Below are positions 1 through 64,000 of a stretch of 64,000 nucleotides of DNA, in pieces. The position numbers and the translations under genes were made by a program. How positions within the stretch are numbered: position 1 is the stretch's first letter; each line of letters begins with the position of its first letter. Origin of the DNA: Kumtagia ephedrae (GTDB lineage: Bacteria; Pseudomonadota; Alphaproteobacteria; Rhizobiales; Rhizobiaceae); assembly GCF_003012745.1 (NCBI RefSeq), contig NZ_PXYK01000016.1, positions 1 to 64,000 of the forward strand. The letters run 5' to 3'. The notes under the pieces are model-generated. The model ran no database searches and was not told the origin of the DNA. It saw only the letters and a list, made by a program, of their open reading frames with translations.

Positions 1-1
1 G

Positions 2-106
2 AATGCCGAGCGCGTGCTGGTGCTGCGGGCGGGGCGCATCACCGGCGAGCTCAGCGGCGCCGGCGTCAGCGAGGAAGCGATCCTGGCAAGGGCGATGGCG
101 TCGTGA
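2..106 (+). CDS. Sugar ABC transporter ATP-binding protein, C-terminal end (partial)
   Basis: Only the last 34 codons are in the window, read in frame from base 2 to a TGA at 104-106. The peptide NAERVLVLRAGRITGEL followed by a short tail resembles the C-terminus of RbsA/MglA-type sugar ABC ATPases, where 'D-R-hhhhRxGRI' closes the second nucleotide-binding domain. A PfkB kinase and an RbsD homologue downstream on the same strand support a role in importing a pentose-like sugar. The subfamily rests on this short tail and on context, so rbsA itself is not asserted. Confidence 0.6.
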   Translation, partial: NAERVLVLRAGRITGELSGAGVSEEAILARAMAS

Positions 107-118
107 GATCGGAACGGA

Positions 119-541
119 CGCCCCCTCCACCGCCGGAGCCTGTCCTTGGGCCGGCCTTCGGCCGGACCCGGGGGGCGATCCCCCTTCCCCGCTTCATAGG
201 GGAGGAACCAAGTTTTCAGCCGGCTGCGGCATCGATCCTCCCCCGTTTACGCAGGGCGATCGCATATGGAAGTTCTGGAAGCGTCGCCCGGCCGGCTACC
301 CCCACCCCTGACCCCTCCCCTCAAGGGGGAGGGAGACGTTGCGGCCGCCACGCCGAGCGAAATCGTCACCGATTCATGTCTGGCGCAACAGCGGCAATAT
401 CCCCCTCCCCCTTGAGGGAAGGGGTTAGGGGTGGGGGTAGCTCCATATGCGATTGCCCTGCCCGCTTACGGTGGAGGGGGATCGCCCCCCGGGTCCGGCC
501 GAAGGCCGGCCCAAGGACAGGCTCCGGCGGTGGAGGGGGCG
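119..541. repeat. Very long imperfect palindrome between the ABC ATPase and kinase genes
   Basis: The outer arms, 119-184 and 476-541, are perfect reverse complements over 66 bases. Inside them is a second inverted pair, about 294-334 and 399-440, of the CCCCCACCCC/GGGGAGGGGTTAGGGG type, which is a copy of the element also found near 4.5, 19.3, 47.6 and 49.5 kb. The flanking segments near 250-268 and 441-470 (gcatatgga type) are also roughly complementary. The unpaired centre, about 345-395, recurs in reverse orientation at 4.55 kb. The 475 bases between the two genes hold nothing else. In mRNA this would fold into a very large hairpin. Confidence 0.9.
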
Positions 542-581
542 CGCACCCCCTCAACGGCTCCGACCACACGGGCACATTGCA

Positions 582-1532
582 ATGACGAAACCCAACATCA
601 CCATCGTCGGCAGCTTCGCGGTCGGGCTGACCATGCGGGCGCCGAAGCTGCCGATCTTCGGCGAGACCATGCTCGGCACCGATTTCGACATGGGCCCGGG
701 CGGCAAGGGCTCCAACCAGGCCGTCGGCACCGCGCGGCTGGGCGCCTCGTCCGGGCTCGTCGCCCATATCGGCACCGACAAGCTGGCCGGCATCGCCACC
801 GACCTCTACGCCGCCGAGGGCGTCGACACGCGCTTCGTCACGGGGCGCAGCGAGCGCGCCACCGGCGTCGGCTTCATCATCCTCAACGACAAGGGCGAGA
901 ACTTCATCATCCTCGACATGGGGGCGAACGAGCTGCTGGATGCCGGCGCTGTCGATGCGGCCGAGTCCCGCATCGCCGAAAGCGACGTGGTGATGACGGT
1001 GCTCGAAATTCCCATCCCCGCCGCCGCGCGCGCCATGGACCTCGGCCGCAGGCATGGCGCGAAGACCATCCTCAACCCGGCGCCGGCGCGCGCCCTGCCG
1101 GACGCGATCTTCGCCTCGGTCGACTATCTCACGCCGAACGAGAGCGAGCTGCGCATCCTGCTCGGCCTGCCCGCCGACGATCCGCGCTCGTCGCGCGAGC
1201 TGGCCGGCGAGCTGCGCCGCCGCGGCGTCCGCAACGTCGTGGTCACGCTCGGGCGGGCCGGCGCGCTGATCCTCACCGACGAGCTCGACGTCATGGTGCC
1301 GGCCGTGCCGGTCGAGGTGACCGACACCACCGGAGCCGGCGACGCCTTCAACTCGGGTTTCGCCGTGGCGCTGGCGGAAGGCCGCGGCATCGTCGAGGCC
1401 GTGCGCTTCGGCGTGGTGTGCGGCGCCATCGCCTGCACCAGGCTCGGCGTCATCCCAGGCCTGCCCGACCGCGCCAGCGCCGACGCCATGTACAGTGAAG
1501 CCCTGCAAACCGTGTGGAAGGACAAGCCGTGA
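582..1532 (+). CDS. PfkB-family carbohydrate kinase (ribokinase-like)
   Basis: A 316-residue PfkB-family kinase that should phosphorylate an imported sugar with ATP. The N-terminal glycine motif GPGGKGSNQ (about residues 38-46) and the C-terminal signature DTTGAGDAF with the catalytic Asp (about 247-255) are intact. The ATG at 582 is preferred because upstream codons lie in the repeat arm. In E. coli RbsK the segment GSINAD carries the Asn and Asp that bind ribose. Here the aligned segment is GSFAVG, so both are lost and the substrate may not be ribose. The gene overlaps the next by GTGA and lies downstream of the ABC ATPase. Ribokinase-like is certain at family level, the substrate is not. 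Confidence 0.85.
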   Translation: MTKPNITIVGSFAVGLTMRAPKLPIFGETMLGTDFDMGPGGKGSNQAVGTARLGASSGLVAHIGTDKLAGIATDLYAAEGVDTRFVTGRSERATGVGFIILNDKGENFIILDMGANELLDAGAVDAAESRIAESDVVMTVLEIPIPAAARAMDLGRRHGAKTILNPAPARALPDAIFASVDYLTPNESELRILLGLPADDPRSSRELAGELRRRGVRNVVVTLGRAGALILTDELDVMVPAVPVEVTDTTGAGDAFNSGFAVALAEGRGIVEAVRFGVVCGAIACTRLGVIPGLPDRASADAMYSEALQTVWKDKP

Positions 1533-1987
1533 ACCGCAACCGACTGCTCAACGCCGAACTCGCGCACGCCGTCGCCTCGATGGGCCATGGCGACCTGATG
1601 ATCGTCTGCGACGCCGGCTTTCCGATCCCGTCGAGCGCCTGGCGCATCGACCTCGCCATCACGCCCGACGTGCCGGACCTGGAGACGGTGCTGACGCCGA
1701 TCGCCGAGAATTTCATCGCCGAAAAAGTGTCCTACGCAGACACGCTGCCCGTCCATAACGCGCCGCTGCTGGAGAAGGTGAAGCGCCTGTTCGCCGACGC
1801 CGAGCACGCGCCGATCAGCCACGAGACCATTCTGGGCGAGATGGCGGCCAAGGCCAAGGTGATCGTGCGTACCGGCGCCTTCGATCCCTGGGGCAACATC
1901 CTGCTCTATTCCGGCGTCGACGTGCCGAAATGGTTTTCCAAGCCCGGCGTGGTCGCGCCGGACTATTATGCGAAGAAGATGAAGTGA
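1529..1987 (+). CDS. rbsD: RbsD/FucU-family D-ribose pyranase-like sugar mutarotase
   Basis: A 152-residue RbsD-fold protein, whose family interconverts pyranose and furanose forms of sugars before phosphorylation. The GTG start at 1529 overlaps the stop of the kinase gene and has GGAAG about eight bases upstream. The conserved segments SMGHGD (catalytic His), IVCDAGFPIP and the C-terminal RTGAFDPWGNILLYSGV are present. About 17 extra residues follow the usual end, including PGVVAPDYY. The pairing with the kinase suggests that both act on the same transported sugar. Because the kinase pocket differs from ribokinase, the sugar may be a ribose relative. Confidence 0.88.
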   Translation: MNRNRLLNAELAHAVASMGHGDLMIVCDAGFPIPSSAWRIDLAITPDVPDLETVLTPIAENFIAEKVSYADTLPVHNAPLLEKVKRLFADAEHAPISHETILGEMAAKAKVIVRTGAFDPWGNILLYSGVDVPKWFSKPGVVAPDYYAKKMK

Positions 1988-1999
1988 GCGGCGTCCCAT

Positions 2000-2830
2000 A
2001 TGCCCCGCATCTTCGATTTCGGCGGCCGTGAGGTCGAGCGCAGCACCACCGTCGCCGGCCTGCGCGCCCTGAAGGGCAGCGGTCGCCATGCCGCGCAGGT
2101 GACGGCGGAAACCGCCGACGAGGCGGCCGCGGCGGAAGCCGCCGGCATCGAGATGGTGGTGTGCCGCGCCGTCAACGTGCCGAAGGTGCGCGAGGGCTCG
2201 AAAAAGGTCTTCGTCACGGCGGCGCTCGGCTTTGCCGACGCCGTCACTGCCGACGAAGTGCTGCGCACCGCCTTTTCGGCGATCGTCGCCGGCGCCGACG
2301 CCGTCGTCACCGGGCGCGGCTGGGACACGGTGAAGATGCTGTCGGCCGAGCAGATCCCGGTCATGGGCCATCTCGGCTTCGTACCCAGGAAATCGACCTG
2401 GGTCGGCGGCGTGCGCGCCGTCGGCAAGACGGCGGACGAGGCGCTGGAGCTGTTCGACCGCTTCCGCCGGCTCGAGGACGCCGGCGCCTTCGCCGTCGAA
2501 TGCGAGGTCATCCCGGCCGCCGTGATGGCCGAGATCAACCGCCGCACCGGCCTCGTCACCGTGTCGCTCGGCTCCGGCCGCGACGCCGACGTGATCTTCC
2601 TCTTCACCTCCGACATCTGCGGCGAGGCCAAACGCCTGCCGCGCCACGCCCGCGCCTGGGGCGACCTCGCCTCGCTGCACAGACAAGTCCGCGACGAGCG
2701 GGTGCGCGCTCTCTCCGGCTTCCGCGCCGACGTGGTTTCTGGCGGCTATCCCGGCGAGGCCGAGACGGCGCGGATCGCCGATGACGAGCTGGACAGGTTC
2801 CGGGCTGCCCTGGACGGCTCGAAGCTGTAG
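2000..2830 (+). CDS. PanB-like TIM-barrel protein lacking key PanB residues
   Basis: A 276-residue protein with the backbone of ketopantoate hydroxymethyltransferase: IPVMGHLGFVP and a GG-x-GKT-like segment around residues 122-145, LEDAGAFAVECEVIP (about 159-173) and a C-terminal YPGE. The PanB residues that hold Mg2+ and substrate appear absent. The GDS motif aligns with MVVCRA, the ADLPF Asp with VTAALGF, and the VKIEGG Lys/Glu with VVTGRG. Only the later Glu remains. It starts 12 bases after rbsD and is probably co-transcribed. I therefore call it a PanB-fold protein of unknown reaction in a sugar-uptake operon, not panB. The alignment was made by eye from memory of E. coli PanB. Confidence 0.75.
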   Translation: MPRIFDFGGREVERSTTVAGLRALKGSGRHAAQVTAETADEAAAAEAAGIEMVVCRAVNVPKVREGSKKVFVTAALGFADAVTADEVLRTAFSAIVAGADAVVTGRGWDTVKMLSAEQIPVMGHLGFVPRKSTWVGGVRAVGKTADEALELFDRFRRLEDAGAFAVECEVIPAAVMAEINRRTGLVTVSLGSGRDADVIFLFTSDICGEAKRLPRHARAWGDLASLHRQVRDERVRALSGFRADVVSGGYPGEAETARIADDELDRFRAALDGSKL

Positions 2831-2834
2831 CGCA

Positions 2835-2911
2835 GGGACAGTTTACCTTCTTTCCGCAGAAAAGCGGTGCCGCTTCAAGGCTGGCTCTGGCGGAAAAAGT
2901 GAACTGTCCCC
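2835..2911. repeat. Palindromic element with GGGACAGTTT/CTGTCCCC ends, copy A
   Basis: A 77-base element begins GGGACAGTTT and ends AACTGTCCCC. Inner complementary stretches are TTTCCGC and GCGGAAA. A second copy of nearly the same length lies at 19614-19691 inside a coding sequence, and both are followed by GGCACT. Here it sits directly after the PanB-like gene, where it could act as a transcript-end hairpin. Confidence 0.8.
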
Positions 2912-3616
2912 GGCACTCTGGGCGATTGAGCGGGCGAGAAGTAACGGACCAACCATAGGCGAAGCGCTCCGGCGGTCCAGAACTCCGAATGCGATTTCGG
3001 CAGAACAGGGGATAGCTTTTCTTGCCACCGTCGAGTGGTTGGAAGCGCCGCCTGCCGAAATGCAAATCATTCCAATGGCTTGCAATTTTACGGCATCTGC
3101 CGAAAAGCCGCGCGTCATGGTTTTCCGCCGATTTTTATCCCCGCCCTCTCCGCCTCCCTTATCCTTGCCGACAGTCCCTTCTGCGGGAACGCCGATCATG
3201 ACGGTGGTTTGCGGGGAGGGATCGGTGTCCGGAAGGTAGCGGCTAACGTGGCCGCGAGAGCCGGCGCTGCTTCAGAGTTTCTAACGATCCCGAAGAATGA
3301 GCGGGACGGGGCTCCGGTATGGCCTGAGGAGCCGTCATGAGCGGGATATCGCCGGCGTCGCTTAAGTCGGAGTAGCGAGTACGATCCCATGACCCGGAAA
3401 TGAAGCGGCGAAGAAGCACCGGATGGGCGGCCGTTGGGGTCGCATTAAAATTTAGATGAGCGAGCCTGCGGCCGCCTGTCTTTCCGACCTCTTCAATGGC
3501 CAGGGCTGAAAGGCAGCGTGGCGAGGATGGGGCTTGGCTGCCGCATGCCTGTTGTTTCCGCCGGGCGACAGGTGCAAAAACATCGCCACGAACCCGCAAT
3601 TCGCAAGGAGCCCCGC
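2912..3616. other. Gene-free stretch upstream of the SDR gene
   Basis: I found no supportable gene in these 705 bases. Several short open frames exist on both strands, but none has a recognisable product or a good ribosome-binding site. Base composition is lower in GC than the neighbours (for example around 3060-3130 and 3440-3460). It may be decayed sequence plus the promoter of the gene at 3617. Confidence 0.6.
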
Positions 3617-4468
3617 ATGCCCCACCCCGCTCTCGTTCCAGGCGCGGTCGCCGTCGTCACCGGCGCCGCCTCCGGCATCGGGCTCGCCGCGGCGAAGACG
3701 TTCGCCGGGCTCGGCATGAAGGTCTGCATCGCCGACATCGGCGCCAAACGTTTGGCCGATGCGCGAGCCCAGGTCATCCTCGCCGCGACCGGCGGCACCG
3801 ATCACGTCATGGCGGTCGAGACGGATGTCAGCAAGCCCGACGACCTGGTGGCGCTGGAGAAGACGGTGGCGCGGGCGTTCGGCGGCACCGACGTTTTGAT
3901 GAACAACGCCGGCATCCAGCCGGGCAGCGCCCTGTTCGGCCCGCTGGACAACTGGGAGCGCGTGCTTGCCGTCAACCTATGGGGCGTCATCCACGGCAGC
4001 CGGGTGTTCGCGCCGGCCATGATCGCGCGCGGAAAACCGGCTCTGATCATCAACACCGGCTCGAAACAGGGCATCACCACGCCGCCCGGGGATCCGGCCT
4101 ACAACGTCTCCAAATCCGGCGTGAAAACCTTCACCGAGGCGCTGCAGCACGAATTGCGCAACACGGCCGGCGGCCAGGTCAGCGCGCACCTGCTTATCCC
4201 GGGCTTCGTCTATACGGCGCTCACCGCCAACGGCCGCACCGAAAAACCCGCCGGCGCCTGGACGCCGCAGCAGACGGTCGACTTCATGCTGGAAAGCCTG
4301 GAGCGCGGCGACTTCTACATCCTGTGTCCCGACAACGACGTGCCGCGCTCGCTCGACGAGCGCCGCATCCTGTGGGCCGCCGGCGACATCGTCGAGAACC
4401 GCCCGCCGCTGTCGCGCTGGCATCCCGATTTCGCCGATGCCTTCGCCGAATTCGCGGCAAAGCGCTGA
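3617..4468 (+). CDS. SDR-family NAD(P)-dependent oxidoreductase
   Basis: A 283-residue classical short-chain dehydrogenase/reductase. The start at 3617 has AAGGAG six bases upstream. The cofactor motif TGAASGIG lies near residue 16, the structural NNAG in LMNNAGIQPG near 97, the catalytic Ser is probably in NTGSKQG and the YxxxK pair is YNVSK near 162. The C-terminal third (YILCPDNDVPRSLDERR) occurs in SDRs of unknown substrate. No operon partner is evident: the sugar genes end 786 bases upstream and the next gene is convergent. The family is secure, the substrate unknown. Confidence 0.9.
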   Translation: MPHPALVPGAVAVVTGAASGIGLAAAKTFAGLGMKVCIADIGAKRLADARAQVILAATGGTDHVMAVETDVSKPDDLVALEKTVARAFGGTDVLMNNAGIQPGSALFGPLDNWERVLAVNLWGVIHGSRVFAPAMIARGKPALIINTGSKQGITTPPGDPAYNVSKSGVKTFTEALQHELRNTAGGQVSAHLLIPGFVYTALTANGRTEKPAGAWTPQQTVDFMLESLERGDFYILCPDNDVPRSLDERRILWAAGDIVENRPPLSRWHPDFADAFAEFAAKR

Positions 4469-4502
4469 TCGGCGGCGGCCTGGCTCCCTCCCGGGGAGGG
4501 AG

Positions 4503-4643
4503 CTACCCCCACCCCTGACCCCTCCCCTCAAGGGGGAGGGGGATCTTGCCGTTGTTGTGCCAGACATGAATCGGTGACGATTTCGCTGGGCATCACCGCA
4601 GAGTCCCCCTCCCCCTTGAGGGGAGGGGTTAGGGGTGGGGGTA
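4503..4643. repeat. Inverted-repeat element of the CCCCCACCCC family, copy 2
   Basis: Outer arms run CTACCCCCACCCCTGACCC...GGGGGAGGGG and its complement ending GGGGTTAGGGGTGGGGGTAA. The 60-base centre (gccagacatgaatcggtgac) is the reverse complement of the centre of the 119-541 element, so the whole element moved as a unit. It separates two convergent genes and could end transcription from both sides. Confidence 0.9.
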
Positions 4644-4684
4644 ACGGCCCCCCTATGCGATTGCCCTGCAGGGCAGGGCCGGGA

Positions 4685-5494
4685 TCAGCCGCCGTCGATG
4701 GCGTCGGCCATGATGATGATGGCCTGCTGGTAGACCGAGGCGGCGTTCCATCCGGCGATCGCGCCGCGATTGGCGCTGGCCGGCCCGCCGCCATAGCCAT
4801 GGCCGCGCAGGAAGTTGGCCGTCGAGGCCAGCGCATCGGCCTTGTTCCTGAGATCGACGCGTCCGTCGCCATTGCCGTCGACGCCGTATTTCAGGACATT
4901 GGCGGGCAGGAACTGCGTGTGGCCGATCTCGCCATGGGCGGCGCCGACCGAGCCGGCGGAGAGGCCGCCGCGATCCACCAGCTTGAGCGCGCCGTAGAGG
5001 TGGTTGGTGAAGAATTCCGGGCGGCGGCAGTCATAGGCGAGCGTCGCCACCGCCGACACCGTGTTCTGGTTGCCCATGGCGGCGCCGAAGCCGGTCTCCA
5101 TGCCCCAGATCGCCAGCAGCGGGCCGGCCGGAACGCCGTAGCGCTTCTCGATCGAGGCGAACAGCGCCGCGTTCTGCTTCTTCAGCGAGCGGCCCTTCGA
5201 GATGATGGCCGCGCCGCCCCGCCGCTTCATGAAGGAGTCGACCGATCCGCTGAAGGCCTTCCTGACCGCCCTGTCGACGCCGATCGTCTTGGTGGAATAG
5301 CGCGTGCCCGCAAGCGCAGCCAGACCGCGTTGTCCGACGCCGTTGGCGGCGGCCTCCCGCGCGAATTCCGCCTTCCACGCCTCGAAGCCGGCGGCGCTCT
5401 TGCCGCATCGGGCGGCCTCGGCCGCGACGGCCGAAAGGCCGAGCATGGCTGAGGCGGCGATCGCGAGGGTTAGTGTTTTGGCAGTGAATGCCAT
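4685..5494 (-). CDS. Lytic murein transglycosylase (MltB-like)
   Basis: A 269-residue periplasmic enzyme that should cleave the MurNAc-GlcNAc bond of peptidoglycan. A signal peptide (AKTLTLAIAASAMLGLSAVAAEA) is followed by an MltB-type catalytic domain. The catalytic Glu sits in IWGMETGFG (about residue 132), with AHGEIGHTQFLP and the YGVDGNGDGRVDL loop downstream. The ATG at 5494 is chosen over 5500 because AGGAG lies six bases before 5494 but abuts the earlier ATG. It lacks the C-terminal peptidoglycan-binding domain of longer paralogues. It is monocistronic, divergent from the amine oxidase gene. Confidence 0.9.
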   Translation of the reverse strand: MAFTAKTLTLAIAASAMLGLSAVAAEAARCGKSAAGFEAWKAEFAREAAANGVGQRGLAALAGTRYSTKTIGVDRAVRKAFSGSVDSFMKRRGGAAIISKGRSLKKQNAALFASIEKRYGVPAGPLLAIWGMETGFGAAMGNQNTVSAVATLAYDCRRPEFFTNHLYGALKLVDRGGLSAGSVGAAHGEIGHTQFLPANVLKYGVDGNGDGRVDLRNKADALASTANFLRGHGYGGGPASANRGAIAGWNAASVYQQAIIIMADAIDGG

Positions 5495-5651
5495 CCTCAT
5501 CTCCTGGTTGCCTGAATACGTCGCGGGACATTGCCAGCAAACAGCCGCCCTGTCACCGCAGATACGACCGCGAATCCCCCCGGCCGCTGGTCAGTCTCGG
5601 GGAATTTCCCTACGATCAAGTATATGGCGTGGCAAGGGGTGGTCTAGGGCC

Positions 5652-6890
5652 ATGGAAGATATCGATGTCATCGTCGTCGGCGCCGGTTCATCCGGGCTGG
5701 CGGCCGCGAAAGTTCTGCGCTCCGCCGGATTGACCTTCAAGGTTCTTGAGGCGATGGATCGCATCGGCGGCCGCGCCTTCACGTCCGATCAACATTTCGG
5801 CATTCCCTTCGACATCGGCTGCGCCTGGCTGCACGCGGCCGACCGCAACCCGTATTTCGCCGAGGCCGAGGCGGCGGGCTGGACCCTGCACCATCACCAG
5901 ATGGATGTCGACCATCTCTATTTCGGCCGGAACAAGGCCTCGCAAACCCACGAGGCGGAAATGTCGCTGGCCGACCGGCAGCTCGCCGGGCTGATGGAAA
6001 ACTGGTCCGGCGGCGACGACCGGGTCTCGTCCCTGCTCGCCTCCGGCCACGCGGCGCGCGCCGCCGCGACTTTCGCCGGGCCGCTCGATTTCGGCAAGGA
6101 TTTCGACGAGACCTCGATCGAGGACTTTCGCGCCGCCGCCGACCTCGATCCGAACTACGTCAGCCGCGAGGGATTCGGTGCGCTGGTGGCACGCTTCGGT
6201 GCCGATGTTCCGGTGGAGCTCTCGACGCCGGTGCGCCGGATCGCGTGGGACGGGCCGGGCGTCGCCTGCGCCACCGATCGCGGCACTTTGCGGGCGCGCG
6301 CCGTGATCGTGACGACCTCGCCTGCGGTGCTGGCCTTCGAGGAGATCGTGTTCATCCCCGAGCTGCCCGCCGCCCATGTCGAGGCGTTCTTCGATCTGCC
6401 CATGGGGATGCTGACCAAGCTGCCGGTCGAGATCAGGGGTACGCGGCTCGGCCTTTCGCCCTTCGAAGACCTGCTGATCGAGCGGCAGGCGCGGCACGAC
6501 GTCTATTTCCTGTGCTTTCCCTTCGACACCGATCTGATGGTCGGCTTCGTCGGCGGCGACTTCGCCTGGGAGATGTCGGCCGCCGGCGAGGCGGCGGGCG
6601 TCGACTTCGCGACAGACCGCCTGTGCGACATCTTCGGCTCGGACGTCAGGAACCATGTGGGCCGGGCGATGATGACCAACTGGGGCGGCGAGCGCTTCGT
6701 GCGCGGCGCCTATGCGGCTGCGCTGCCGGGCAGGGCGGCGGCGCGGCGCACTCTGATGGAGCCGGTGGCCGACCGCGTGTTCTTCGCCGGCGAGCATCTT
6801 GCCGGGCCGCTGATCCAGACCTGCGGCGGCGCCAGGTTGTCGGGCGAGGCGGTGGCGCGGCAGGTCGCGGCACGCCTTGCCGCGGCCTGA
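5652..6890 (+). CDS. FAD-dependent amine oxidase-family protein
   Basis: A 412-residue flavoprotein of the monoamine oxidase/polyamine oxidase superfamily. The dinucleotide-binding motif VVGAGSSGLAAAKVL is at residues 8-22, LEAMDRIGGRAFT follows near 33-45, and the C-terminal FAD motif VFFAGEHLAGPLIQTCGGARLSG lies near 375-397. No signal peptide is visible, so it should be cytoplasmic. Neighbours are unrelated, so the amine substrate cannot be inferred. Start 5652 puts the Rossmann motif at the expected distance from the N-terminus. Confidence 0.88.
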   Translation: MEDIDVIVVGAGSSGLAAAKVLRSAGLTFKVLEAMDRIGGRAFTSDQHFGIPFDIGCAWLHAADRNPYFAEAEAAGWTLHHHQMDVDHLYFGRNKASQTHEAEMSLADRQLAGLMENWSGGDDRVSSLLASGHAARAAATFAGPLDFGKDFDETSIEDFRAAADLDPNYVSREGFGALVARFGADVPVELSTPVRRIAWDGPGVACATDRGTLRARAVIVTTSPAVLAFEEIVFIPELPAAHVEAFFDLPMGMLTKLPVEIRGTRLGLSPFEDLLIERQARHDVYFLCFPFDTDLMVGFVGGDFAWEMSAAGEAAGVDFATDRLCDIFGSDVRNHVGRAMMTNWGGERFVRGAYAAALPGRAAARRTLMEPVADRVFFAGEHLAGPLIQTCGGARLSGEAVARQVAARLAAA

Positions 6891-7071
6891 GCGAAGCAGT
6901 CCCGGCACCGGGCGGCTGCGGCAGCGCATCCCGGCTACTGCAGGTTGCAAGCGTGCCGGGGAATGTACATCAGCAGTAACAAATCGTTATTGCCGGAGAG
7001 TCGCGGCCCGGAACCATGACATTCCTACCCCGTTGGTGCGCCGAGGGAACATCAAACGTGGAGAATTCATC

Positions 7072-7737
7072 ATGAAGAAGCTCGTGACACTTGCCGCGGC
7101 CGGCACGATGCTGGCGTTCGGTGGAGCGGCCTTCGCGCAGACCTCCGTCCAGGCGACGACCGAACTCAACGTCCGCGCCGGTCCCGGTTCCAACTATCCC
7201 GTCGTCGGCGTGCTTGCCGCCGGCCAGTCGGCGACCCTGCAGGGCTGCCTGAAGAGCGGCAAATGGTGCTCGATCGCCGAAGCCGGCGGACAAGGCTGGG
7301 TCTATTCGGACTATCTGGCCGGCGATTTCGGCGGCGAAACCGTCGTGTTGAGCCAGCGCCCGGCAAACGCCGAGGTGGCGATCGTCGAAGCACCCGACAC
7401 CGGTTCGGCGGGCGCGATCGTCGGCGGCGCCACGGGTGCCATCGGCGGCGCCATCATCGGCGGCCCGGTCGGTGCGCTGGTGGGCGGCGTCGGCGGCGCG
7501 GCGATCGGCGGAACGGCCGGCGAAGCGGCCGAGCCGCCGGATCGGGTGCGCACCTACGTGACCAGCAACCGCCTCGATCCCGTCTATCTCGACGGCGAGG
7601 TCGTCGTCGGCGCGCGGCTGCCCGAGACGGTAACGGTCCGCGAGATACCGGACTACGACTATCGCTACGTCAACGTGAACGGGCAGGAAGTGTTGGTGGA
7701 GCCCGGCACCAACCGCATCGTCTACGTGATGCGCTGA
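7072..7737 (+). CDS. SH3-domain, DUF1236-containing exported protein
   Basis: A 221-residue exported protein with a signal peptide ending FGGAAFAQ. An SH3b-type domain (about 25-85: TELNVRAGPGSNYPVVGVL, GWVYSDYLAG) is followed by a glycine-zipper hydrophobic stretch (about 115-150) and a C-terminal DUF1236 region (about 180-221, ending NRIVYVMR). The ATG at 7072 follows GTGGAGAATTCATC. Such proteins are common in rhizobia and are thought to associate with the cell envelope, but no reaction is known. It is probably monocistronic, with a hairpin downstream. Confidence 0.85.
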   Translation: MKKLVTLAAAGTMLAFGGAAFAQTSVQATTELNVRAGPGSNYPVVGVLAAGQSATLQGCLKSGKWCSIAEAGGQGWVYSDYLAGDFGGETVVLSQRPANAEVAIVEAPDTGSAGAIVGGATGAIGGAIIGGPVGALVGGVGGAAIGGTAGEAAEPPDRVRTYVTSNRLDPVYLDGEVVVGARLPETVTVREIPDYDYRYVNVNGQEVLVEPGTNRIVYVMR

Positions 7738-7784
7738 GGCACGCAGCCCGAAAGCCGGGGCCCCGGCCCGGGCAAGAACGGACT

Positions 7785-7816
7785 GATAGCGCCGGGCCCG
7801 CGGGTCCGGCGCTATC
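7785..7816. terminator. GC-rich hairpin between convergent genes
   Basis: GATAGCGCCGGGCCCG pairs with CGGGTCCGGCGCTATC with one mismatch and almost no loop. There is no clear T tract. It lies between the convergent SH3/DUF1236 and serA genes and could serve both strands. Confidence 0.6.
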
Positions 7817-7865
7817 TCATCGACATACCAGGCATTCCGCTACAGCGTAGGCGCAGCCGCTCCCT

Positions 7866-9464
7866 TCACCCGCCGTTGACGTCGAAATGCAGCGGCTTGG
7901 CCGAATCGATCAGCTTGTGGGCGCGCAGCTCCGCCAGCACGTTCTCCGGGAAGGGCGTGTCGAGATAGAGCAGCGCGATCGCATTGCCGCCCGGCCGGTC
8001 GCGGCCGAGTTGGAAGTTGGCTATGTTGACCTCGTTCCTGCCGCAGATGGTGCCGAGCAGTCCGATGATGCCGGGGGCATCCGGATTGGTCGTGTAGAGC
8101 ATGTGCTGGCCGACCTCGGCATCGAGATTGATGCCCTTGATCTGGATGAAGCGCGGCTTGTGGTCGGAAAAGCAGGTGCCGGCGATGGAGCGGGTCTGCT
8201 TCTCGGTGGTGACGGTGAGCTTGATGTAGCCGTCGAACACGCCCGACTTGTCGCGCTTGACCTCGGCGACGATGATGCCGCGCTCCTTCACCATGATCGG
8301 CGCCGACACCATGTTGACGTCCGAGACCTGCGGCCGGATCAGGCCGGCAAGTGCCGCGCTGATGAGGGCGCGGGTGTTCATGGTCGTGGTCGAACCGTCG
8401 AACAGGATTTCGACCGACTTGATCGGCTCCTCCGTCACCTGGCCGACGAAGGCGCCGAGCACCTCGGCGAGCTTGACGAACGGCTTCAGCCGCGGCGCTT
8501 CCTCCGCCGTGATCGACGGCATGTTGATGGCGTTGGAGACCGCGCCCTTGATCAGGTAGTCCGCCATCTGCTCGGCGATCTGCAGGGCGACGTTCTCCTG
8601 CGCCTCGGTCGTAGACGCGCCGAGATGCGGCGTGGTGACGACATTCTCCATGCCGAACAGCTCGTTCTCGGTCGCCGGCTCGGTCTCGAACACGTCGATG
8701 CCGGCTCCCGCCACCTTGCCGCTCTTCAGCGCGGCGATCAGGTCCTTCTCGACCACCAGGCCGCCGCGGGCGCAATTGATGATGCGCACGCCGTCCTTCA
8801 TTTTTGAGATCGCCGCCGCGTCGATGATGTTGCGGGTCTTGTCGGTGAGCGGCGTGTGCAGCGTGATGAAGTCGGCACGTGCGAACAGCTCGTTCAGCTC
8901 GACCTTCGCGACCCCGAGCTCCTCGGCCCGTTCCTCGGAGAGGAAGGGGTCATAGGCGACGACATGCATCTTCAGGCCGACGCCGCGCGTCGCCACGATC
9001 GAGCCGATGTTGCCGCAACCGATGACGCCGAGCGTCTTGCTGGTGATCTCGACGCCCATGAAGCGGTTCTTCTCCCACTTGCCGGCATGGGTCGAGGCGT
9101 TGGCCTCCGGGATCTGGCGGGCCAGCGCGAACATCAGCGCGACGGCGTGCTCGGCGGTGGTGATGGAGTTGCCGAACGGCGTGTTCATGACGATGATGCC
9201 GCGGCGCGAGGCGGCGGGGATGTCGACATTGTCGACGCCGATGCCGGCGCGGCCGATGACTTTCAGATTGGTCGCGGCGGCGATCAGCTTTTCGGTGACC
9301 TTTGTCGCGGAGCGGATGGCGAGGCCGTCATAGTCGCCGATCCTGGCGAGCAAGGCATCCTTGTCCTTGCCCAGATCCGGCAGGTAGTCGACCTCGACGC
9401 CACGATCCTTGAAGATCTGCACGGCGGTGGGGGAGAGTTTGTCGGAAACGAGAACGCGGGGCAT
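7866..9464 (-). CDS. serA: D-3-phosphoglycerate dehydrogenase
   Basis: A 532-residue enzyme for the first step of serine synthesis: 3-phosphoglycerate to 3-phosphohydroxypyruvate with NAD. The N-terminal substrate-binding half contains RSATKVTEKLI and GRAGIGVDNVD. The nucleotide-binding domain has GVIGCGNIGS (about 145-154), the catalytic Arg lies in NCARGGLV and the catalytic His in PHLGAST (about 280). An intervening domain and a C-terminal ACT domain (TTNPDAPGIIGLLGTICG) make it the long, type-I-like form. AGAGGA lies eight bases before the ATG at 9464. It follows serC on the same strand, separated by a palindromic repeat. Confidence 0.97.
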   Translation of the reverse strand: MPRVLVSDKLSPTAVQIFKDRGVEVDYLPDLGKDKDALLARIGDYDGLAIRSATKVTEKLIAAATNLKVIGRAGIGVDNVDIPAASRRGIIVMNTPFGNSITTAEHAVALMFALARQIPEANASTHAGKWEKNRFMGVEITSKTLGVIGCGNIGSIVATRGVGLKMHVVAYDPFLSEERAEELGVAKVELNELFARADFITLHTPLTDKTRNIIDAAAISKMKDGVRIINCARGGLVVEKDLIAALKSGKVAGAGIDVFETEPATENELFGMENVVTTPHLGASTTEAQENVALQIAEQMADYLIKGAVSNAINMPSITAEEAPRLKPFVKLAEVLGAFVGQVTEEPIKSVEILFDGSTTTMNTRALISAALAGLIRPQVSDVNMVSAPIMVKERGIIVAEVKRDKSGVFDGYIKLTVTTEKQTRSIAGTCFSDHKPRFIQIKGINLDAEVGQHMLYTTNPDAPGIIGLLGTICGRNEVNIANFQLGRDRPGGNAIALLYLDTPFPENVLAELRAHKLIDSAKPLHFDVNGG

Positions 9465-9487
9465 GGGCGTGATCCTCTGCGATTGGC

Positions 9488-9636
9488 TTCCCTCCCCCTT
9501 GAGGGGAGGGTGGTCGCGCAGCGACCGGGTGGGGTGAGTGCGGCCGTGCTCGGCCTGCTTGTTTCAGGAGGTCGGCGAGGTGGAGGTGACCCCACCCGGC
9601 CGCTTCGCGGCCACCCTCCCCTCGAGGGGGAGGGAG
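9488..9636. repeat. Inverted-repeat element between serC and serA
   Basis: The left arm (CCCTCCCC-type, then GGGAGGGTGGTCGCGCAGCG, ACCGGGTGGGGT) and the right arm (ACCCCACCCGGCCGCTTCGC, GGCCACCCTCCCCTC) are imperfect complements around a 50-base centre. It belongs to a different family from the CCCCCACCCC element. It fills the junction of the serC-serA operon. Confidence 0.85.
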
Positions 9637-9637
9637 A

Positions 9638-10816
9638 TCAGGCCGCGGCCTTGAGCGCCGCCTTCTGCTGTGCGAACGCCCAGTCGAGCCAGGGCGTCAG
9701 CTTGCGCAGGTCGTCCGTCTCGACGGTGGCGCCGCACCAGATGCGCAGGCCGGGCGGGGCGTCGCGGTAGCTGGCGATGTCGTAGGCGACCTTTTCCGCC
9801 TCGAGCGCGGCCGTTAAGGCCTTCACGAAGGCCTGCTGGCCGGCGTCGTCGAGGGCGGCGACCGCCGGATCGACGAAGCGCAGGCAAACCGAGGTGTTGG
9901 AGCGTGTCGCCGGATCGCCGGCGAGGAAGTCGATCGCCGGATTGCTTGCGACCCAGTCGGCCAGCACGGCGGCATTGGCGTCGGCGCGGGCGATCAGGCC
10001 ATCGAGGCCGCCGACCGACTTCGCCCATTCCAGCGCGTCCAGATAATCCTCGACGCACAGCATGGACGGCGTGTTGATGGTCTCGCCCTTGAAGATGCCT
10101 TCGATCAGCTTGCCGGCCGACGTTAGGCGGAAGATTTTCGGCAGCGGCCAGTCAGGCTTGTAGGTCTCTAGCCGCTCGACGGCGCGCGGCGACAGGATGA
10201 GCACGCCATGCCCGCCCTCGCCGCCAAGCACCTTCTGCCAGGAGAAGGTGACCACGTCGAGCCTGGCAAAATCCAGGTGCTGGGCGAAGGCGGCGGAGGT
10301 CGCGTCGCAGATGGTCAGGCCCTTGCGATCGGCCGGGATGAAGCCGGCGTCGGCAACGCGCACGCCGGAGGTCGTGCCGTTCCAGGTGAACACCACGTCG
10401 CGGTCGAAATCGACCTTCGCAAGATCGGGCAGCGCGCCATAGGGCGCCTCGAAAACCCGCGCATCCTTCAGCTTGAGCTGCTTGACCACGTCGGTCACCC
10501 AGCCGGCGCCAAAGCTTTCCCAGGCGAGCATGTCGACGCCGCGGGCGCCCAGCAGCGACCACAGCGCCATCTCGACGGCGCCGGTGTCGGAGGCCGGCAC
10601 GATGCCGATGCGGTAGTCGGCCGGAACCTCGAGCACCTCGCGCGTCAGCGCGATCGCCTGTTCCAGCTTGGCCTTGCCGATCTTGGCGCGGTGGGAGCGG
10701 CCCAGCGCGGCCTTCTTCAGCGCCTCGACCGACCAGCCGGGGCGTTTCGCGCAGGGACCAGAGGAAAAATTGGGATTTGCCGGACGCACGTCCGGCTTGG
10801 AGATCGTCGTCATCAT
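9638..10816 (-). CDS. serC: Phosphoserine transaminase
   Basis: A 392-residue class V aminotransferase that converts 3-phosphohydroxypyruvate and glutamate to phosphoserine. The N-terminus [20 protein letters not shown] is typical of the alphaproteobacterial form. The PLP lysine lies in [16 protein letters not shown] (about residue 194) and an Asp in ICDATSAAF supports the cofactor. GGAAGG precedes the two consecutive ATGs at 10816 and 10813, and either could be used. It is upstream of serA on the same strand, giving a serC-serA operon. Confidence 0.96.
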
Positions 10817-11080
10817 TCTACCCTTCCAGATAGCAAGCCCCTCGTTGGGGAGGGGTGGCCCACTCGCGGCATTAGCGGAAGCGGGGGCGGCGCGCAAGAG
10901 GGGATGTCGCATCGGGGACAGAAAAGGGCGCGCGACGATTACTTGCGCCGGCGGCCCGACAATTGCCAAATCCAAGCAAAACCTGCAGTATTGCTTGGGG
11001 CCGGACGCTCGACTGCCGGAAGCCGGCCCCTGCCGAGGGGGCGGCGTATCCGGGGTGGGAGGGGCATCGGCCCGGCGACG

Positions 11081-12214
11081 ATGGATCACGATGGCGTTTC
11101 CCTGCTTGCCGCCAGGATGGCGGGCGCCATCGACGCGGCCTCGCTCGGGTCCGGCCCTTGGAACGAGGTCCCGAAGCTGTTCGCGCAGGCCTTTCCCGGT
11201 TCCTTCTCCTCGCTTCACAGTATCGGTCTTACCGACGGCCGCGTTGGATTCCTCACCGCCCACAACATCGATCCCGATTTCCTGCGGACGTTCGTCGAGC
11301 ACTACACCTTCATCAACCCGTGGAACGAGTCGCACTGGACAAGGGTGCCGAGCGGCACGGTCAACCTGTCCGAGGAGGTGTCGCCGGCGCGCCTGTTCTC
11401 AAGGAGCGAATTCTACAACGACTGGCTGGCGCCGCAGGATGTCGATGCGGCGGCGGCGGTCAAGATCGACGGCGGCAACGGCCAATCGGCCCTGTTCATG
11501 ATCCATTATCCGCTCGCGCTGGCGGACAACTACAACGCCGCCGTCGCCGAGGTGCTGCGGCGGGTGCGCGGCAATCTGCAGCGCACGGTCGAGATCGCGG
11601 GGCGCCTGCGCTCGAGCGCCGAGGGTGCCGCGGCCAGCGCGGCGCTGGTGGAACGCGGGCGTGGCGCGGCCTTCGTCATCGACGGCGAGCGCCGCTTGCG
11701 CGACGCCAACACGGAGGCCGCCAGGCTCTTCACCGCGGGGCGGGCTGTGGTCGTGCGGTCGGGACGCTGCCATCTCGCGGCCAAGGAGGCCGACGAACGG
11801 TTCGGCGCAATGCTGTCGGCACTGGTACGGGGCGTTCCGGCGGACGGCGCCCGGCTGTCGTTCCGCGATGCCGAAGGCGCGTGGCAGGTGGCGATGGCTG
11901 CCTTGCCGGCACCTCCGGACGCCGGCCTGGCCTCGCTGTTTTCGCCGCGCCGCATGGTCCTGGTGCTGGTCACCGATCTTGGCGCCGCGTCGCGGGCGTC
12001 CGGCGATTTCTCGGCGCTCGCGGCGACCTTCCATCTCACCCCGGCCGAAATCGCCTTCTGCAACCGGCTGTTCCAGGGCGACTCGGTCTCGGAGGCGGCC
12101 GACCGTCTGGGAATCGCGCTGGAGACCGCCAGGACCCGGCTGAAATCGATCCAGCAGAAGACGGGGACGTCCCGGCAAGGCCAGCTTATGCTGCTGCTTT
12201 CGCGCTTGTCCTGA
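11081..12214 (+). CDS. LuxR-family helix-turn-helix transcriptional regulator
   Basis: A 377-residue regulator with a C-terminal LuxR-type HTH (about 312-375: [20 protein letters not shown], then [20 protein letters not shown]). The N-terminal 300 residues have no domain I can name. They lack the autoinducer-binding pattern of quorum-sensing LuxR and any receiver aspartate. The ATG at 11081 has only a distant GGAGGG, so an upstream start is possible. It is divergent from serC and followed by the RTX gene, which it might control. That link is inferred from position only. Confidence 0.75.
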
Positions 12215-12228
12215 CAAGCGGAAAAGCA

Positions 12229-12281
12229 GCCGACGGCAATATCCCCACCCCCGAGGCCCTGGGGCTGTGACTGCCGTCGGC
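12229..12281. terminator. Hairpin after the LuxR-type gene
   Basis: GCCGACGGCA (12229-12238) and TGCCGTCGGC (12272-12281) are perfect complements enclosing a GC-rich 33-base loop. It lies 14 bases past the stop codon and has no T tract. Confidence 0.5.
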
Positions 12282-12520
12282 TCACGCTGATCGCGTCGGT
12301 GAGGACGCACATCGCACCGCCAATAAGGTCAAGCATGCGGCGGTTACTCAACCCCCATTTGGGGGATGACGAGGAATTCTTGCCGCGCAAGACTTTTCCG
12401 TAGGCCAAATAAACCAAGTTTGAAAACGGTCTCTCGGATTCTTAGGAAATTCTTTACCATCTCCTTCTGAACGCATACACATCTTTTATTGCGTTGGGGA
12501 TCAACGGGCGGAGTAGAGAA
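12282..12520 (+). promoter_or_regulatory. AT-richer promoter region of the RTX gene
   Basis: No gene is seen here. Together with the hairpin upstream it makes a 306-base gap. The small palindrome CCCCC-ATTT-GGGGG (12352-12365) and an AT-rich stretch to about 12500 stand out from the surrounding GC-rich DNA. The palindrome is a plausible operator, possibly for the adjacent LuxR-type regulator. No sigma-70 boxes could be assigned with confidence. Confidence 0.4.
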
Positions 12521-14347
12521 ATGGCAACCGTGACGATGTCTTTTCCGGGCGGGACATACCTGCCGGAATTTGTCGACTACAACCCGTCGCTTGGCGAGTT
12601 GATCGATCTCGAAGGGGCGACGCTTGTCGGCACGCCGACTGCCACGCGGATCGTGTTCCAGTTGGAGAATGGCTTGGTGCTGCGGATAAACGGCACCGGC
12701 TTCAGCTTCAGCGGCAACGATCCGACTGGAGGCACGGTGACCGGGTTGCAGCTTTTCCTGAGCGACGGCACGACGGTGCTGCAGGCCATCACTGGCCTCA
12801 ACCGGCCACTCATCGACGTCAATGACGCCGCCCAAGCCTTTGAAACCGATCCGTGGGCAATGAATCAATGGCTGATGAGCGGCAACGACACCATCAATGG
12901 ATCGGCCGGCAGTGACGATCTGTATGGACATGGCGGCAACGACACGCTGAAGGGCGGCGGCGGAGACGATTTCATTCGCGGCGGGGCCGGCATAGACACA
13001 TACGATGGCGGCGCCGACTTTGATGTCCTGGCATTCGATGAATACGACCCCACTGCCCTTCGCGGAATCTCCCTCAATGTTCAGGCGGGCACGGTGGTTG
13101 ATTCCTGGGGCAACAACGAAACCTTCAAGAATTTCGAATCCTATCGCGGCACACAATTCGCCGACGTGCTGAACGGTTCGTCCTCCGATGAACAGCTCTT
13201 CGGACTGGGCGGGCGCGACAAGATCGACGGAAAGGGCGGCGTCGACGAGGTGCGTTACGACCGTGACTCGCGATGGGGCGGCTTGGACGGCGTCACGGTC
13301 AACCTGACTGACGGGACGGCCATCGACGGCTTCGGCAAGCAGGACACGCTGGTCAGCATCGAGAGGGCCCGGGGAACCTGGACCGACGATGTCCTGATCG
13401 GCAGCAGCGGCGCGAACCGCCTCCGGGGCCTCGACGGCAAGGACGTGCTGGACGGCAAGGCCGGCGCCGACGACATGCGCGGCGGCGGAGGCGACGACAC
13501 CTATGTCGTCGACAATTCCGGCGATCTCGTCGACGAGAATCCGAATGCCGATTTCGCGTGGGGCATCGACACCGTGCAGTCGTCGATCACCTTCAGCCTG
13601 GCCAACACCGCACGGGTGTTCGGCGACGTCGAGAACCTGACGCTCACCGGCACGGCCGCGATCAACGGCACCGGCAACGCGCTGAACAACACCATCATCG
13701 GCAATGGCGGCAACAATTCGCTGAGCGGCGCCAACGGCAACGACCGGCTGGAGGGCGGCGTCGGCAACGACACGCTCAACGGCGGCAACGGCGCCGATGC
13801 GCTGATCGGCGGCACCGGCGGCGACACCGCCTCCTATGCCGGGGCCAGCGCCGGGGTGACGGCGAGCCTCGCCAGCCCGGCGGCCAACAAGGGGGCCGCC
13901 GCCGGCGACACCTACTCGTCGATCGAATATCTGCTGGGCTCCAGCCATGCCGACACGCTCATCGGCAACTCCGGCAACAACATCATCAACGGCGGTCTCG
14001 GCAGCGACAAGCTGACCGGAGGTGCCGGCGCCGATTCCTTCCGCATCGCCACCACGCTCGGCGCCAGCAATGTCGACACGATCACCGACTTCAGCGCCGC
14101 GGATGATGTCGTCCAGCTCGAGAACGGCGTCTTCCTGGCGCTGGCCACCACCGGGACCCTGGCCGCCACCGCGTTCCGTGCCAACACGACCGGGCTCGCC
14201 GGCGACGCCACCGACCGGATCATCTACGAGACCGATACGGGAAAGCTGTTCTACGACGCGGACGGGAACGGCGCCGGGGCCGCGATCCATTTCGCCACGC
14301 TGACAGGAGCGCCGTCGATAACCAGCGCCGATTTTACCGTGATCTGA
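12521..14347 (+). CDS. RTX (hemolysin-type calcium-binding repeat) protein
   Basis: A 608-residue acidic protein with blocks of GGxGxDxLx repeats that bind Ca2+ in a beta-roll: about residues 122-160 (GSDDLYGHGGNDTLKGGGGD), 225-240, 295-330 and 395-500. It has no N-terminal signal peptide. The C-terminal 90 residues (VDTITDFSAADDVVQL, RIIYETDTGKLFYDADGNG) probably carry the type I secretion signal and match the end of the RTX protein at 43343-44608. The first 110 residues have no recognised domain. No HlyB/HlyD/TolC genes adjoin it, so export would rely on a transporter elsewhere. Binding or structural function is unknown. Confidence 0.88.
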   Translation: MATVTMSFPGGTYLPEFVDYNPSLGELIDLEGATLVGTPTATRIVFQLENGLVLRINGTGFSFSGNDPTGGTVTGLQLFLSDGTTVLQAITGLNRPLIDVNDAAQAFETDPWAMNQWLMSGNDTINGSAGSDDLYGHGGNDTLKGGGGDDFIRGGAGIDTYDGGADFDVLAFDEYDPTALRGISLNVQAGTVVDSWGNNETFKNFESYRGTQFADVLNGSSSDEQLFGLGGRDKIDGKGGVDEVRYDRDSRWGGLDGVTVNLTDGTAIDGFGKQDTLVSIERARGTWTDDVLIGSSGANRLRGLDGKDVLDGKAGADDMRGGGGDDTYVVDNSGDLVDENPNADFAWGIDTVQSSITFSLANTARVFGDVENLTLTGTAAINGTGNALNNTIIGNGGNNSLSGANGNDRLEGGVGNDTLNGGNGADALIGGTGGDTASYAGASAGVTASLASPAANKGAAAGDTYSSIEYLLGSSHADTLIGNSGNNIINGGLGSDKLTGGAGADSFRIATTLGASNVDTITDFSAADDVVQLENGVFLALATTGTLAATAFRANTTGLAGDATDRIIYETDTGKLFYDADGNGAGAAIHFATLTGAPSITSADFTVI

Positions 14348-14367
14348 GCGGCGGACCTGAGTCCCGG

Positions 14368-14388
14368 CGGGCGGCCTCCGGCCGTCCG
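14368..14388 (+). terminator. Short GC hairpin after the RTX gene
   Basis: CGGGCGGCC pairs with GGCCGTCCG around a TCC loop, 20 bases past the stop, with one G-T pair and no T tract. The rest of the gap to 14645 shows no gene. Confidence 0.4.
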
Positions 14389-14644
14389 CTGGCTTGGGCG
14401 GAGATCGCCCCCTAACCCCTTGTACAAAATCACTTGTTACCCGAATCCCCCGCCTCGCCCGCGGCCTCGCCTCCGACCGTCCCATCGGTCCGCAGGATCG
14501 CGCCCGTGCCCTGTTCCGGTGCAACGGATGTCAGGAGCTGACAGGATGTTGCATCGCAGCAGAGCTTGAACGACGCTCGCCCTCTGCATAAATCGATTGT
14601 AAGATACTCCGGACTGGACCCGGAATTCCGCGAGAGGGCCTCCA

Positions 14645-15850
14645 ATGGAATATGCCGCCGGCACATCGTGTTTTCGCATGACCTGGCCGGGCGGAGGGGG
14701 CCTCGGCTTCCTGACCGCGGGCCTGCTTGCGGCGCTGCTGGGCGCGGCGCCGTCGACGGCGTCGGCGCAGGAACAGCAGGCGCCGACCGTCACCGTCGCC
14801 AAGCCGATCACCCGCGACATCGTCGAGGACGACCAGTTCGTCGGCCGCTTCGAAGCCGTGGACGAGGTCGCGGTGCGCGCTCGCGTCGCCGGCTACCTGC
14901 AGGAGGTGCACTTCCGCGACGGCGCGATCGTGAAAGCGGGCGACCTGCTGTTCACCATCGACCAGCGGCCTTACCAGGCCGCCTACGACGCGGCGAAATC
15001 GCAGGTCGATTCCAGCACCAGCCTGCTCGACTTTTCCAGAATGCAGCTCGAGCGGGCCGAGCAACTGGCCAAGTCCGGCAATCTGTCGGTGTCCACGCTC
15101 GACGACCGGCGCCGCGAGTTCCTGGCGGCGCAGGCGCAGAACCAGGGCGCGCAGGCTTCCCTGCGCACCGCCAGCCTCGACCTCGAATTCACCGAGATCA
15201 GGGCGCCGCTCGCCGGCCGCATCGGCCGCCGGCTGATCTCGCAGGGCAACCTCATCCAGCCGGACTCCACCTTGCTGACCACCATCGTCGCCACTGATCC
15301 GATCGACTTCTACTTCGACATCGACGAGCGCTCCTACTTCGCCTATGCGCGCGACGCCCGCACGCGCGGCGGCTCGATGCAGGAAGGCGGCGGCGGAATC
15401 GACGTCGTCGTCCACCTCGCCGACCGCAACGAGAAAGCGTTCAACGGCAAGCTCGACTTCGCCGAGAACCGCATGGACCAGGGCACCGGCACGATGCGGG
15501 TGCGCGCCCGCTTCGACAACAAGGACGGCGTCCTGCAGCCAGGCATGTTCGGGCGCATCAACGTGCCCGGCTCCCTGCCGCACCCTGGCGTGCTGCTTCC
15601 CGACGAGGCGGTCGGCGCCGACCAGAACCGCCGTGTCGTCTACGTCGTCGACGATGCCGGCAAGGTCTCGATGAAGCCGGTGCGCACCGGCCCGCGCATC
15701 GACGGCTACCGCGTCATCCGCGAGGGCCTCAGCGGCGACGAAACCGTCGTCGTCAACGGCCTGATGCGGGTCAGGCCCGGCGTGACCGTCAAGCCCGAGA
15801 TGACCACCCTGCCGCCCAAGGCCACCGAGACCGAAGAGCCGTCGCAATGA
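14645..15850 (+). CDS. RND efflux periplasmic adaptor (membrane fusion protein)
   Basis: A 401-residue AcrA/MexE-like adaptor that links the inner-membrane pump to an outer-membrane channel. A signal sequence (GLGFLTAGLLAALLGAAPST) precedes the beta-barrel/lipoyl region (VRARVAGYLQEVHFRDGAIV, about 78-98). A helical hairpin spans about 115-180, and the second lipoyl half LDLEFTEIRAPLAGRIGRR follows. GAGAGGG lies about seven bases before the ATG. An alternative ATG is at 14678. The stop overlaps the pump gene by ATGA, so both are co-translated. No regulator gene adjoins the pair. Confidence 0.93.
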   Translation: MEYAAGTSCFRMTWPGGGGLGFLTAGLLAALLGAAPSTASAQEQQAPTVTVAKPITRDIVEDDQFVGRFEAVDEVAVRARVAGYLQEVHFRDGAIVKAGDLLFTIDQRPYQAAYDAAKSQVDSSTSLLDFSRMQLERAEQLAKSGNLSVSTLDDRRREFLAAQAQNQGAQASLRTASLDLEFTEIRAPLAGRIGRRLISQGNLIQPDSTLLTTIVATDPIDFYFDIDERSYFAYARDARTRGGSMQEGGGGIDVVVHLADRNEKAFNGKLDFAENRMDQGTGTMRVRARFDNKDGVLQPGMFGRINVPGSLPHPGVLLPDEAVGADQNRRVVYVVDDAGKVSMKPVRTGPRIDGYRVIREGLSGDETVVVNGLMRVRPGVTVKPEMTTLPPKATETEEPSQ

Positions 15851-18800
15851 GGTTCGCACATTTCTTTGTCGACCGCCCGATCTTCGCGGCGGTCCTTTCG
15901 ATCGTGCTCGTGCTTGTCGGCGGCATCGCCTACACGCAGCTTCCGGTCGCGCAATATCCGGAGATCGCGCCGCCGACGATCGTGGTGCGCGCCTCCTATC
16001 CGGGCGCCGACGCCGAGACGATCGCCGCCACCGTGGCGACGCCCATCGAGCAGGAGATCAACGGCGTCGAGCACATGCTCTACATGTCGTCCTACTCCTC
16101 CGGCGACGGCTCGATGTCGCTCACCATCACCTTCCGGCTGGGCACCGACCTCGACCAGGCGCAGGTGCTGGTGCAGAATCGGGTGTCGGTCGCCGAGCCG
16201 CGTCTGCCCGAGGAGGTGCGGCGCCTCGGCGTCACCACGGCGAAGAGTTCGCCCGACCTGATGATGGTCGTGCACATGCTGTCGCCCGACGATACCTACG
16301 ACCAGCTCTACGTCTCCAACTATGCGCGCACCCGCGTCCGCGACGTGCTGCTCAGGCTGGACGGCGTCGGCGACGTCATCATCTTCGGCGAGCGCGAGTA
16401 TTCGCTGCGCATCTGGCTCGATCCGGAAAAGCTGTCGGCCTACGGCATGACCGCCGGCGACGTCGTCGAAGCGCTGCGCGAGCAGAACGTGCAGGTTTCC
16501 GGCGGCTCGATCGGCGCGCCGCCCATCGGCGACAACTCCGCCTTCCAGTACACGGTCACCACGCAGGGACGCTTCGACGACGCGCGCGACTTCCGCTACG
16601 TCATCGTCAAGTCGACCGAGGATGGACGGCTGATCAAGCTGGAGGACCTCGCCCGCATCGAGCTGGGTGCCCGGGACTACGTCACCAACTCCTATCTCAA
16701 TGGCAAGCCGGCGGTGGCGCTGGGCATCTTCCAGCGCCCCGGCACAAACGCGCTGGCCGCGGCGGAGGAAATCCAGTCGACGATCCACAGGCTTTCCGCC
16801 GACTTCCCGCAGGGGCTCGCCTACGACATCATCTACAACCCGACCGAGTTCATCGCCGAGTCCATCAACGAGGTCTACAAGACCATCGTCGAGGCGATCC
16901 TGCTGGTGGTGATCGTCATCATCGTCTTCCTGCAGTCGTGGCGAATGGCGCTCGTGCCGATCGTGGCCATCCCGGTGTCGTTGATCGGCACGCTGGCGGT
17001 GCTGCTCGCCTTCGGCTTCTCGCTCAACATGCTCACGCTGTTCGGGCTGGTGCTGGCGGTCGGCATCGTCGTCGACGACGCCATCGTGGTGGTGGAGAAT
17101 GTCGAGCGCAACATCGCGCTCGGGCTGTCGCCGAAAGCGGCGGCGCACAAGACGATGGACGAGGTCGGCACCGCCGTGCTGGCGATCTCGCTGGTGCTGA
17201 TCGCCGTGTTCGTGCCGACGGCCTTCATCCCCGGCATCTCCGGCCAGTTCTACCTTCAGTTCGCCATCACCATCGCGGTCTCCACCGCGATCTCGGCGTT
17301 CAACTCGCTGACGCTGTCGCCGGCGCTGGCGGGCGTGCTGTTCAAGCCGCATCACGGCGGCCACGAACCGCGCTTCTTCCTGGCGCGGTTCGGCCGCACG
17401 CTGGCCGACGGCTTCAACCGCGGCTTCGACGCCATGGCCCACGGCTATGCGCGGCTGGTACGCTTCCTGGTCGGCTCGACGGCGATGCTGCTGGTCATGC
17501 TCGCCATCTTCGCCGGCCTGCTCTACGCCACCTTCCACATGCTGCAGACGGTGCCGCGCGGCTTCATCCCGACCATGGACCAGGGCTACGCGATCGTGGT
17601 GGTGCAACTGCCGGAAGGCGCCTCGCTCGGCCGCACCGACGCCGTCATCCAGAGGGCGTCGGACATCATCCGCAACACGCCCGGCGTCGCCAACGCGGTT
17701 GCCTTCGCCGGTTTCTCCGGCGCCACCTTCACCAATGCCAGCAATGCCGGCGTGATCTTCGCGCCGTTCGAGAGCTTCGAGCACAGGCTCGAGGCCGGCC
17801 TGTCGCAGGACCGGATCATCGGCACGCTGTTCGGCAGCCTGCAGAGCATCCAGGAGGCCTTCATCATCGCCCTGCCGCCGCCGCCGGTGCGCGGCATCGG
17901 CAATTCCGGCGGCTTCAAGATGATGATCCAGGAGCGCAACAGCGCCGACATGCGGCCGATCCTGGCGCTCACCCAGGAGGTCGCCGCCAAGGCCAACCAG
18001 ACACCGGGATTGGCGGGTGTGTTCACCACCTTCTCCACGTCCAGCCCGCAGTTCTACCTGGAGATCGACAGGGACAAGGCACGCATGCTCAACGTGCCGA
18101 TCCCCAACATCTTCGAGACGCTGTCCATCAATCTGGGCACCGCCTATGTGAACGACTTCAATGCCTTCGGCCGGGTCTACCAGGTGCGGGCGCAGGCCGA
18201 CCAGGCCTTCCGCCTCGACCGCGACGACATCCTCAAGCTCAAGGTGCGCTCAGCCGCCGGCGCCCTGGTGCCGCTGGGCACTCTGGTCGAGATCCGCGAC
18301 GTCACCGGTCCGTCGCTGGTGCAGCGCTACAACATGTATGTCTCGGTGCCGCTGCAGGGCAACGCCGCGCCCGGCGTTTCCACGGGCACGGCGCTCGACA
18401 GCATGGAGACGGTCGCCAGGGAGCTGCTGCCGCAGGGTACGGCCTTCGAATGGACCGAGATCGCGCTGCAGGAACGCCAGACCGGCAACACCGCCATCTT
18501 CATCTTCGGGCTGTCGGTGCTGTTCGTCTTCCTGGCGCTGGCGGCGCAGTACGAAAGCTGGGTCATGCCCTTCGCCATCGTGCTGATCGTGCCGCTCGGC
18601 GTGCTGGCGGCGCTGCTCGGCGTGGCGTTCCGGGGGCTCGACAACAACATCCTGGTGCAGATCGGCTTGATCGTGCTGATCGGACTGGCGGCGAAGAACG
18701 CGATCCTGATCGTCGAGTTCGCCCGCCAGGGCCAGGAGCAGGGCGCCAACCCGGTCGACGCCGCCGTCGAGGCGGCGCGGCTCAGGCTGCGGCCGATCCT

Positions 18801-19032
18801 GATGACCGCCTTCGCCTTCATCCTCGGCGTGGTGCCGCTGGTGATCGCGACGGGTCCGGGGGCGGAGATGCGGCAGTCGCTGGGCACGGCCGTGTTCTCT
18901 GGCATGCTCGGCGTCACCATCGTCGGCCTGTTCCTGACGCCGGTGTTCTACGTCACGCTGCGCCGGCTGGTTCCGTATCGCCCGCCGGCCGAAGCGAGCC
19001 ACGACGCGCCTTCGCCGGCGGCGGCGGAGTAG
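15847..19032 (+). CDS. RND multidrug efflux permease (AcrB/MexF-like, HAE1)
   Basis: A 1061-residue proton-driven inner-membrane pump of normal family length. The N-terminus FFVDRPIFAAVLSIVLVLVG is typical of HAE1 pumps. The proton-relay residues are present: paired Asp in GIVVDDAIVVVENVERN (TM4) and Lys in GLAAKNAILIVEFARQGQEQ (TM10). Twelve membrane segments and two large periplasmic loops can be traced. It forms a two-gene operon with the adaptor. An outer-membrane TolC partner is not in the window. The substrate range cannot be told from sequence. Confidence 0.95.
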   Translation: MRFAHFFVDRPIFAAVLSIVLVLVGGIAYTQLPVAQYPEIAPPTIVVRASYPGADAETIAATVATPIEQEINGVEHMLYMSSYSSGDGSMSLTITFRLGTDLDQAQVLVQNRVSVAEPRLPEEVRRLGVTTAKSSPDLMMVVHMLSPDDTYDQLYVSNYARTRVRDVLLRLDGVGDVIIFGEREYSLRIWLDPEKLSAYGMTAGDVVEALREQNVQVSGGSIGAPPIGDNSAFQYTVTTQGRFDDARDFRYVIVKSTEDGRLIKLEDLARIELGARDYVTNSYLNGKPAVALGIFQRPGTNALAAAEEIQSTIHRLSADFPQGLAYDIIYNPTEFIAESINEVYKTIVEAILLVVIVIIVFLQSWRMALVPIVAIPVSLIGTLAVLLAFGFSLNMLTLFGLVLAVGIVVDDAIVVVENVERNIALGLSPKAAAHKTMDEVGTAVLAISLVLIAVFVPTAFIPGISGQFYLQFAITIAVSTAISAFNSLTLSPALAGVLFKPHHGGHEPRFFLARFGRTLADGFNRGFDAMAHGYARLVRFLVGSTAMLLVMLAIFAGLLYATFHMLQTVPRGFIPTMDQGYAIVVVQLPEGASLGRTDAVIQRASDIIRNTPGVANAVAFAGFSGATFTNASNAGVIFAPFESFEHRLEAGLSQDRIIGTLFGSLQSIQEAFIIALPPPPVRGIGNSGGFKMMIQERNSADMRPILALTQEVAAKANQTPGLAGVFTTFSTSSPQFYLEIDRDKARMLNVPIPNIFETLSINLGTAYVNDFNAFGRVYQVRAQADQAFRLDRDDILKLKVRSAAGALVPLGTLVEIRDVTGPSLVQRYNMYVSVPLQGNAAPGVSTGTALDSMETVARELLPQGTAFEWTEIALQERQTGNTAIFIFGLSVLFVFLALAAQYESWVMPFAIVLIVPLGVLAALLGVAFRGLDNNILVQIGLIVLIGLAAKNAILIVEFARQGQEQGANPVDAAVEAARLRLRPILMTAFAFILGVVPLVIATGPGAEMRQSLGTAVFSGMLGVTIVGLFLTPVFYVTLRRLVPYRPPAEASHDAPSPAAAE

Positions 19033-19087
19033 GCTCTGGAGGGCAGAGCCGGGCCTGCCGCCGGGGTGCATGCGGCGCCAAGCAGGT

Positions 19088-19126
19088 TTGCATCGGCCTG
19101 GCCAACGGATGGCCCGGCCGATGCAA
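19088..19126 (+). terminator. Hairpin after the RND operon
   Basis: TTGCATCGGCC (19088-19098) and GGCCGATGCAA (19116-19126) are perfect complements with a 17-base loop that itself contains TGGCC/GGCC. It starts 55 bases after the pump stop codon. A T tract is missing. Confidence 0.55.
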
Positions 19127-19227
19127 TCGGCGTCATGCGTCGCGGCCGACGCGATCGTCCGGGCGCGAAGAATCGCTTGATGGACACCCCACCCTTCCCC
19201 CTTGTGGCAGGGCAATCGCATGTGAAC

Positions 19228-19371
19228 CTACCCCCACCCCTAGCCCCTCCCCACAAGGGGGAGGGGGACAAGCTGGCATCTCCGCCAGTCGCCAATCATC
19301 AACGGTTTCGCGCGGCATGGCGGCCGCAAAGTCCCCCTCCCCCTTGTGGGGAGGGGTTAGGGGTGGGGGTA
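19228..19371. repeat. Inverted-repeat element of the CCCCCACCCC family, copy 3
   Basis: Arms CTACCCCCACCCCTAGCCCC with CACAAGGGGGAGGGGGAC and their complements enclose a centre that includes GCGGCATGGCGGCCGCAAAG. The same centre motif recurs in the 47.6 kb copy and, reversed, in the 49.5 kb copy. The left flank GGGCAATCGCATGTGAA resembles the flanks of copies 1 and 2. The 492-base gap from 19033 to 19524 holds only the hairpin, this element and the promoter of the next gene. Confidence 0.9.
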
Positions 19372-19524
19372 CGAAACAGCGAAATTCATCGCCGTTTGCC
19401 TACGCGATCCCTCTGCGCCACGAGCGCTAACTGTCAGCATCCGTCAGGATTATTTTCGCGGTTTTATCCCCGCCCTGCCGAGCGGAGCGATACTTTCGCC
19501 GCCCGTGCTGGAAAGGAAGCGGCG

Positions 19525-20370
19525 ATGAACTGGACTGTGGCGATCGACAGGAATCGCGAGGCGCTGAAGCGCATCCTCGCCATGCTCGTCGCCATGGCCG
19601 GGCTGGGTGATGGGGGACAGTTTCCTTTCTTTCGGCAGAAAGGCCGCGGCAGTCCAGAAGTCGCGCGGGCCGAAAAAAGCAGACTGTCCCCGGCACTTAC
19701 GCCGGCGCTTACCCTGCCGCGCCATCTCCACCGCGCCGTGCTCAAGCTGCTGTATCCGGCCGAGGCGGCGGTGCGGCGGCTGATCGTCGTGGCCGCGCGC
19801 GGCCTGGTGGTCGCCCTGCCGACGCCGCGCCCGCGCGAGCCGAAACCCGCGATCCCGCGCAAGGCCGGCCGCCCCGGCATGCCGCTGCCGCCGCAAAACC
19901 TCGCCCGGCGTGTCGCGGCGCTGCCCCTGCTCGATCCGCTGCGGATGCCCCGGCCGTGGAACGGCCGCGCCTGGTGGGTCCCCAGAAGCGTGCCGCGTAT
20001 CTCCTTTCCCGGCTACAGCGTGCCGTTCCGCATACCGCCCCCGCCGTCGCCCGACGATCCGGTCGACGCGACGCGGCTGGCCCAACGCCTGCGGGCGCTG
20101 GCCGCCGCACTCGACGATCTGCCGGCCCAGGCAAGACGTTTCGCCCGCTGGCGGGCCCGTCGCGACGCCGCCTTCGCCCAGGAGAGAGGCATCGACGCCG
20201 GTACGCAAGACGGAAAAGCCGGCGGCACGCGCCGGCTCCAGCGGCTACGGCCGCTGAAGCCCGGCCGGCCGCCGGGCTGGCGGCGAAAACCCGACCACCC
20301 GGTGCACGAGGTGCTGAACGAACTGCACGGGCTCGCCTTCGACGCTTTGCAGCGCCCCGACACGTCGTGA
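19525..20370 (+). CDS. Hypothetical protein, family seen in rhizobia, with in-frame palindromic insertion
   Basis: A 281-residue basic protein of unknown function. The start MNWTVAIDRNREALKRILAM and the block LPRHLHRAVLKLLYPAEAAV (about 64-83) recall a rhizobial hypothetical family. The C-terminus is Pro/Arg-rich and ends with VHEVLNELHGLAFDAL. GAAAGGAA lies about eight bases before the ATG. Residues of about 31-56 (GQFPFFRQKG...) are encoded by a 78-base palindromic element, a multiple of three, so the frame is kept. No membrane segment or catalytic motif is evident beyond two hydrophobic stretches (about 17-27 and 83-95). Confidence 0.7.
   Translation: MNWTVAIDRNREALKRILAMLVAMAGLGDGGQFPFFRQKGRGSPEVARAEKSRLSPALTPALTLPRHLHRAVLKLLYPAEAAVRRLIVVAARGLVVALPTPRPREPKPAIPRKAGRPGMPLPPQNLARRVAALPLLDPLRMPRPWNGRAWWVPRSVPRISFPGYSVPFRIPPPPSPDDPVDATRLAQRLRALAAALDDLPAQARRFARWRARRDAAFAQERGIDAGTQDGKAGGTRRLQRLRPLKPGRPPGWRRKPDHPVHEVLNELHGLAFDALQRPDTS
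19614..19691. repeat. Palindromic element with GGGACAGTTT/CTGTCCCC ends, copy B, inside a coding sequence
   Basis: Seventy-eight bases begin GGGACAGTTT and end GACTGTCCCC, with TTTCGGC and GCCGAAA as inner complements. It matches copy A at 2835-2911 in its ends, spacing and the following GGCACT. It reads through as 26 codons of the gene at 19525-20370 without a stop. Confidence 0.8.
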
Positions 20371-20490
20371 CGGCACCTCGGTCGGCCCGAGAAGCGAAGC
20401 ATAAACGGCCGGCGCGGATTTTTTCGCGGCCTAGCGGCGATAGGTGCTGTCCGGCAATGCCGTTTCGCTTGGCGAAGCCGGCAAACCTGC

Positions 20491-20799
20491 TTAGAGGCCG
20501 ACTGCCTTGCGCAAGATCTCGCTCATGCGCGATTGCCAGCCCGGCCCGTCGGCCTTGAACCGCTCGATCACCTCCGGATCGAGCCGCAAGGCGATCTGCT
20601 TCTTGACGACGTCCTTGCGCGGTCGTCCCCCCTTGTTGCGGGCAAATAGCTCGTCGACCGGCTGCGCGTCGGGATCGGCCAGCGCGGCGGCGGTGATCGC
20701 CGCGTTCTCTTCGTCGGTCATGGATTCGAGCGCGGCCCGCGCCCGGCGCCTGGCCTCCGTCTTCTGCGCCGCGGTTGCCTGTCTAGAGGTTTTCCACAT
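20491..20799 (-). CDS. brnA: BrnA-family antitoxin
   Basis: A 102-residue antitoxin with an N-terminal toxin-binding segment (ALESMTDEENAAITAAALAD) and a C-terminal ribbon-helix-helix domain (GGRPRKDVVKKQIALRLDPE, VIERFKADGPGWQSRMSEIL). The Met at 20799 overlaps the 3' end of brnT by 17 bases and is preferred to a longer reading from 20877 that would lie within brnT. BrnA neutralises BrnT and, with it, represses the operon. Toxin before antitoxin is the usual BrnTA order. Confidence 0.92.
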   Translation of the reverse strand: MWKTSRQATAAQKTEARRRARAALESMTDEENAAITAAALADPDAQPVDELFARNKGGRPRKDVVKKQIALRLDPEVIERFKADGPGWQSRMSEILRKAVGL

Positions 20800-21052
20800 A
20801 GAACCTGATTTCCTTCCGGTTGGCCTTGCGCAACGAAATGACCCGGACGACATCCCCGCGCTCGGTGTAGACGACAACCATGATCCGCGTATGGATCAGT
20901 CCGATGCCGACCAGCCGTGTCTCGCCGTAGTCGAAACGATCATCCTCCACGACCAGAGCGGTGAGGATGTCGAAGTCGTGGATGAGATCGAAAACAATAC
21001 CGTGCTTGGCCTTGTTCGTTTCATATTTCTCCTCGTCCCACTCAAATTTCAT
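20783..21052 (-). CDS. brnT: BrnT-family ribonuclease toxin
   Basis: An 89-residue BrnT toxin, a RelE-fold ribonuclease that blocks translation. Family features are the start FEWDEEKYETNKAKHGIVF, DDRFDYGETRLVGIG in the middle and VVRVISLRKANRKEIRFYVE at the end, which carries the basic residues needed for RNA cleavage. The full length matches the family, so the toxin looks active. It is the first gene of the pair, directly downstream of a repeat-containing promoter. Confidence 0.93.
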   Translation of the reverse strand: MKFEWDEEKYETNKAKHGIVFDLIHDFDILTALVVEDDRFDYGETRLVGIGLIHTRIMVVVYTERGDVVRVISLRKANRKEIRFYVENL

Positions 21053-21071
21053 CAGCCGCTACCCGAGTTTC

Positions 21072-21118
21072 TGTATATGCAAAAAAGACGATCGTCAATG
21101 TTTTTGTATATGCAAAAA
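21072..21118 (-). promoter_or_regulatory. Promoter/operator of brnTA with direct repeats
   Basis: TGTATATGCAAAAA occurs at 21072-21085 and again at 21105-21118, exactly 33 bases apart (about three helical turns). Between them is the perfect palindrome GACGATCGTC (21087-21096). Read on the minus strand, TTGACG and TATACA form a sigma-70-like pair with about 15 bases between them. The arrangement suits cooperative binding by the ribbon-helix-helix antitoxin. Binding is inferred. Confidence 0.6.
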
Positions 21119-21142
21119 GGGTAGGTCGCCTGAGCGTGAGGC

Positions 21143-21781
21143 TCACACCACCTCGAACACGAAGGTCTTCACCAGCGCCTCCGGGTCGGCGATGGCATAG
21201 GCGCGGAACCACGGGCTCTGCTCGACCGGTCGCCAGCGGCCCTGCCGCTCCAGCTTGTCGAAGACATTCTGGAAGCCGCCGGCCTCGAACACCTGGTCGC
21301 GGACGGTGAAGATGGCGTGGCCGCCCTCGCGCGTGATCCGCACCAGCTCGTGCAGGCCGGAAGCCGGCGCATGGCCGATGGTAAAGACGCCGGTCGAGAA
21401 GAAGGCGCGGAAGTGACCGTCCGGCCAGGGCAGCGGCCCGCCCAGCGCCGCCTGCCTGAGATCGCCATAGGCGCCGCGCGAGCCGGCGATGGCGAGCATG
21501 TCCTGCGACAGGTCGAGGCCGCCGAGATCGCCGTAACCCAGCGCCTTGAGGCAGGGTCCGGACAGGCCGGTGCCGCAGCCGGCGTCGAGCAGCGGCCCTT
21601 CGCCCGCCGGCACATGACGTGCCACCCAGCTGGCGATCAGGAAGGGCAGGCAGTAGCCGAGCGCGGCGGTCTCGCCGTCATAGCTCGCCGCCCAGGCGGC
21701 ATAGGCCTTCGACAGCTCCTCCGGCGTTTTGGCCGAATAGACCATGTCGAGGGCTGCGTTGGCCTGGTCTTCGATCGACAT
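21143..21781 (-). CDS. Class I SAM-dependent methyltransferase
   Basis: A 212-residue methyltransferase with the SAM-binding motif LLDAGCGTGLSGPCL (about 65-79), the acidic end of strand 2 in GLDLSQDMLAIA and a motif-II-like LPWPDGHFRAFFS. The N-terminal AKTPEELSKAYAAWAASYDG is typical of the Methyltransf_11/Williams-Beuren-like group. GGAGGA lies six bases before the ATG at 21781. The substrate is unknown and the neighbours give no clue. Confidence 0.88.
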   Translation of the reverse strand: MSIEDQANAALDMVYSAKTPEELSKAYAAWAASYDGETAALGYCLPFLIASWVARHVPAGEGPLLDAGCGTGLSGPCLKALGYGDLGGLDLSQDMLAIAGSRGAYGDLRQAALGGPLPWPDGHFRAFFSTGVFTIGHAPASGLHELVRITREGGHAIFTVRDQVFEAGGFQNVFDKLERQGRWRPVEQSPWFRAYAIADPEALVKTFVFEVV

Positions 21782-21941
21782 CGCGTTTCCTCCGTTGGCG
21801 ACCGGAGGTTGGCATCGGCGGCATGCCGCCGCAACCCGCACCGGAAGTTGCCCCTTGTGAAATCACCGCCGCCGCCAGCAAAGCCTTGCCATTCGCCGCC
21901 GCCGCTGCCAGTTTCCGCGCCGCCTCCAACCGGATACCGCA

Positions 21942-22748
21942 ATGCCTCTTTCCGTCGCCACCTGGAACATCAATTCCGTCCGCCTGCGCATGCCGATCGT
22001 CGAGCGCTTCCTCGTGGAGAACGCACCCGATGTGCTCTGCCTGCAGGAGACCAAGTGCGTGGACGACCAGTTCCCCTCCGCCGCCTTCCGCAAGATCGGC
22101 TATCGTCACCTCGCGATCAGCGGCCAGAAGGGCTATCACGGCGTCGCCATCGTGGCGCGGCGGCCGATCGAGGTGGTCGAGCGGCGGCGCTTCTGCGACA
22201 AGGACGATTGCCGGCATATTTCCGTGCGGGTTCCGGTCGGCGACAAGTCGGTGCTGCTGCACAATTTCTACGTGCCGGCCGGGGGCGACGAGCCCGATCC
22301 CGAGATCAACTGGAAGTTCAGGCACAAGCTCGACTTCGTCGCCGAGATGAACGCGGTGCGCGCCGAGCACGACGCCAACTCCGCCTCCATCCTGGTCGGC
22401 GACCTCAACATCGCGCCGCTCGAGCATGACGTCTGGTCGCACAAGCAGCTGCTCAACGTCGTCAGCCACACGCCGGTGGAGACGGAGAGCTTCGAGGCCA
22501 TGCGTAAGGCCGGCAGCTGGGTCGACCTGATGCGCCACAATGTCCCTTACGAGCAGAAGCTCTACACCTGGTGGAGCTACCGCGCGCGCGACTGGGAGGC
22601 GTCGGGCCGCGGGCGGCGGCTGGACCACATCTGGTCGTCCGAAAACCTGCTGCCGGTGTTTTCCGGTTACGACATCCTGCGCGACGCCCGCGGCTGGGAA
22701 AAGCCGTCCGACCATGTGCCGGTGATCGCCCGCTTCGACATCGGCTGA
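21942..22748 (+). CDS. xthA: Exodeoxyribonuclease III
   Basis: A 268-residue member of the exonuclease/endonuclease/phosphatase fold that acts as an AP endonuclease and 3' exonuclease in base-excision repair. It shows the metal-binding segments TWNINSVRLR (residue 7 on) and LCLQETKC (Glu about 34), the tyrosine-containing NFYVPAGGDE (about 108), GDLNIAP (about 149) and the final SDHVPVIA with the catalytic His. Length is normal. It is monocistronic between a divergent methyltransferase and convergent alr. Confidence 0.95.
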   Translation: MPLSVATWNINSVRLRMPIVERFLVENAPDVLCLQETKCVDDQFPSAAFRKIGYRHLAISGQKGYHGVAIVARRPIEVVERRRFCDKDDCRHISVRVPVGDKSVLLHNFYVPAGGDEPDPEINWKFRHKLDFVAEMNAVRAEHDANSASILVGDLNIAPLEHDVWSHKQLLNVVSHTPVETESFEAMRKAGSWVDLMRHNVPYEQKLYTWWSYRARDWEASGRGRRLDHIWSSENLLPVFSGYDILRDARGWEKPSDHVPVIARFDIG

Positions 22749-22787
22749 TCCGACGGACGCGGGGCGGCGCCCGGATGAGCGGCGACG

Positions 22788-23927
22788 CTATTCCTCGACA
22801 TAAGCCTTGCGCGTGCCGGCGCCGATCTGCGTCAGCAACACGTTGGGCGCGCAGCCCAGCTGCTCCGCCACCGTCTCGATCGGCTGGGCGGCATCGAGCA
22901 AGACCGCCCGCTGGCCGGCGAGCGGCATGCCGGCCGGCAGGTCGGTGAGGTCGAGCATGGTGAGGTTCATGGCGATGCCGCCGACCAGCGGAACCGTAAA
23001 GTCGCCCAGCCGCGCCGTGCCGGACTCGGCAAAACGCTGCGGCAGGCCGTTGGCGTAGCCGATCACCGCGGTGGCGATGCGCGAAGGCCGCGTCAGTTGC
23101 GTGACGCCGCGATAGCCGAGCCGTGCGCCGGCCGGATAGTCGGCGACCCGGATCAGCGGGGCGCTGAGCTCGTAGCAGGGCTTGAGCCCGTCCTGCCAGG
23201 CAGCCGATGTCTGCACGCCGTACAGCGCGCTGCCGACGCGGGCCATGTCGAAATGCCAGTCCTCGCCCATGTAGACGCCGGAGGAGGCGGCGAGGCTTAC
23301 CGGCGCTCGCGGCAGGCGCGCGATCCAGGCAAGCAGCCGGCGGCGCTGCTCGGCATTTCCGGGATCGCCCGGAAAATTGTAGGCGGCGAGCTGGGTGACC
23401 CAAAGGCGGATGTCCAGACCCTCCAGCATATCCGGCCGCCCGGCCAGCCAGGCGAGCTCGTCCTCGCCGAGACCGAGCCGGCCGAGACCGGTGTCGATCT
23501 GGATCGCCACGGCGAGCTTCTTCCCGGCGCGCACGGCGTGGCGCGCGCACTGCTCGACGTCCTCCATGCTGGCGAGCGCCGGCACCACGCCCGAAGCCTC
23601 GAAGTCGCGGACATGGTCGTTGCCGAGCCCCATCAGCGTGTAGGCGGTTGCTTCCGGCGCGATCGGCCGGAGGCGCACGGCCTCCTCCAGGTCGCTCGTC
23701 CAGAAAGCCCGGCAGCCCACCGCGGCGAGCGTTCGAACCACCGGCTCCAGCCCGGTGCCGTAGGCATCCGACTTGACGACGGCCGACAGCACCTGGCCGC
23801 GATAGCGGCGGCGCATCTCGAGATAGTTGGCGCCGATGGCCGCGAGATCGACGCGCAGCACCGGCGCGTTGTCCGGGAGCGATGTGCCCGCCTGCCGGCG
23901 CTTGGCGAGGGAGACCACGCCGGTCAT
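22788..23927 (-). CDS. alr: Alanine racemase
   Basis: A 379-residue PLP enzyme interconverting L- and D-alanine. The PLP lysine lies in LSAVVKSDAYGTG (about residue 53). The barrel motifs FDMARVGSALYGVQ and the catalytic Tyr segment ARLGYRGV (about 276) are present, followed by the C-terminal beta-domain (VPLVGGIAMNLTMLDLTDLP). GGAGG stands about five bases before the ATG, which overlaps the stop of the GNAT gene (ATGA). It is the last gene of a five-gene operon with transport and sensor genes, so it may serve a dedicated signal or nutrient role instead of cell-wall supply. Other amino acids could be substrates. Confidence 0.93.
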   Translation of the reverse strand: MTGVVSLAKRRQAGTSLPDNAPVLRVDLAAIGANYLEMRRRYRGQVLSAVVKSDAYGTGLEPVVRTLAAVGCRAFWTSDLEEAVRLRPIAPEATAYTLMGLGNDHVRDFEASGVVPALASMEDVEQCARHAVRAGKKLAVAIQIDTGLGRLGLGEDELAWLAGRPDMLEGLDIRLWVTQLAAYNFPGDPGNAEQRRRLLAWIARLPRAPVSLAASSGVYMGEDWHFDMARVGSALYGVQTSAAWQDGLKPCYELSAPLIRVADYPAGARLGYRGVTQLTRPSRIATAVIGYANGLPQRFAESGTARLGDFTVPLVGGIAMNLTMLDLTDLPAGMPLAGQRAVLLDAAQPIETVAEQLGCAPNVLLTQIGAGTRKAYVEE

Positions 23928-24601
23928 GCCGGCCTCCCGTAGAAGAGCTCGCGAGCGCCGTCGCCGCCGCGGCGCCAGCGCAGACCAGTCAAGCCGGCGT
24001 CCAGCAGTTCGCGCTGCCGTTGCGTGTCGCCCGCCGCGCACCATACGCCCTCGCCGGCGGGTGCCGCAGGCCTGCCCAGGTCGCGATGAAGCAGATAGCG
24101 CAGGTGGCCGCCATACTTCTCGAACAGCAGGCGCACGGAAAATCCGGCGTCGACCAGGTTAGCCCAGCTGCGCGCATTGCCGGGTGCCGCGGTGGCATAG
24201 AGATGGCCGATCCCGGCGCGGCGCGCCTGCTCGACGCGGATGTCGATCAGCGCGTCGTGGATGCCCGCTCCCCAGGCTTCGGGCAGCACCCCGGCGCCGG
24301 CCAGCTTGGCGAGGCTGTCGCCGGCGGAAAGACCGATCAGCAGCCGAGCATCCTCCGACGGCGGCAGCTCCGTCTGCAGGACGCCGTAACCTACCAATCT
24401 ACCGTCTTGGAAGAAGCCGGTGATGCGGCCGCCGCCTTCCAGGATGCCCCTGAAGAAATCGTGCGACTCCGGCTTGATCAGGTCGGGCCGGCCGACGGCG
24501 GCTGTCGCCGCGAGATGCAGCGCATAGACGTCGTCCAGGTCGGATGCCGAAAGCTCGGCATACCCCTCTGCTGCGGCCATTGCGGCCTTTGCCTCGACCA
24601 T
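23924..24601 (-). CDS. GNAT-family N-acetyltransferase
   Basis: A 225-residue acetyltransferase. The GNAT fold is visible in GRLVGYGVLQTELPPSEDAR, a degenerate acetyl-CoA loop VLPEAWGAGIHDALID (about 113-128) and GIGHLYATAAPGNARSWANL followed by GFSVRLLFEKYGG (about 140-173). The canonical Q/RxxGxG/A is reduced to AWGAGI. The Met at 24601 has a weak ribosome-binding site; Met at 24580 is an alternative. Overlapping alr by four bases and following the binding-protein gene by 26, it probably modifies an amino-acid-like compound handled by this locus. Confidence 0.8.
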   Translation of the reverse strand: MVEAKAAMAAAEGYAELSASDLDDVYALHLAATAAVGRPDLIKPESHDFFRGILEGGGRITGFFQDGRLVGYGVLQTELPPSEDARLLIGLSAGDSLAKLAGAGVLPEAWGAGIHDALIDIRVEQARRAGIGHLYATAAPGNARSWANLVDAGFSVRLLFEKYGGHLRYLLHRDLGRPAAPAGEGVWCAAGDTQRQRELLDAGLTGLRWRRGGDGARELFYGRPA

Positions 24602-24627
24602 GGAGGACGCCCCCGTCCAGAAAGCGG

Positions 24628-25635
24628 TTAGCCCGTCAGCACTTCCGCATAGTTCAGCATCTCGATCGGCGGATAGAGATCGAGCTTCTTCGCCACCGGC
24701 ATATTGATGATCAGCGAGAAGCGCTTCAGCGTTTCGATCGGGATCTGTTCGACCGGAACCTCCTTGCGCAGGATCTTTGCCGCCTTGGAGGCAGCGAGCT
24801 GTCCGACCGAATAATAGCGGCTGATCAGCGCCACCAGCGCGCCGCCCTGGCGGATCGCCAGCTCGGCGGCGCCGAAGGTCGGCAGGCGCGCCGCCATCGC
24901 CGCCGGCGTCACCCGGTCGTATTGCGTGCCGAGGAAGGTGTCGGGCAGCAGATACAGCCAATTGGCGCCGTCCCCGGCGATCTCGCCGACCAGCTCCTCG
25001 ATCCCGTCCGGCGACGGCCGCCCGTCGGCGCCCAGCCGGAACTGCCGCTCGACCAGCGAAAAGCCCATCGGCTCGCGCAGCGCCTGCAGCTCCCCGACGA
25101 TGGATAGCGAATTCTGCTCCGTCGAGGAGTAGAGCACGCCCAGCCGCTCGATCGGCCGGTAGGAATGCATCGCCCTGAGCTGGGTATCCGTCGGCACGAC
25201 ATGCACCGCACCGGTCAGGTTGCGCCCCGGGACGGCGCGGTCGGCCACCAGCTTGGCATTGAGCGGCGCGGCGACCAGCGCGAAGACGATCGGGATGTCG
25301 GTGATGAAGTTCTGCTTGTCCTCGGCGTCGTAGCGTCCGGCGATGCCGAGCGTCACCGGCGTGCCCCAAGTGTAGACCAGGTCTGGCTTCAGGTCGCGGA
25401 TCTCCTCGACGAAGCCGGAGAGTTTTGCCGCGCCGCGGTCGGCGTCGCGCTCGATGAACTCCACCGCGATGCCGTTGCTGGCAAGGTAGTCGTCGAAGCC
25501 GTCCTCGACCTCGGTGCGGCCGCGATAGGTGACACGGTAGATGCGGAACGGCTTGTCCTGCGCGGCGAATGCCGGCGCGACCATGCCGGCGATACCTGCC
25601 GCCGTGGCTCCCAGGAACGTCCGCCGTCGCATCAT
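24628..25635 (-). CDS. ABC transporter substrate-binding protein (PF04392 type)
   Basis: A 335-residue periplasmic binding protein with an Arg-rich, Tat-like signal start (MMRRRTFLGATAAGIAGMVA ending AFA). The fold is the two-lobe type of ABC_sub_bind proteins: DLKPDLVYTWGTPVTLGIAG near 83-101, IPIVFALVAAPLNAKLV near 118 and ALISRYYSVGQLAASKAAKI near 270. Family members bind amino acids or related ligands. No ABC permease or ATPase adjoins it. Instead the gene follows the sensor-MFS fusion after one base, so it may act as a soluble ligand sensor for those membrane proteins. Confidence 0.82.
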   Translation of the reverse strand: MMRRRTFLGATAAGIAGMVAPAFAAQDKPFRIYRVTYRGRTEVEDGFDDYLASNGIAVEFIERDADRGAAKLSGFVEEIRDLKPDLVYTWGTPVTLGIAGRYDAEDKQNFITDIPIVFALVAAPLNAKLVADRAVPGRNLTGAVHVVPTDTQLRAMHSYRPIERLGVLYSSTEQNSLSIVGELQALREPMGFSLVERQFRLGADGRPSPDGIEELVGEIAGDGANWLYLLPDTFLGTQYDRVTPAAMAARLPTFGAAELAIRQGGALVALISRYYSVGQLAASKAAKILRKEVPVEQIPIETLKRFSLIINMPVAKKLDLYPPIEMLNYAEVLTG

Positions 25636-25636
25636 C

Positions 25637-27622
25637 TCAACCCCCTGCCGGCAGTTCGAGTTTGGTCGTGCGCATCAGGCCGATGGTGGCCAGGAAGGTC
25701 AGCGCGCAAACCGCCATCGCAGCGCCGATGATCATGACCGTGGTCGAGAACCCGTAGGCGCCGAGCAGGACGCCGGCGACCAGGGGCCCAAGCGCATTGC
25801 CGGTGCGCTCGACCAGGCGGAATATGCCATAGATCGTGCTCTCGCTGATATCCCGCGGCAGGTCGCGGCCGAGCTCGCCGACGAGGCCGGAGAGCGGCGC
25901 GATGCTGATCGCCTGTCCGAGCCCGAGGCCAAGCAGCATGGCGGCGATCGGCAGCGTCTCGTCGCCGCCGAACAGGACGACGAAGGCGCTGAGCCCGGCG
26001 ATCAGCCCGCCGGCCGCGACGAACTGCGCCCGCATGTTCCAGCGGTCGGCAAGCGAGGCGAAGAACGGGACCAGCAGCACCATGGCGATCGGATAGATCA
26101 TCAGCATCCGCCCGGTCGTCGCCTGGGTGGCGCCGAGCGCCTCCATCTGCAGCGGCACCAGGAAGAAGCAGAAGGCGACCAGGATGATCTTCGCCGGCAT
26201 GGCGCACAGGAAGAACAACGCCGCCAGCGGCAGCGACGAGACGATCCGGCCGAAATCGCGCCAGCGGATCGCCGGCCCCTGCATCCTGCGGGCGGAGGAC
26301 GCCGGCATGCACAGGAAGGCGAGCAGCAGGCTGCAGGCGCAGAACAGGCCGGCCACCAGGAAGGTGCCGGGAATGCCGATGCGGTCGGCCAGGATGCCGC
26401 CGATCGGCGGCCCGCACAGGCCGGCGACGAGGATGGCGCTGATGAACATCGCCATGCCGCTCGAGCGCTGCCGCACGTCGGTGGCGTCGATGACGAAGCC
26501 CTGGGCGCTGACGAACACCAGCGCGAAGCCGAGCGCCGAGACGACGCGGGCGAGCGTGAGGCCGATGAGGTCGCCGACCACCGCCGAGGCGCAATAACCG
26601 GCGAGCCCGAGCGCCGCCCCCGCCATCAGGCAGTGGCGGCGGCCGACACGCTCGGTGAGCGCGCCGAGCAGCGGCTGCGCCAGCGCCACCACGATGAGGA
26701 AGGCCATCATCGGCAGGCTGACCACCAGCTCCGGCGACAGGCCCGGCACCGGCGTGGCGAGCGTCTTGATGTAGACGGGCAGGAACGGCCGGGTCAGCTC
26801 CTCGGCCAGCATGAACACGAACAGCGGGGCGCGCACCGCCACCACCTGCGCCGGCGCGGCGATCACGCCCTCGCCGAGGCCGAAGCGGCCGCGCAGAAGG
26901 TCGAGTGCCTGCTGCGCGACCTGGTCGCTGCGTTCGTTGACACGCCTGCGCAGCGCCGCATAGGTCTCGTGCAGCCGGCCGAGCCGCTCGTCGAGGGCGC
27001 GCGCGAAGCCGCCGAACTCGCTGCCGGCCTCCACGGCCGGATGCAGGCGCAGGTCGCCCTTGCGGATCGTCTTCAGCCGGCTCTCTATGCCTTCGATGGC
27101 GCCATAGAGCCCGGCCCCGAAGCCGACATAGACGAGCTCGAGGGCGATCACGGCGGTGACGAACATGACGATGGCGAGATCGATCCACAGTGTCGAGACC
27201 ACCTGCCGGGCATAGGCCGGGTCGAGGCCGACCGCGAGCACCTGCGAGCCGCCGCCGCCGATCGCCATGGTGACCGTCGGCACCTCGGTAACGGCCGCCG
27301 TGCCGTTACCCTGCACGGCCTGCGTCCCGTAGAGCACGGCGCCGTCCGCGCCGCGGACCGCGATGAAGGAGAGGTCCGGGTTGGCTTCCAGGATGCGCTG
27401 CAGATAACCGTCGAGGCCCTGCAGGCGATCGAGCGGGATGCCGAGCTCCAGCGCCCGACCGATCAGCGACGCGGTCGAACCGGCTACGGTGAGCGCCTTG
27501 CGCTTGAGCTCCGGCTCGAGGATCACCTCGGCGCGGTTCACGGTCTGGAAGGACAGCACCACCAGCGCGGCGACCAGCACCGCAAGCACCGCCGCCGAAA
27601 GTCGGACGCGGAGGCTGCTCAT
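25637..27622 (-). CDS. Extracytoplasmic sensor domain fused to an MFS transporter
   Basis: A 661-residue fusion. Residues 1-25 form a membrane segment, and 26-148 an extracytoplasmic sensor-like domain containing ALELGIPLDRLQGLDGYLQR and [13 protein letters not shown] second membrane segment (about 149-175) and a HAMP-like stretch (IESRLKTIRKGDLRLHPAVE) follow. From about 250 a 12-helix MFS domain runs to the end, with the loop motif GALTERVGRRH (about 327-337) and its repeat FFASLADRWNMR. MFS proteins rarely carry a receptor half, so transport may be gated by a ligand, or the MFS fold may itself sense. It overlaps the upstream sensor gene by ATGA. Confidence 0.85.
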   Translation of the reverse strand: MSSLRVRLSAAVLAVLVAALVVLSFQTVNRAEVILEPELKRKALTVAGSTASLIGRALELGIPLDRLQGLDGYLQRILEANPDLSFIAVRGADGAVLYGTQAVQGNGTAAVTEVPTVTMAIGGGGSQVLAVGLDPAYARQVVSTLWIDLAIVMFVTAVIALELVYVGFGAGLYGAIEGIESRLKTIRKGDLRLHPAVEAGSEFGGFARALDERLGRLHETYAALRRRVNERSDQVAQQALDLLRGRFGLGEGVIAAPAQVVAVRAPLFVFMLAEELTRPFLPVYIKTLATPVPGLSPELVVSLPMMAFLIVVALAQPLLGALTERVGRRHCLMAGAALGLAGYCASAVVGDLIGLTLARVVSALGFALVFVSAQGFVIDATDVRQRSSGMAMFISAILVAGLCGPPIGGILADRIGIPGTFLVAGLFCACSLLLAFLCMPASSARRMQGPAIRWRDFGRIVSSLPLAALFFLCAMPAKIILVAFCFFLVPLQMEALGATQATTGRMLMIYPIAMVLLVPFFASLADRWNMRAQFVAAGGLIAGLSAFVVLFGGDETLPIAAMLLGLGLGQAISIAPLSGLVGELGRDLPRDISESTIYGIFRLVERTGNALGPLVAGVLLGAYGFSTTVMIIGAAMAVCALTFLATIGLMRTTKLELPAGG

Positions 27623-28260
27623 GGCCGTGCGTCCAGGCCGAGACGCTCCATCTCGGTTGCGGCATGCGCGATCGGGTCGTCGCCGGCCCCCGTGGCCGAG
27701 CGCCGGGCGCGCCGGTGCAGGCCGGTGAGAAGCAGCAGGCAGGCGAGGCTGCCGGCGATCACCGCGCCGATGCCGGCGGGGATCGCGCCGTTGAGGATGT
27801 CGCGGCGCAGCCCGTCGATCGTGCCGTCGATCGTGCCGCGGTCGAGGCGCACCAGCACGGCGCCGACGGGGGCGCCGAAATCGTTGACGAGCCGGCGCTC
27901 GTCCCGGAACGCGCCTGGATCGTCGCCGGCACGGTCAGGCACACCGACCCGACCGGCATCGCTGCTGAAGACCACGGTGCCGTCTTCCGAGAGCACGTCG
28001 ATGGAGAGCGTCAGCGGGTCGCTCGCCGCCTGCCGCGCCAACAGGCCGGGCAGCGTCGTCTGCTCGGTCAGCCGGATGCCGAGCGCATGCGCGGTGGAGA
28101 CGTCGGTGCCTATGCTTTCGGCGACCATCGCCATGCGCGAGCGGATGAGGTCGAGATAGGCGGAGCGCACGCCGCTGAAATTCATGTAGGCGGCCAGGAA
28201 CATGGCGAAGCCAATGATCACGGCGAAAACCGGTAAGGTGCGGATGGCTAGCCGAAACAT
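27619..28260 (-). CDS. Small membrane-anchored sensor protein
   Basis: A 213-residue protein with an N-terminal membrane segment (VFAVIIGFAMFLAAYM), an extracytoplasmic domain of about 120 residues and a second membrane segment (AGIGAVIAGSLACLLLLTGL, about 163-182), followed by a 30-residue cytoplasmic tail. The segment HALGIRLTEQTTLPGLLARQ followed by VLSEDGTVVFSSD matches the sensor motif of the other membrane proteins in this locus. There is no kinase, cyclase or HAMP output of usable length. It is the first gene of the minus-strand operon, reading into the sensor-MFS fusion. Confidence 0.75.
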   Translation of the reverse strand: MFRLAIRTLPVFAVIIGFAMFLAAYMNFSGVRSAYLDLIRSRMAMVAESIGTDVSTAHALGIRLTEQTTLPGLLARQAASDPLTLSIDVLSEDGTVVFSSDAGRVGVPDRAGDDPGAFRDERRLVNDFGAPVGAVLVRLDRGTIDGTIDGLRRDILNGAIPAGIGAVIAGSLACLLLLTGLHRRARRSATGAGDDPIAHAATEMERLGLDARP

Positions 28261-28405
28261 CGCAGGATAATTGAAGCAGACATGTCATTGAAGCACGGCG
28301 AGATTAGCAGAGTGTTATGCTAACCGGTAGGTTTTGCAGGATGACAGGGATGAATCCGTCGAATACCGTTGTCACGGTCTGCTCCGATTCACTAGAAAAT
28401 CCGCC
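28261..28405. promoter_or_regulatory. Divergent promoter region of the sensor/transport island
   Basis: These 145 bases separate the two divergent operons and are less GC-rich than the genes. ATTGAAGCA occurs twice (28270-28278 and 28287-28295), 17 bases apart. The repeat could be an operator, but no promoter boxes were fixed with confidence. Confidence 0.4.
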
Positions 28406-29185
28406 ATGGCGCCAAGTTCGCGGATCATCCTGGCCATTCTCGGCGCGACCTGCGCCGGGCTGGCGCTATGCGCGGCACTGGTCTTCGGCAGCCTCGACCG
28501 CCTCAGCCTGCGCACGGCCGAGGCCAATGTCGACTTCCTGCTGACGCAGCTCGGCGACACCGTCGAGGCCAATGTCGGCCTCGGCCTGCCGCTTGCCGAC
28601 ATCCGCGTCGTGCAGGATCTGATCGAGCGGGCCAAGGTGGCCGACGCGCAGGTGCTCGCCGTCGAGGTGTTCTCGCCGGACGGCGTGTCGCTGTTCAACA
28701 CCGACCGCGGCAGCATCGGCGAGCCCATCCCGCCGGTCTGGCAGAACGCCGTGCGCTTCCGGGTCGCGAACGAGCGCTGGCGCGTCGAGGAGCCGGGCAG
28801 CATCGTCGTCGGCCAGGTCATCCGCAACGATTTCGGCGAGCCGGTGGGTTATCTGGCCGTGACGGTCTCGGGCGAGGCGCGCGGCGAGCATGCCGAATCG
28901 GTGCTGGCCGGCCTCGCCAGGCAGGCGGCGGTGGTGGTGCCTCTCGCCCTGCTCGCCGTGCTTGCCGTGGCGATGGCGCTCGCCCGCTACAGCGGGCGCG
29001 GCTTCGCCCGCCTGGCCGAACGGCTCGGCGACGCCCAGCAGCCGCCGAACCGCGCCTTGCCCGCCGATCTCGCCACGGAAGCCGACCGTGTCCTGGCGTC
29101 GGTCCGCCAGGCGACCGACGATTTCGATCGCGCCACAGCCGACGTGCTGAAGGTCGACGAAAGCGAAGAGCGCCATGCCGCCTGA
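28406..29185 (+). CDS. Small membrane-anchored sensor protein
   Basis: A 259-residue counterpart of the 213-residue protein on the other strand. It has an N-terminal membrane segment (IILAILGATCAGLALCAALV), an extracytoplasmic domain with VGLGLPLADIRVVQDLIERA and VEVFSPDGVSLFNTDRG, and a second membrane segment near 190-210 (VVVPLALLAVLAVAMALA). A cytoplasmic HAMP-like and helical tail (RLAERLGDAQ...DDFDRATADVLKVDE) ends the protein. The ATG at 28406 is chosen for its position at the membrane segment, but lacks a clear Shine-Dalgarno. It overlaps the next gene by 11 bases. Confidence 0.72.
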   Translation: MAPSSRIILAILGATCAGLALCAALVFGSLDRLSLRTAEANVDFLLTQLGDTVEANVGLGLPLADIRVVQDLIERAKVADAQVLAVEVFSPDGVSLFNTDRGSIGEPIPPVWQNAVRFRVANERWRVEEPGSIVVGQVIRNDFGEPVGYLAVTVSGEARGEHAESVLAGLARQAAVVVPLALLAVLAVAMALARYSGRGFARLAERLGDAQQPPNRALPADLATEADRVLASVRQATDDFDRATADVLKVDESEERHAA

Positions 29186-31031
29186 CGCCGCAGTACACGA
29201 ACCGCATGTCTCGGATCCGATGCCGTCCTGGCTGCCGGTGCTGCTGATAGGCATGGTCGTGGCCCTCGTGGTCGGCCTCGGCGGATATCTGTTCCTGCAG
29301 GCGGGCCTTCATCGCAGCGCGCCGACCTTGGAGCAGGCGACCCGCACCGGCGCCGCGGCTGTCGGCCAGGCCGTCGCCGGGCAGTTCGCGCATGCTCTGG
29401 CGCTCGGCATTCCGCTTGCGGAGCTGCCCGGCGTCGAGCCCTACCTGCGGCGCATCGCCGAAAACTCGCCGCAGGTGGAGGGCATGGCGTTGCTCGACGC
29501 CGACGGCCGGACGATCTCCTCGACCATGCAGGGGACGGAAGGCACGCGCTTTCCCATTTCGGCGGGCGGCACGCGGGCGACGCTCGTGGTCGCGCCGGAG
29601 ACGCCGCTGATCGATCGTGCGATGCGGCGGGTATGGATCGCGCTCGCCGCCACCGCGCTGTTGGCCGGAGCCGTCGCCGGCGGGCTCGTCGCCTTCGTCA
29701 CCCGGCTGCACCAGGAGCCGGCGCAGCGCCGGTTTCTGGCCGACATGCGCGGCATCGCCGACGGCATCTTCGCGGTGCAGCCGTCTGGCGTCTATCGCGG
29801 ACCGCTGGCGGATGCCGCCCGCGCGCTTGCCCAGTGCGTCGAGGGCGTCCGGGCGGCCCGGCGCAACCTGGTCGAGGCCGCCGCCACCATCCGCGCCATC
29901 GACTTCGACGGCAGCCTCGGCCGCCGCGTCGACGTGATCCTGCAGCCGATCGACCGCCGCTACGCCTTCCCGGAGACGGACGACGACGCGTCGGCGCGCA
30001 CGCAAGGCAGCAGCGTGGCCTGGCGCCTGGCGCTGCTGTTCGGCCTCTATGCGGCCGCCTTCCCCTATGTGGCCAACTTCGCCATCGACCGCGAGCCGGA
30101 AGGCATCGCCGCCGCCTGGGCGCCGGTCCTGCCGCTCCTGGCCGAGCTCGCCGCCGCCTGCCTCGGCGCGCTGGCCGGCGCCACCCGGGCCGGACGCAAT
30201 GGCGGTGCGCTTCTCGCGTTCGCGCTGCTCTTCGGCGTCTGCGTCGGCGCCACCTACTGGTGCCGCGACTACGGCGTCTTCATCGCGCTGCGCTGCGGCG
30301 CCGGCCTTTCGGCCGGCTTCGTCGCCGCCGCGCTTCTCTGTCGCTACCGGCTCGACATCCGGCCGCGCGAGCTTGCGACGCTGCTGATCTTCGCCGCGCT
30401 GTTCGCCGCGCCGCTGCTCGCCGGCCTCTATGGCGAGGCGATCGGCCGACGCTCGGGCTTCCTGCTGCTCGGCATCGTGACCGTCGTCGCCGCGCCATTC
30501 ATCGCGGTCGGGATGGGTGCATCGGAAAACGGCGCGACCGCCCGTGCCGCATCGCGCTTCGGCCGCGGCGACGTCCTGCTGGGCATGGCCGTCCTGCCGG
30601 CAGCCGCGATGATCCTGGTCGAACTGCCGATCGGCGTCGGTTTCGACGACTATCTGAGCGGCGGCGGCGCCATTGCGCTGCTCGCCGCCGCTGCCCTGGC
30701 CGCTCCGGCATTGTCACCGCTTGCCTGCGCGGCGGCGATGCTGGCCGCGGCTGCCGTGCTCCACCTGCCCGTGCCTTACCCGGGCGTTTCCGTCTTCGCA
30801 GCCTGTGCACTGCTGGGGCTCGCGGCAGGCGGGATGTTCAAGCAAATCGTCGACGCTGCGAACCGTCCCTGGATCGCGATTGCCGTGGGCGTTGCCGGCG
30901 GCCTGGCCCTCATCGGCGCATTGCGCCATGCGGAGCTGCCTTTTGCCTACCTCGCCGCCGCGGCGGCGCTGGTCGTCATCGCCGTCAATCTCGCCGGCCG
31001 CCACCGGCCGGCCACGGCCGGTGCCGCCTGA
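29175..31031 (+). CDS. Sensor domain fused to a degenerate MFS-like multi-helix module
   Basis: A 618-residue membrane protein built like the 661-residue fusion on the other strand. A membrane segment (about 19-40) and an extracytoplasmic domain with ALALGIPLAELPGVEPYLRR and LLDADGRTISST come first, then a second membrane segment (about 155-178) and a linker. About twelve hydrophobic segments follow from residue 276. The MFS loop signature GxxxDRxGRR is not recognisable; GEAIGRRSGFLL is the nearest trace. It may be a transport-dead receptor paralogue. The TGATG overlap with the phosphatase gene implies translational coupling. Confidence 0.75.
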   Translation: MPPDAAVHEPHVSDPMPSWLPVLLIGMVVALVVGLGGYLFLQAGLHRSAPTLEQATRTGAAAVGQAVAGQFAHALALGIPLAELPGVEPYLRRIAENSPQVEGMALLDADGRTISSTMQGTEGTRFPISAGGTRATLVVAPETPLIDRAMRRVWIALAATALLAGAVAGGLVAFVTRLHQEPAQRRFLADMRGIADGIFAVQPSGVYRGPLADAARALAQCVEGVRAARRNLVEAAATIRAIDFDGSLGRRVDVILQPIDRRYAFPETDDDASARTQGSSVAWRLALLFGLYAAAFPYVANFAIDREPEGIAAAWAPVLPLLAELAAACLGALAGATRAGRNGGALLAFALLFGVCVGATYWCRDYGVFIALRCGAGLSAGFVAAALLCRYRLDIRPRELATLLIFAALFAAPLLAGLYGEAIGRRSGFLLLGIVTVVAAPFIAVGMGASENGATARAASRFGRGDVLLGMAVLPAAAMILVELPIGVGFDDYLSGGGAIALLAAAALAAPALSPLACAAAMLAAAAVLHLPVPYPGVSVFAACALLGLAAGGMFKQIVDAANRPWIAIAVGVAGGLALIGALRHAELPFAYLAAAAALVVIAVNLAGRHRPATAGAA

Positions 31032-33193
31032 TGCTGCTCAGCACCCGCATCGCCCTGTTCGTGTCGCTGGCCTTCGTCGTCGCCTTCGGCCTGCTGGCGT
31101 TCATCGGACAGCAGCGCGAGACCATCGCCGCCCGCCCGTACACGCGCATCGCCATCGCCGGCCAGGAGGCGCTGTGGCGCGAGATCCTCGTCACCGAAAC
31201 GCGCCGACTGGTCGAGCTGCGGCAGCAGTTCGTCGGTGATCCGGCCATCACCGATGCGATGCACAAGGGCGATCTCCCGGCGCTGCGGCGCATGGCGCTC
31301 GGCCGCACCCAGGGCTGGCTGACCTCGGGCGAGCTGTCCGACCTTCAGATCCTCGATCGGCAGGGTCAGATCGTGTTCGCGAGCTCCGTGCAGGCGGAGC
31401 CGCCCAGGCTGCTCGACATCAGCACCATCGGCGCCATCCTGGATGGCGCCGAGCCGAGCGGCATCCGCCAGGTGTCGTCCGAGAACTTCCGCATCGTCGC
31501 GGCACGGGCCTATCAGAACTGGGACGGCGAGACGACGGTGCTGGCGCTCGGCGCGGCGGTCGAGCGGCCGCTGCGCAGCTTCGCCGACGCCATGGGAGCG
31601 GAAAGCTATCTTCTCAGCACTCGCGGCCGGCTGGTCGAGGGGACGGAACCGCAGCTCTGGCAAAACCTCGCCCTGACATTCCCGCAGCGTGTCGGCTCCG
31701 TCCGGCAGGCGGCACTCGACGACCGCCTCTATGCCGTCACCGCCATCCCGCTGGCAGACCTGTCGGCCGGCTCGGCCGGCCTGCTGGTCGCCGCCCAGGA
31801 CGCGACCGAGAGCCTGCGCGCGCTCGACCGCCTGACGACGCTGACGCTGGCCGTCATGGCCGCCGTCGCGGTGCTCACGGTCGGCGGGCTCTATCTCTAT
31901 CTGCGCCACAGCTTCAACCCGCTGCGCCGCGCCGTGGCGACGCTGGCCGCGCTCGCCCGCGGCGATACCTCGGTGGCGCTCACCAGCCGCAGCAACGACG
32001 AGATCGGCCAGATCGCCGCGGCGATCACCGAGCTGCGCCGCAATCTCGTGGCCCTCAACGACTCCCGCCGGCAGCGCGAGCTGCAGCGGCGGCGCCAGGA
32101 GCGTTTCGTGCGCCGGCAGATGGAATCGCTGGCCGAGACGCTGGAGCCTGGCGCCCGCGACGAAGTGCTGAGCGACCTCGGCCGTATCGTTGCGGCAACC
32201 AGGGGCGCCGCCGAACCGACCGAGGCGGCCGACACCATGTCGCGGCTGATCCGCGAGGACGACCAACTCGGCCCGATCGCCGCCGTGCTGCAGCAGATGT
32301 CGGGCCGCGTCGTCGAGCAGCACCGCCGGCTGTCGGAACTGGTGGCGCGGCTGCGCGAGGCGCTGGTGCGCGAGACGCAGCTCGCCACCTTGCAGCAGGA
32401 GCTCGCCATCGCCCGCGACCTGCAGCGCTCGGTGCTGCCGGCGGATTTCCCGCCGCGCCCGACCTTCGCGGTGAAGGGGCTGATGCAGTCGGCGAACGAG
32501 GTCGGCGGCGATTTCTACGACTTCTTCGAGCGCGGCGACGGTCGTCTGGTCTTCGTCATCGCCGACGTCTCCGGCAAGGGCGTGCCGGCTGCCTTCTTCA
32601 TGGCGATCTCGCGCACCCTGCTGAAGGCGATCGCGCTGTTCGAGAACGACCCGGCCGTCTGCATCCGCCAGCTCAACGACCTGCTGGCGGTCGACAACGA
32701 CCAGATGATGTTCGTGACGCTGGTGTTCGGCGTGTTCGATCCGAAAAGCGGCCGCGTCGACTTCGTCAATGCCGGCCATGCCGCGCCGGTGCGGATCGCC
32801 GCCGACGGAACGGTCGAGCCGCTTCCGGCCGACAGCGACGTCGCCGTCGCCGTGCTGGAATCCGTCGAGTTCACCAGCCGTTCGATCCAGCTCGCCCCCG
32901 GCGAGATGCTGGTGCTCTATACCGACGGCGTCACCGAGGCCTTCAATGCCGAGGGTGAGGCGTTCGGCGAGACGGGGCTGCTGCACAGCCTCGAAAAGCT
33001 GGACGGCCCGGCGGAGCCCGACGCGGTGGCGCAAGGCGTGCTGGCGGCGGTCAAGGCATTCGAGGCCGGCGGCAGCCAGTCGGACGACATCACCCTTCTG
33101 GTGGTCGGCTACACCGGCGCGCCACAGCAGGCGCAGCCTCAGCGCAGGAAACGCCTCGCCGCCGTCTCCGGCGACCCGGTCAGCGCGCCGTGA
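31031..33193 (+). CDS. Membrane sensor with SpoIIE/RsbU-type PP2C phosphatase domain
   Basis: A 720-residue receptor phosphatase. A membrane segment lies at about 7-24, an extracytoplasmic sensor region at 25-270 (LQILDRQGQIVFASS, then a second sub-domain) and a second membrane segment at about 275-297. HAMP follows (LRRAVATLAALARGDTSVAL), then coiled coil and the PP2C domain from about 455. Metal-binding residues are visible in NEVGGDFYDFF, VIADVSGKGVPAAFFMA, VNAGH, LYTDGVTEA and SQSDDITLLVV. Such enzymes dephosphorylate STAS-domain antagonists in partner switching. No STAS gene is in this operon; the nearest lies at 52.5 kb. Confidence 0.93.
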   Translation: MLLSTRIALFVSLAFVVAFGLLAFIGQQRETIAARPYTRIAIAGQEALWREILVTETRRLVELRQQFVGDPAITDAMHKGDLPALRRMALGRTQGWLTSGELSDLQILDRQGQIVFASSVQAEPPRLLDISTIGAILDGAEPSGIRQVSSENFRIVAARAYQNWDGETTVLALGAAVERPLRSFADAMGAESYLLSTRGRLVEGTEPQLWQNLALTFPQRVGSVRQAALDDRLYAVTAIPLADLSAGSAGLLVAAQDATESLRALDRLTTLTLAVMAAVAVLTVGGLYLYLRHSFNPLRRAVATLAALARGDTSVALTSRSNDEIGQIAAAITELRRNLVALNDSRRQRELQRRRQERFVRRQMESLAETLEPGARDEVLSDLGRIVAATRGAAEPTEAADTMSRLIREDDQLGPIAAVLQQMSGRVVEQHRRLSELVARLREALVRETQLATLQQELAIARDLQRSVLPADFPPRPTFAVKGLMQSANEVGGDFYDFFERGDGRLVFVIADVSGKGVPAAFFMAISRTLLKAIALFENDPAVCIRQLNDLLAVDNDQMMFVTLVFGVFDPKSGRVDFVNAGHAAPVRIAADGTVEPLPADSDVAVAVLESVEFTSRSIQLAPGEMLVLYTDGVTEAFNAEGEAFGETGLLHSLEKLDGPAEPDAVAQGVLAAVKAFEAGGSQSDDITLLVVGYTGAPQQAQPQRRKRLAAVSGDPVSAP

Positions 33194-33857
33194 GCTGGCG
33201 CTTGCCGCGCTCCTCGAGGTAGCTCACCAGCCGCACCAGCGGCCACAGGAAGGCGAGATAGATCAGCGCCGCGCCGATCAGCGGCGACGGATTGGCCATC
33301 AGCGCCTGCGCGTCGGTCGCCTGCTTCAGCAGATCCGGCATGGCGACCACCGAGGCGAGCGCCGTGTCCTTGTAGATCGACACGCAATTGCTGGTGAGCG
33401 GCGGCACCACGGTGCGCAGCGCCTGCGGCAGGATCACCTTGCGCATGGCGGTCCAGAACGGCAGGCCGAGCGCCGAGGCCGCCTCGAACTGGCCTTTCGG
33501 CACGCTCTCGATGCCGGCCCGGCACACTTCGGCGGTGAAGGCGGCGAGCACCAGCGACAGCGCCAGCGTCGCCGAGGTGAAGGCGGAGAGGCGGATGCCG
33601 ACGAAGGGCAGGGCGTAGTAGATCAGGATCAGCACCACCAGGATCGGCATGGCCCGGAATATGTCGATGAAGCCGACCGCGGCGAGGCGCAGCGGCTTCG
33701 GCGCGTAGAGGCGCATCAGGCACATCAGCAGCCCGCCTATGCCGCCGAAGACGATGGCGGCGCAGCCGAGCAGCAGCGTGTTGACGAGGCCACGCATCAG
33801 CATCGGGAAAGAGCGGACGAGCACGTCCCAGTTGAAGAAGGTGGCGAACAGGTCCAT
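33180..33857 (-). CDS. Polar amino acid ABC transporter permease (HisM/GlnP type)
   Basis: A 225-residue inner-membrane permease. The family signature for contact with the ATPase is present as EAASALGLPFWTAMRKVILP (about 144-163). Five membrane segments and DIFRAMPILVVLILIYY are typical. Only one permease gene is present and no ATPase gene adjoins it, so the ATPase must come from elsewhere. It follows its binding-protein gene across a 156-base gap with two hairpins. Its 3' end overlaps the convergent phosphatase gene by 14 bases. Confidence 0.9.
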   Translation of the reverse strand: MDLFATFFNWDVLVRSFPMLMRGLVNTLLLGCAAIVFGGIGGLLMCLMRLYAPKPLRLAAVGFIDIFRAMPILVVLILIYYALPFVGIRLSAFTSATLALSLVLAAFTAEVCRAGIESVPKGQFEAASALGLPFWTAMRKVILPQALRTVVPPLTSNCVSIYKDTALASVVAMPDLLKQATDAQALMANPSPLIGAALIYLAFLWPLVRLVSYLEERGKRQLTAR

Positions 33858-33924
33858 CGCGCATGTCCCCGGGACTGAAGTAAGCCGAGCGACGGCCGCT
33901 GCTGGCGCGCCACGCGGGCATCAT

Positions 33925-33980
33925 CGGCAGCCTTGGGGCTGCCGGCAAGAGATTGGCGCCCGGATCGATGTCCGGGCGCC
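33925..33980 (-). promoter_or_regulatory. Two tandem stem-loops between binding-protein and permease genes
   Basis: CGGCAGCC-TTGG-GGCTGCCG (33925-33944) and GGCGCCCGGA-TCGATG-TCCGGGCGCC (33955-33980) are perfect hairpins. They lie after the binding-protein stop and before the permease start. Such structures commonly protect the upstream message or limit read-through, raising binding protein over permease. Confidence 0.6.
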
Positions 33981-34013
33981 GAACGGTCGGTTCGTTCGAG
34001 GAGAGGCGGTCGC

Positions 34014-34814
34014 CTACTGCGCCTGCGGGATCGGCAGGACCTTGTTGATCGAGGCGTCGGCGCCCGCCTCGGCGCCCAGCCATTTCTTGTGCAGGGCGGC
34101 CATGGTGCCGTCCTTCTTGATCTCGTCGATGGCGGTGTTGACGCGCTCCAGCAGCGGCGAGCCCTTCTTCATCATGATGGCGAACTTGTCGCCGGTCGGG
34201 ATCGGCTCGACCACCTTCATGCCTTGCATCTTGGTGAAGGCGAACTGGAAGCCGGCGATGTCGCCGATCGCCCCTTCGAGACGTCCGGACTGCACGTCGA
34301 GCAGCAGCTCCTGCTGGGTGTTGTAGCCGCGATACTCGGCGATGCCGTATTTCTCGGTGTTCTCCTTGATCCAGGCCTCGCCGACCGAGGCGGAGATGGC
34401 GCCGATCGTCTTGCCCTTCATGTCGGCCAGCGTCTTCAGCGCCGTGTCCGACTTGGCGATCAGCGAGATGTCGCTGTCGTAGTACCCTTGCGTGAAGGAC
34501 TGGTTCTGCAGCCGGTCGTTGGTGATGCTGATCGAAGAGATCGCCATGTCGATGCGGCCGGACGAGGTCGCCGCGAACAGCGCCTGGAAGCCGAGATCCT
34601 GGAACTCCACCTCGGCGCCGATGCGCTTGCCGATCTCCTTGACCAGGTCGACCTCGAAACCCTCGAATTCGCCGGTCTCCAGCTTGTTCTCCCATGGTGG
34701 GTTGGCCGGATAGGCGCCGACGACCAGCGTCTCGGCATGCGCGGCCGATGTCAGCCCCAGCCCGAAAGCGAGCGCGGCGAGCGCCCCGAACAGTCCACGA
34801 CGATCGAGTATCAT
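34014..34814 (-). CDS. Amino acid ABC transporter substrate-binding protein
   Basis: A 266-residue periplasmic protein of the polar-amino-acid family (SBP_bac_3). A signal peptide ending SAAHA precedes VVGAYPANPPWENKLETGEF, followed by GFEVDLVKEIGKRIG and the ligand-loop segment GRIDMAISSISITNDR. GGGGA stands eight bases before the ATG. Upstream on the same strand is an aminotransferase gene, so the imported compound probably carries an amino group that the aminotransferase removes. The ligand cannot be read from sequence. Confidence 0.92.
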   Translation of the reverse strand: MILDRRGLFGALAALAFGLGLTSAAHAETLVVGAYPANPPWENKLETGEFEGFEVDLVKEIGKRIGAEVEFQDLGFQALFAATSSGRIDMAISSISITNDRLQNQSFTQGYYDSDISLIAKSDTALKTLADMKGKTIGAISASVGEAWIKENTEKYGIAEYRGYNTQQELLLDVQSGRLEGAIGDIAGFQFAFTKMQGMKVVEPIPTGDKFAIMMKKGSPLLERVNTAIDEIKKDGTMAALHKKWLGAEAGADASINKVLPIPQAQ

Positions 34815-34884
34815 TGCTTTGTTCCCCAATTTTGCCGCCGCCCATGGGCCGCGGAGGTGAGCCCGGCAGGACGCGGGCCCGTCG

Positions 34885-36099
34885 TCATCCGAGCGCCTCG
34901 ACCATCCGGTCGAGCGCTGTGCGAATATCCCCGGTGTCGCGCAGCACGCACATGCGCAGGAAGGCGCGCGAGGCGTCGCCGAACAGATAGCCGGGCGACA
35001 GCCCGACGCGCGCCTTCTCCAGCACGCGCGCGCAGGCTTCCCGCGAATCCGTCTCGCCTTCGAAGGCGAAGAAGGCATACATGCCACCCTTCGGCTTGGC
35101 CGGCAGAACGGCACCCGGGATTTTTCCCAGCGCTTCGTAGGCGAGGTCCAGCCCCAGCCTTGCCTTGTCGCGGATTTCCGCCACCAGCGGTTCCCCCCGG
35201 CGCAGCGCCGCCTCGGCGCCGGCCTGCACGAAGCCGGCAGTGCCGCTGTTGGCATATTGCGTCATCGCCGCGAGCTGATCGGCGACCTCGCTCGGATGAG
35301 TGAGCCAGCCGACGCGCCAGCCGGTCATCGCCCATGCCTTGGAGAAGCTGTTGACCGTCAGCACCCGGTCGCCGTCCTCGGCGATCTGCAGCATCGAGGG
35401 CGCGATCGCGCCATGGAAATAGAGCCGTGCATAGACCTCGTCGGAGATGATCCATATGCCGGTGCGCCGGCTGAAGTCGAGCAGCGCCTGAAGCTCTTCC
35501 CGGCTCGCCGTCCAGCCGGTCGGGTTACACGGGCTGGAGAACGCGATCGCCCGGGTGCGGGCGTCGCAGCGGGCGAACAGCGCGTCGAGGTCGAGTCGCC
35601 ATTCGCCGTCGAACCGGAGCGGCACCGGCCGCGGCTCGCCGCCGACCTGGTGGATGGTGTTGTGGATGTTCGGCCATTGCGGCTCGAGATAGACGACGTT
35701 GGTGCCGGTATCGACCAGGAGCTCCATCGCCAGGAACAGCGCCTGCATGCCGCCGGGCGTCACGGTCGTCCGCTCGACAGCGACCGGGCGGCCGTGCATC
35801 CTTGTCTGGTAGGCCGACAGCGCCTCGATGAGGCCGGCCATGCCGCGCATGTTGGGAATGTAGAAGGTGTTGCCGGCATCCAGCGCGGAGGTCGCGGCCT
35901 CGCGGATGAAGGCCGGCGTCACCATGTCGCCTTCGCCATACCAGAGCGGAATGACGTCGCCGAGCGCCCGTGCCTTGGCAGCGAGCTGGGCGATGTTCTC
36001 GGTGCGCAGATCCTGGATCTGCGGACGGATGCCTTCGAGCGGCGGAAAGGGCCGGATATTGGCCGGATAGGTCGATGCGCGCCGACTGCTCGAAGCCAT
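34885..36099 (-). CDS. PLP-dependent aminotransferase, class I/II
   Basis: A 404-residue fold-type I aminotransferase. Recognisable segments are TVTPGGMQALFLAME (about 117-131), SSPCNPTGW (about 190), IISDEVYARLYF and the PLP lysine in VNSFSKAWAMTGWRVGW (about 255). GGGAGGG lies about 11 bases before the Met at 36099; a longer reading from 36189 is possible but has no ribosome-binding site. The gene is divergent from gntR and upstream of the ABC binding protein and permease, so it is probably part of the GntR-controlled catabolic regulon. Confidence 0.88.
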   Translation of the reverse strand: MASSSRRASTYPANIRPFPPLEGIRPQIQDLRTENIAQLAAKARALGDVIPLWYGEGDMVTPAFIREAATSALDAGNTFYIPNMRGMAGLIEALSAYQTRMHGRPVAVERTTVTPGGMQALFLAMELLVDTGTNVVYLEPQWPNIHNTIHQVGGEPRPVPLRFDGEWRLDLDALFARCDARTRAIAFSSPCNPTGWTASREELQALLDFSRRTGIWIISDEVYARLYFHGAIAPSMLQIAEDGDRVLTVNSFSKAWAMTGWRVGWLTHPSEVADQLAAMTQYANSGTAGFVQAGAEAALRRGEPLVAEIRDKARLGLDLAYEALGKIPGAVLPAKPKGGMYAFFAFEGETDSREACARVLEKARVGLSPGYLFGDASRAFLRMCVLRDTGDIRTALDRMVEALG

Positions 36100-36191
36100 G
36101 CTGGTGGTGCCCTCCCATAGCGCCGGAGCGCTGCTCGTCATGGATTGCGTGCGCTGCCGATCGACGCCGCGCAGGTCAAAGACAATCATAT

Positions 36192-36201
36192 AACAGTATA
36201 C
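36192..36201. promoter_or_regulatory. Putative GntR operator, aminotransferase side
   Basis: AACAGTATAC here is repeated exactly at 36344-36353. It lies 93 bases upstream of the aminotransferase start in an AT-rich divergent promoter. Two identical sites flanking a GntR-family gene suggest autoregulation and control of both operons. Confidence 0.5.
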
Positions 36202-36343
36202 GGTTCAAGCTTAAAATTTATCGTGATGGCCGCTTGAAATGACGTGGCCTTCGCGGGATAAAAGCTGAACAAGCACGAAAATCGGCAATCTCGGAAATGA
36301 ATGCAGGATTCGTTTCGCCGAGAGCCCGCCGGTTGTGATCGGA

Positions 36344-36353
36344 AACAGTATAC
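36344..36353. promoter_or_regulatory. Putative GntR operator, gntR side
   Basis: This is the second AACAGTATAC, followed by ACA. It is 17 bases upstream of the gntR start codon and immediately before its ribosome-binding site, a position suited to repression of gntR itself. Confidence 0.5.
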
Positions 36354-36370
36354 ACAACTTGGAGGCGCCG

Positions 36371-37078
36371 ATGGTCGCGATGACCCGATTGCAGCGCGCT
36401 GGAAACGGCAGCCTGCGGGCGCGCATCTATGAGGAGATCCGCGACCGCATCCATCACGGCGATCTCGGCCGCGACGAAAAGCTGGTCGACGTCGACATCG
36501 CCGGGCGGCTCGGCGTGTCGCGCATGCCGGTGCGCGAGGCGCTGCTGCAACTCACCCACGAGGGCTATCTGGTTGGGACGACGCGCGGCTTCATGCTGCC
36601 GCGCCTGACGCCCACCGACGTCGCCAACATCTTCGAGGTCCGCCGCTGCCTGGAGCCGCGCGCCGCCGCCCATGCCGCCCGCGACATCGACGCCGACGGC
36701 ATGGCGCGCCTCGCCGCCGCGCTGGACGATGCCGAGAAGGCTGCCGCCGAGGGCGACGCCGAGTTGCTTTACCAGGCCAATGTGCGCTTCCGCCGCTGCT
36801 GGCTGGAGGCGGTGCGCAACGACCGCCTCGCCTCGGCCATCGCCCGCTTCGCCGACCATGTGCAGACGGTGCGGCTGGCCACGCTGGCGCATCTGCCGAC
36901 GCAGGCCGTCGTGGTCGCCGGCATGCGCAGGCTCCACGATGCCTTCGCGCGGCGCGATTCCATCGCCGCCTTCGACCATATGACCCGGTTCATCGAAACC
37001 GCCGAGGAGCGTTTCGTGGCGCTGACCGAAAGCCTGGAGGCGGAAGAGGCGGCGGCCAACCGGGAGCGGGCATCTTGA
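36371..37078 (+). CDS. GntR-family transcriptional regulator (FCD/FadR subfamily)
   Basis: A 235-residue repressor with an N-terminal winged helix (LRARIYEEIRDRIHHGDLGR, DIAGRLGVSRMPVREALLQL, about residues 13-75) and a C-terminal all-helical FCD ligand domain. FEVRRCLEPRAAAHAA opens the FCD domain, and its metal/ligand residues lie in the second half (LHDAFARRDSIAAFDHMTRF). GGAGG five bases before the ATG at 36371 fixes the start. FCD regulators usually bind carboxylic acids. The gene overlaps the LLM monooxygenase by TTGA and is divergent from the aminotransferase. Confidence 0.92.
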   Translation: MVAMTRLQRAGNGSLRARIYEEIRDRIHHGDLGRDEKLVDVDIAGRLGVSRMPVREALLQLTHEGYLVGTTRGFMLPRLTPTDVANIFEVRRCLEPRAAAHAARDIDADGMARLAAALDDAEKAAAEGDAELLYQANVRFRRCWLEAVRNDRLASAIARFADHVQTVRLATLAHLPTQAVVVAGMRRLHDAFARRDSIAAFDHMTRFIETAEERFVALTESLEAEEAAANRERAS

Positions 37079-38169
37079 TCAGGCCGCATCCGCTCAAGGG
37101 ACCGAACCGCTTCAAGCTCGGCGTCTTCTCCATGAACGCCGATGGCGGACTGGCCATGACGACGGTGTCCGAGCGCTGGGCGGCCCGCTGGGAGGACAAT
37201 CTCCAGGCGGCGCGCATCGCCGATGCCGCCGGGCTGGAGTTCCTGCTGCCGATCGCCCGCTGGCGCGGCTTCGGCGGCGTCACGCGGGCGCGCGAATGGT
37301 CGTTCGAGACCTTCACCTGGGCGGCCGGCCTGGCGACCGCGACGAAGGACATCGCGCTGTTCATGACCGTGCACGTTCCGCTCGTCCACCCTTTGCAGGC
37401 GGCCAAGGCGCTGGCGACGGTCGACCACATCTCCGGCGGGCGCGCCGGCCTCAACATCGTCTGCGGCTGGAACCCGGACGAGTTCGCCATGTTCGGCCAG
37501 ACGGTCGGCAGCCGCGCCTACGACCAGGCCGAGGAGTGGATCACCGTCATCGAGCGTGCCTATGCTGCGCAGGAGCCGTTCGACTTCGCCGGCGAATTCT
37601 ACGACCTGAAGGGCGTGGTCAGCCGGCCGGCCAGCTTGCAGGCGCCGCGTCCGGTGACGATGAACGCCGCCTTCGGCGCGCCCGGCCGCGCCTTCGCCGC
37701 GCGCCACTGCGACTACCTGTTCTCCACCTTCTCGGAGATCGAGGAGGGCCGCGGCCATCTGCTCGACATTAGCGGCCGTGCGGCGGAAGCGGGACGGGAG
37801 GTCGGCGTCTACACGGTCTGCCACGTGGTGTGCCGGGAGACGCAGAAGGAGGCGGAAGACTATTACCGCCGCTATGCGCTGGAGGAAGCCGACCACGGCG
37901 CCGTCGACGAGCACATGCGCAAAAAGAAGGATTTTGCGCATTCGCATGACGAAAAGGCGTTTGTGCAATACCGGCAGCGTTTCGCCGGCGGCGCCGGCAC
38001 CTATCCGCTGGTCGGCACGCCCGAGCGCATCGTCGACGACCTGATCCGCGTCGCCGAGCAGGGCTATGCCGGCGCGGCGCTCAGTTTCGTCAATTACAGC
38101 GCCGAGCTGCCTTTCTTCCGCGACCGCGTGCTGCCGCTGATGCGCCAGGCCGGCCTCAGGCTGACCTGA
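37075..38169 (+). CDS. LLM-class flavin-dependent monooxygenase (RutA-like)
   Basis: A 364-residue luciferase-like FMN monooxygenase. It resembles RutA, the uracil-ring-opening oxygenase, in LLPIARWRGFGG, the FTWAAGLATATKDI-type segment, DHISGGRAGLNIVCGW (about 121-136) and NAAFGAPGRAFAARHCDYLF. The TTG start overlaps the gntR stop; an ATG at 37132 is an alternative but would shorten the first strand. RutA similarity indicates a family member, not uracil as substrate, because no other rut gene is near. It is coupled to the aldolase gene downstream. Confidence 0.87.
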   Translation: MIRPHPLKGPNRFKLGVFSMNADGGLAMTTVSERWAARWEDNLQAARIADAAGLEFLLPIARWRGFGGVTRAREWSFETFTWAAGLATATKDIALFMTVHVPLVHPLQAAKALATVDHISGGRAGLNIVCGWNPDEFAMFGQTVGSRAYDQAEEWITVIERAYAAQEPFDFAGEFYDLKGVVSRPASLQAPRPVTMNAAFGAPGRAFAARHCDYLFSTFSEIEEGRGHLLDISGRAAEAGREVGVYTVCHVVCRETQKEAEDYYRRYALEEADHGAVDEHMRKKKDFAHSHDEKAFVQYRQRFAGGAGTYPLVGTPERIVDDLIRVAEQGYAGAALSFVNYSAELPFFRDRVLPLMRQAGLRLT

Positions 38170-38204
38170 TGGTCGGCGGCGACCATACCGGGAGGACCAT
38201 GCCG

Positions 38205-38957
38205 ATGCCGAAACTGCTGTCGGGCCGGTTCAAGGCGGATTTGGCCACCGGCAAGACGATCGGCGTGATCTGGCTGGCGCTGGGCCATGCGCCCATCGCC
38301 GAGATGGCTGGGCGCGCCGGCGCCGATGCGGTCGTCCTCGACCTGCAGCACGGGCTGTGGGACCGGCTTTCCCTTGAAATGGCCATCGGCCTGTCGGCGG
38401 TGCCGGCCGTCGCCCGCGTCCGCGAGAATTCGACCGCTGCGATCGCCGAGGCGCTGGATGCGGGTGCGGAGGGCGTGCTGGTGCCGATGGTGGAGACCGT
38501 CGCCGAGGCAGCCCGCGCAGTCGCCGCCGCACGCTTCCCCCCGCACGGCCATCGCTCGGGCGGCGGCGTGCGGCCACTCTCGACCGGCTTCGCCGACTAT
38601 ATGAGCCGGTCCGATGCGATCACCGTCGGCGTCATGATCGAGACTGTGGCCGGCGTCGACGATGCCGAGGCGATCGCCGCGGTTCCCGGCCTCGACTACA
38701 TCCTGATCGGCACCGGCGATCTGGGCATCTCCTACGCGGCGCGCAACGGAAGCGCGGACGCGGTCGAGTCCGCCTGCGCCCGCGTCAAGGCGGCTTGCGA
38801 CGATGCAAAACTGCCTTGCGGCATCTTCACGCCGGGCCTGCGCGAGGCGGCGGCGCGGCGCGACGAGGGGTATCGCCTGGTCGTCCTCGCCAATGACGTC
38901 GACACGCTGCGCGGTGCCTTTGCCGGCGCCGCCGCCGGCTTCGCGAACGGCGCGTGA
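38205..38957 (+). CDS. HpcH/HpaI-family aldolase
   Basis: A 250-residue class II, divalent-metal aldolase of the 2-keto-3-deoxy-acid/4-hydroxy-2-oxo-acid group. Key segments are ADAVVLDLQHGLWD (catalytic His, about 43), VARVRENS, VLVPMVETVAEA, VGVMIETVAGVDDAE (metal Glu, about 146) and YILIGTGDLGISYA (metal Asp, about 172). GGAGG nine bases upstream favours the Met at 38205 over those at 38199 and 38169. It would cleave the hydroxy-oxo-acid formed by the preceding enzymes to pyruvate or a similar 2-oxoacid plus an aldehyde. Confidence 0.88.
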   Translation: MPKLLSGRFKADLATGKTIGVIWLALGHAPIAEMAGRAGADAVVLDLQHGLWDRLSLEMAIGLSAVPAVARVRENSTAAIAEALDAGAEGVLVPMVETVAEAARAVAAARFPPHGHRSGGGVRPLSTGFADYMSRSDAITVGVMIETVAGVDDAEAIAAVPGLDYILIGTGDLGISYAARNGSADAVESACARVKAACDDAKLPCGIFTPGLREAAARRDEGYRLVVLANDVDTLRGAFAGAAAGFANGA

Positions 38958-39002
38958 CCAGCCGGATCACGTATCGCCCAGCACGTTGCAATCCGAAAAT
39001 CA

Positions 39003-39021
39003 TGCGCATATCGTATGCGCA
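39003..39021. promoter_or_regulatory. Inverted-repeat operator of ccdAB
   Basis: TGCGCATA-TCG-TATGCGCA is a perfect 8-base inverted repeat ending 17 bases before the ccdA start and overlapping where the promoter should be. CcdA-type antitoxins autorepress through such sites, so it is probably the ccdAB operator. Confidence 0.6.
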
Positions 39022-39038
39022 TTGAAACGGAGAGCGCC

Positions 39039-39281
39039 ATGCGGCCCGGGGACCGTTCCATCCAGCGCAAATCCACCAACCTGTCGCTCGACGCCCGGCT
39101 GGTCGCCGAGGCAAAGAACCTCGACATCAACATCTCGCGCGTCGCCGAGGAAAGCATTGCCCGGGCGGTCGGCGAGGAGAAGGCGCGGCTGTGGCGGATC
39201 GAGAACCGGCGGTCGATCGAGGCGTGGAACGACTATGTCGAGCGTAGCGGCCGCCCGCTGGCGACGAACCGGCAGTTCTGA
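39039..39281 (+). CDS. ccdA: CcdA-family antitoxin
   Basis: An 80-residue antitoxin. The N-terminal ribbon-helix-helix (KSTNLSLDARLVAEAKNLDI, NISRVAEESIARAV) binds DNA, and the C-terminal tail (RRSIEAWNDYVERSGRPLAT) wraps the toxin, as in F-plasmid CcdA with its SGxPLA-type motif. GGAG six bases upstream selects the ATG at 39039 over one at 39015. The stop overlaps the toxin ATG by one base. Confidence 0.92.
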   Translation: MRPGDRSIQRKSTNLSLDARLVAEAKNLDINISRVAEESIARAVGEEKARLWRIENRRSIEAWNDYVERSGRPLATNRQF

Positions 39282-39580
39282 TGGCTCGCTACGATCTCTA
39301 TTCGCTGGTCGACGGCGAAATCCTGCTCGTGGACGTGCAGGCCGACCTGCTCGACCAGATGGCGACGCGCGCCGTCGTGCCTTTGCTGCCGGCCGAGCAG
39401 ACGCCGACTCCGGTGCGCAAGCTCAATCCGGTCTTCGACATAGGCGGGCGCAAATATGTGATGGCCACGCAGCTGCTCTCGGCCGTGCCGGTGCGCGAAC
39501 TCACGCCGCGCCACCACAGCCTGTCGCCGCACCAGGAGCAGATCCTAGGCGCGCTGGAGATGCTCTTCCACGGCTTCTGA
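39281..39580 (+). CDS. ccdB: CcdB-family gyrase-poisoning toxin
   Basis: A 99-residue toxin of the CcdB/MazF fold. Family features are the start ARYDLYSLVDGEILLVDVQA, VVPLLPAE and the C-terminal ILGALEMLFHGF, which aligns with the INALDLLFWGI tail of F CcdB that contacts gyrase. The usual penultimate Trp is His here, so gyrase poisoning is likely but not certain. Translationally coupled to ccdA. Confidence 0.9.
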   Translation: MARYDLYSLVDGEILLVDVQADLLDQMATRAVVPLLPAEQTPTPVRKLNPVFDIGGRKYVMATQLLSAVPVRELTPRHHSLSPHQEQILGALEMLFHGF

Positions 39581-39602
39581 GCCGTGGCGCGGAGAACTCG
39601 GA

Positions 39603-41426
39603 TCAGCCGCTGCTCGCCGCCTGCCAGGCTTTCAGCGCCTCGTCGAACACCTTGGCGCCGGGAATGCCCTTCTCCATGGTGAACAGGGCGCGGCGGCCAG
39701 ACTTGTACTGTACCGGCACGTCGATCCAGGCGCGCGTGCGAAGCAGGTTGGTGTTCGCCTCGATCTCGGGCTTGCTGTCGTTGAGCGCGATCAGGAAGAA
39801 GCCGTCGGCGATCTTGGCCGGGATGCCGAGCAGGGGGCTGCCGGCCTCCTGCTCCGATCCCTTCAGCGACAGGCGCAGCACGTTGTCGATGCTGCCGCCC
39901 TCGAAGCCCTGCGGCGTCAGGAAGATCATCTCGACGATATGGCTGGCCGGCAACGTCTGGTCGGCATTGCGCCGGATGGTCATGCGAAGCTGCAGGTCCT
40001 TGCCGGGAATGGTCGCCTCGGCCCGGATCGCCGGCTCCGGCGGCAGGTCGCCGCCGGGCGATTCCTGCACCAGCGACCAGACGATCGAACCGGATTCGGC
40101 CGACGCATCGGCGACGTTGGTGCGCTCCTCGTAGAAGATCGCCCGCTGGCCGACCGGAACCGCCTGCTCGGCCGACTGGCCCGGCTCGGCCGATGGCGCG
40201 GGCGTTGCCGGCGCGGCCGTGTCGGGGGATGCGGGCGGAGTGCCCGGCTCACCCGGCGGCGTAGCCGCGGCGCCCGGCGAATCCGATGGCGGCGTGGCCG
40301 CGGCGTCAGGCGCCGGCGGAACCTGATCAGGTTCGGCAGGCTGCGCCGTGTCCGGAGCCGGAATGGACGGCTGCGTGACAGCCGCGATGGAAGTACCCTC
40401 GCCGATCACCGGAGCGCCGCCGGCAGGGCCGGGATCGGTTTCCGTGCCGTCCGGGCTGAGCCGTTGCGTGAACTTTTCGGGCCCCCTGGCGGCCGGCTCG
40501 GCCGGGGCCGGGCTGGCGGGGGCCTCGTCCGGCTCCTCGGCGGGCGGCGCCACCGCCGCGACATCCGGGGCGGGTGGGGTGTCCGCTGCCGGCGGCGCGG
40601 CAGCAGTATCCCCCGAAGGCGGGGCAAAGCCCGGAATCCCCGCACCGGCCAGGAGATCGCGAACCCTGTCCTGGTTTTGCCAGGCTGCATATCCGCCGCC
40701 GGCGAGCAGCACGACGATGGCAGCGGCGGCCGCTAGCCGGCCATAGCCGCGCCGGCGTTCCGGCCTCTCTTCCTCGATGGTCTCGCGTTTGTCCTGCTCG
40801 TTGGGATAGGCGGGCTCGGCCTGGCTATCGGCGAAAGGCTGGTCCTCGGGTCCGTCGTCCGGCCGGAACCATTCGGTCGGCGGCACGGGAGCAGGCTCGG
40901 GCTCGATCGGGGCCTTTGCTACCGGGGGAGGCGGGGGAGCCGCTTTATCGACGGCCGGTTTCTTCTCCGTCGCCACCGGCTTCTCGGCTGGCGCGTTCGT
41001 CTCGGCCGGCGGGACCTTGGCGGCCGGGGTCACCTCCGGCGCGGGCTTTGGCGCCGGTGCGGCCGGAGCCGGCTTCTCGACCACGGGCGGCTTCGCGGGC
41101 GGCGCGGGCTGCACGGACGGTGCCGGCTTGGCGGGCTCCCTGAGCATGGCGCGCGCGTCGGGGTTCTTGAGCGAGGCGAAGACGCTTTCGAGCTCGGCGA
41201 GCGGATCCGACGCTTTTCGCGCGTATTCGCCCTCGACCTTGACGATCGCTTCCTCGAGCGCCTGCTTCTGCTTCTCGATCACGGCGTCCGGCAAGGGCGG
41301 GTTCATCGTCGCCAGCTTGCTGGCGATGGTGATGCGCGCCTTCTCATAGACCTTCTCCCGCATCTGCGGGGTGGTGTCGGAAAGACCGTCAAGCGTCTTC
41401 TTCAGGACCGCTACGAAATCTGCCAT
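39603..41426 (-). CDS. Proline/alanine-rich single-span membrane protein of unknown function
   Basis: A 607-residue protein. Residues 1-95 are helical and conserved in style (MADFVAVLKKTLDGLSDTTP). A proline-rich linker follows, and one membrane segment lies near 230-250 (LAAAAAIVVLLAGGGYAAWQ) after basic residues. A second Pro/Ala-rich linker leads to a C-terminal folded domain (about 435-600: AIFYEERTNVADASAESGSI...WIDVPVQYKSGRRALFTMEK). The topology suggests a cytoplasmic N-terminus and a periplasmic C-terminal domain tethered by long linkers. It is directly downstream of purA on the same strand. I do not know its function. Confidence 0.8.
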   Translation of the reverse strand: MADFVAVLKKTLDGLSDTTPQMREKVYEKARITIASKLATMNPPLPDAVIEKQKQALEEAIVKVEGEYARKASDPLAELESVFASLKNPDARAMLREPAKPAPSVQPAPPAKPPVVEKPAPAAPAPKPAPEVTPAAKVPPAETNAPAEKPVATEKKPAVDKAAPPPPPVAKAPIEPEPAPVPPTEWFRPDDGPEDQPFADSQAEPAYPNEQDKRETIEEERPERRRGYGRLAAAAAIVVLLAGGGYAAWQNQDRVRDLLAGAGIPGFAPPSGDTAAAPPAADTPPAPDVAAVAPPAEEPDEAPASPAPAEPAARGPEKFTQRLSPDGTETDPGPAGGAPVIGEGTSIAAVTQPSIPAPDTAQPAEPDQVPPAPDAAATPPSDSPGAAATPPGEPGTPPASPDTAAPATPAPSAEPGQSAEQAVPVGQRAIFYEERTNVADASAESGSIVWSLVQESPGGDLPPEPAIRAEATIPGKDLQLRMTIRRNADQTLPASHIVEMIFLTPQGFEGGSIDNVLRLSLKGSEQEAGSPLLGIPAKIADGFFLIALNDSKPEIEANTNLLRTRAWIDVPVQYKSGRRALFTMEKGIPGAKVFDEALKAWQAASSG

Positions 41427-41495
41427 TCTGGTGTCGACCTGTGATCCCGTTTCTCGCGGGCGTCTCGATAAACGTCGGTTAGGGGGTTGCCAAAA

Positions 41496-42785
<1,290 letters not shown>

Positions 42786-43342
42786 TTCACTTTCCTTCTA
42801 CTGCGTCGGGACAGTCCGGCAAGCCGGGCGCCGGCGCTTCTATAGCGGCAAGGGCGCGCGAGCGCGACCGTAGATGTTGGCCCGGCGGCATGGGAGCGAA
42901 GATTTTTTTCTTGCATGGCATGGTTTGCGATCGGCGGCAGACCGGTTCTGCTTGCATCCCCCGACCGTTCCGCAGGCGATGATCTCCGAACGGGCGCCAG
43001 GCCAGATTGCTGCGGTCTGTCATGCCGAATGCCCTCAGTCGCAAATACAGGTTGTAGGTTAAGTGATCATCTGCTAGCTTTTTGTGCATCTATTGCTTTG
43101 GGGACTTGTAGGCGGGAAAGCAATGATCGCGGGTGCACGGGCTTTCTTGCCCGGCCATCCGGCGAAAGCTTTCCTCTCTACCCACAAGGGCGTGAAGGTC
43201 GGATCCCCTCGAGTGCGGCGAAGGCGGGCCGCAGGAGGCGTGATCCGCCTCGCCGGAACGATTTGGAACGCTACAAACACGCGATCCTACGGACGGCAGC
43301 GGAAGGCGCCGTCCGCGATACAAGCTGAACCGGGAGGGTTTC
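42786..43342. other. Gene-free region between purA and the RTX gene
   Basis: This divergent intergenic stretch of 557 bases holds the promoters of purA and of the RTX gene. The segment about 43040-43110 is AT-rich (GTTAAGTGATCATCTGCTAG type). Small open frames are present on both strands but none has recognisable content. I see no repeat shared with the other elements. Confidence 0.6.
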
Positions 43343-44608
43343 ATGCAGGTCAGCAAATACATATCCGGGATTTCGCCCGATTTTACCCTGACACGCGACG
43401 GCAATGAGGTGATGGCCACCTTCTTCTACGGCCTGACCGGCTATTATGACGAAGATCTCGGCTATTATCTTTGGGACGGCGAACTGGGCGCCGAGATCGG
43501 CGCGTTCGCCAACTACCTGCACCAGACGGCCGACTATCCCATGGATCTCGAGCTCGCCGCCACGCTGGCGCCGGGCGTCACGGCGGCGGGCAGCTACTTC
43601 GTCAACGACAACATCGGTGGCGCCTCCTTCGACCAGAAGTTCAACGTCACCCTGTTCGACGTTGCCGCCAATTTCACCGGCACCGCTACCGTCGACCTGG
43701 TGTTCGGTTCGGCGGCGGCCGATACGTTCCGCTCGGTGGGCAGCGGCGACATCTTCGAGGGTGGCACCGGCAACGACCTCTACCGTGTCTACAGCGCCGA
43801 CACCCAGGTGGTGGAGATTGCAGGCGGCGGCAACGATCAGATCGCGGCGGCGGTCTCCTACGTGCTCCGTGCGGGTGTGGACGTGGAACAGCTGACCACG
43901 ACCAGTTCGACCGGTAGTGCTGCAATCAATCTCACCGGAAACACGCTTGCCCAGACGATCATCGGCAACGCCGGTGACAACATCCTGCATGACGGGGGCA
44001 AGGGCGCAGCGGACATCCTGCGCGGGCTGGCGGGCAACGACACCTACCGTATCTTCAACTCCGGCGACACGATCGCCGATGGCGCTGGACAGGGCGCCGA
44101 CAAGGTCATCGCCGCCGTCGACTATGCGCTCGGCAACGGCGTCGAAATCGAGACGATGCAGACGAACGGCAGCACGGGCACGGCCGGGATCGACCTGACG
44201 GGCAACGGCTTCGACCAGTCGATCACCGGCAATGCCGGCAACAACAGGCTGGACGGCAAGGGCGGCACCGACGTACTGCGCGGCCTGGGCGGCAAGGACA
44301 CCTTCGTCTTCTCCTCCGCGCTCGGCGCCGGCAATGTCGACACCATCGTCGACTTCAAGGCCGTGGATGACACGATCGAGTTGAAGAACACGGTGTTCGC
44401 GGCAGTCGGCACGGGTAGCCTCGCGGCGTCGGCCTTCAACGCCAACAGCAGCGGTACCGCCCTGGAGGCCGACGACCGCATCATCTACGAGACCGACACC
44501 GGCAAGCTCTTCTACGACGCCGACGGCAACGGTGCTGGCGCGGCAGTGCAGTTCGCGGTGCTGACCGGCAATCCGACCATCACCGCTGCCGATTTCGTGG
44601 TGGTCTGA
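43343..44608 (+). CDS. RTX-type calcium-binding repeat protein
   Basis: A 421-residue acidic protein with no signal peptide. Residues 1-120 form an unidentified beta-rich domain (FTLTRDGNEVMATFFYGLTG). Degenerate RTX blocks occur at about 135-150 (FEGGTGNDLYRV), 200-235 and 295-320 (NNRLDGKGGTDVLRGLGGKD). The C-terminal 90 residues (NVDTIVDFKAVDDTIELKNT, RIIYETDTGKLFYDADGNG) closely match the end of the RTX protein at 12521-14347 and probably form the type I secretion signal. GGGAGGG lies four bases before the ATG. The function is unknown. Confidence 0.85.
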   Translation: MQVSKYISGISPDFTLTRDGNEVMATFFYGLTGYYDEDLGYYLWDGELGAEIGAFANYLHQTADYPMDLELAATLAPGVTAAGSYFVNDNIGGASFDQKFNVTLFDVAANFTGTATVDLVFGSAAADTFRSVGSGDIFEGGTGNDLYRVYSADTQVVEIAGGGNDQIAAAVSYVLRAGVDVEQLTTTSSTGSAAINLTGNTLAQTIIGNAGDNILHDGGKGAADILRGLAGNDTYRIFNSGDTIADGAGQGADKVIAAVDYALGNGVEIETMQTNGSTGTAGIDLTGNGFDQSITGNAGNNRLDGKGGTDVLRGLGGKDTFVFSSALGAGNVDTIVDFKAVDDTIELKNTVFAAVGTGSLAASAFNANSSGTALEADDRIIYETDTGKLFYDADGNGAGAAVQFAVLTGNPTITAADFVVV

Positions 44609-44734
44609 GGCCGGCAGGACCTCCTTTTTCACTCGGAATTGGCGGCCGTGGGGGGAGGCGAGGCCGGCCGTGCCCGATACCGGACGCGGACAAGCCGAAT
44701 CCAGCGCCGGAGGCGTGGAATGGTGGGCGCATGG

Positions 44735-44749
44735 TTAAAGCGCCTTTAA
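44735..44749. promoter_or_regulatory. CtrA-type box upstream of ftsK
   Basis: TTAA-AGCGCCT-TTAA fits the alphaproteobacterial CtrA consensus TTAA-N7-TTAA exactly and sits within the perfect palindrome GGTTAAAGCGCCTTTAACC (44733-44751). It lies about 90 bases before the ftsK start, suggesting cell-cycle control. CtrA binding is inferred from the consensus. Confidence 0.6.
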
Positions 44750-44837
44750 CCCTGTCCGCCTAGTCTCACGGTCGATTCTGCCGGCTTGCGCTTCGGCGCG
44801 GGCCGGCGGCCATGGGAAACGACCACGAGGAACCCGC

Positions 44838-47510
44838 ATGCGTTCTGGGGCTGCCGCGCCGCTCGCGCTTTCCGCCGATTCGGGCAATGGCATAGCCGCC
44901 TTCCTGCGCCGCCAGGTCGGCCGGGCGATCGGTCTCGGCATCTTCGCCGGCATCGCCTTCGCGCTGGCCAGCCTCGGCACCTGGAACGTCGCCGATCCCA
45001 GCCTCAGCCACGCCACCGACAATCCCGTCACCAATGCCATGGGCTTTGCCGGCGCGGCCTTCTCCGACCTCGCCATGCAGTTCTACGGCCTGTCGGCGGT
45101 GGCAACACTTGCGCCGGCCGTGGTGTGGGCGATCCTGTTCGCCACGGCGCGCGGCGTCGACCGCAAGCTGAAGCGGGCCGCCGCCTGGTTCGGCGCCTCG
45201 CTGTTCGCCGCCGGCGTCGCCGGCTGCGTGACGCCGCCGGACACCTGGCCTCTGCCGTCCGGCCTCGGCGGCGTCTTCGGCGACCTGGTGCTCAAGATCC
45301 CGGCGCTCATCATTGGCGGCTATCCCAGCGGCCTGGTCGCCTGGGGGCTGGCCGCAGCGCTGGCGCTGCCGGCGCTCGGCCTCGCCGCCTTCGGCTCCGG
45401 CCTGCTGTTCCGTCGGGCGGCTCCGGTCGAGACCGCCCGGCCGGCGCGCGAGGAGCCGGCGCTCGACGATGCCAATTTCGAGGACGAGGAGGAGAGCGAG
45501 GGTATTTTGGCCCTCGGCGCGCTCACCCACTGGTGGCTGTCGGCACGCGCCTTCCTGCGCCGCACGCTGGCCAGCCGCCGCGCCAGGGAAGACGACTTCG
45601 ACCTGCCGGCACCGTCCGGCGGCTGGCGCCAGGCGGCCGAGCGCGTCGACTTCGCCGAGCGGGTGGAAGCGCGGGTCAGCGCCGGCGGCCGGGCGCGCGT
45701 CGAGCCCGAGTTCTTCGCGGCGATGGTCGCCGACGGCAGCCGGCCGCAGCCGCAGCCGGCGCTCGACGAGGAGAACTTCGACGCCGAGGAGGATTTCATG
45801 CAGCCGCGGCCGGTCGAACGCGGCCAGCCGGCTCATGTCCAGCACTTCCGCTCGCCGGCTTCCGGCGCGCCGGTGGCGCCGACCATGCCGAGCCGCGTCG
45901 AAAGCCCGGCACCACGCCCCGCACCCGGCGCCCGCGTGCAGCGCGAGGCGCAGACGACGCTGATCGGCTCCGACAATTTCGAGATGCCGTCGCTGTTCTT
46001 CCTGTCCGAGCCGAAGAGCGTGGCGCGCGATCCGAGCCTGTCCAAGGACGCCCTGGAGCAGAACGCGCGCATGCTGGAGGGCGTGCTCGAGGATTTCGGC
46101 GTCAAGGGCGAGATCATCCATGTCCGCCCCGGCCCGGTGGTGACGCTCTACGAGCTGGAGCCGGCGCCCGGCATCAAATCCTCGCGCGTCATCGGGCTCG
46201 CCGACGACATCGCCCGCTCGATGAGCGCCATCGCCTGCCGCGTCGCCGTGGTTCCCGGCCGCAACGCCATCGGCATCGAGCTGCCCAACCCGAAGCGCGA
46301 GACCGTCTACCTGCGCGAGATCCTCGCCAGCAAGGATTTCGAGACGACCAAGTCGAAGCTGGGGCTGGCGCTCGGCAAGACCATCAACGGCGAGGCCGTC
46401 GTCGTCGACATCGCCAAGATGCCGCACGTGCTGGTCGCCGGCACGACCGGCTCGGGCAAGTCGGTCGCCATCAACACGATGATCCTGTCGCTGCTCTACC
46501 GCATGACGCCGCAGGAATGCCGGCTGATCATGATCGACCCGAAGATGCTGGAGCTGTCGGTCTATGACGGCATTCCGCACCTGCTCACCCCCGTCGTCAC
46601 CGATCCGAAGAAAGCCGTGGTCGCGTTGAAATGGACGGTTCGTGAGATGGAGGACCGCTACCGCAAGATGTCGAAGGTCGGCGTGCGCAACATCGACGGC
46701 TTCAACGCCCGCGTCAGCCAGGCCGAGAAGAAGGGCGAGCGCATCACGCGCACCGTCCAGACCGGCTTCGACCGCGAGACCGGCGAGGCGATCTACGAAA
46801 CCGAGGAGATGGATCTCGCGCCGCTGCCTTACATCGTCGTCATCATCGACGAGATGGCCGACCTGATGATGGTCGCCGGCAAGGACATCGAGGGCGCGGT
46901 GCAGCGGCTCGCCCAGATGGCGCGCGCCGCCGGCATCCACGTCATCATGGCTACCCAGCGCCCGTCGGTGGACGTCATCACCGGCACGATCAAGGCGAAC
47001 TTCCCGACCCGCATCTCCTTCCAGGTGACGTCGAAGATCGACAGCCGCACTATTCTGGGCGAGCAGGGCGCCGAGCAGCTGCTCGGCATGGGCGACATGC
47101 TCTACATGGCCGGCGGCGGCCGCATCCAGCGCGTGCACGGCCCCTTCGTCTCCGACGACGAGGTCGAGAAGGTGGTCAACCATCTCAAGCTGCAGGGCGT
47201 GCCGGAATATCTCGACGCCATCACCGAGGACGAGGACGGCGACGACGAGGACGGCGGCTCGCGCGGCGGCGGTTCGTCCGGCGGCGGTGGCGGCAATTTC
47301 GACGACTCGGACGATCCCTACGACCAGGCGGTGGCGGTGGTGCTGCGCGACGGCAAGGCGTCGACCAGCTACATCCAGCGGCGGCTGGGCATCGGCTACA
47401 ACAAGGCTGCCTCGATCATCGAGCGGATGGAGAAGGAAGGCATCGTCGGCGCCGCCAACCACGCCGGAAAACGCGAGATTCTCGTACCGACCGACGAGGA
47501 CAAGATGTGA
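44838..47510 (+). CDS. ftsK: DNA translocase FtsK
   Basis: An 890-residue septal translocase that clears chromosome dimers at division. Membrane segments lie in residues 30-200. An acidic, Pro-rich linker (about 205-395) leads to the motor, with Walker [17 protein letters not shown] (about 534-549), Walker [15 protein letters not shown] (about 665) and [19 protein letters not shown]. The C-terminal gamma winged helix ([20 protein letters not shown], about 845-864) reads KOPS sequences. A Gly-rich spacer (about 812-825) separates motor and gamma. AGGAA precedes the ATG, and a CtrA-type box lies upstream. lolA follows after a repeat. Confidence 0.97.
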
Positions 47511-47545
47511 GGGTTCTTGTAGGTCAAAAGGAACCGCGGCTGAAA

Positions 47546-47690
47546 TCACCCCCACCCCTAACCCCTCCCCACAAGGGGGAGGGGGACCGGCTGGCCTTTC
47601 CGCTAGGAACCAATCGCGGATGGTTTCTTGTGGCATGGCGGCCGCAAAGTCCCCCTCCCCCTTGTGGGGAGGGGTTAGGGGTGGGGGTGA
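47546..47690. repeat. Inverted-repeat element of the CCCCCACCCC family, copy 4
   Basis: The left arm (CACCCCCACCCCTAACCCC, then CACAAGGGGGAGGGGGAC) and its complement enclose a centre containing GGCATGGCGGCCGCAAAG, as in the 19.3 kb copy. It fills most of the 298-base gap between ftsK and lolA. Confidence 0.9.
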
Positions 47691-47808
47691 TTTCTGCCGC
47701 GCTTGCCTTCAGAGAGAAGACCGACCTTTGCCCGCCCCTTGCCTTCGCCCAACTAACGCCCAACTACATTCCTAGCTCAATTCCGACACGGAATTAGCGA
47801 TTCTCGGG

Positions 47809-48492
47809 ATGAAGAACATGACAACAACGCCCGCAAGCTCCAGGACCCTCACGCGCCGCGGTCTGGTCGGCATGGCCCTCGGTCTGTCTGCCGCGGCGGT
47901 GCTGTCGCTGCTGCCCGTCGCGGTGGCGCCGGCCGCCGCGCAGGCCACCGCTACCGCCCAGAAGATCGCGGATCATTTCTCCTCGATCCGCACCATGTCC
48001 GGCGAGTTCGTGCAGTTCGATCCGCGCGGACGGCAGACCGGCGGCAAGTTCTATCTCCAGCGGCCCGGAAAGATCCGCTTCAACTATGACGGCGGGGCGG
48101 GCTTCCGGGTGATCTCCGACGGCAGGTCGGTGGTGTTGGAGAATCCGCGGATGAAGACGATGGATCTCTATCCGCTGTCCAAGACGCCGCTGAACCTGCT
48201 GCTCGCCGACCGTATCGATCTCACCGGCAACCGGGTGCGCAGCGTCAAGGAGGAGGACGACCAGACCGTCATCCAGCTCGTCGACCGCTCCGCCTTCGGC
48301 AACGCCCGCATCACCATGAAGTTCGATCCTTCGAGCTACGAGCTGAAGGAATGGACGATCACCGATGCCCAGGGCAAGGACACCACGGTCATGATCTTCA
48401 ACGTCCGCCGGGACGTGAAGCTCGACCAGGGGCTGTTCTCCATCGACTACAAGAAGAACCTCGAGCTCAACAGCAAGAAGTCGAACCGGTAG
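47809..48492 (+). CDS. lolA: Outer-membrane lipoprotein carrier protein LolA-like
   Basis: A 227-residue periplasmic protein that should shuttle lipoproteins from LolCDE to the outer membrane. A long signal region (about 1-45, with RRGLVGMALGLSAAAVLSLL) ends near APAAAQA. The mature part begins with KIADHFSSIRTMSGEFVQFD and continues with GKFYLQRPGKIRFNYDGGAG, as in alphaproteobacterial LolA. Twin Arg before the hydrophobic core is notable. A second ATG at 47818 is possible. The position downstream of ftsK agrees with gene order I recall in other rhizobia. Confidence 0.9.
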   Translation: MKNMTTTPASSRTLTRRGLVGMALGLSAAAVLSLLPVAVAPAAAQATATAQKIADHFSSIRTMSGEFVQFDPRGRQTGGKFYLQRPGKIRFNYDGGAGFRVISDGRSVVLENPRMKTMDLYPLSKTPLNLLLADRIDLTGNRVRSVKEEDDQTVIQLVDRSAFGNARITMKFDPSSYELKEWTITDAQGKDTTVMIFNVRRDVKLDQGLFSIDYKKNLELNSKKSNR

Positions 48493-48494
48493 CC

Positions 48495-48537
48495 GCATGA
48501 TCCCGAAAAGTTGCAGACTTTTCGGACAAGATCATGC
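48495..48537. terminator. Rhizobial palindrome, probable bidirectional terminator
   Basis: Nested arms GCATGAT...ATCATGC and CCGAAAAGT...ACTTTTCGG form a long hairpin just after lolA and before the convergent permease gene. The sequence matches a repeat I know to be widespread in rhizobial genomes. Confidence 0.75.
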
Positions 48538-48551
48538 GCAAGCAGACACTC

Positions 48552-49364
48552 TCACCGCACAGCGCGGCGCATGCGCCGCTCCAGGCCGCGCAGCGCCAGC
48601 GACAGGCTGATGGTGAGCAGCAGGTAGATGTAGGCGACGATCGAATAGGTCTCGAAGAAGCGGAACGAGCCGGCCGAATAGATCTTGCCCATCTGGGTGA
48701 TGTCGGCGACCCCGAGGACCGAGACGAAGGACGAATCCTTGACCATGGTGACGAAGTCGTTGCCGAGCGGCGGCAGGATCACCCGCATTGCCTGTGGAAA
48801 GACGACAAGGCGGAAGCGCTGCCCACGCGACAGCCCGAGCGCCTTGGCCGCCTCGATCTGCCCCATGTCGACCGACTGGATGCCGGCGCGGAAAACTTCG
48901 GCGATGAAGGCGCCGTAGCCCAGCGTCAGCGCGATGATCGCGCGCCAGAGCAGCGACACGTCGCGCACCAGCAACTCTTCCAGCAGCCCGGCTTCCCGCA
49001 GCGGCGTCGTGACCGCGTTCCACAGCGCCACGAAGGCCGGCACGCCGGCAAAGGCGATCCAGAACAGCAGCACCAGGAACGGAATGCCGCGGCAGATCTC
49101 GGTGTAGAAGCGCGCGATCTGGCGCAGCCAGATCGAGTCGGACAGCGCCATCAAGGCAAGACCGAGCCCGAGCAAGGAAGCCAGGGTGAAGCCGACGATC
49201 GTGACGTAGATGGTGATCCAGATGCCCTGCGCGACCGTCAGGAAAATCTGCGAATAAAGCGTGCTGGAAGCGATGGCGATCGCCGCCGCCAGCCCCACCA
49301 GGACGATGGCGGCGAGCCAGTAGGGGAAGTCCTGCTTGCCGGAGGACGAGTGAGCGCCGGCCAT
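48552..49364 (-). CDS. Amino acid ABC transporter permease
   Basis: A 270-residue HisM/GlnP-type permease. The motif EAAKALGLSRGQRFRLVVFP (about 173-192) contacts the ATPase, and CRGIPFLVLLFWIAFAG is typical of the family. An insert of about 30 residues near 115-145 separates it from shorter homologues. The binding-protein gene lies upstream on the same strand across a repeat-filled gap. No ATPase or second permease gene is adjacent. Confidence 0.9.
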   Translation of the reverse strand: MAGAHSSSGKQDFPYWLAAIVLVGLAAAIAIASSTLYSQIFLTVAQGIWITIYVTIVGFTLASLLGLGLALMALSDSIWLRQIARFYTEICRGIPFLVLLFWIAFAGVPAFVALWNAVTTPLREAGLLEELLVRDVSLLWRAIIALTLGYGAFIAEVFRAGIQSVDMGQIEAAKALGLSRGQRFRLVVFPQAMRVILPPLGNDFVTMVKDSSFVSVLGVADITQMGKIYSAGSFRFFETYSIVAYIYLLLTISLSLALRGLERRMRRAVR

Positions 49365-49470
49365 GCCTCAACACGCCGGAGAGTTCGGCGTGTGCATACC
49401 CCTGGCTTCCGCATCTCTCTCGGTCCTGGCGGACAGCTCCCTCTCAAGAGCAGGATAGTCGCATACGGGT

Positions 49471-49615
49471 CTACCCCCACCCCTAACCCCTCCCCACAAG
49501 GGGGAGGGGGACTTTGCGGCCGTCATGCCGAGCGAACCCGTCGACGATTGGTGCGGGGAGGAGAGGCCAGCCAGTTCCCCTCCCCCTTGTGGGGAGGGGT
49601 TAGGGGTGGGGGTAG
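49471..49615. repeat. Inverted-repeat element of the CCCCCACCCC family, copy 5
   Basis: CTACCCCCACCCCTAACCCC, its complement, and a centre with TTTGCGGCCGTCATGCCG, which is the centre of copies 3 and 4 in reverse orientation. It occupies the 352-base gap between the binding-protein and permease genes, where a stable mRNA hairpin would favour binding-protein expression. Confidence 0.9.
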
Positions 49616-49716
49616 ACCCGTATGCGACTATCTTGCTCTTGAGGGGGAGATGTCCGCCGGACCGGAGGGGGTCGTGAGGGTTCACGGCACCGAATATCCA
49701 ACGAGAGCCGAAGCGG

Positions 49717-50514
49717 TCACTGCGCCGGCTTGTAGTCGACGAACCATTTCTGCGTGAGCTTGTCGAAGGTGCCGTCGGCCTTGAGCGCGGCGATGCCGGC
49801 ATTGATCGGCGCGACGAGGTCCGAGCCCTTGGGGAAGATGAAGCCGAACTCCTCGGCCTGCAGCGGCTCGCCGATCAGCTTCAGCTTGCCGCCGGAATTG
49901 GCGGAGAGCGACTTGCCGGCGGCCGAGTCGGTCAGCACCAGGTCGACGTCGCCGGCCTGCAACGCCGCCACGGTAGACGCGAAGGTGTCCATCAGCTTGA
50001 TGCGCGGGTTCTGCTCGTTGCCGTCGAGCACGTTGTAGACGGCGACATAGAAGGGCGAGGTGCCGGCCTGCGCGCCGACCAGCAGCTTGTCGTCGGCGGC
50101 GAAGCTCTTCGCGTCGGCGAAGCGGCTCTCGTCGCCGCGCACCAGCATGAAGATCTCGGACAGCATGTACGGATCGGAGAAGTCGACCTTCTCCTTGCGC
50201 TCGTCCTTGATGGTGATGCCGGTCATGCCCATGTCGTACTGCTTGTCGGACACGGCCTGGATCATCGCGTCCCAGGAGGTGTTCTGGTACTCGACGGTGA
50301 AGTTGAGCTTCTTCGAAAGGGCGTCCACGGCGTCATATTCCCAGCCGACCGGCTTGCCGCTGGCGGGGTCGACGAATTGCAGCGGGAAATAGGCGTTCTC
50401 GGTGACCACGACGACCTTCCTGCCGGCGAGGTCGGGCAGCGTCTGCGCCAAGGCGGCGAGCGGGAACAGAATGGCCGCCGCGAGAACGGCCACGAGGATT
50501 TTCGCACGGTTCAT
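49717..50514 (-). CDS. Amino acid ABC transporter substrate-binding protein
   Basis: A 265-residue periplasmic SBP_bac_3 protein. A signal peptide ([20 protein letters not shown]) precedes [20 protein letters not shown], followed by [15 protein letters not shown] and the conserved [20 protein letters not shown], where Arg contacts the ligand carboxylate. [12 protein letters not shown] and WFVDYKPAQ complete the fold. It resembles basic/polar amino-acid binders, but the ligand is not fixed. It pairs with the permease at 48552-49364. Confidence 0.92.
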
Positions 50515-50625
50515 GGATGCCCTCCTGAGGCGAGCGCCGGCGCCCCAGGCCGGCGGTTTTCCGCGACTTTAGCTGGCCATGGACAGGTTTCAAGCGAAAG
50601 CATTCCATTGGCGGGGCGCTTGCCG

Positions 50626-51204
50626 CTATCGCCTCACCTCCAGCACCGTGCGCGTCGACAAATAAGGCAGCAGGCGCTGCATCGCCTGCCGGGTCACCGC
50701 GACGCAGCCTTGCGTCGGCGTGAAGCCGGGGCGGGCGAGATGGAAGAAGATGGCGCTGCCCCGCCCGCGCCGGCGCGGCGAAATGTTCCAGTCGAGCACG
50801 ATGCAGAAATCGTAGAGCCGGTCGGCGCGGCGCATGGTCTCATGGCTGGCCGCATAGGGCATCCTCACCGGCCGGTTGTAGTTCCGGTCGTCCGGCACCT
50901 CGCACCAGCCGAGATCGGCGCGAATCGGTTGCATCGGCAGCCGCGTCGCGCCGGCCCGGACATGGTCGTTGCGGAAGAAACCATGCAGCAGGCGCATGCG
51001 CGCGAGCGGCGTTGCGCCGTCGCCCTCGCGCTTGCCGGCGGCGATTCCGCCCTCGCCGAGGGCGCAGGGAAACCGCGCATTTCCGGCCTGCAGCAGTCCC
51101 TGCGTCGGCACGCCGGGCCGCGCCCGCACCACCAGATGCGGCAGTCCGCGTCCCTTTGCGGCAAATGTCTGCTTGCTCTCACGTTTTTTGGAGTATGATC
51201 GCAT
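50626..51204 (-). CDS. L,D-transpeptidase family (YkuD-domain) protein
   Basis: A 192-residue YkuD-type protein. The catalytic segment is visible as FFHLARPGFTPTQGCVAVTR (about 155-174) with the nucleophilic Cys in QGCVA and the upstream His in FFHLARP, where the usual S/T-HGC is TQGC. LYDFCIVLDWN precedes it. No convincing signal peptide is seen, as in several rhizobial homologues. The ATG at 51204 is preferred to a TTG at 51264. It should form 3-3 or lipoprotein crosslinks in peptidoglycan. It is divergent from the response regulator gene. Confidence 0.8.
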   Translation of the reverse strand: MRSYSKKRESKQTFAAKGRGLPHLVVRARPGVPTQGLLQAGNARFPCALGEGGIAAGKREGDGATPLARMRLLHGFFRNDHVRAGATRLPMQPIRADLGWCEVPDDRNYNRPVRMPYAASHETMRRADRLYDFCIVLDWNISPRRRGRGSAIFFHLARPGFTPTQGCVAVTRQAMQRLLPYLSTRTVLEVRR

Positions 51205-51304
51205 TCGCCGACAAATCACCGTGAGCGGGCTGTTTGGAGGGGCAGGTTCCGCATAAACGGACAACGGTCAATTGAAATGTGATTGCAGGACAACGGATTG
51301 GATC

Positions 51305-51988
51305 ATGACATCGCGTACCATCCTGATTGTTGACGATGATGACGACCTCCGCGCCACCCTCGTCGAGCAGCTGTCGCTCTACGAAGAGTTCGACGTGCTG
51401 CAGGAAGCCACCGCCGGCAAGGGCGTGGCGACGGCGCGCGGCGGCATGGTCGATCTGCTCATCATGGATGTCGGCCTGCCCGACATGGACGGCCGCGAGG
51501 CGGTGAAGCTGCTGCGCAAGGGCGGCTACAAGGCGCCCATCATCATGCTCACCGGCCACGACACCGATTCGGACACGATCCTCGGGCTGGAGGCGGGGGC
51601 CAACGACTATGTGACCAAGCCCTTCCGGTTCGCGGTGCTGCTCGCCCGCATCCGCGCGCAGCTGCGCCAGCACGAGCAGAGCGAGGACGCCACCTTCTCC
51701 GTCGGGCCCTACACCTTCAAGCCGAGCCAGAAACTCTTGCTCGACCAGAAAGGTTCAAAAGTTCGCCTCACCGAGAAGGAAGCCTCCATCATCAAGTATT
51801 TGTACCGGGCCGGAGAGAAAGTCGTCACGCGCGACATCCTGCTCGAGGAAGTATGGGGCTACAATTCCGGCGTGACCACCCACACTTTGGAGACGCATGT
51901 CTATCGCCTGCGCCAGAAGATCGAGCGCGATCCTTCCAATGCCGAGATTCTTGTGACAGAAAGCGGCGGTTACAAGCTGGTTCCCTGA
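51305..51988 (+). CDS. cenR: OmpR-family response regulator, CenR/OtpR-like
   Basis: A 227-residue two-component regulator. The receiver has the acidic pocket IVDDDDDLRATLVEQL, the phospho-acceptor Asp in LLIMDVGLPDMDG (about 56), Thr in IIMLTGHD and Lys in DYVTKPF. The C-terminal winged helix is RLTEKEASIIKYLYR...THTLETHVYRLRQKIERDP. Its sequence style and the following cyclic-nucleotide-binding gene match the Brucella otpR/cenR arrangement as I recall it. CenR homologues control envelope and division functions, and here it is divergent from a cell-wall L,D-transpeptidase. No kinase gene is adjacent. Confidence 0.82.
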   Translation: MTSRTILIVDDDDDLRATLVEQLSLYEEFDVLQEATAGKGVATARGGMVDLLIMDVGLPDMDGREAVKLLRKGGYKAPIIMLTGHDTDSDTILGLEAGANDYVTKPFRFAVLLARIRAQLRQHEQSEDATFSVGPYTFKPSQKLLLDQKGSKVRLTEKEASIIKYLYRAGEKVVTRDILLEEVWGYNSGVTTHTLETHVYRLRQKIERDPSNAEILVTESGGYKLVP

Positions 51989-52048
51989 CCGGTTGAGGCG
52001 GTAGGGGGCCGCCTCGGGGAGTGGGCCGGCCAGCGAATCGGGGACCGG

Positions 52049-52504
52049 ATGGCGCTGGATGACGATATTCGCATCCTGTCCGGCGTGAGGCTGTTCGACG
52101 GCTTCACGGCCGAGCAACTGCGCCTGCTCGCCTTCGGCGCCGAGCAGATATCGCTGCCCGCCCACCGCCGGCTGTTCCGCGAGGAGGACGAAGCGGACGC
52201 CGCCTATGTAGTGGTGGCCGGCGAGATCAGCCTGTTCCGCGAGGAGGACGACGAGCGCCGGCCGGTGGCCGTCGCCGGGCCCGGCGCGATGGTGGGCGAG
52301 TTGGCGCTGATCGCCGACACGCGCCGCCTCACCAGCGCCGAGGCACGCAGCAGCGCCGACCTGCTGCGGCTCAGCCGAAAGATGTTCCGGCGCATCCTCG
52401 AGGAATATCCGGATACGGCGGTGATCCTCTACAAGCGCATCCACGCCGATTTCATGGCGCTGGTCGAGCGCATCGAGCAGATGGCGCCGCGGTTCGAGGG
52501 TTAG
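52049..52504 (+). CDS. Cyclic-nucleotide-binding domain protein
   Basis: A 151-residue single-domain protein of the Crp/PKA regulatory fold. It has strands of the beta-roll (AEQISLPAHRRLFREEDEAD, AYVVVAGEISLFREEDDERR) and the phosphate-binding region PGAMVGELALIADTRRLTSA (about 77-96), with Glu before Leu-Ala and Arg in the expected places. No HTH follows, so it is not a transcription factor by itself. It lies 60 bases after cenR on the same strand and converges on an operon with a nucleotide cyclase, a possible source of its ligand. Confidence 0.88.
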   Translation: MALDDDIRILSGVRLFDGFTAEQLRLLAFGAEQISLPAHRRLFREEDEADAAYVVVAGEISLFREEDDERRPVAVAGPGAMVGELALIADTRRLTSAEARSSADLLRLSRKMFRRILEEYPDTAVILYKRIHADFMALVERIEQMAPRFEG

Positions 52505-52520
52505 CGGCGCCGTCTAGGGC

Positions 52521-52859
52521 TCATCCTGTCCCGCCCGCCGCAAGCGCCGCTGCCCGATCCGCGTGGATCTGGAACAGTTTTGCAAAGCCGCTGATCTTGA
52601 ACACCTCGTCGACCGCCTTGCTCATGCCCGCCAGCCGGAGCGGAACGCCGGTCGCCTTGCTGCGCCGCGCCGCCAAGAGCAGCACCCTGAGCCCGGCGCT
52701 GGAGATGTAGGTGAGCGCGGCGAAATCGACGAGCACCGGCCGGGGCTGGTCGAACAGCGGCAGCAGCGCCTCCTCCACCTCGCGCGCCGAATTGCTGTCG
52801 ATGCGGCCGACCGGCGTGAGCACCGCGACCCCGTTTTCCGTCTCGTTCCGGATCTCCAC
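52521..52859 (-). CDS. STAS-domain anti-sigma factor antagonist
   Basis: A 112-residue RsbV/SpoIIAA-like protein. The STAS fold is seen in VAVLTPVGRIDSNSAREVEE and the phosphorylatable Ser lies in ALTYISSAGLRVLLLAAR (about 47-64). The GTG at 52859 has AGGAG six bases upstream and gives the usual length; a GTG at 52889 overlapping the previous stop is the alternative. In its dephosphorylated form it should bind and neutralise the anti-sigma kinase encoded just upstream. A SpoIIE-type phosphatase lies at 31-33 kb. Confidence 0.88.
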   Translation of the reverse strand: MEIRNETENGVAVLTPVGRIDSNSAREVEEALLPLFDQPRPVLVDFAALTYISSAGLRVLLLAARRSKATGVPLRLAGMSKAVDEVFKISGFAKLFQIHADRAAALAAGGTG

Positions 52860-52885
52860 GTCTGTCTCCTGTCGGTTCGCCGCCG

Positions 52886-53308
52886 TCACGCCCCGGCACG
52901 CTTGATGAGCGTCAGCAAATTATGGCCGTCAATGCGGCTGTAGCGGATGTCGTCCATCATGGCGCGCACGATATGGATACCGAGCCCGCCGACGGCGCGC
53001 TCGTCGATGTCGGCGTCGAGGTCGGGCTCGGCCGCCGCGGTCGGATCGAAGGCGCGCGCGTCGTCGCGCAGCCTTACCGTGAGGCCGCCGCTGGCGACAC
53101 TGAGGTCGACCTGGATCTCATGTCTCCCCGCGTCTTCATAGCCGTAGCTGATCGTGTTGGTCAGCAATTCGTCGAGCGACAGGTTGACCGCATGGGCCAG
53201 CTCGTCGCCGAGCCCGTTGTCGGCGCAGAACGCATCGATGATCGGCGCGATCCGGCTGATCTCGGCGAGATCGTTGTGGATGGTCAGGTTGAGGACGGGA
53301 CCGGACAT
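52886..53308 (-). CDS. RsbW-like anti-sigma regulatory kinase (HATPase_c)
   Basis: A 140-residue serine-protein kinase of the GHKL fold. The N-box is LSLDELLTNTISYGYED (about 44-60), G1 is LRDDARAFDP (about 80-89) and G2 is AVGGLGIHIVRAMMDD (about 104-119). Such proteins phosphorylate STAS antagonists and hold a sigma factor or other target. It starts 11 bases after the cyclase gene and precedes the STAS gene, forming a three-gene operon. No sigma-factor gene is near, so the final target is unknown. Confidence 0.9.
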   Translation of the reverse strand: MSGPVLNLTIHNDLAEISRIAPIIDAFCADNGLGDELAHAVNLSLDELLTNTISYGYEDAGRHEIQVDLSVASGGLTVRLRDDARAFDPTAAAEPDLDADIDERAVGGLGIHIVRAMMDDIRYSRIDGHNLLTLIKRAGA

Positions 53309-53319
53309 CGCTGGGATTT

Positions 53320-54534
53320 CTACGCGGAGGCGGCGGGATCGGCAACGGGCAGGATTCGGTAGACGGCCTCGCGGCCGAACTTCTTGGGCAGGTCGAGCAG
53401 GCCGACATAGTCGGACCGGTAGGGCGGCCGGTACGGCTCCCCGAGCAGCCGCGCCTCGTGCTGCAGCGCGTCCATCTCGGCCTGCAGCAGCGCCACGAAA
53501 TGCTGCGACGCGTAGACCTCGCCCGCCGAGCCGACCGCCTCGATGCGCGCCGCCCGGTTGACGTGATGGCCGTAGATCATGCTGCGCCCGGTGAGCGGAT
53601 GCAGCCCGACATAGACCGGGCCGGCATGCAGCGCCACGCGGAAGCGCGGCCGGTTCGCCAGCCCGAAAACGTTTGGCTCGGTCACGCGGATGGTTTCCAT
53701 CAGGGTCGCGGCATAGCCGGCGAGGTCGAGAGCCGTCTCGGCCGCGGCGTGGACGGCGTCGCCCCAGGTGTTGATCAGGATCGGCGCCGTGGCCCGCTGC
53801 TCGACGGTCTGCTGAACCTCGGCCAGAAAATCCCACAGGAACGGGATCTCGTCGTCGCGGATCGACGAATAGGTCGCCATGTCGGCGAAGAAGATGGCAC
53901 GCACCACCAGGGTGCTGGTGCCCATCGCCAGCGCATTCAGGTCGGCCGCGATGTCGGCATTCCGGATTCCGGGCTGCGGATTGAAGTGCTCGTCGAGATC
54001 GTCGAGGTCGATCAGCGACAGATGCTCGAGCTCCGGCCACTGGTCCATGAAGTCGGCCGGGCTGCCGGGCTCGGCGGGCGCGGCCGGGCTCCAGACGGCG
54101 AGCAGCCGGGCGTGACCGCCGATCCGTCCGGCATGGACCCGCGCCATGCCTTGCAGCATCTGGTTGTTGAAGCGCAACAGCGTCTCGTCGCCGGGCAGCC
54201 GCTCGTCGCAGCTGACCTCGACCCGCGCGGCGGCGCCGCGCACCGCCTCGAAGCGGGCCTCCCACTCGGCGCCGGCCGGAGCGACATACTGGCCGACGAA
54301 GTCCTCGACCGGACATGGCAGGAACAGGTTGAGCTCGCCCGAGCGCGCCAGCAGTTCCTCGGCGAACAGCAGCTCGGGGCCTGCCGTTCCCGACGTGTAG
54401 CCGATGCCTGCCTGGTGGCGGTCCAACTCGCCGCGAATCTCCTGGCGCAACGCGGCCACCAGTTCCGCCGGACAGGCCTGCCCGCCGAGGCGATGGCCGG
54501 CGCAGAGCATGATGGTGGTTCCGGCGCTTGCCAT
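53320..54534 (-). CDS. SLOG-like domain fused to class III adenylate/guanylate cyclase
   Basis: A 404-residue protein. Residues 1-150 resemble a SLOG/Rossmann-like nucleotide-sensor region (LCAGHRLGG, IGYTSGTAGPELLFAEELLA, LNLFLPCPVEDFV). Residues 210-380 form a class III cyclase domain. The metal Asp lies in IFFADMATYS, the second Asp in INTWGDAVHAA, with VALHAGPVYVG and the transition-state NxxxR in HHVNRAARIEAV. The gene is first in an operon with an anti-sigma kinase and a STAS protein. It suggests that cyclic-nucleotide output is coupled to partner switching. Met at 54510 is an alternative start. Confidence 0.82.
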   Translation of the reverse strand: MASAGTTIMLCAGHRLGGQACPAELVAALRQEIRGELDRHQAGIGYTSGTAGPELLFAEELLARSGELNLFLPCPVEDFVGQYVAPAGAEWEARFEAVRGAAARVEVSCDERLPGDETLLRFNNQMLQGMARVHAGRIGGHARLLAVWSPAAPAEPGSPADFMDQWPELEHLSLIDLDDLDEHFNPQPGIRNADIAADLNALAMGTSTLVVRAIFFADMATYSSIRDDEIPFLWDFLAEVQQTVEQRATAPILINTWGDAVHAAAETALDLAGYAATLMETIRVTEPNVFGLANRPRFRVALHAGPVYVGLHPLTGRSMIYGHHVNRAARIEAVGSAGEVYASQHFVALLQAEMDALQHEARLLGEPYRPPYRSDYVGLLDLPKKFGREAVYRILPVADPAASA

Positions 54535-54680
54535 GATGCTGGACGCGACCTACCCTGCGATTCCTCGATCGCCGCGACAATGCACCAGGATGCAGCGAGA
54601 TCAAACAGGATCGCTTCGTTCGGTTACTTTTCCGGTTCGTGGGTTGTTCGCCCCAATTCCGCCGCGCTCGCCCAGCCTCC

Positions 54681-56492
54681 TCAGCTGCCTTCCATCTCCT
54701 CGCGTAGCATCTCCAGCTCCAGCCACTCGTCCTCCAGCGCCTGCAGCGTGGCGCGCTCCTTGTCGAGCGCGGCGATGGTCTTCTGGAAGCCGCCGGGATC
54801 GCGTGTGTAGAAGGCCGGGTCGGCGATGCGGTCCTCCAGCGAAGAAATGGAGGCCGAGACCGCCTCGATCTTCTTCGGCAGCGTCTCCAGCGCGAATTTC
54901 TGCTTGTAGGAGAGTTTTTGCGCCGGTGCCTTCGCTACCTGCGCCTCCCCGGCTGCCATACTGGTCGCTGCCGGCTTCTCCTGCTTGCGCCGGTCGGCCA
55001 GCCTGGTGCCGCCGCGTTGCGCCAGCATGTCGGAATAGCCGCCGGCATATTCTATCCAGCGCCCGCCGCCGTCCGGGGCGATCACGCTGGTGACGGTGCG
55101 GTCGAGGAAGTCGCGGTCGTGGCTGACCAGCAGCACCGTGCCGGCATAGCCGGCGACCAACTCCTGCAAGAGGTCCAGCGTCTCCATGTCGAGGTCGTTG
55201 GTCGGCTCGTCGAGCACCAGCAGGTTGGACGGCCGCGCCAGCACGCGGGCGAGGATGAGGCGCGCCCGCTCGCCGCCGGACAGCTCGCGGATCGGTGTGC
55301 GCGCCTGCTCCGGCTTGAACAGGAAATCCTTCATGTAGGAGACGACGTGCTTCTCCTCCCCGTTGACGACCAAGGTCTCGCCGCGTCCGTCGGTGAGGAA
55401 ATGTCCCAGCGTCTCCTCCGGGTCGACGGCGCGCTTCTGGTCGAGCGTGGCGACCTCCAGGTTGGCGCCGAGCCGTACCGAGCCGATGTCCGGCGCGAGC
55501 TCGCCGGTCAGCATCTTCAGCAGCGTCGTCTTGCCGGCGCCGTTCGGGCCGACCAGGCCGATGCGGGCGCCGCGGGCGATGCGGGTCGAGAAATTGTCGA
55601 CCACCGTCAGGTCGCCATAGCGCTTGCCGATCGCCTTGGCCTCGATCACCAGCTTGCCGGACTCCGCCGCATCGCTGGCCGCCAGGCTGACCAGCCCTTC
55701 CGGCCCGCGATGGCCGCGCAGGCGCTTGCGCATGTCCTGCAGGTCGCCGAGGCGCCGCATGTTGCGCTTGCGCCGCGCGGTCACGCCATAGCGCAGCCAG
55801 TGCTCTTCGCGCACGATCTGGCGCGCCAGCTTGTGCTGGTCGCGTTCCTCTTCTTCGAGGATCTGGTCGCGCCAGGCCTCGAAATGGCCAAAACCCTTCT
55901 CCAGCCGCCGCGTCTGTCCGCGGTCGAGCCACACGGTGGCGCGGCTGACGCGCTCCAGGAAGCGGCGGTCGTGGCTGATCAGGATGACCGCCGAACTCGT
56001 CCTGCCGATCTCCTCCTCCAGCCATTCGATCGTCTCGAGGTCGAGATGGTTGGTCGGCTCGTCGAGCAGCACGATGTCGGGCTGCGGCGCCAGCACGCGG
56101 GCGAGGGCGGCGCGGCGCGCCTCGCCTCCGGACAGCGAATCCGGCGTTTCCTCGCCGGTCAGCCCGAGATTTTCGATGAGGTAGGTGGCGCGGTAGGGAT
56201 CGTCGGCCGGCCCGAGCCCGGTCTCGACATAGGCGCGGACGCTGGCGAAGCCCTCCATGTCGGGGATCTGCGGCAGGTAGCGGATCGTCGCCGACGGCTG
56301 GCGGAACACCTCGCCGTCCTGCGGCTCGACCAAGCCGGCGGCGATCTTGAGCAGCGTCGACTTGCCGGAGCCGTTGCGTCCGACCAGGGCGATGCGGTCG
56401 CCGGCGGACGCCGACAGCGCCGCCCCGTCGAGCAGCGGTGTGCCGCCGAAGGTCAGCCTTATCCCGTCGAGGGCAAGCAGCGGAGGGGCCAT
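54681..56492 (-). CDS. ABC-F family ATPase (Uup-like)
   Basis: A 603-residue soluble protein with two ATPase domains. Walker A motifs are GRNGSGKST (about 38) and GPNGAGKTT (about 316). Signatures LSGGEARRAAL and LSGGERARLIL are followed by DEPTNHLD and DEPTNDLD. The linker RRKRNMRRLGDLQDMRKRLR is the Uup-type arm, and a C-terminal coiled coil (about 520-600) is present. ABC-F proteins act on ribosomes instead of transporting. The gene starts one base after the thiamine diphosphokinase stop, so the two are co-transcribed. Confidence 0.92.
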   Translation of the reverse strand: MAPPLLALDGIRLTFGGTPLLDGAALSASAGDRIALVGRNGSGKSTLLKIAAGLVEPQDGEVFRQPSATIRYLPQIPDMEGFASVRAYVETGLGPADDPYRATYLIENLGLTGEETPDSLSGGEARRAALARVLAPQPDIVLLDEPTNHLDLETIEWLEEEIGRTSSAVILISHDRRFLERVSRATVWLDRGQTRRLEKGFGHFEAWRDQILEEEERDQHKLARQIVREEHWLRYGVTARRKRNMRRLGDLQDMRKRLRGHRGPEGLVSLAASDAAESGKLVIEAKAIGKRYGDLTVVDNFSTRIARGARIGLVGPNGAGKTTLLKMLTGELAPDIGSVRLGANLEVATLDQKRAVDPEETLGHFLTDGRGETLVVNGEEKHVVSYMKDFLFKPEQARTPIRELSGGERARLILARVLARPSNLLVLDEPTNDLDMETLDLLQELVAGYAGTVLLVSHDRDFLDRTVTSVIAPDGGGRWIEYAGGYSDMLAQRGGTRLADRRKQEKPAATSMAAGEAQVAKAPAQKLSYKQKFALETLPKKIEAVSASISSLEDRIADPAFYTRDPGGFQKTIAALDKERATLQALEDEWLELEMLREEMEGS

Positions 56493-56493
56493 G

Positions 56494-57132
56494 TCAGTCC
56501 TGCAATACCGGATGCGCGATCAGCATGGCGCGGCCGCCGCCCAGCGTGATGGAGAGCCGGCCGCGCGTCTCGTTGGAGATTGTGAGCGACGAGCCGAAGG
56601 CGACCTCGACCTTGTCGAGCGGCCATTTCGCGCCGCCGACGGAGAGGCCCGAAAGCTCGGAGAAGGCGATGATGCTGAACAGCGTACCGGCGGGATAGCT
56701 GAACTCGGCCTCGCCCGGCAGCAGCGGGTATCCTTCCTGCGTGCCGCTGGTGAGCGAAACCGGCACGCCGCTTTCGGCAAGCCGCTGCGCCAGCGATAGA
56801 TGCAGGAATTCGTGGTCGCTGCGCGGGCCGCCGAAGGCGCCGACCATCAGCAGCGCGGTGGCGCCGCGCTCGAACGCGATGTCGACCGCGAGCTCGCCGT
56901 CGGTCTTGTCCTTGTCCTGGGGGAAGCCCTGCCGCTGCACCGCCCGGAGATGCGCCGGCAGGCCATCCGGCTCGGAATCGAAGTCCCCGACCCACAGTTC
57001 GGGCACGACCCCGAGCGCCTCGGCATGCCGGATGCCCGCATCGGCGGCGATGATGCGCGTGCCGGCGATCTGGCGCGACACTTTGGGCGTCGGCACGAGA
57101 TCGCCGCCGAGAAGCAGGGTGAACAGGCTCAT
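56494..57132 (-). CDS. Thiamine diphosphokinase
   Basis: A 212-residue enzyme converting thiamine to thiamine diphosphate. The N-terminal domain has IIAADAGIRHAEALGVVPEL, VGDFDSEPDG and the catalytic acidic stretch FPQDKDKTDGELAVDIA, with GAFGGPRSDHEFLHLSLA (about 106-123). The C-terminal thiamine-binding beta domain follows (FSIIAFSELSGLSVGGAKWP, ISNETRGRLSITL). An ATG at 57132 is used; an upstream GTG at 57150 is possible. Divergent from the TPP-riboswitch-controlled thiBPQ operon, it would activate the imported thiamine. Confidence 0.9.
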   Translation of the reverse strand: MSLFTLLLGGDLVPTPKVSRQIAGTRIIAADAGIRHAEALGVVPELWVGDFDSEPDGLPAHLRAVQRQGFPQDKDKTDGELAVDIAFERGATALLMVGAFGGPRSDHEFLHLSLAQRLAESGVPVSLTSGTQEGYPLLPGEAEFSYPAGTLFSIIAFSELSGLSVGGAKWPLDKVEVAFGSSLTISNETRGRLSITLGGGRAMLIAHPVLQD

Positions 57133-57220
57133 GGGCCTGCGCTCTATCACGGGCGCGGGCGAAAACGGAAGCCGACAAAGCCGCTTGCGTGCAACACGGC
57201 CGAAGCCTATTGTCCGCGCC

Positions 57221-57325
57221 GCTCTAACGGGGTGTCGGCTGCGGATTTTTCGCGGTCCGGCTGAGAGGCGAGAACGCCAACCCGCTGAACCTGATCCGGC
57301 TCATACCGGCGGAGGGATTAGAAGC
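57221..57325 (+). promoter_or_regulatory. TPP riboswitch (THI element)
   Basis: The conserved parts are in order: ACGGGGTGTC, GGCTGAGAGG, ACCCGCTGAACCTGATCCGG and TACCGGCGGAGGGATTAGA. The ends GCTCTAA and TTAGAAGC pair as P1. It lies 54 bases before the thiB start, so TPP should shut down thiamine import, most likely at translation initiation since no terminator hairpin is obvious. Confidence 0.96.
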
Positions 57326-57378
57326 GATCGGAACATCCGGCGCCCAATTCCCTTCAACCCGAGAAGATGGAGGCGCCG

Positions 57379-58383
57379 ATGCGCGGACTTTTGATGATCC
57401 TGTCCACCGTCCTGCTTGCGGCTGGCCTTGCGCCCGCCGCCGCGCAGGACAAATCCCTCACCGTCTACACCTATGAGAGCTTCACCGCCGAATGGGGGCC
57501 GGGTCCGCAGGTGGAAAAAGCCTTCGAGGCCGAATGCGGCTGCGACCTCAATTTCGTCTCGGTCGCCGACGGCGTGGCGCTGCTCAGCCGGCTAAGGCTG
57601 GAAGGCGCCGGCACCAAGGCCGACGTCGTGCTCGGCCTCGACACCAACCTGACCGCCGAAGCCAGGGCGACCGGCCTGTTCGCGCCGTCCGGCGTCGACC
57701 TCTCCGCCGTCACCGTGCCGGGCGGCTGGAGCGACGACATTTTCGTTCCCTACGACTACGGCTATTTCGCCGTGATCTACGATTCGGAGAAGCTGCAAAA
57801 TCCGCCGGCGAGCCTGAAGGACCTTATCGAAGGCGACGCTTCGCAGAAGATCGTCATCCAGGATCCGCGCACCTCGACGCCCGGCCTTGGCCTGCTGCTG
57901 TGGGTGCGCTCTGTCTATGGGGACCAGGCGCCGGAGGCGTGGGCGAAGCTCAGGAAGCGGGTGCTCACCGTGACGCCGGGCTGGAGCGAGGCTTATGGCC
58001 TGTTCACCAAGGGCGAGGCGCCGATGGTGCTGTCCTACACCACCTCGCCTGCCTACCATGTCATCGCCGAGGGCACGGACCGCTACAAGGCAGCCGCCTT
58101 TCCGGAGGGCCACTACCTGCAGGTCGAGGTGGCCGGCATCACCACCCGGGGCGCCGACAACCCGCTGGCGAAGCAGTTCCTGGCCTTCATGACCGGCCCG
58201 GCTTTCCAGGACGTCATCCCGGAAACCAACTGGATGTTCCCGGCCGGCAAGACCGACAAGCCGCTCAACGCCGCCTTCGGCACGCTGGTGAAGCCGGAGA
58301 AGACGCTGGTCTACAGCCCGCAGGAGGTCGAGCAGAACCGCAAGGCCTGGATCGACGAGTGGCTGAAGGCGATGAGCGAGTAG
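57379..58383 (+). CDS. thiB: Thiamine ABC transporter substrate-binding protein
   Basis: A 334-residue periplasmic protein that binds thiamine and its phosphates. The signal peptide ([20 protein letters not shown]) is followed by [20 protein letters not shown]. Mid-protein [20 protein letters not shown] and the C-terminal [20 protein letters not shown] are typical of ThiB. GGAGG five bases upstream selects the ATG at 57379 over 57367. It is first in the thiBPQ operon behind the TPP riboswitch. Confidence 0.96.
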
Positions 58384-58411
58384 GCTTGAGATAGCCTTCC
58401 AGGTGCCCGTC

Positions 58412-58581
58412 CCTTCGCACCCCCCTCTGTCCTGCCGGACATCTCCCCCACAAGGGGGGAGATTGGCCGTCATCGACGATTTCGCAAGTCACCAGCGTTG
58501 CAGGACAAGCGCCGAGCGCGAAGCCGCCAATCTCCCCCCTTGCGGGGGAGATGTCCGGCAGGACAGAGGGGGGTGCGAAGG
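58412..58581. repeat. Inverted-repeat element between thiB and thiP
   Basis: The left arm (CCTTCGCACCCCCCTCTGTC, CTGCCGGACATCTCCCCC) and the right arm (GGGGGAGATGTCCGGCAGGA, CAGAGGGGGGTGCGAAGG) are near-perfect complements. Inner AGATTGGC/GCCAATCT also pair, around a 50-base centre. This third element family lies inside the thiBPQ operon, and its right arm contains an in-frame ATG (58551) for thiP. Confidence 0.9.
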
Positions 58582-58625
58582 AGCAGCAACTCTCGAGACT
58601 AGCCCAACAAGGCGAGTGCGGCGCC

Positions 58626-60233
58626 GTGCTTGACGCCCGCTCCGACCCCCGCATCCTCGCCGGCATCGTCGCGCTGGCGGCGATCGGCGTGCTGATCGGC
58701 GGCGCTTTCCTCGGGCTTCTGGTCGAGGGCATGCGCGACTGGTCGGGAGCGCTCGCCGCCTTCGATTCCTACCTCTTCCGCATCGCCCGCTTCACCGTCT
58801 GGCAGGCGGCGCTGTCGACGCTGCTCTCGATCGTCCCGGCGATGCTGCTGGCGCGCGCCCTGTCGCGGCATCCGGACTTCTTCGGCCGCGCCTTCATCCT
58901 AAAACTGTTCGCCCTGCCGCTGGCATTGCCGGCGATCGTCGCGGCACTCGGCCTGCTCGAGCTCTACGGACGGGCCGGCTATTTCGCCGGCCTGCTCGGC
59001 TGGTTTTCCGGCGGCGACTGGCCGGGCATCTATGGGCTTTCGGGCATTCTCGTCGCGCACGTCTTCTTCAACCTGCCGCTGGCGACCCGCCTCTTCCTCG
59101 AGGCACTCGACACGGTGAGCCCCGACCAGTGGCGGCTGGCGAGCCAGCTGGGCATGAGGGCGGGGCCTTCCTTCCGCTTCATCGAATGGCCGGTGCTGCG
59201 CGCCGCCCTGCCGGGCATCGCCGGCCTCGTCTTCATGCTATGCATCACCTCGTTCACGCTGGTGCTGACGCTGGGCGGCGGCCCGCGGGCGACGACGCTG
59301 GAGGTCGCGATCTACCAGGCGCTGCGCTTCGACTTCGACCCGGCCCGCGCCGTGGCGCTGACGGCGCTGCAGGTGGCGCTCACCGCCGCGGCCGTGTTCG
59401 CGCTGTCACGCCTCGGTGCCAATGTCACCGGCGAGGCCAATCTGAGTGTCGCCGCGCCGCGCCCGCCGGCCGCCGGCCCCGCCGAAACAGGCGTCAACGC
59501 GCTGCTGCTCGGCGCCGCCCTGCTGTTCGTCGCCGGGCCGCTCGTCGCGACTCTGCTTTCCGGCCTGCAGGCCGATCTCCTGCGCCTTGCCGGCGAGGCG
59601 ACCGTGCGCAAGGCGGCCGCGACCAGCGTCGTGCTGGCGCTCGCCGCCTCCGTGCTGTCCGTGGCGCTGGCCTTCGCGCTCGTCGCGGCGCGGCGGGCGC
59701 TGGCCGTTGCCCGGCCGGGATCGCTGCTGGAGCGCGCCATGGACACCGGCGCCGGCTTCGTGCTGGTTGTGCCGCCGATCGTCATCGGCGCGGGCTGGTT
59801 CGTGCTGGCCCGGCACTTCGCCGACGTGTTCGCGCTCGCCCCGGTCATGGTGGTGACGGTCAATGCGGTGATGGCCATGCCGTTCGCCGTACGCGCCATC
59901 CGGCCGCGCTACGACGCCGCCGCCGAGCGCCACGACCGGCTGTGCGCCGCCCTCGGCATAAGCGGCTGGACCCGGGTCAGGCTGGTCGATGCCCCGGTGC
60001 TGAAGCGCGCCGCCGCCACCGCCGGCGCCTTCGCCATGGCGCTGTCGCTCGGCGACCTCGGCGTCGTCGCCCTGTTCGGCAGCGATGCCGTGCAGACCCT
60101 GCCCTACCTGCTGTTCTCCCGCATGGGCAGCTACCGCACCGCCGACGCCGCCGGCCTGGCGCTGCTGCTCGGCCTGCTCTGCCTGGCGCTGATGATGGTC
60201 GCCGACCGCCTCGCCCGGGAGAAGCCGCAATGA
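58626..60233 (+). CDS. thiP: Thiamine ABC transporter permease
   Basis: A fused double-domain inner-membrane permease of 535 residues from the GTG at 58626. Two sets of six membrane segments each end in a BPD_transp_1 loop: [19 protein letters not shown] (about 178-196) and [20 protein letters not shown] (about 441-460). [19 protein letters not shown] is typical of ThiP. A longer reading from ATG 58551 exists, but its first codons are encoded by the palindromic repeat, so I prefer the GTG just before the first hydrophobic block. The stop overlaps thiQ by ATGA. Confidence 0.93.
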
Positions 60234-60991
60234 GCGGGCTGGACGCCGGAATCCGCATCGACGACGTCCGCTTCGATTATCCGGACATGAAGATGCTGTT
60301 CGACGTCGACATCCCTCCCGCCGTCGTCACCGTGGTGATGGGCGCCAGCGGCTCGGGCAAGTCGACGCTGCTCGACCTCGTCGCCGGCTTTCGGCAACCG
60401 GCGAGCGGGGGCATCCTGATCGCCGGCGCCGACGTCACCGCGCTGCCGCCCGACCGCCGGCCGGTGTCGATGATCTTCCAGGAGAACAATCTGTTCGCCC
60501 ATCTCGACGTGGCGAAAAATGTCGGGCTCGGCCGCTCGCCGTCGCTCCGGCTCTCCAAGGCCGACCACGAGGCGGTGGCGCAGGCGCTCGCCCGCGTCGG
60601 GCTCGCCGGCAAGGAGCGGCGTCTGCCGCGCGAGCTTTCCGGCGGCGAGCGCCAGCGCGTTGCGATCGCCCGGGTGCTGGTGCGCGACCGGCCGGTGCTG
60701 TTGATGGACGAACCCTTCGCCGCGCTCGGACTGGCGCTGCGCGACGACATGCTCGACCTGATCGCCGCGCTGCAGTCCGAGCGCGGGCTCACGGTCGTGC
60801 TGGTGACGCACCATCCGGACGACGCCCGCCGCATCGCCGGGCACATGGTTTTCCTGGAGGATGGCCGGGTCGCCGCCGCCGGTCCGGCCGCCGCATTCTT
60901 CACCGAGGGTGGACCGGAGGCATTCAGGCGCTATATTGGCGCCGAGAGTCGCTCCGCCGAAACGCCGAGCGCTGCCCGGAAGCCGACATAA
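60230..60991 (+). CDS. thiQ: Thiamine ABC transporter ATP-binding protein
   Basis: A 253-residue ATPase energising ThiBP. It has Walker [15 protein letters not shown] (about 36-49), the Q-loop in [13 protein letters not shown], the signature [13 protein letters not shown] and Walker [13 protein letters not shown], followed by the H-loop [10 protein letters not shown]. The short form without a regulatory domain is normal for ThiQ. It is translationally coupled to thiP. Confidence 0.96.
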
Positions 60992-61106
60992 TTGTGAGGC
61001 AGACGGGGCCGAACGGCCTCGCCATGCTGTCGGTCGTAGGCAGGCCAGCGACTCGCAAGGCCCGGCAGGCAGAATAGTCGGCTGAAGCGAAGGAAAGGAA
61101 CCCGAT

Positions 61107-62615
61107 CTGACCGATACCCTGACGAGACGCGAACTTTCGCAGGCCAAACCGCTTGCGAACGCCCGGCGTCTGGCATCGGTCGGGCTTGTCCTCGTGCTCG
61201 CCGGCTGCCAGGGTTTCCCGTCCGACGTGCGCGAATCCAACTTCCAGCCGTCCAACAATCCGGTCACGGTCGACAGCGTCAGCCGCAACAACAAGCTGGC
61301 CGAGCTGGCGCGCGCCCAGCACCCGCGCATCCTCGCCACCTATGGCGGCGAGTACTCCGATCCCAAGCTGGAGCGCATGGTCGCCAAGGTGGTGGGCAGC
61401 CTGACCACCGTATCCAACAACCCGACGCAGACCTACCGCATCACCATCCTCAACTCGCCCAACGTCAACGCCTTCGCGCTGCCGGGCGGCTACCTCTACG
61501 TGACGCGCGGCCTGCTGGCGCTCGCCAACGATTCAGCCGAGCTGGCGGCGGTGATCGCCCACGAGATGGGCCACGTCACCGCCAACCACGGCCTGCAGCG
61601 GCAGCAGAAGGAGGCGGAGGAGGTGCTGGCCACCAAGGTGGTCACCGACGTGCTCGGCGAGACGCCGAACGCCAAGCTGGCGCTGATCCGCGGCAAGCTC
61701 AGGCTCGCCCAGTTCTCGCGCAACCAGGAGCTGGAGGCCGATGCCATCGGCATCAAGACCAGCCAGCTCGCCGGCTACGATCCCAATGCGGCGGCGCGCT
61801 TCCTGCAGTCGATGTCGGACTACACCAATTTCCGCAACATCAGCGGCGCCACCGACCCCAGCCTCGACTTCCTCGCCAGCCATCCGAACGCACCGCAGCG
61901 CATCGAGCTGGCGCGCGCCCATGCCCGCCAGTTCGGTCCGCCTGGCACCGGCGCCACCGACCGCGACTCCTTCCTGGCCGGCATAGACGGCCTGCTCTAC
62001 GGCGACACGCCGCAGGAGGGATTCGTGCGCGGCAACACCTTCCTGCACCCGAAGCTCGGCATCTCCTTCTCGGTGCCCTCCAATTTCGCCATCGACAATT
62101 CGGCGGCCGCGGTCACCGCCACCGGCCCGGGCGACATGGCTATCCGCTTCGACGGCGTCACGCTCGATGCCAAGGTCACGCTGCCGGACTACATCCGCAG
62201 CGGCTGGGTAACCGGCCTCGATCCGACGAGCGTGCGCTCCGAGACGATCAACGGCAACGAGGCGGCGATCGCCAGCGCGCGTGCCGAAGGCTGGCAGTTC
62301 GACATCACGGTGATCCGCGTCGGCGGCCAGGTCTACCGCCTGCTCACGGCGGCGCCGCTCGCCAACACCAGCATGAACGTGATCGCCCGCCAGGTCGGCG
62401 GCAGCTTCAAGGCGCTCAGCGACAGCGAAAAGGCGGCGCTGAAGCCGCTGCGCATCCGCGTGATCACGGTGAAGCCTGGCGACACGGTCGGCAGCCTGTC
62501 GGCGAAGATGGCCGGCGTCGACCGCAAGCTCGACCTGTTCCGGCTGCTCAACGCGCTGTCGCCCGTCGCTTCGGTCTCGGCCGGCGACAAGGTGAAGATC
62601 ATTTCCGATCAGTAG
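61107..62615 (+). CDS. M48-family metallopeptidase lipoprotein with LysM-like tail
   Basis: A zinc protease of the BepA/LoiP type. The HExxH motif is in VIAHEMGHVTANH and the third ligand Glu in NQELEADAIGIK. ALPGGYLYVTRGLLAL precedes the active site. The C-terminus (VITVKPGDTVGSLSAKMAGV...VSAGDKVKIIS) resembles a LysM domain. The lipobox VLAGC needs a signal peptide, but no ATG, GTG or TTG in frame supplies one; the GTG at 61194 begins inside the lipobox. AAGGAAAGGAA lies about six bases before an in-frame CTG at 61107, which gives LTDTLTRRELSQ and a normal lipoprotein signal. I take CTG as the likely start, giving 502 residues. Confidence 0.78.
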   Translation: MTDTLTRRELSQAKPLANARRLASVGLVLVLAGCQGFPSDVRESNFQPSNNPVTVDSVSRNNKLAELARAQHPRILATYGGEYSDPKLERMVAKVVGSLTTVSNNPTQTYRITILNSPNVNAFALPGGYLYVTRGLLALANDSAELAAVIAHEMGHVTANHGLQRQQKEAEEVLATKVVTDVLGETPNAKLALIRGKLRLAQFSRNQELEADAIGIKTSQLAGYDPNAAARFLQSMSDYTNFRNISGATDPSLDFLASHPNAPQRIELARAHARQFGPPGTGATDRDSFLAGIDGLLYGDTPQEGFVRGNTFLHPKLGISFSVPSNFAIDNSAAAVTATGPGDMAIRFDGVTLDAKVTLPDYIRSGWVTGLDPTSVRSETINGNEAAIASARAEGWQFDITVIRVGGQVYRLLTAAPLANTSMNVIARQVGGSFKALSDSEKAALKPLRIRVITVKPGDTVGSLSAKMAGVDRKLDLFRLLNALSPVASVSAGDKVKIISDQ

Positions 62616-62685
62616 CCCGCGGCCGCGTCGTCGAGTTTTCACGCGGCCGCGAAGTCTATTGCCCGGAAGCGGTGCTGGTCGAGCA

Positions 62686-63162
62686 CTATCTGGAAGCCAG
62701 CTCGAACCCGGCCACGCCGAGGGCGACGTTCAGTCCGGTCTGGCCCTGCACGCTGACGGGCTGCAGCACGAAGTCGCGTGCCGACTGGCGCACAAGCACA
62801 TTGGTGCCGACGCCCAGCGCCGCCGTCACTTCCGCGCCGACGCCGCCATAGCGGCCGGCGAGAGCGCCCGGGCCGTAGGCGTCGAAGCTGGTCGCCAGCA
62901 CGGCCCATTTCATCACGCTCCCGCCGGTGAAGCCGAGATCGACGCCGTAGCGGCTGATGACGCCGGAGTAGGTTTCCGGAGGCAGGTTCGGCAGGGCAGG
63001 GTTGTAGGTGCAGGCGACCTGCTTGGTCGAGCCGAAGACGAAGCCGTCGCCGCCGGCGACGTTGCAAACCAGCATGCCGATCTCGACGTTGCCGGCCTGC
63101 GCGAAGGAGGCGCTGCCTGCCAGCGCGATTGCGGCGGTCGCCGCAAGAACAATTCTCTTCAT
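62686..63162 (-). CDS. DUF992 family exported protein
   Basis: A 158-residue protein with a signal peptide (RIVLAATAAIALAGSASFAQ). The DUF992 core follows: VEIGMLVCNVAGGDGFVFGS with TKQVACTYNP, a Cys pair likely to form a disulphide, and YGVDLGFTGGSVMKWAVLAT. GAGGAG nine bases upstream fixes the ATG at 63162. Family members are small periplasmic beta proteins in rhizobia with no known function. It is monocistronic. Confidence 0.85.
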   Translation of the reverse strand: MKRIVLAATAAIALAGSASFAQAGNVEIGMLVCNVAGGDGFVFGSTKQVACTYNPALPNLPPETYSGVISRYGVDLGFTGGSVMKWAVLATSFDAYGPGALAGRYGGVGAEVTAALGVGTNVLVRQSARDFVLQPVSVQGQTGLNVALGVAGFELASR

Positions 63163-63320
63163 CGGTCGAAACTCCTCAACAAAGGCCGCCCATCCCTCAA
63201 CCGGCAACCCCGGCGGGCGGTTCCATCCGGAGCGGAGCCACGGGGTAGCTCACGGCGTTTTGAATTGGCCGATACCCGGGCCGTAAAGCCCGCGATCCCT
63301 AGGTGCCGAATGCTATTCGC

Positions 63321-63482
63321 CTACCGGCGGCGGTAACCGGTCCACATCCAGCCCAGCGCGGCGCCGAGGGCTATTCCGATCGTTGTGCCGATGGGCGTGC
63401 TGTCCATCGCCGAGCCGACGACGGCTCCGGCCCCGGTGCCCAGCGCGATGCCGAGAGCCATTCCGAAATATCGATCGATCAT
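63321..63482 (-). CDS. Small glycine-zipper membrane protein
   Basis: A 53-residue protein, MIDRYFGMALGIALGTGAGA followed by VVGSAMDSTPIGTTIGIALG. It has two hydrophobic glycine-zipper helices and ends WMWTGYRRR. No Shine-Dalgarno is strong, but the small-residue spacing and positive tail are typical of real small membrane proteins. The function is unknown. Confidence 0.55.
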   Translation of the reverse strand: MIDRYFGMALGIALGTGAGAVVGSAMDSTPIGTTIGIALGAALGWMWTGYRRR

Positions 63483-63541
63483 GGCCGTAATGATAGACCG
63501 CCCCTGAGGCGGGAATGCGATATCGCTTCCGCGAGCGGCAC

Positions 63542-63569
63542 AAAACAAAAACCCCGCCGAAGCGGGGTT
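63542..63569 (-). terminator. Rho-independent terminator of rpmE
   Basis: On the minus strand AACCCCGC-TTCG-GCGGGGTT is followed by a T-rich tract (TTTTTGTTTTG), 25 bases after the rpmE stop. Stem, tetraloop and T tract are all classical. Confidence 0.93.
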
Positions 63570-63593
63570 CCGGTAGCAACGAAAAGTTTCGGC

Positions 63594-63815
63594 TCAGATG
63601 CCGAGGCCTTCGTAGCGCTTCTTGAACTTGGAGAGGCGGCCGCCGCGGTCGAGCAGGGTCTGCTGGCCGCCGGTCCAGGCCGGATGGGTGGTCGGGTCGA
63701 TGTCGAGATTCATCGTGTCCCCTTCCTTGCCCCAGGTCGAACGGGTCGTGTATTCCGTGCCGTCGGTCATGACGATCTTGATCGTGTGGTAGTCGGGGTG
63801 GATCTTCTCTTTCAT
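63594..63815 (-). CDS. rpmE: 50S ribosomal protein L31
   Basis: A 73-residue ribosomal protein: [20 protein letters not shown] at the start and [20 protein letters not shown] near the end. It has none of the zinc-binding cysteines of the C+ form, as is usual in alphaproteobacteria. A strong terminator follows. The gene is divergent from the partial gene at the right edge. Confidence 0.97.
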
Positions 63816-63982
63816 CGGTCTGGTCCTGGCTGTCGCGGGGCGCTTGCCTGCCTGCGGCGATGCGCGCACTGTCAAAACGAATGAAGCCGCAGCTATTGGA
63901 CGGCCGCGGCTACAAAAACGGTCGGCGGGCCTATACACCAGCCCGGTTTGAAGCACAAGCCGCCCGACCCGGAAGGACGACG

Positions 63983-64000
63983 ATGGAGGAAACGAAACGG
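63983..64000 (+). CDS. First codons of a gene cut by the window edge (partial)
   Basis: GGAAGGA lies five bases before an ATG at 63983, followed by the codons for MEETKR up to the end. The ribosome-binding site and its divergent position relative to rpmE make a real start likely. Six codons do not allow identification. Confidence 0.5.

Follow-up and report, generated by a model that had tools for sequence, protein, structure and literature searches.

The window analyzed in this study, 64,000 nt of contig NZ_PXYK01000016.1, contains an island of eight genes (22,788-33,193) that probably encodes a ligand-handling front end, that is, a periplasmic binding protein, two sensor/MFS pairs, and enzymes, driving a SpoIIE-STAS-HATPase partner switch onto a cyclase. 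The features of the island and of the candidate switch are as follows.

27619..28260, minus strand: sA, small membrane sensor of 213 aa (ORF) with a predicted single-Cache-like periplasmic domain, without kinase or other output domain
25637..27622, minus strand: MFSA, Cache sensor fused to a 12-TM MFS transporter, 661 aa (MFS_1, E 5.5e-32, residues 268-583)
24628..25635, minus strand: SBP, PF04392 periplasmic binding protein, 335 aa (ABC_sub_bind, E 1.7e-26)
23924..24601, minus strand: GNAT-family N-acyltransferase, 225 aa (Acetyltransf_1, 24.3 bits, cut-off 20.7)
22788..23927, minus strand: Alr, alanine-racemase-family protein, 379 aa (Ala_racemase_N/C)
28406..29185, plus strand: sB, small membrane sensor, sA paralogue (ORF; 243 bits with the sA-family HMM, which was built from both)
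29175..31031, plus strand: MFSB, Cache sensor with a degenerate MFS fold, MFSA paralogue (predicted structure)
31031..33193, plus strand: SpoIIE, membrane receptor with HAMP and PP2C-type SpoIIE phosphatase domains, 720 aa (SpoIIE, E 3.3e-50; HAMP)
52521..52889, minus strand: STAS-only protein of the anti-anti-sigma type, probable SpoIIE target (STAS, 67.4 bits)
52886..53308, minus strand: RsbW-like HATPase_c_2 protein, probable STAS kinase (PF13581, 87.7 bits, cut-off 27.4)
53320..54534, minus strand: class III nucleotide cyclase, probable output (Guanylate_cyc, 31.9 bits, cut-off 21.9)
52049..52504, plus strand: cyclic-nucleotide-binding protein beside the STAS operon, possible reader (cNMP_binding, 67.5 bits)

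The ORFs, frames, and spacing of the eight island genes were rechecked, and the two divergent, tight gene sets described in the original prediction were confirmed. On the minus strand, sA and MFSA overlap by 4 nt, MFSA and SBP are separated by 1 nt, SBP and GNAT by 26 nt, and GNAT and Alr overlap by 4 nt. On the plus strand, sB and MFSB overlap by 11 nt (or MFSB starts at 29220), and MFSB and SpoIIE by 1 nt. The divergent gap between sA and sB is 145 nt; a sigma-70-type scan of positions 28150-28500 detected no promoter-like site, so its two promoters are putative. The Pfam families above the cut-off in the island are Ala_racemase_N/C, ABC_sub_bind, MFS_1, HAMP, SpoIIE, and Acetyltransf_1, with none for sA, sB, and MFSB.

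The core of the island, consisting of the small Cache sensor, the Cache-MFS protein, and the PF04392 SBP, recurs in Alpha-, Beta-, and Gammaproteobacteria. Among 80 loci, the best 80 of 108, which were retrieved by similarity with some genera repeated, no partner of MFSA is as constant as SBP, which is located within two genes of it in 77 loci, and a small sensor of the sA kind is found at the same distance in 75. Genes in these loci were called with our own codon model and labeled with HMMs built iteratively on the same loci; judging by their equal lengths, the contigs of L142 and L143 are apparently those of L046 and L082. Among 289 evenly drawn alphaproteobacterial genomes, MFSA is present in 19, and the 18 besides the window's own genome contain SBP in 17 cases and SpoIIE in 12. 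The same set, with its gene order kept, is found in further genera and families, so the grouping is more than chance. The island is patchy, being absent from two genomes of the same genus (G002 and G003), and this counts against the proposed mechanism. The original prediction had named absence of co-conservation as its refutation; the genes proved to be a conserved unit, so this refutation failed.

A full-length SpoIIE gene is present in 38 of the 80 loci, a count that leaves out L059, whose only match (32 bits) falls on a kinase-like protein. STAS genes accompany it in 30 of these 38 loci vs 3 of the 42 others, and all three SpoIIE-less STAS loci (L047, L056, and L101) are contigs ending near the expected place of SpoIIE. 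A HATPase, free or fused, accompanies SpoIIE in 32 of these loci; in L041, the place expected for the HATPase is a gap in the gene calls. SpoIIE is fused to the HATPase in seven loci of the formyltransferase group and to a Cache-HAMP region in L155. The linkage and the fusions lend good support to signaling through the SpoIIE phosphatase, as proposed earlier, onto a STAS protein. Against the switch count the eight SpoIIE loci whose fetched DNA yielded no STAS gene, and the distance of about 19 kb between SpoIIE and the non-adjacent STAS operon in the window.

The island protein, a SpoIIE-type phosphatase by its PF07228 match (E 3.3e-50), has the only SpoIIE domain above the cut-off in the genome, and simple catalytic-motif patterns are found in 37-38 of 41 SpoIIE relatives, itself included. 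The STAS, ATPase, and cyclase genes at 52521-54534 had been missed in the original prediction, though they lie in the same window. The STAS protein, one of two in the genome, is classified as an antagonist by TIGR00377 (74.6 bits, cut-off 53.45) and contains YISSAGLR; a motif of the Ser-Ala/Gly-x-Leu-Arg type is detected by a simple pattern in only 21 of 38 STAS genes, which again counts against the switch. The adjacent ATPase is RsbW-like by PF13581, with the RsbW equivalog models themselves below the cut-off. It is the best HATPase_c_2 match of the genome by a wide margin; the genome holds thirteen such matches, six of them at or over the cut-off, a further point against the switch. Relatives of the STAS protein, the ATPase, and the cyclase are encoded directly beside Alr in eight loci, in the order Alr then STAS; for instance, the L040 counterparts are 79%, 68%, and 73% identical to the window proteins, respectively.

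The cyclase gene adjoins the HATPase gene in the window, and the two are fused in five of ten cyclase relatives. In an alignment through 3et6, the metal Asp residues are found in 10/10 cyclases and the transition-state Asn-Arg pair in 9/10, L046 being the one without the Asn; we take the aligned positions to have these roles. The specificity residue is Lys or Glu in adenylate and guanylate cyclases; here it is Asn or another residue, not Lys or Glu, which, like the missing Asn of L046, counts against the proposed mechanism. The product might be read by the cyclic-nucleotide-binding protein, which is not conserved at this place, as the cNMP HMM gave no label elsewhere among the loci scanned.

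On the sensory side, the AlphaFold2 model of sA (pLDDT 91.7) has as its top Foldseek matches the sensor domains of WalK, KinD, DctB, and CitA, and relatives of sA and sB cross-match. Natural sA-MFSA fusions occur in four loci (L078, L094, L102, and L157). In MFSA, which was aligned with six relatives, the strict MFS motif-A pattern is found in 56 of 86 relatives (a set including the window protein). The MFSB model (pLDDT 80.9, 12 TM helices; Foldseek matches NorA, VMAT, and MdfA) suggests a Cache domain with a 12-helix MFS fold. Among 34 genes labeled MFSB, motif A is missing in 14/14 long copies, and 16 further copies of 255-278 aa retain only the sensor part; left out were L051, L052, and L063 (400-403 aa), which are separate MFS genes lying beyond SpoIIE, and L047, cut by its contig.

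SBP has a weak TAT-like leader, below the cut-off, and its PDB relatives are 3lkv, 6hni, and 3lft. It is not part of a PF04392-type ABC importer, in which permease and ATPase genes accompany the binding protein: Pfam finds no ABC gene in the island, and the neighbors of SBP in the window are MFSA and GNAT. Rather, it is encoded with a Cache-type receptor (77/80 loci; Cache by predicted fold), as in SBP-activated receptors. The Asp of its DP motif is Ala or Ser in 25/25 proteins of the cyclase and Na/Pi groups and Gln in 7/8 of the formyltransferase group, and is kept in 21/21 of the type VI group and 17/19 of the ligase group; the Asp of the 3lkv DYY motif is also replaced. We dropped the reading of these changes as a sign of a blocked ligand amino group, a sequence-only reading confounded by shared ancestry.

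We suggest the following mechanism. In the periplasm, SBP would bind a small ligand of the amino-acid type and contact the Cache domains of the sensor-transporter pair sA/MFSA, in which MFSA may carry this ligand, or one related to it, through the membrane. The sB/MFSB pair, with its degenerate MFS part lost in many relatives, would be a non-transporting receptor working with SpoIIE. The latter, either activated or inhibited, would dephosphorylate the STAS protein, which would sequester or release the RsbW-like kinase and so, presumably, control the cyclase. GNAT and Alr could make or modify the ligand.

Different lineages encode different enzymes beside SBP: GNAT alone or together with Alr, GNAT plus an L-amino-acid-ligase-like protein, a formyltransferase, or a ketopantoate-hydroxymethyltransferase-like protein. 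Because such a range of amino-acid-type enzymes swap in this position, an amino-acid-type ligand becomes more likely. This part of the original ligand proposal is strengthened, whereas the narrower suggestion of a D-amino acid or its N-acetyl derivative found no such support. Alr, a dispensable member of the locus, is called in only 14 of 80 loci (GNAT in 44). D-alanine as the specific ligand is likewise unsupported, most loci being without Alr. The window Alr scores below the TIGR00492 cut-off (149.7 vs 168), and a second member of the family on contig C13 is 33% identical to it. The rarity of Alr would fit a unit made up of the sensors, MFS proteins, SBP, and SpoIIE, with Alr and GNAT as passengers, as would the type VI loci, which except for Azospirillum-type ones have no scored enzymes. 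We consider this unlikely, as Alr and GNAT overlap by 4 nt in the window, GNAT directly follows SBP in 50 of the 99 SBP genes counted, and where it is missing another enzyme often takes the slot (a formyltransferase in seven cases).

Candidate enzyme, transporter, and receptor genes are together in one operon. An autoinducer system, in which the ligand is a product of the operon itself, is plausible but unproven. More tentatively, the core could represent a new family of chemical communication systems with a lineage-specific amino-acid-type synthase, MFS export, read-back by SBP and Cache domains, and an output switch with a cyclase or a secretion system. It is rather unlikely that the locus is instead an SBP-dependent MFS importer of amino-acid-type nutrients, with Alr and GNAT processing the import and SpoIIE merely reporting supply. 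The constancy of SBP beside MFSA, the motif A kept in most MFSA proteins, and the PDB listing of PF04392 relatives as solute-binding proteins agree with import, but the swapped ligase-like ATP-grasp, formyltransferase, and ketopantoate-hydroxymethyltransferase-like enzymes are of bond-forming, biosynthetic types, and 20 core loci next to type VI genes have none of the four scored enzyme families.

The core is located in type VI secretion clusters in other lineages, a link that had escaped the original prediction. These clusters, as tools of competition, would suit a locus that both makes and senses an antimetabolite derived from amino acids, with MFSA exporting it and the receptor tuning production or competition. 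The ligase relative, which matches PDB 30vh (E 1.9e-52), also bears a distant resemblance to the dapdiamide A synthase DdaF (193 bits, far under the 840 cut-off), and MFSA matches drug-efflux MFS models, every one below cut-off. Such a locus is nevertheless very improbable: an antibiotic pathway would be expected to have more than one or two enzymes, and none of the genes was recognized as an immunity gene. We know of no antimetabolite of this kind for these loci.

For this genome, an output through type VI secretion was rejected as unsupported. The genome has a single VipB gene, on another contig, but VipB also occurs once each in the island-free genomes G002 and G003 and is absent from the island-bearing G028. 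It is found in 7/19 of the alphaproteobacterial genomes with MFSA vs 45/270 of those without (Fisher p 0.056; p 0.10 minus the window's own genome). A mobile or viral origin was also rejected: no relative of P0005 was found in phage records and none was confirmed in viral contigs. Of three PHROGs matches, two were to the SpoIIE protein and one to the MFS region, none with a known function, and the window contains no tRNA. Anti-phage defense was rejected as well: PADLOC gave no match for the six island proteins scanned, the cyclase, or the HATPase, and the cyclic-nucleotide-binding protein had only weak matches to Pycsar/TIR models, probably via its cNMP domain, so we do not assign it to Pycsar.

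Open-access literature searches directed at this locus type found no description of it. Rsb/SpoIIA-type partner switching proceeds through RsbU, RsbV, and RsbW. The locus shares with this type, treated in PMC12826045, a SpoIIE phosphatase, a STAS antagonist, and a HATPase_c_2 kinase, but a cyclase stands in place of a sigma factor gene, none of which lies beside it. In SiaABCD of Pseudomonas aeruginosa, according to PMC7647112 and PMC8457831, a diguanylate cyclase is controlled by a PP2C-type phosphatase in the membrane together with a kinase and a phosphorylated protein that resembles anti-sigma antagonists. By analogy, the gene set here may likewise control a cyclase through a phosphatase, a kinase, and a STAS-type antagonist. 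Unlike SiaABCD, its output is a class III cyclase, its kinase is RsbW-type and cyclase-fused in relatives, and SBP, two sensor/MFS pairs, and enzymes precede the switch; the island SpoIIE scores 59.5 bits with the NCBIfam SiaA model, below the 700 cut-off.

In the SLC5/STAC transporter-receptor kinases, among them CbrA and CrbS, a transporter domain is joined to a signaling module (cf. PMC9100948). The MFSA system has the same pairing, but with MFS rather than SLC5, Cache rather than STAC, an SBP, and no histidine kinase; MFS_1 is the only transporter family matched, and the island proteins P0005 and P0008 contain no kinase or STAC domain. LuxP-LuxQ is an SBP-activated receptor. As there and in BctC-BctE, where PMC9602780 describes a periplasmic binding protein encoded beside the membrane receptor that it activates, the SBP gene neighbors a membrane receptor gene; the receptor here differs in its MFS domain, and the island encodes no histidine kinase.

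If the proposed mechanism is true, these loci represent a widespread and undescribed link that feeds an SBP and an MFS protein into a partner switch, the output of which is a cyclase in place of a sigma factor or diguanylate cyclase. As amino-acid-type enzymes replace one another in a single slot, the signal molecules could be traced through gene content, and the gene set is compact and laboratory-testable. Finally, given its place inside type VI clusters of other lineages, the core may be a missing signal input for contact-dependent competition.

The eight open reading frames at 22788-33193, originally predicted to form two divergent, tightly spaced arms, were borne out in existence and arrangement by ORF, frame, and spacing checks. 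Pfam assigns an alanine racemase (Alr), a PF04392 binding protein, an MFS protein carrying a sensor at its N terminus (MFSA), a HAMP-SpoIIE receptor, and, with a weak score, a GNAT protein, and no family above cut-off was found in Pfam or NCBIfam for the small sensors sA and sB and the second sensor-MFS protein, MFSB. Since sA and sB, as well as MFSA and MFSB, cross-match as paralogs in related loci, the two arms appear to duplicate a single sensor/sensor-MFS pair and to differ in their tails. Downstream, the ORFs at 33180-36189 are convergent with SpoIIE, overlap its end by 14 nt, and presumably encode an amino-acid ABC permease, a binding protein, and a class I aminotransferase; this neighborhood differs from those in the related loci L040 and L039. 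Two small genes at 20491-21052 resemble a BrnT/BrnA-type toxin-antitoxin pair.

All eight genes occur in the same order in a genome of the same genus (G001, 55-81% identity) and in one of another family (G028, 39-68%). These and the window's own genome were the only ones with a full-length match when 41 relatives were searched, two further genomes of the genus (G002 and G003) yielding generic MFS matches only. Among the best 80 of 108 MFSA relatives in named genome contigs, the binding-protein gene is at most two genes away from MFSA in 77 loci (the misses being L049, L062, and L085), and a small-sensor gene is equally close in 75; GNAT was called in 44, full-length SpoIIE in 38, and Alr in 14. 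The predicted co-conservation is seen not only as the eight-gene order but also as the joint presence of SpoIIE, MFSB, MFSA, the binding protein, GNAT, and Alr in 14 of these 80 loci, including two from betaproteobacterial MAGs (L078, L102) where all genes are co-directional. In an even draw, MFSA was found in 19 of 289 alphaproteobacterial genomes; of the 18 besides the window's own, 17 have the binding protein (the exception being a contig of 3.5 kb) and 12 have SpoIIE. Across the phylum, 9 of 398 genomes match, three of them over the MFS part only. The distribution is wide but patchy.

In eight loci (L039-L046) of the same 80, Alr is directly followed by a STAS gene, after which come an HATPase and a cyclase gene. 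Their counterparts in the window (52521-54534; Pfam STAS, HATPase_c_2, and Guanylate_cyc) are 79%, 68%, and 73% identical, respectively, to those of L040 from Mesorhizobium sp. LHD-90. The genome contains one SpoIIE domain above cut-off (a second match, at 22.3 bits, is below it), two STAS proteins, and thirteen HATPase_c_2 matches, the best being that of the window (87.3 bits; the next, 38). STAS is present in 30 of the 38 SpoIIE loci versus 3 of the 42 others, and a free or fused HATPase in 32 of the 38. According to Pfam, an OmpR-type response regulator and a cNMP-binding protein (51305-52504) are convergent toward the window's STAS operon; this pair was not seen at the same place in other labeled loci. 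The place of the cyclase is taken, in loci of the Xanthobacter/Azorhizobium type (L051-L063, L065, L078, L081, L101, and others), by a Na/Pi-cotransporter-like protein (PF02690 in L054) encoded between HATPase and STAS.

Four types of gene fusion were observed: sA with MFSA (L078, L094, L102, L157); a Cache-HAMP part of the MFSA/MFSB type with SpoIIE (L155); SpoIIE with HATPase in seven loci (L066, L088, L090, L095, L103, L109, L118; Pfam scan on L090); and cyclase with HATPase in five of ten cyclase genes. Read together, they suggest a chain from the sensor pair through SpoIIE and HATPase to the cyclase. In all seven SpoIIE-HATPase loci, one gene, which we take to be MurI-like (glutamate racemase), is divergent from the core of small sensor, MFSA, and binding protein.

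The AlphaFold2 model of sA (pLDDT 91.7) has a single Cache-like domain between two transmembrane helices and in Foldseek matches the sensor domains of WalK, KinD, DctB, and CitA. That of MFSB (pLDDT 80.9) combines a Cache domain of the sA kind with twelve helices and matches NorA, VMAT, and MdfA. A strict pattern for MFS motif A matches 56 of 86 MFSA proteins, but the motif is missing in all 14 long MFSB copies, and 16 other copies (255-278 aa) retain the sensor part alone. MFSA therefore resembles a transporter, and MFSB a receptor in which transport has been lost.

For 99 binding-protein genes near an MFSA gene, the gene directly 3' encodes GNAT (50), VgrG (12), a formyltransferase (7), TssA (4), or another module protein (6: sA twice; MFSB, SpoIIE, sB, and MFSA once each); 11 are unlabeled and 9 have no next gene. 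Four of the unlabeled genes, when scanned, proved to be GNAT (L145, L149) or ketopantoate-hydroxymethyltransferase-like (L147, L148). In the Azospirillum type, the gene after GNAT encodes an ATP-grasp protein, and the PDB entry closest to it is an L-amino-acid ligase (30vh, E 1.9e-52). Single loci have GCS2 (L157), two D-Ala-D-Ala-ligase-like genes (L155), or an HMGL-like gene (L158) near the core; the scanned neighbors L157 6816-7583 and L113 4458-5687 have no Pfam family. The enzymes occupying this slot give the chief support, short of proof, for the idea that the operon produces a ligand of amino-acid type.

At least three type VI secretion genes lie on the retrieved stretch in 25 of the best 80 of 108 loci. 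In 20 of them the core is next to VgrG, PAAR, TssA, Hcp, or sheath genes, and in five, of the Azospirillum type, type VI genes lie some kilobases upstream; Pfam confirmed VgrG, PAAR, ImpA_N, Hcp, and VipB in L034. None of these 25 stretches contains SpoIIE, but it accompanies Hcp and VgrG in L148 and L157 from another sample. Type III-like neighbors occur in L079 (SseC), L083 (CesT), L102 (FliP, Bac_export_2, Secretin), and L151 (FliP and Bac_export_2, families common to flagella). No secretion link was found for the window's island type, and MFSA and VipB do not co-occur significantly across alphaproteobacterial genomes: VipB is present in 7 of 19 with MFSA versus 45 of 270 without (p 0.056). 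Contig C19 carries the only VipB gene of the window's genome together with a SpoIIE-domain match below threshold (73831-74739 and 92637-92864, about 18 kb apart); the match could represent a phosphatase belonging to a type VI cluster.

Loci of the Azospirillum type (L064, L067, L070-L077, L108, L110, and L114) have two genes running divergently from the core, one for a response regulator that ends in a winged helix and one for a second HTH-like protein, which suggests that the output there is transcriptional, replacing SpoIIE.

Searches of the open-access literature directed at this gene combination or at some of its parts yielded no description of the combination, and one may exist elsewhere. 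The signaling part is of the known partner-switch kind, but its front end is new and its output is a cyclase; for that front end, the binding protein with the Cache-MFS pair, no described kind in the open-access literature matched. The boldest reading that the evidence allows, that the ligand is an autoinducer, is plausible.
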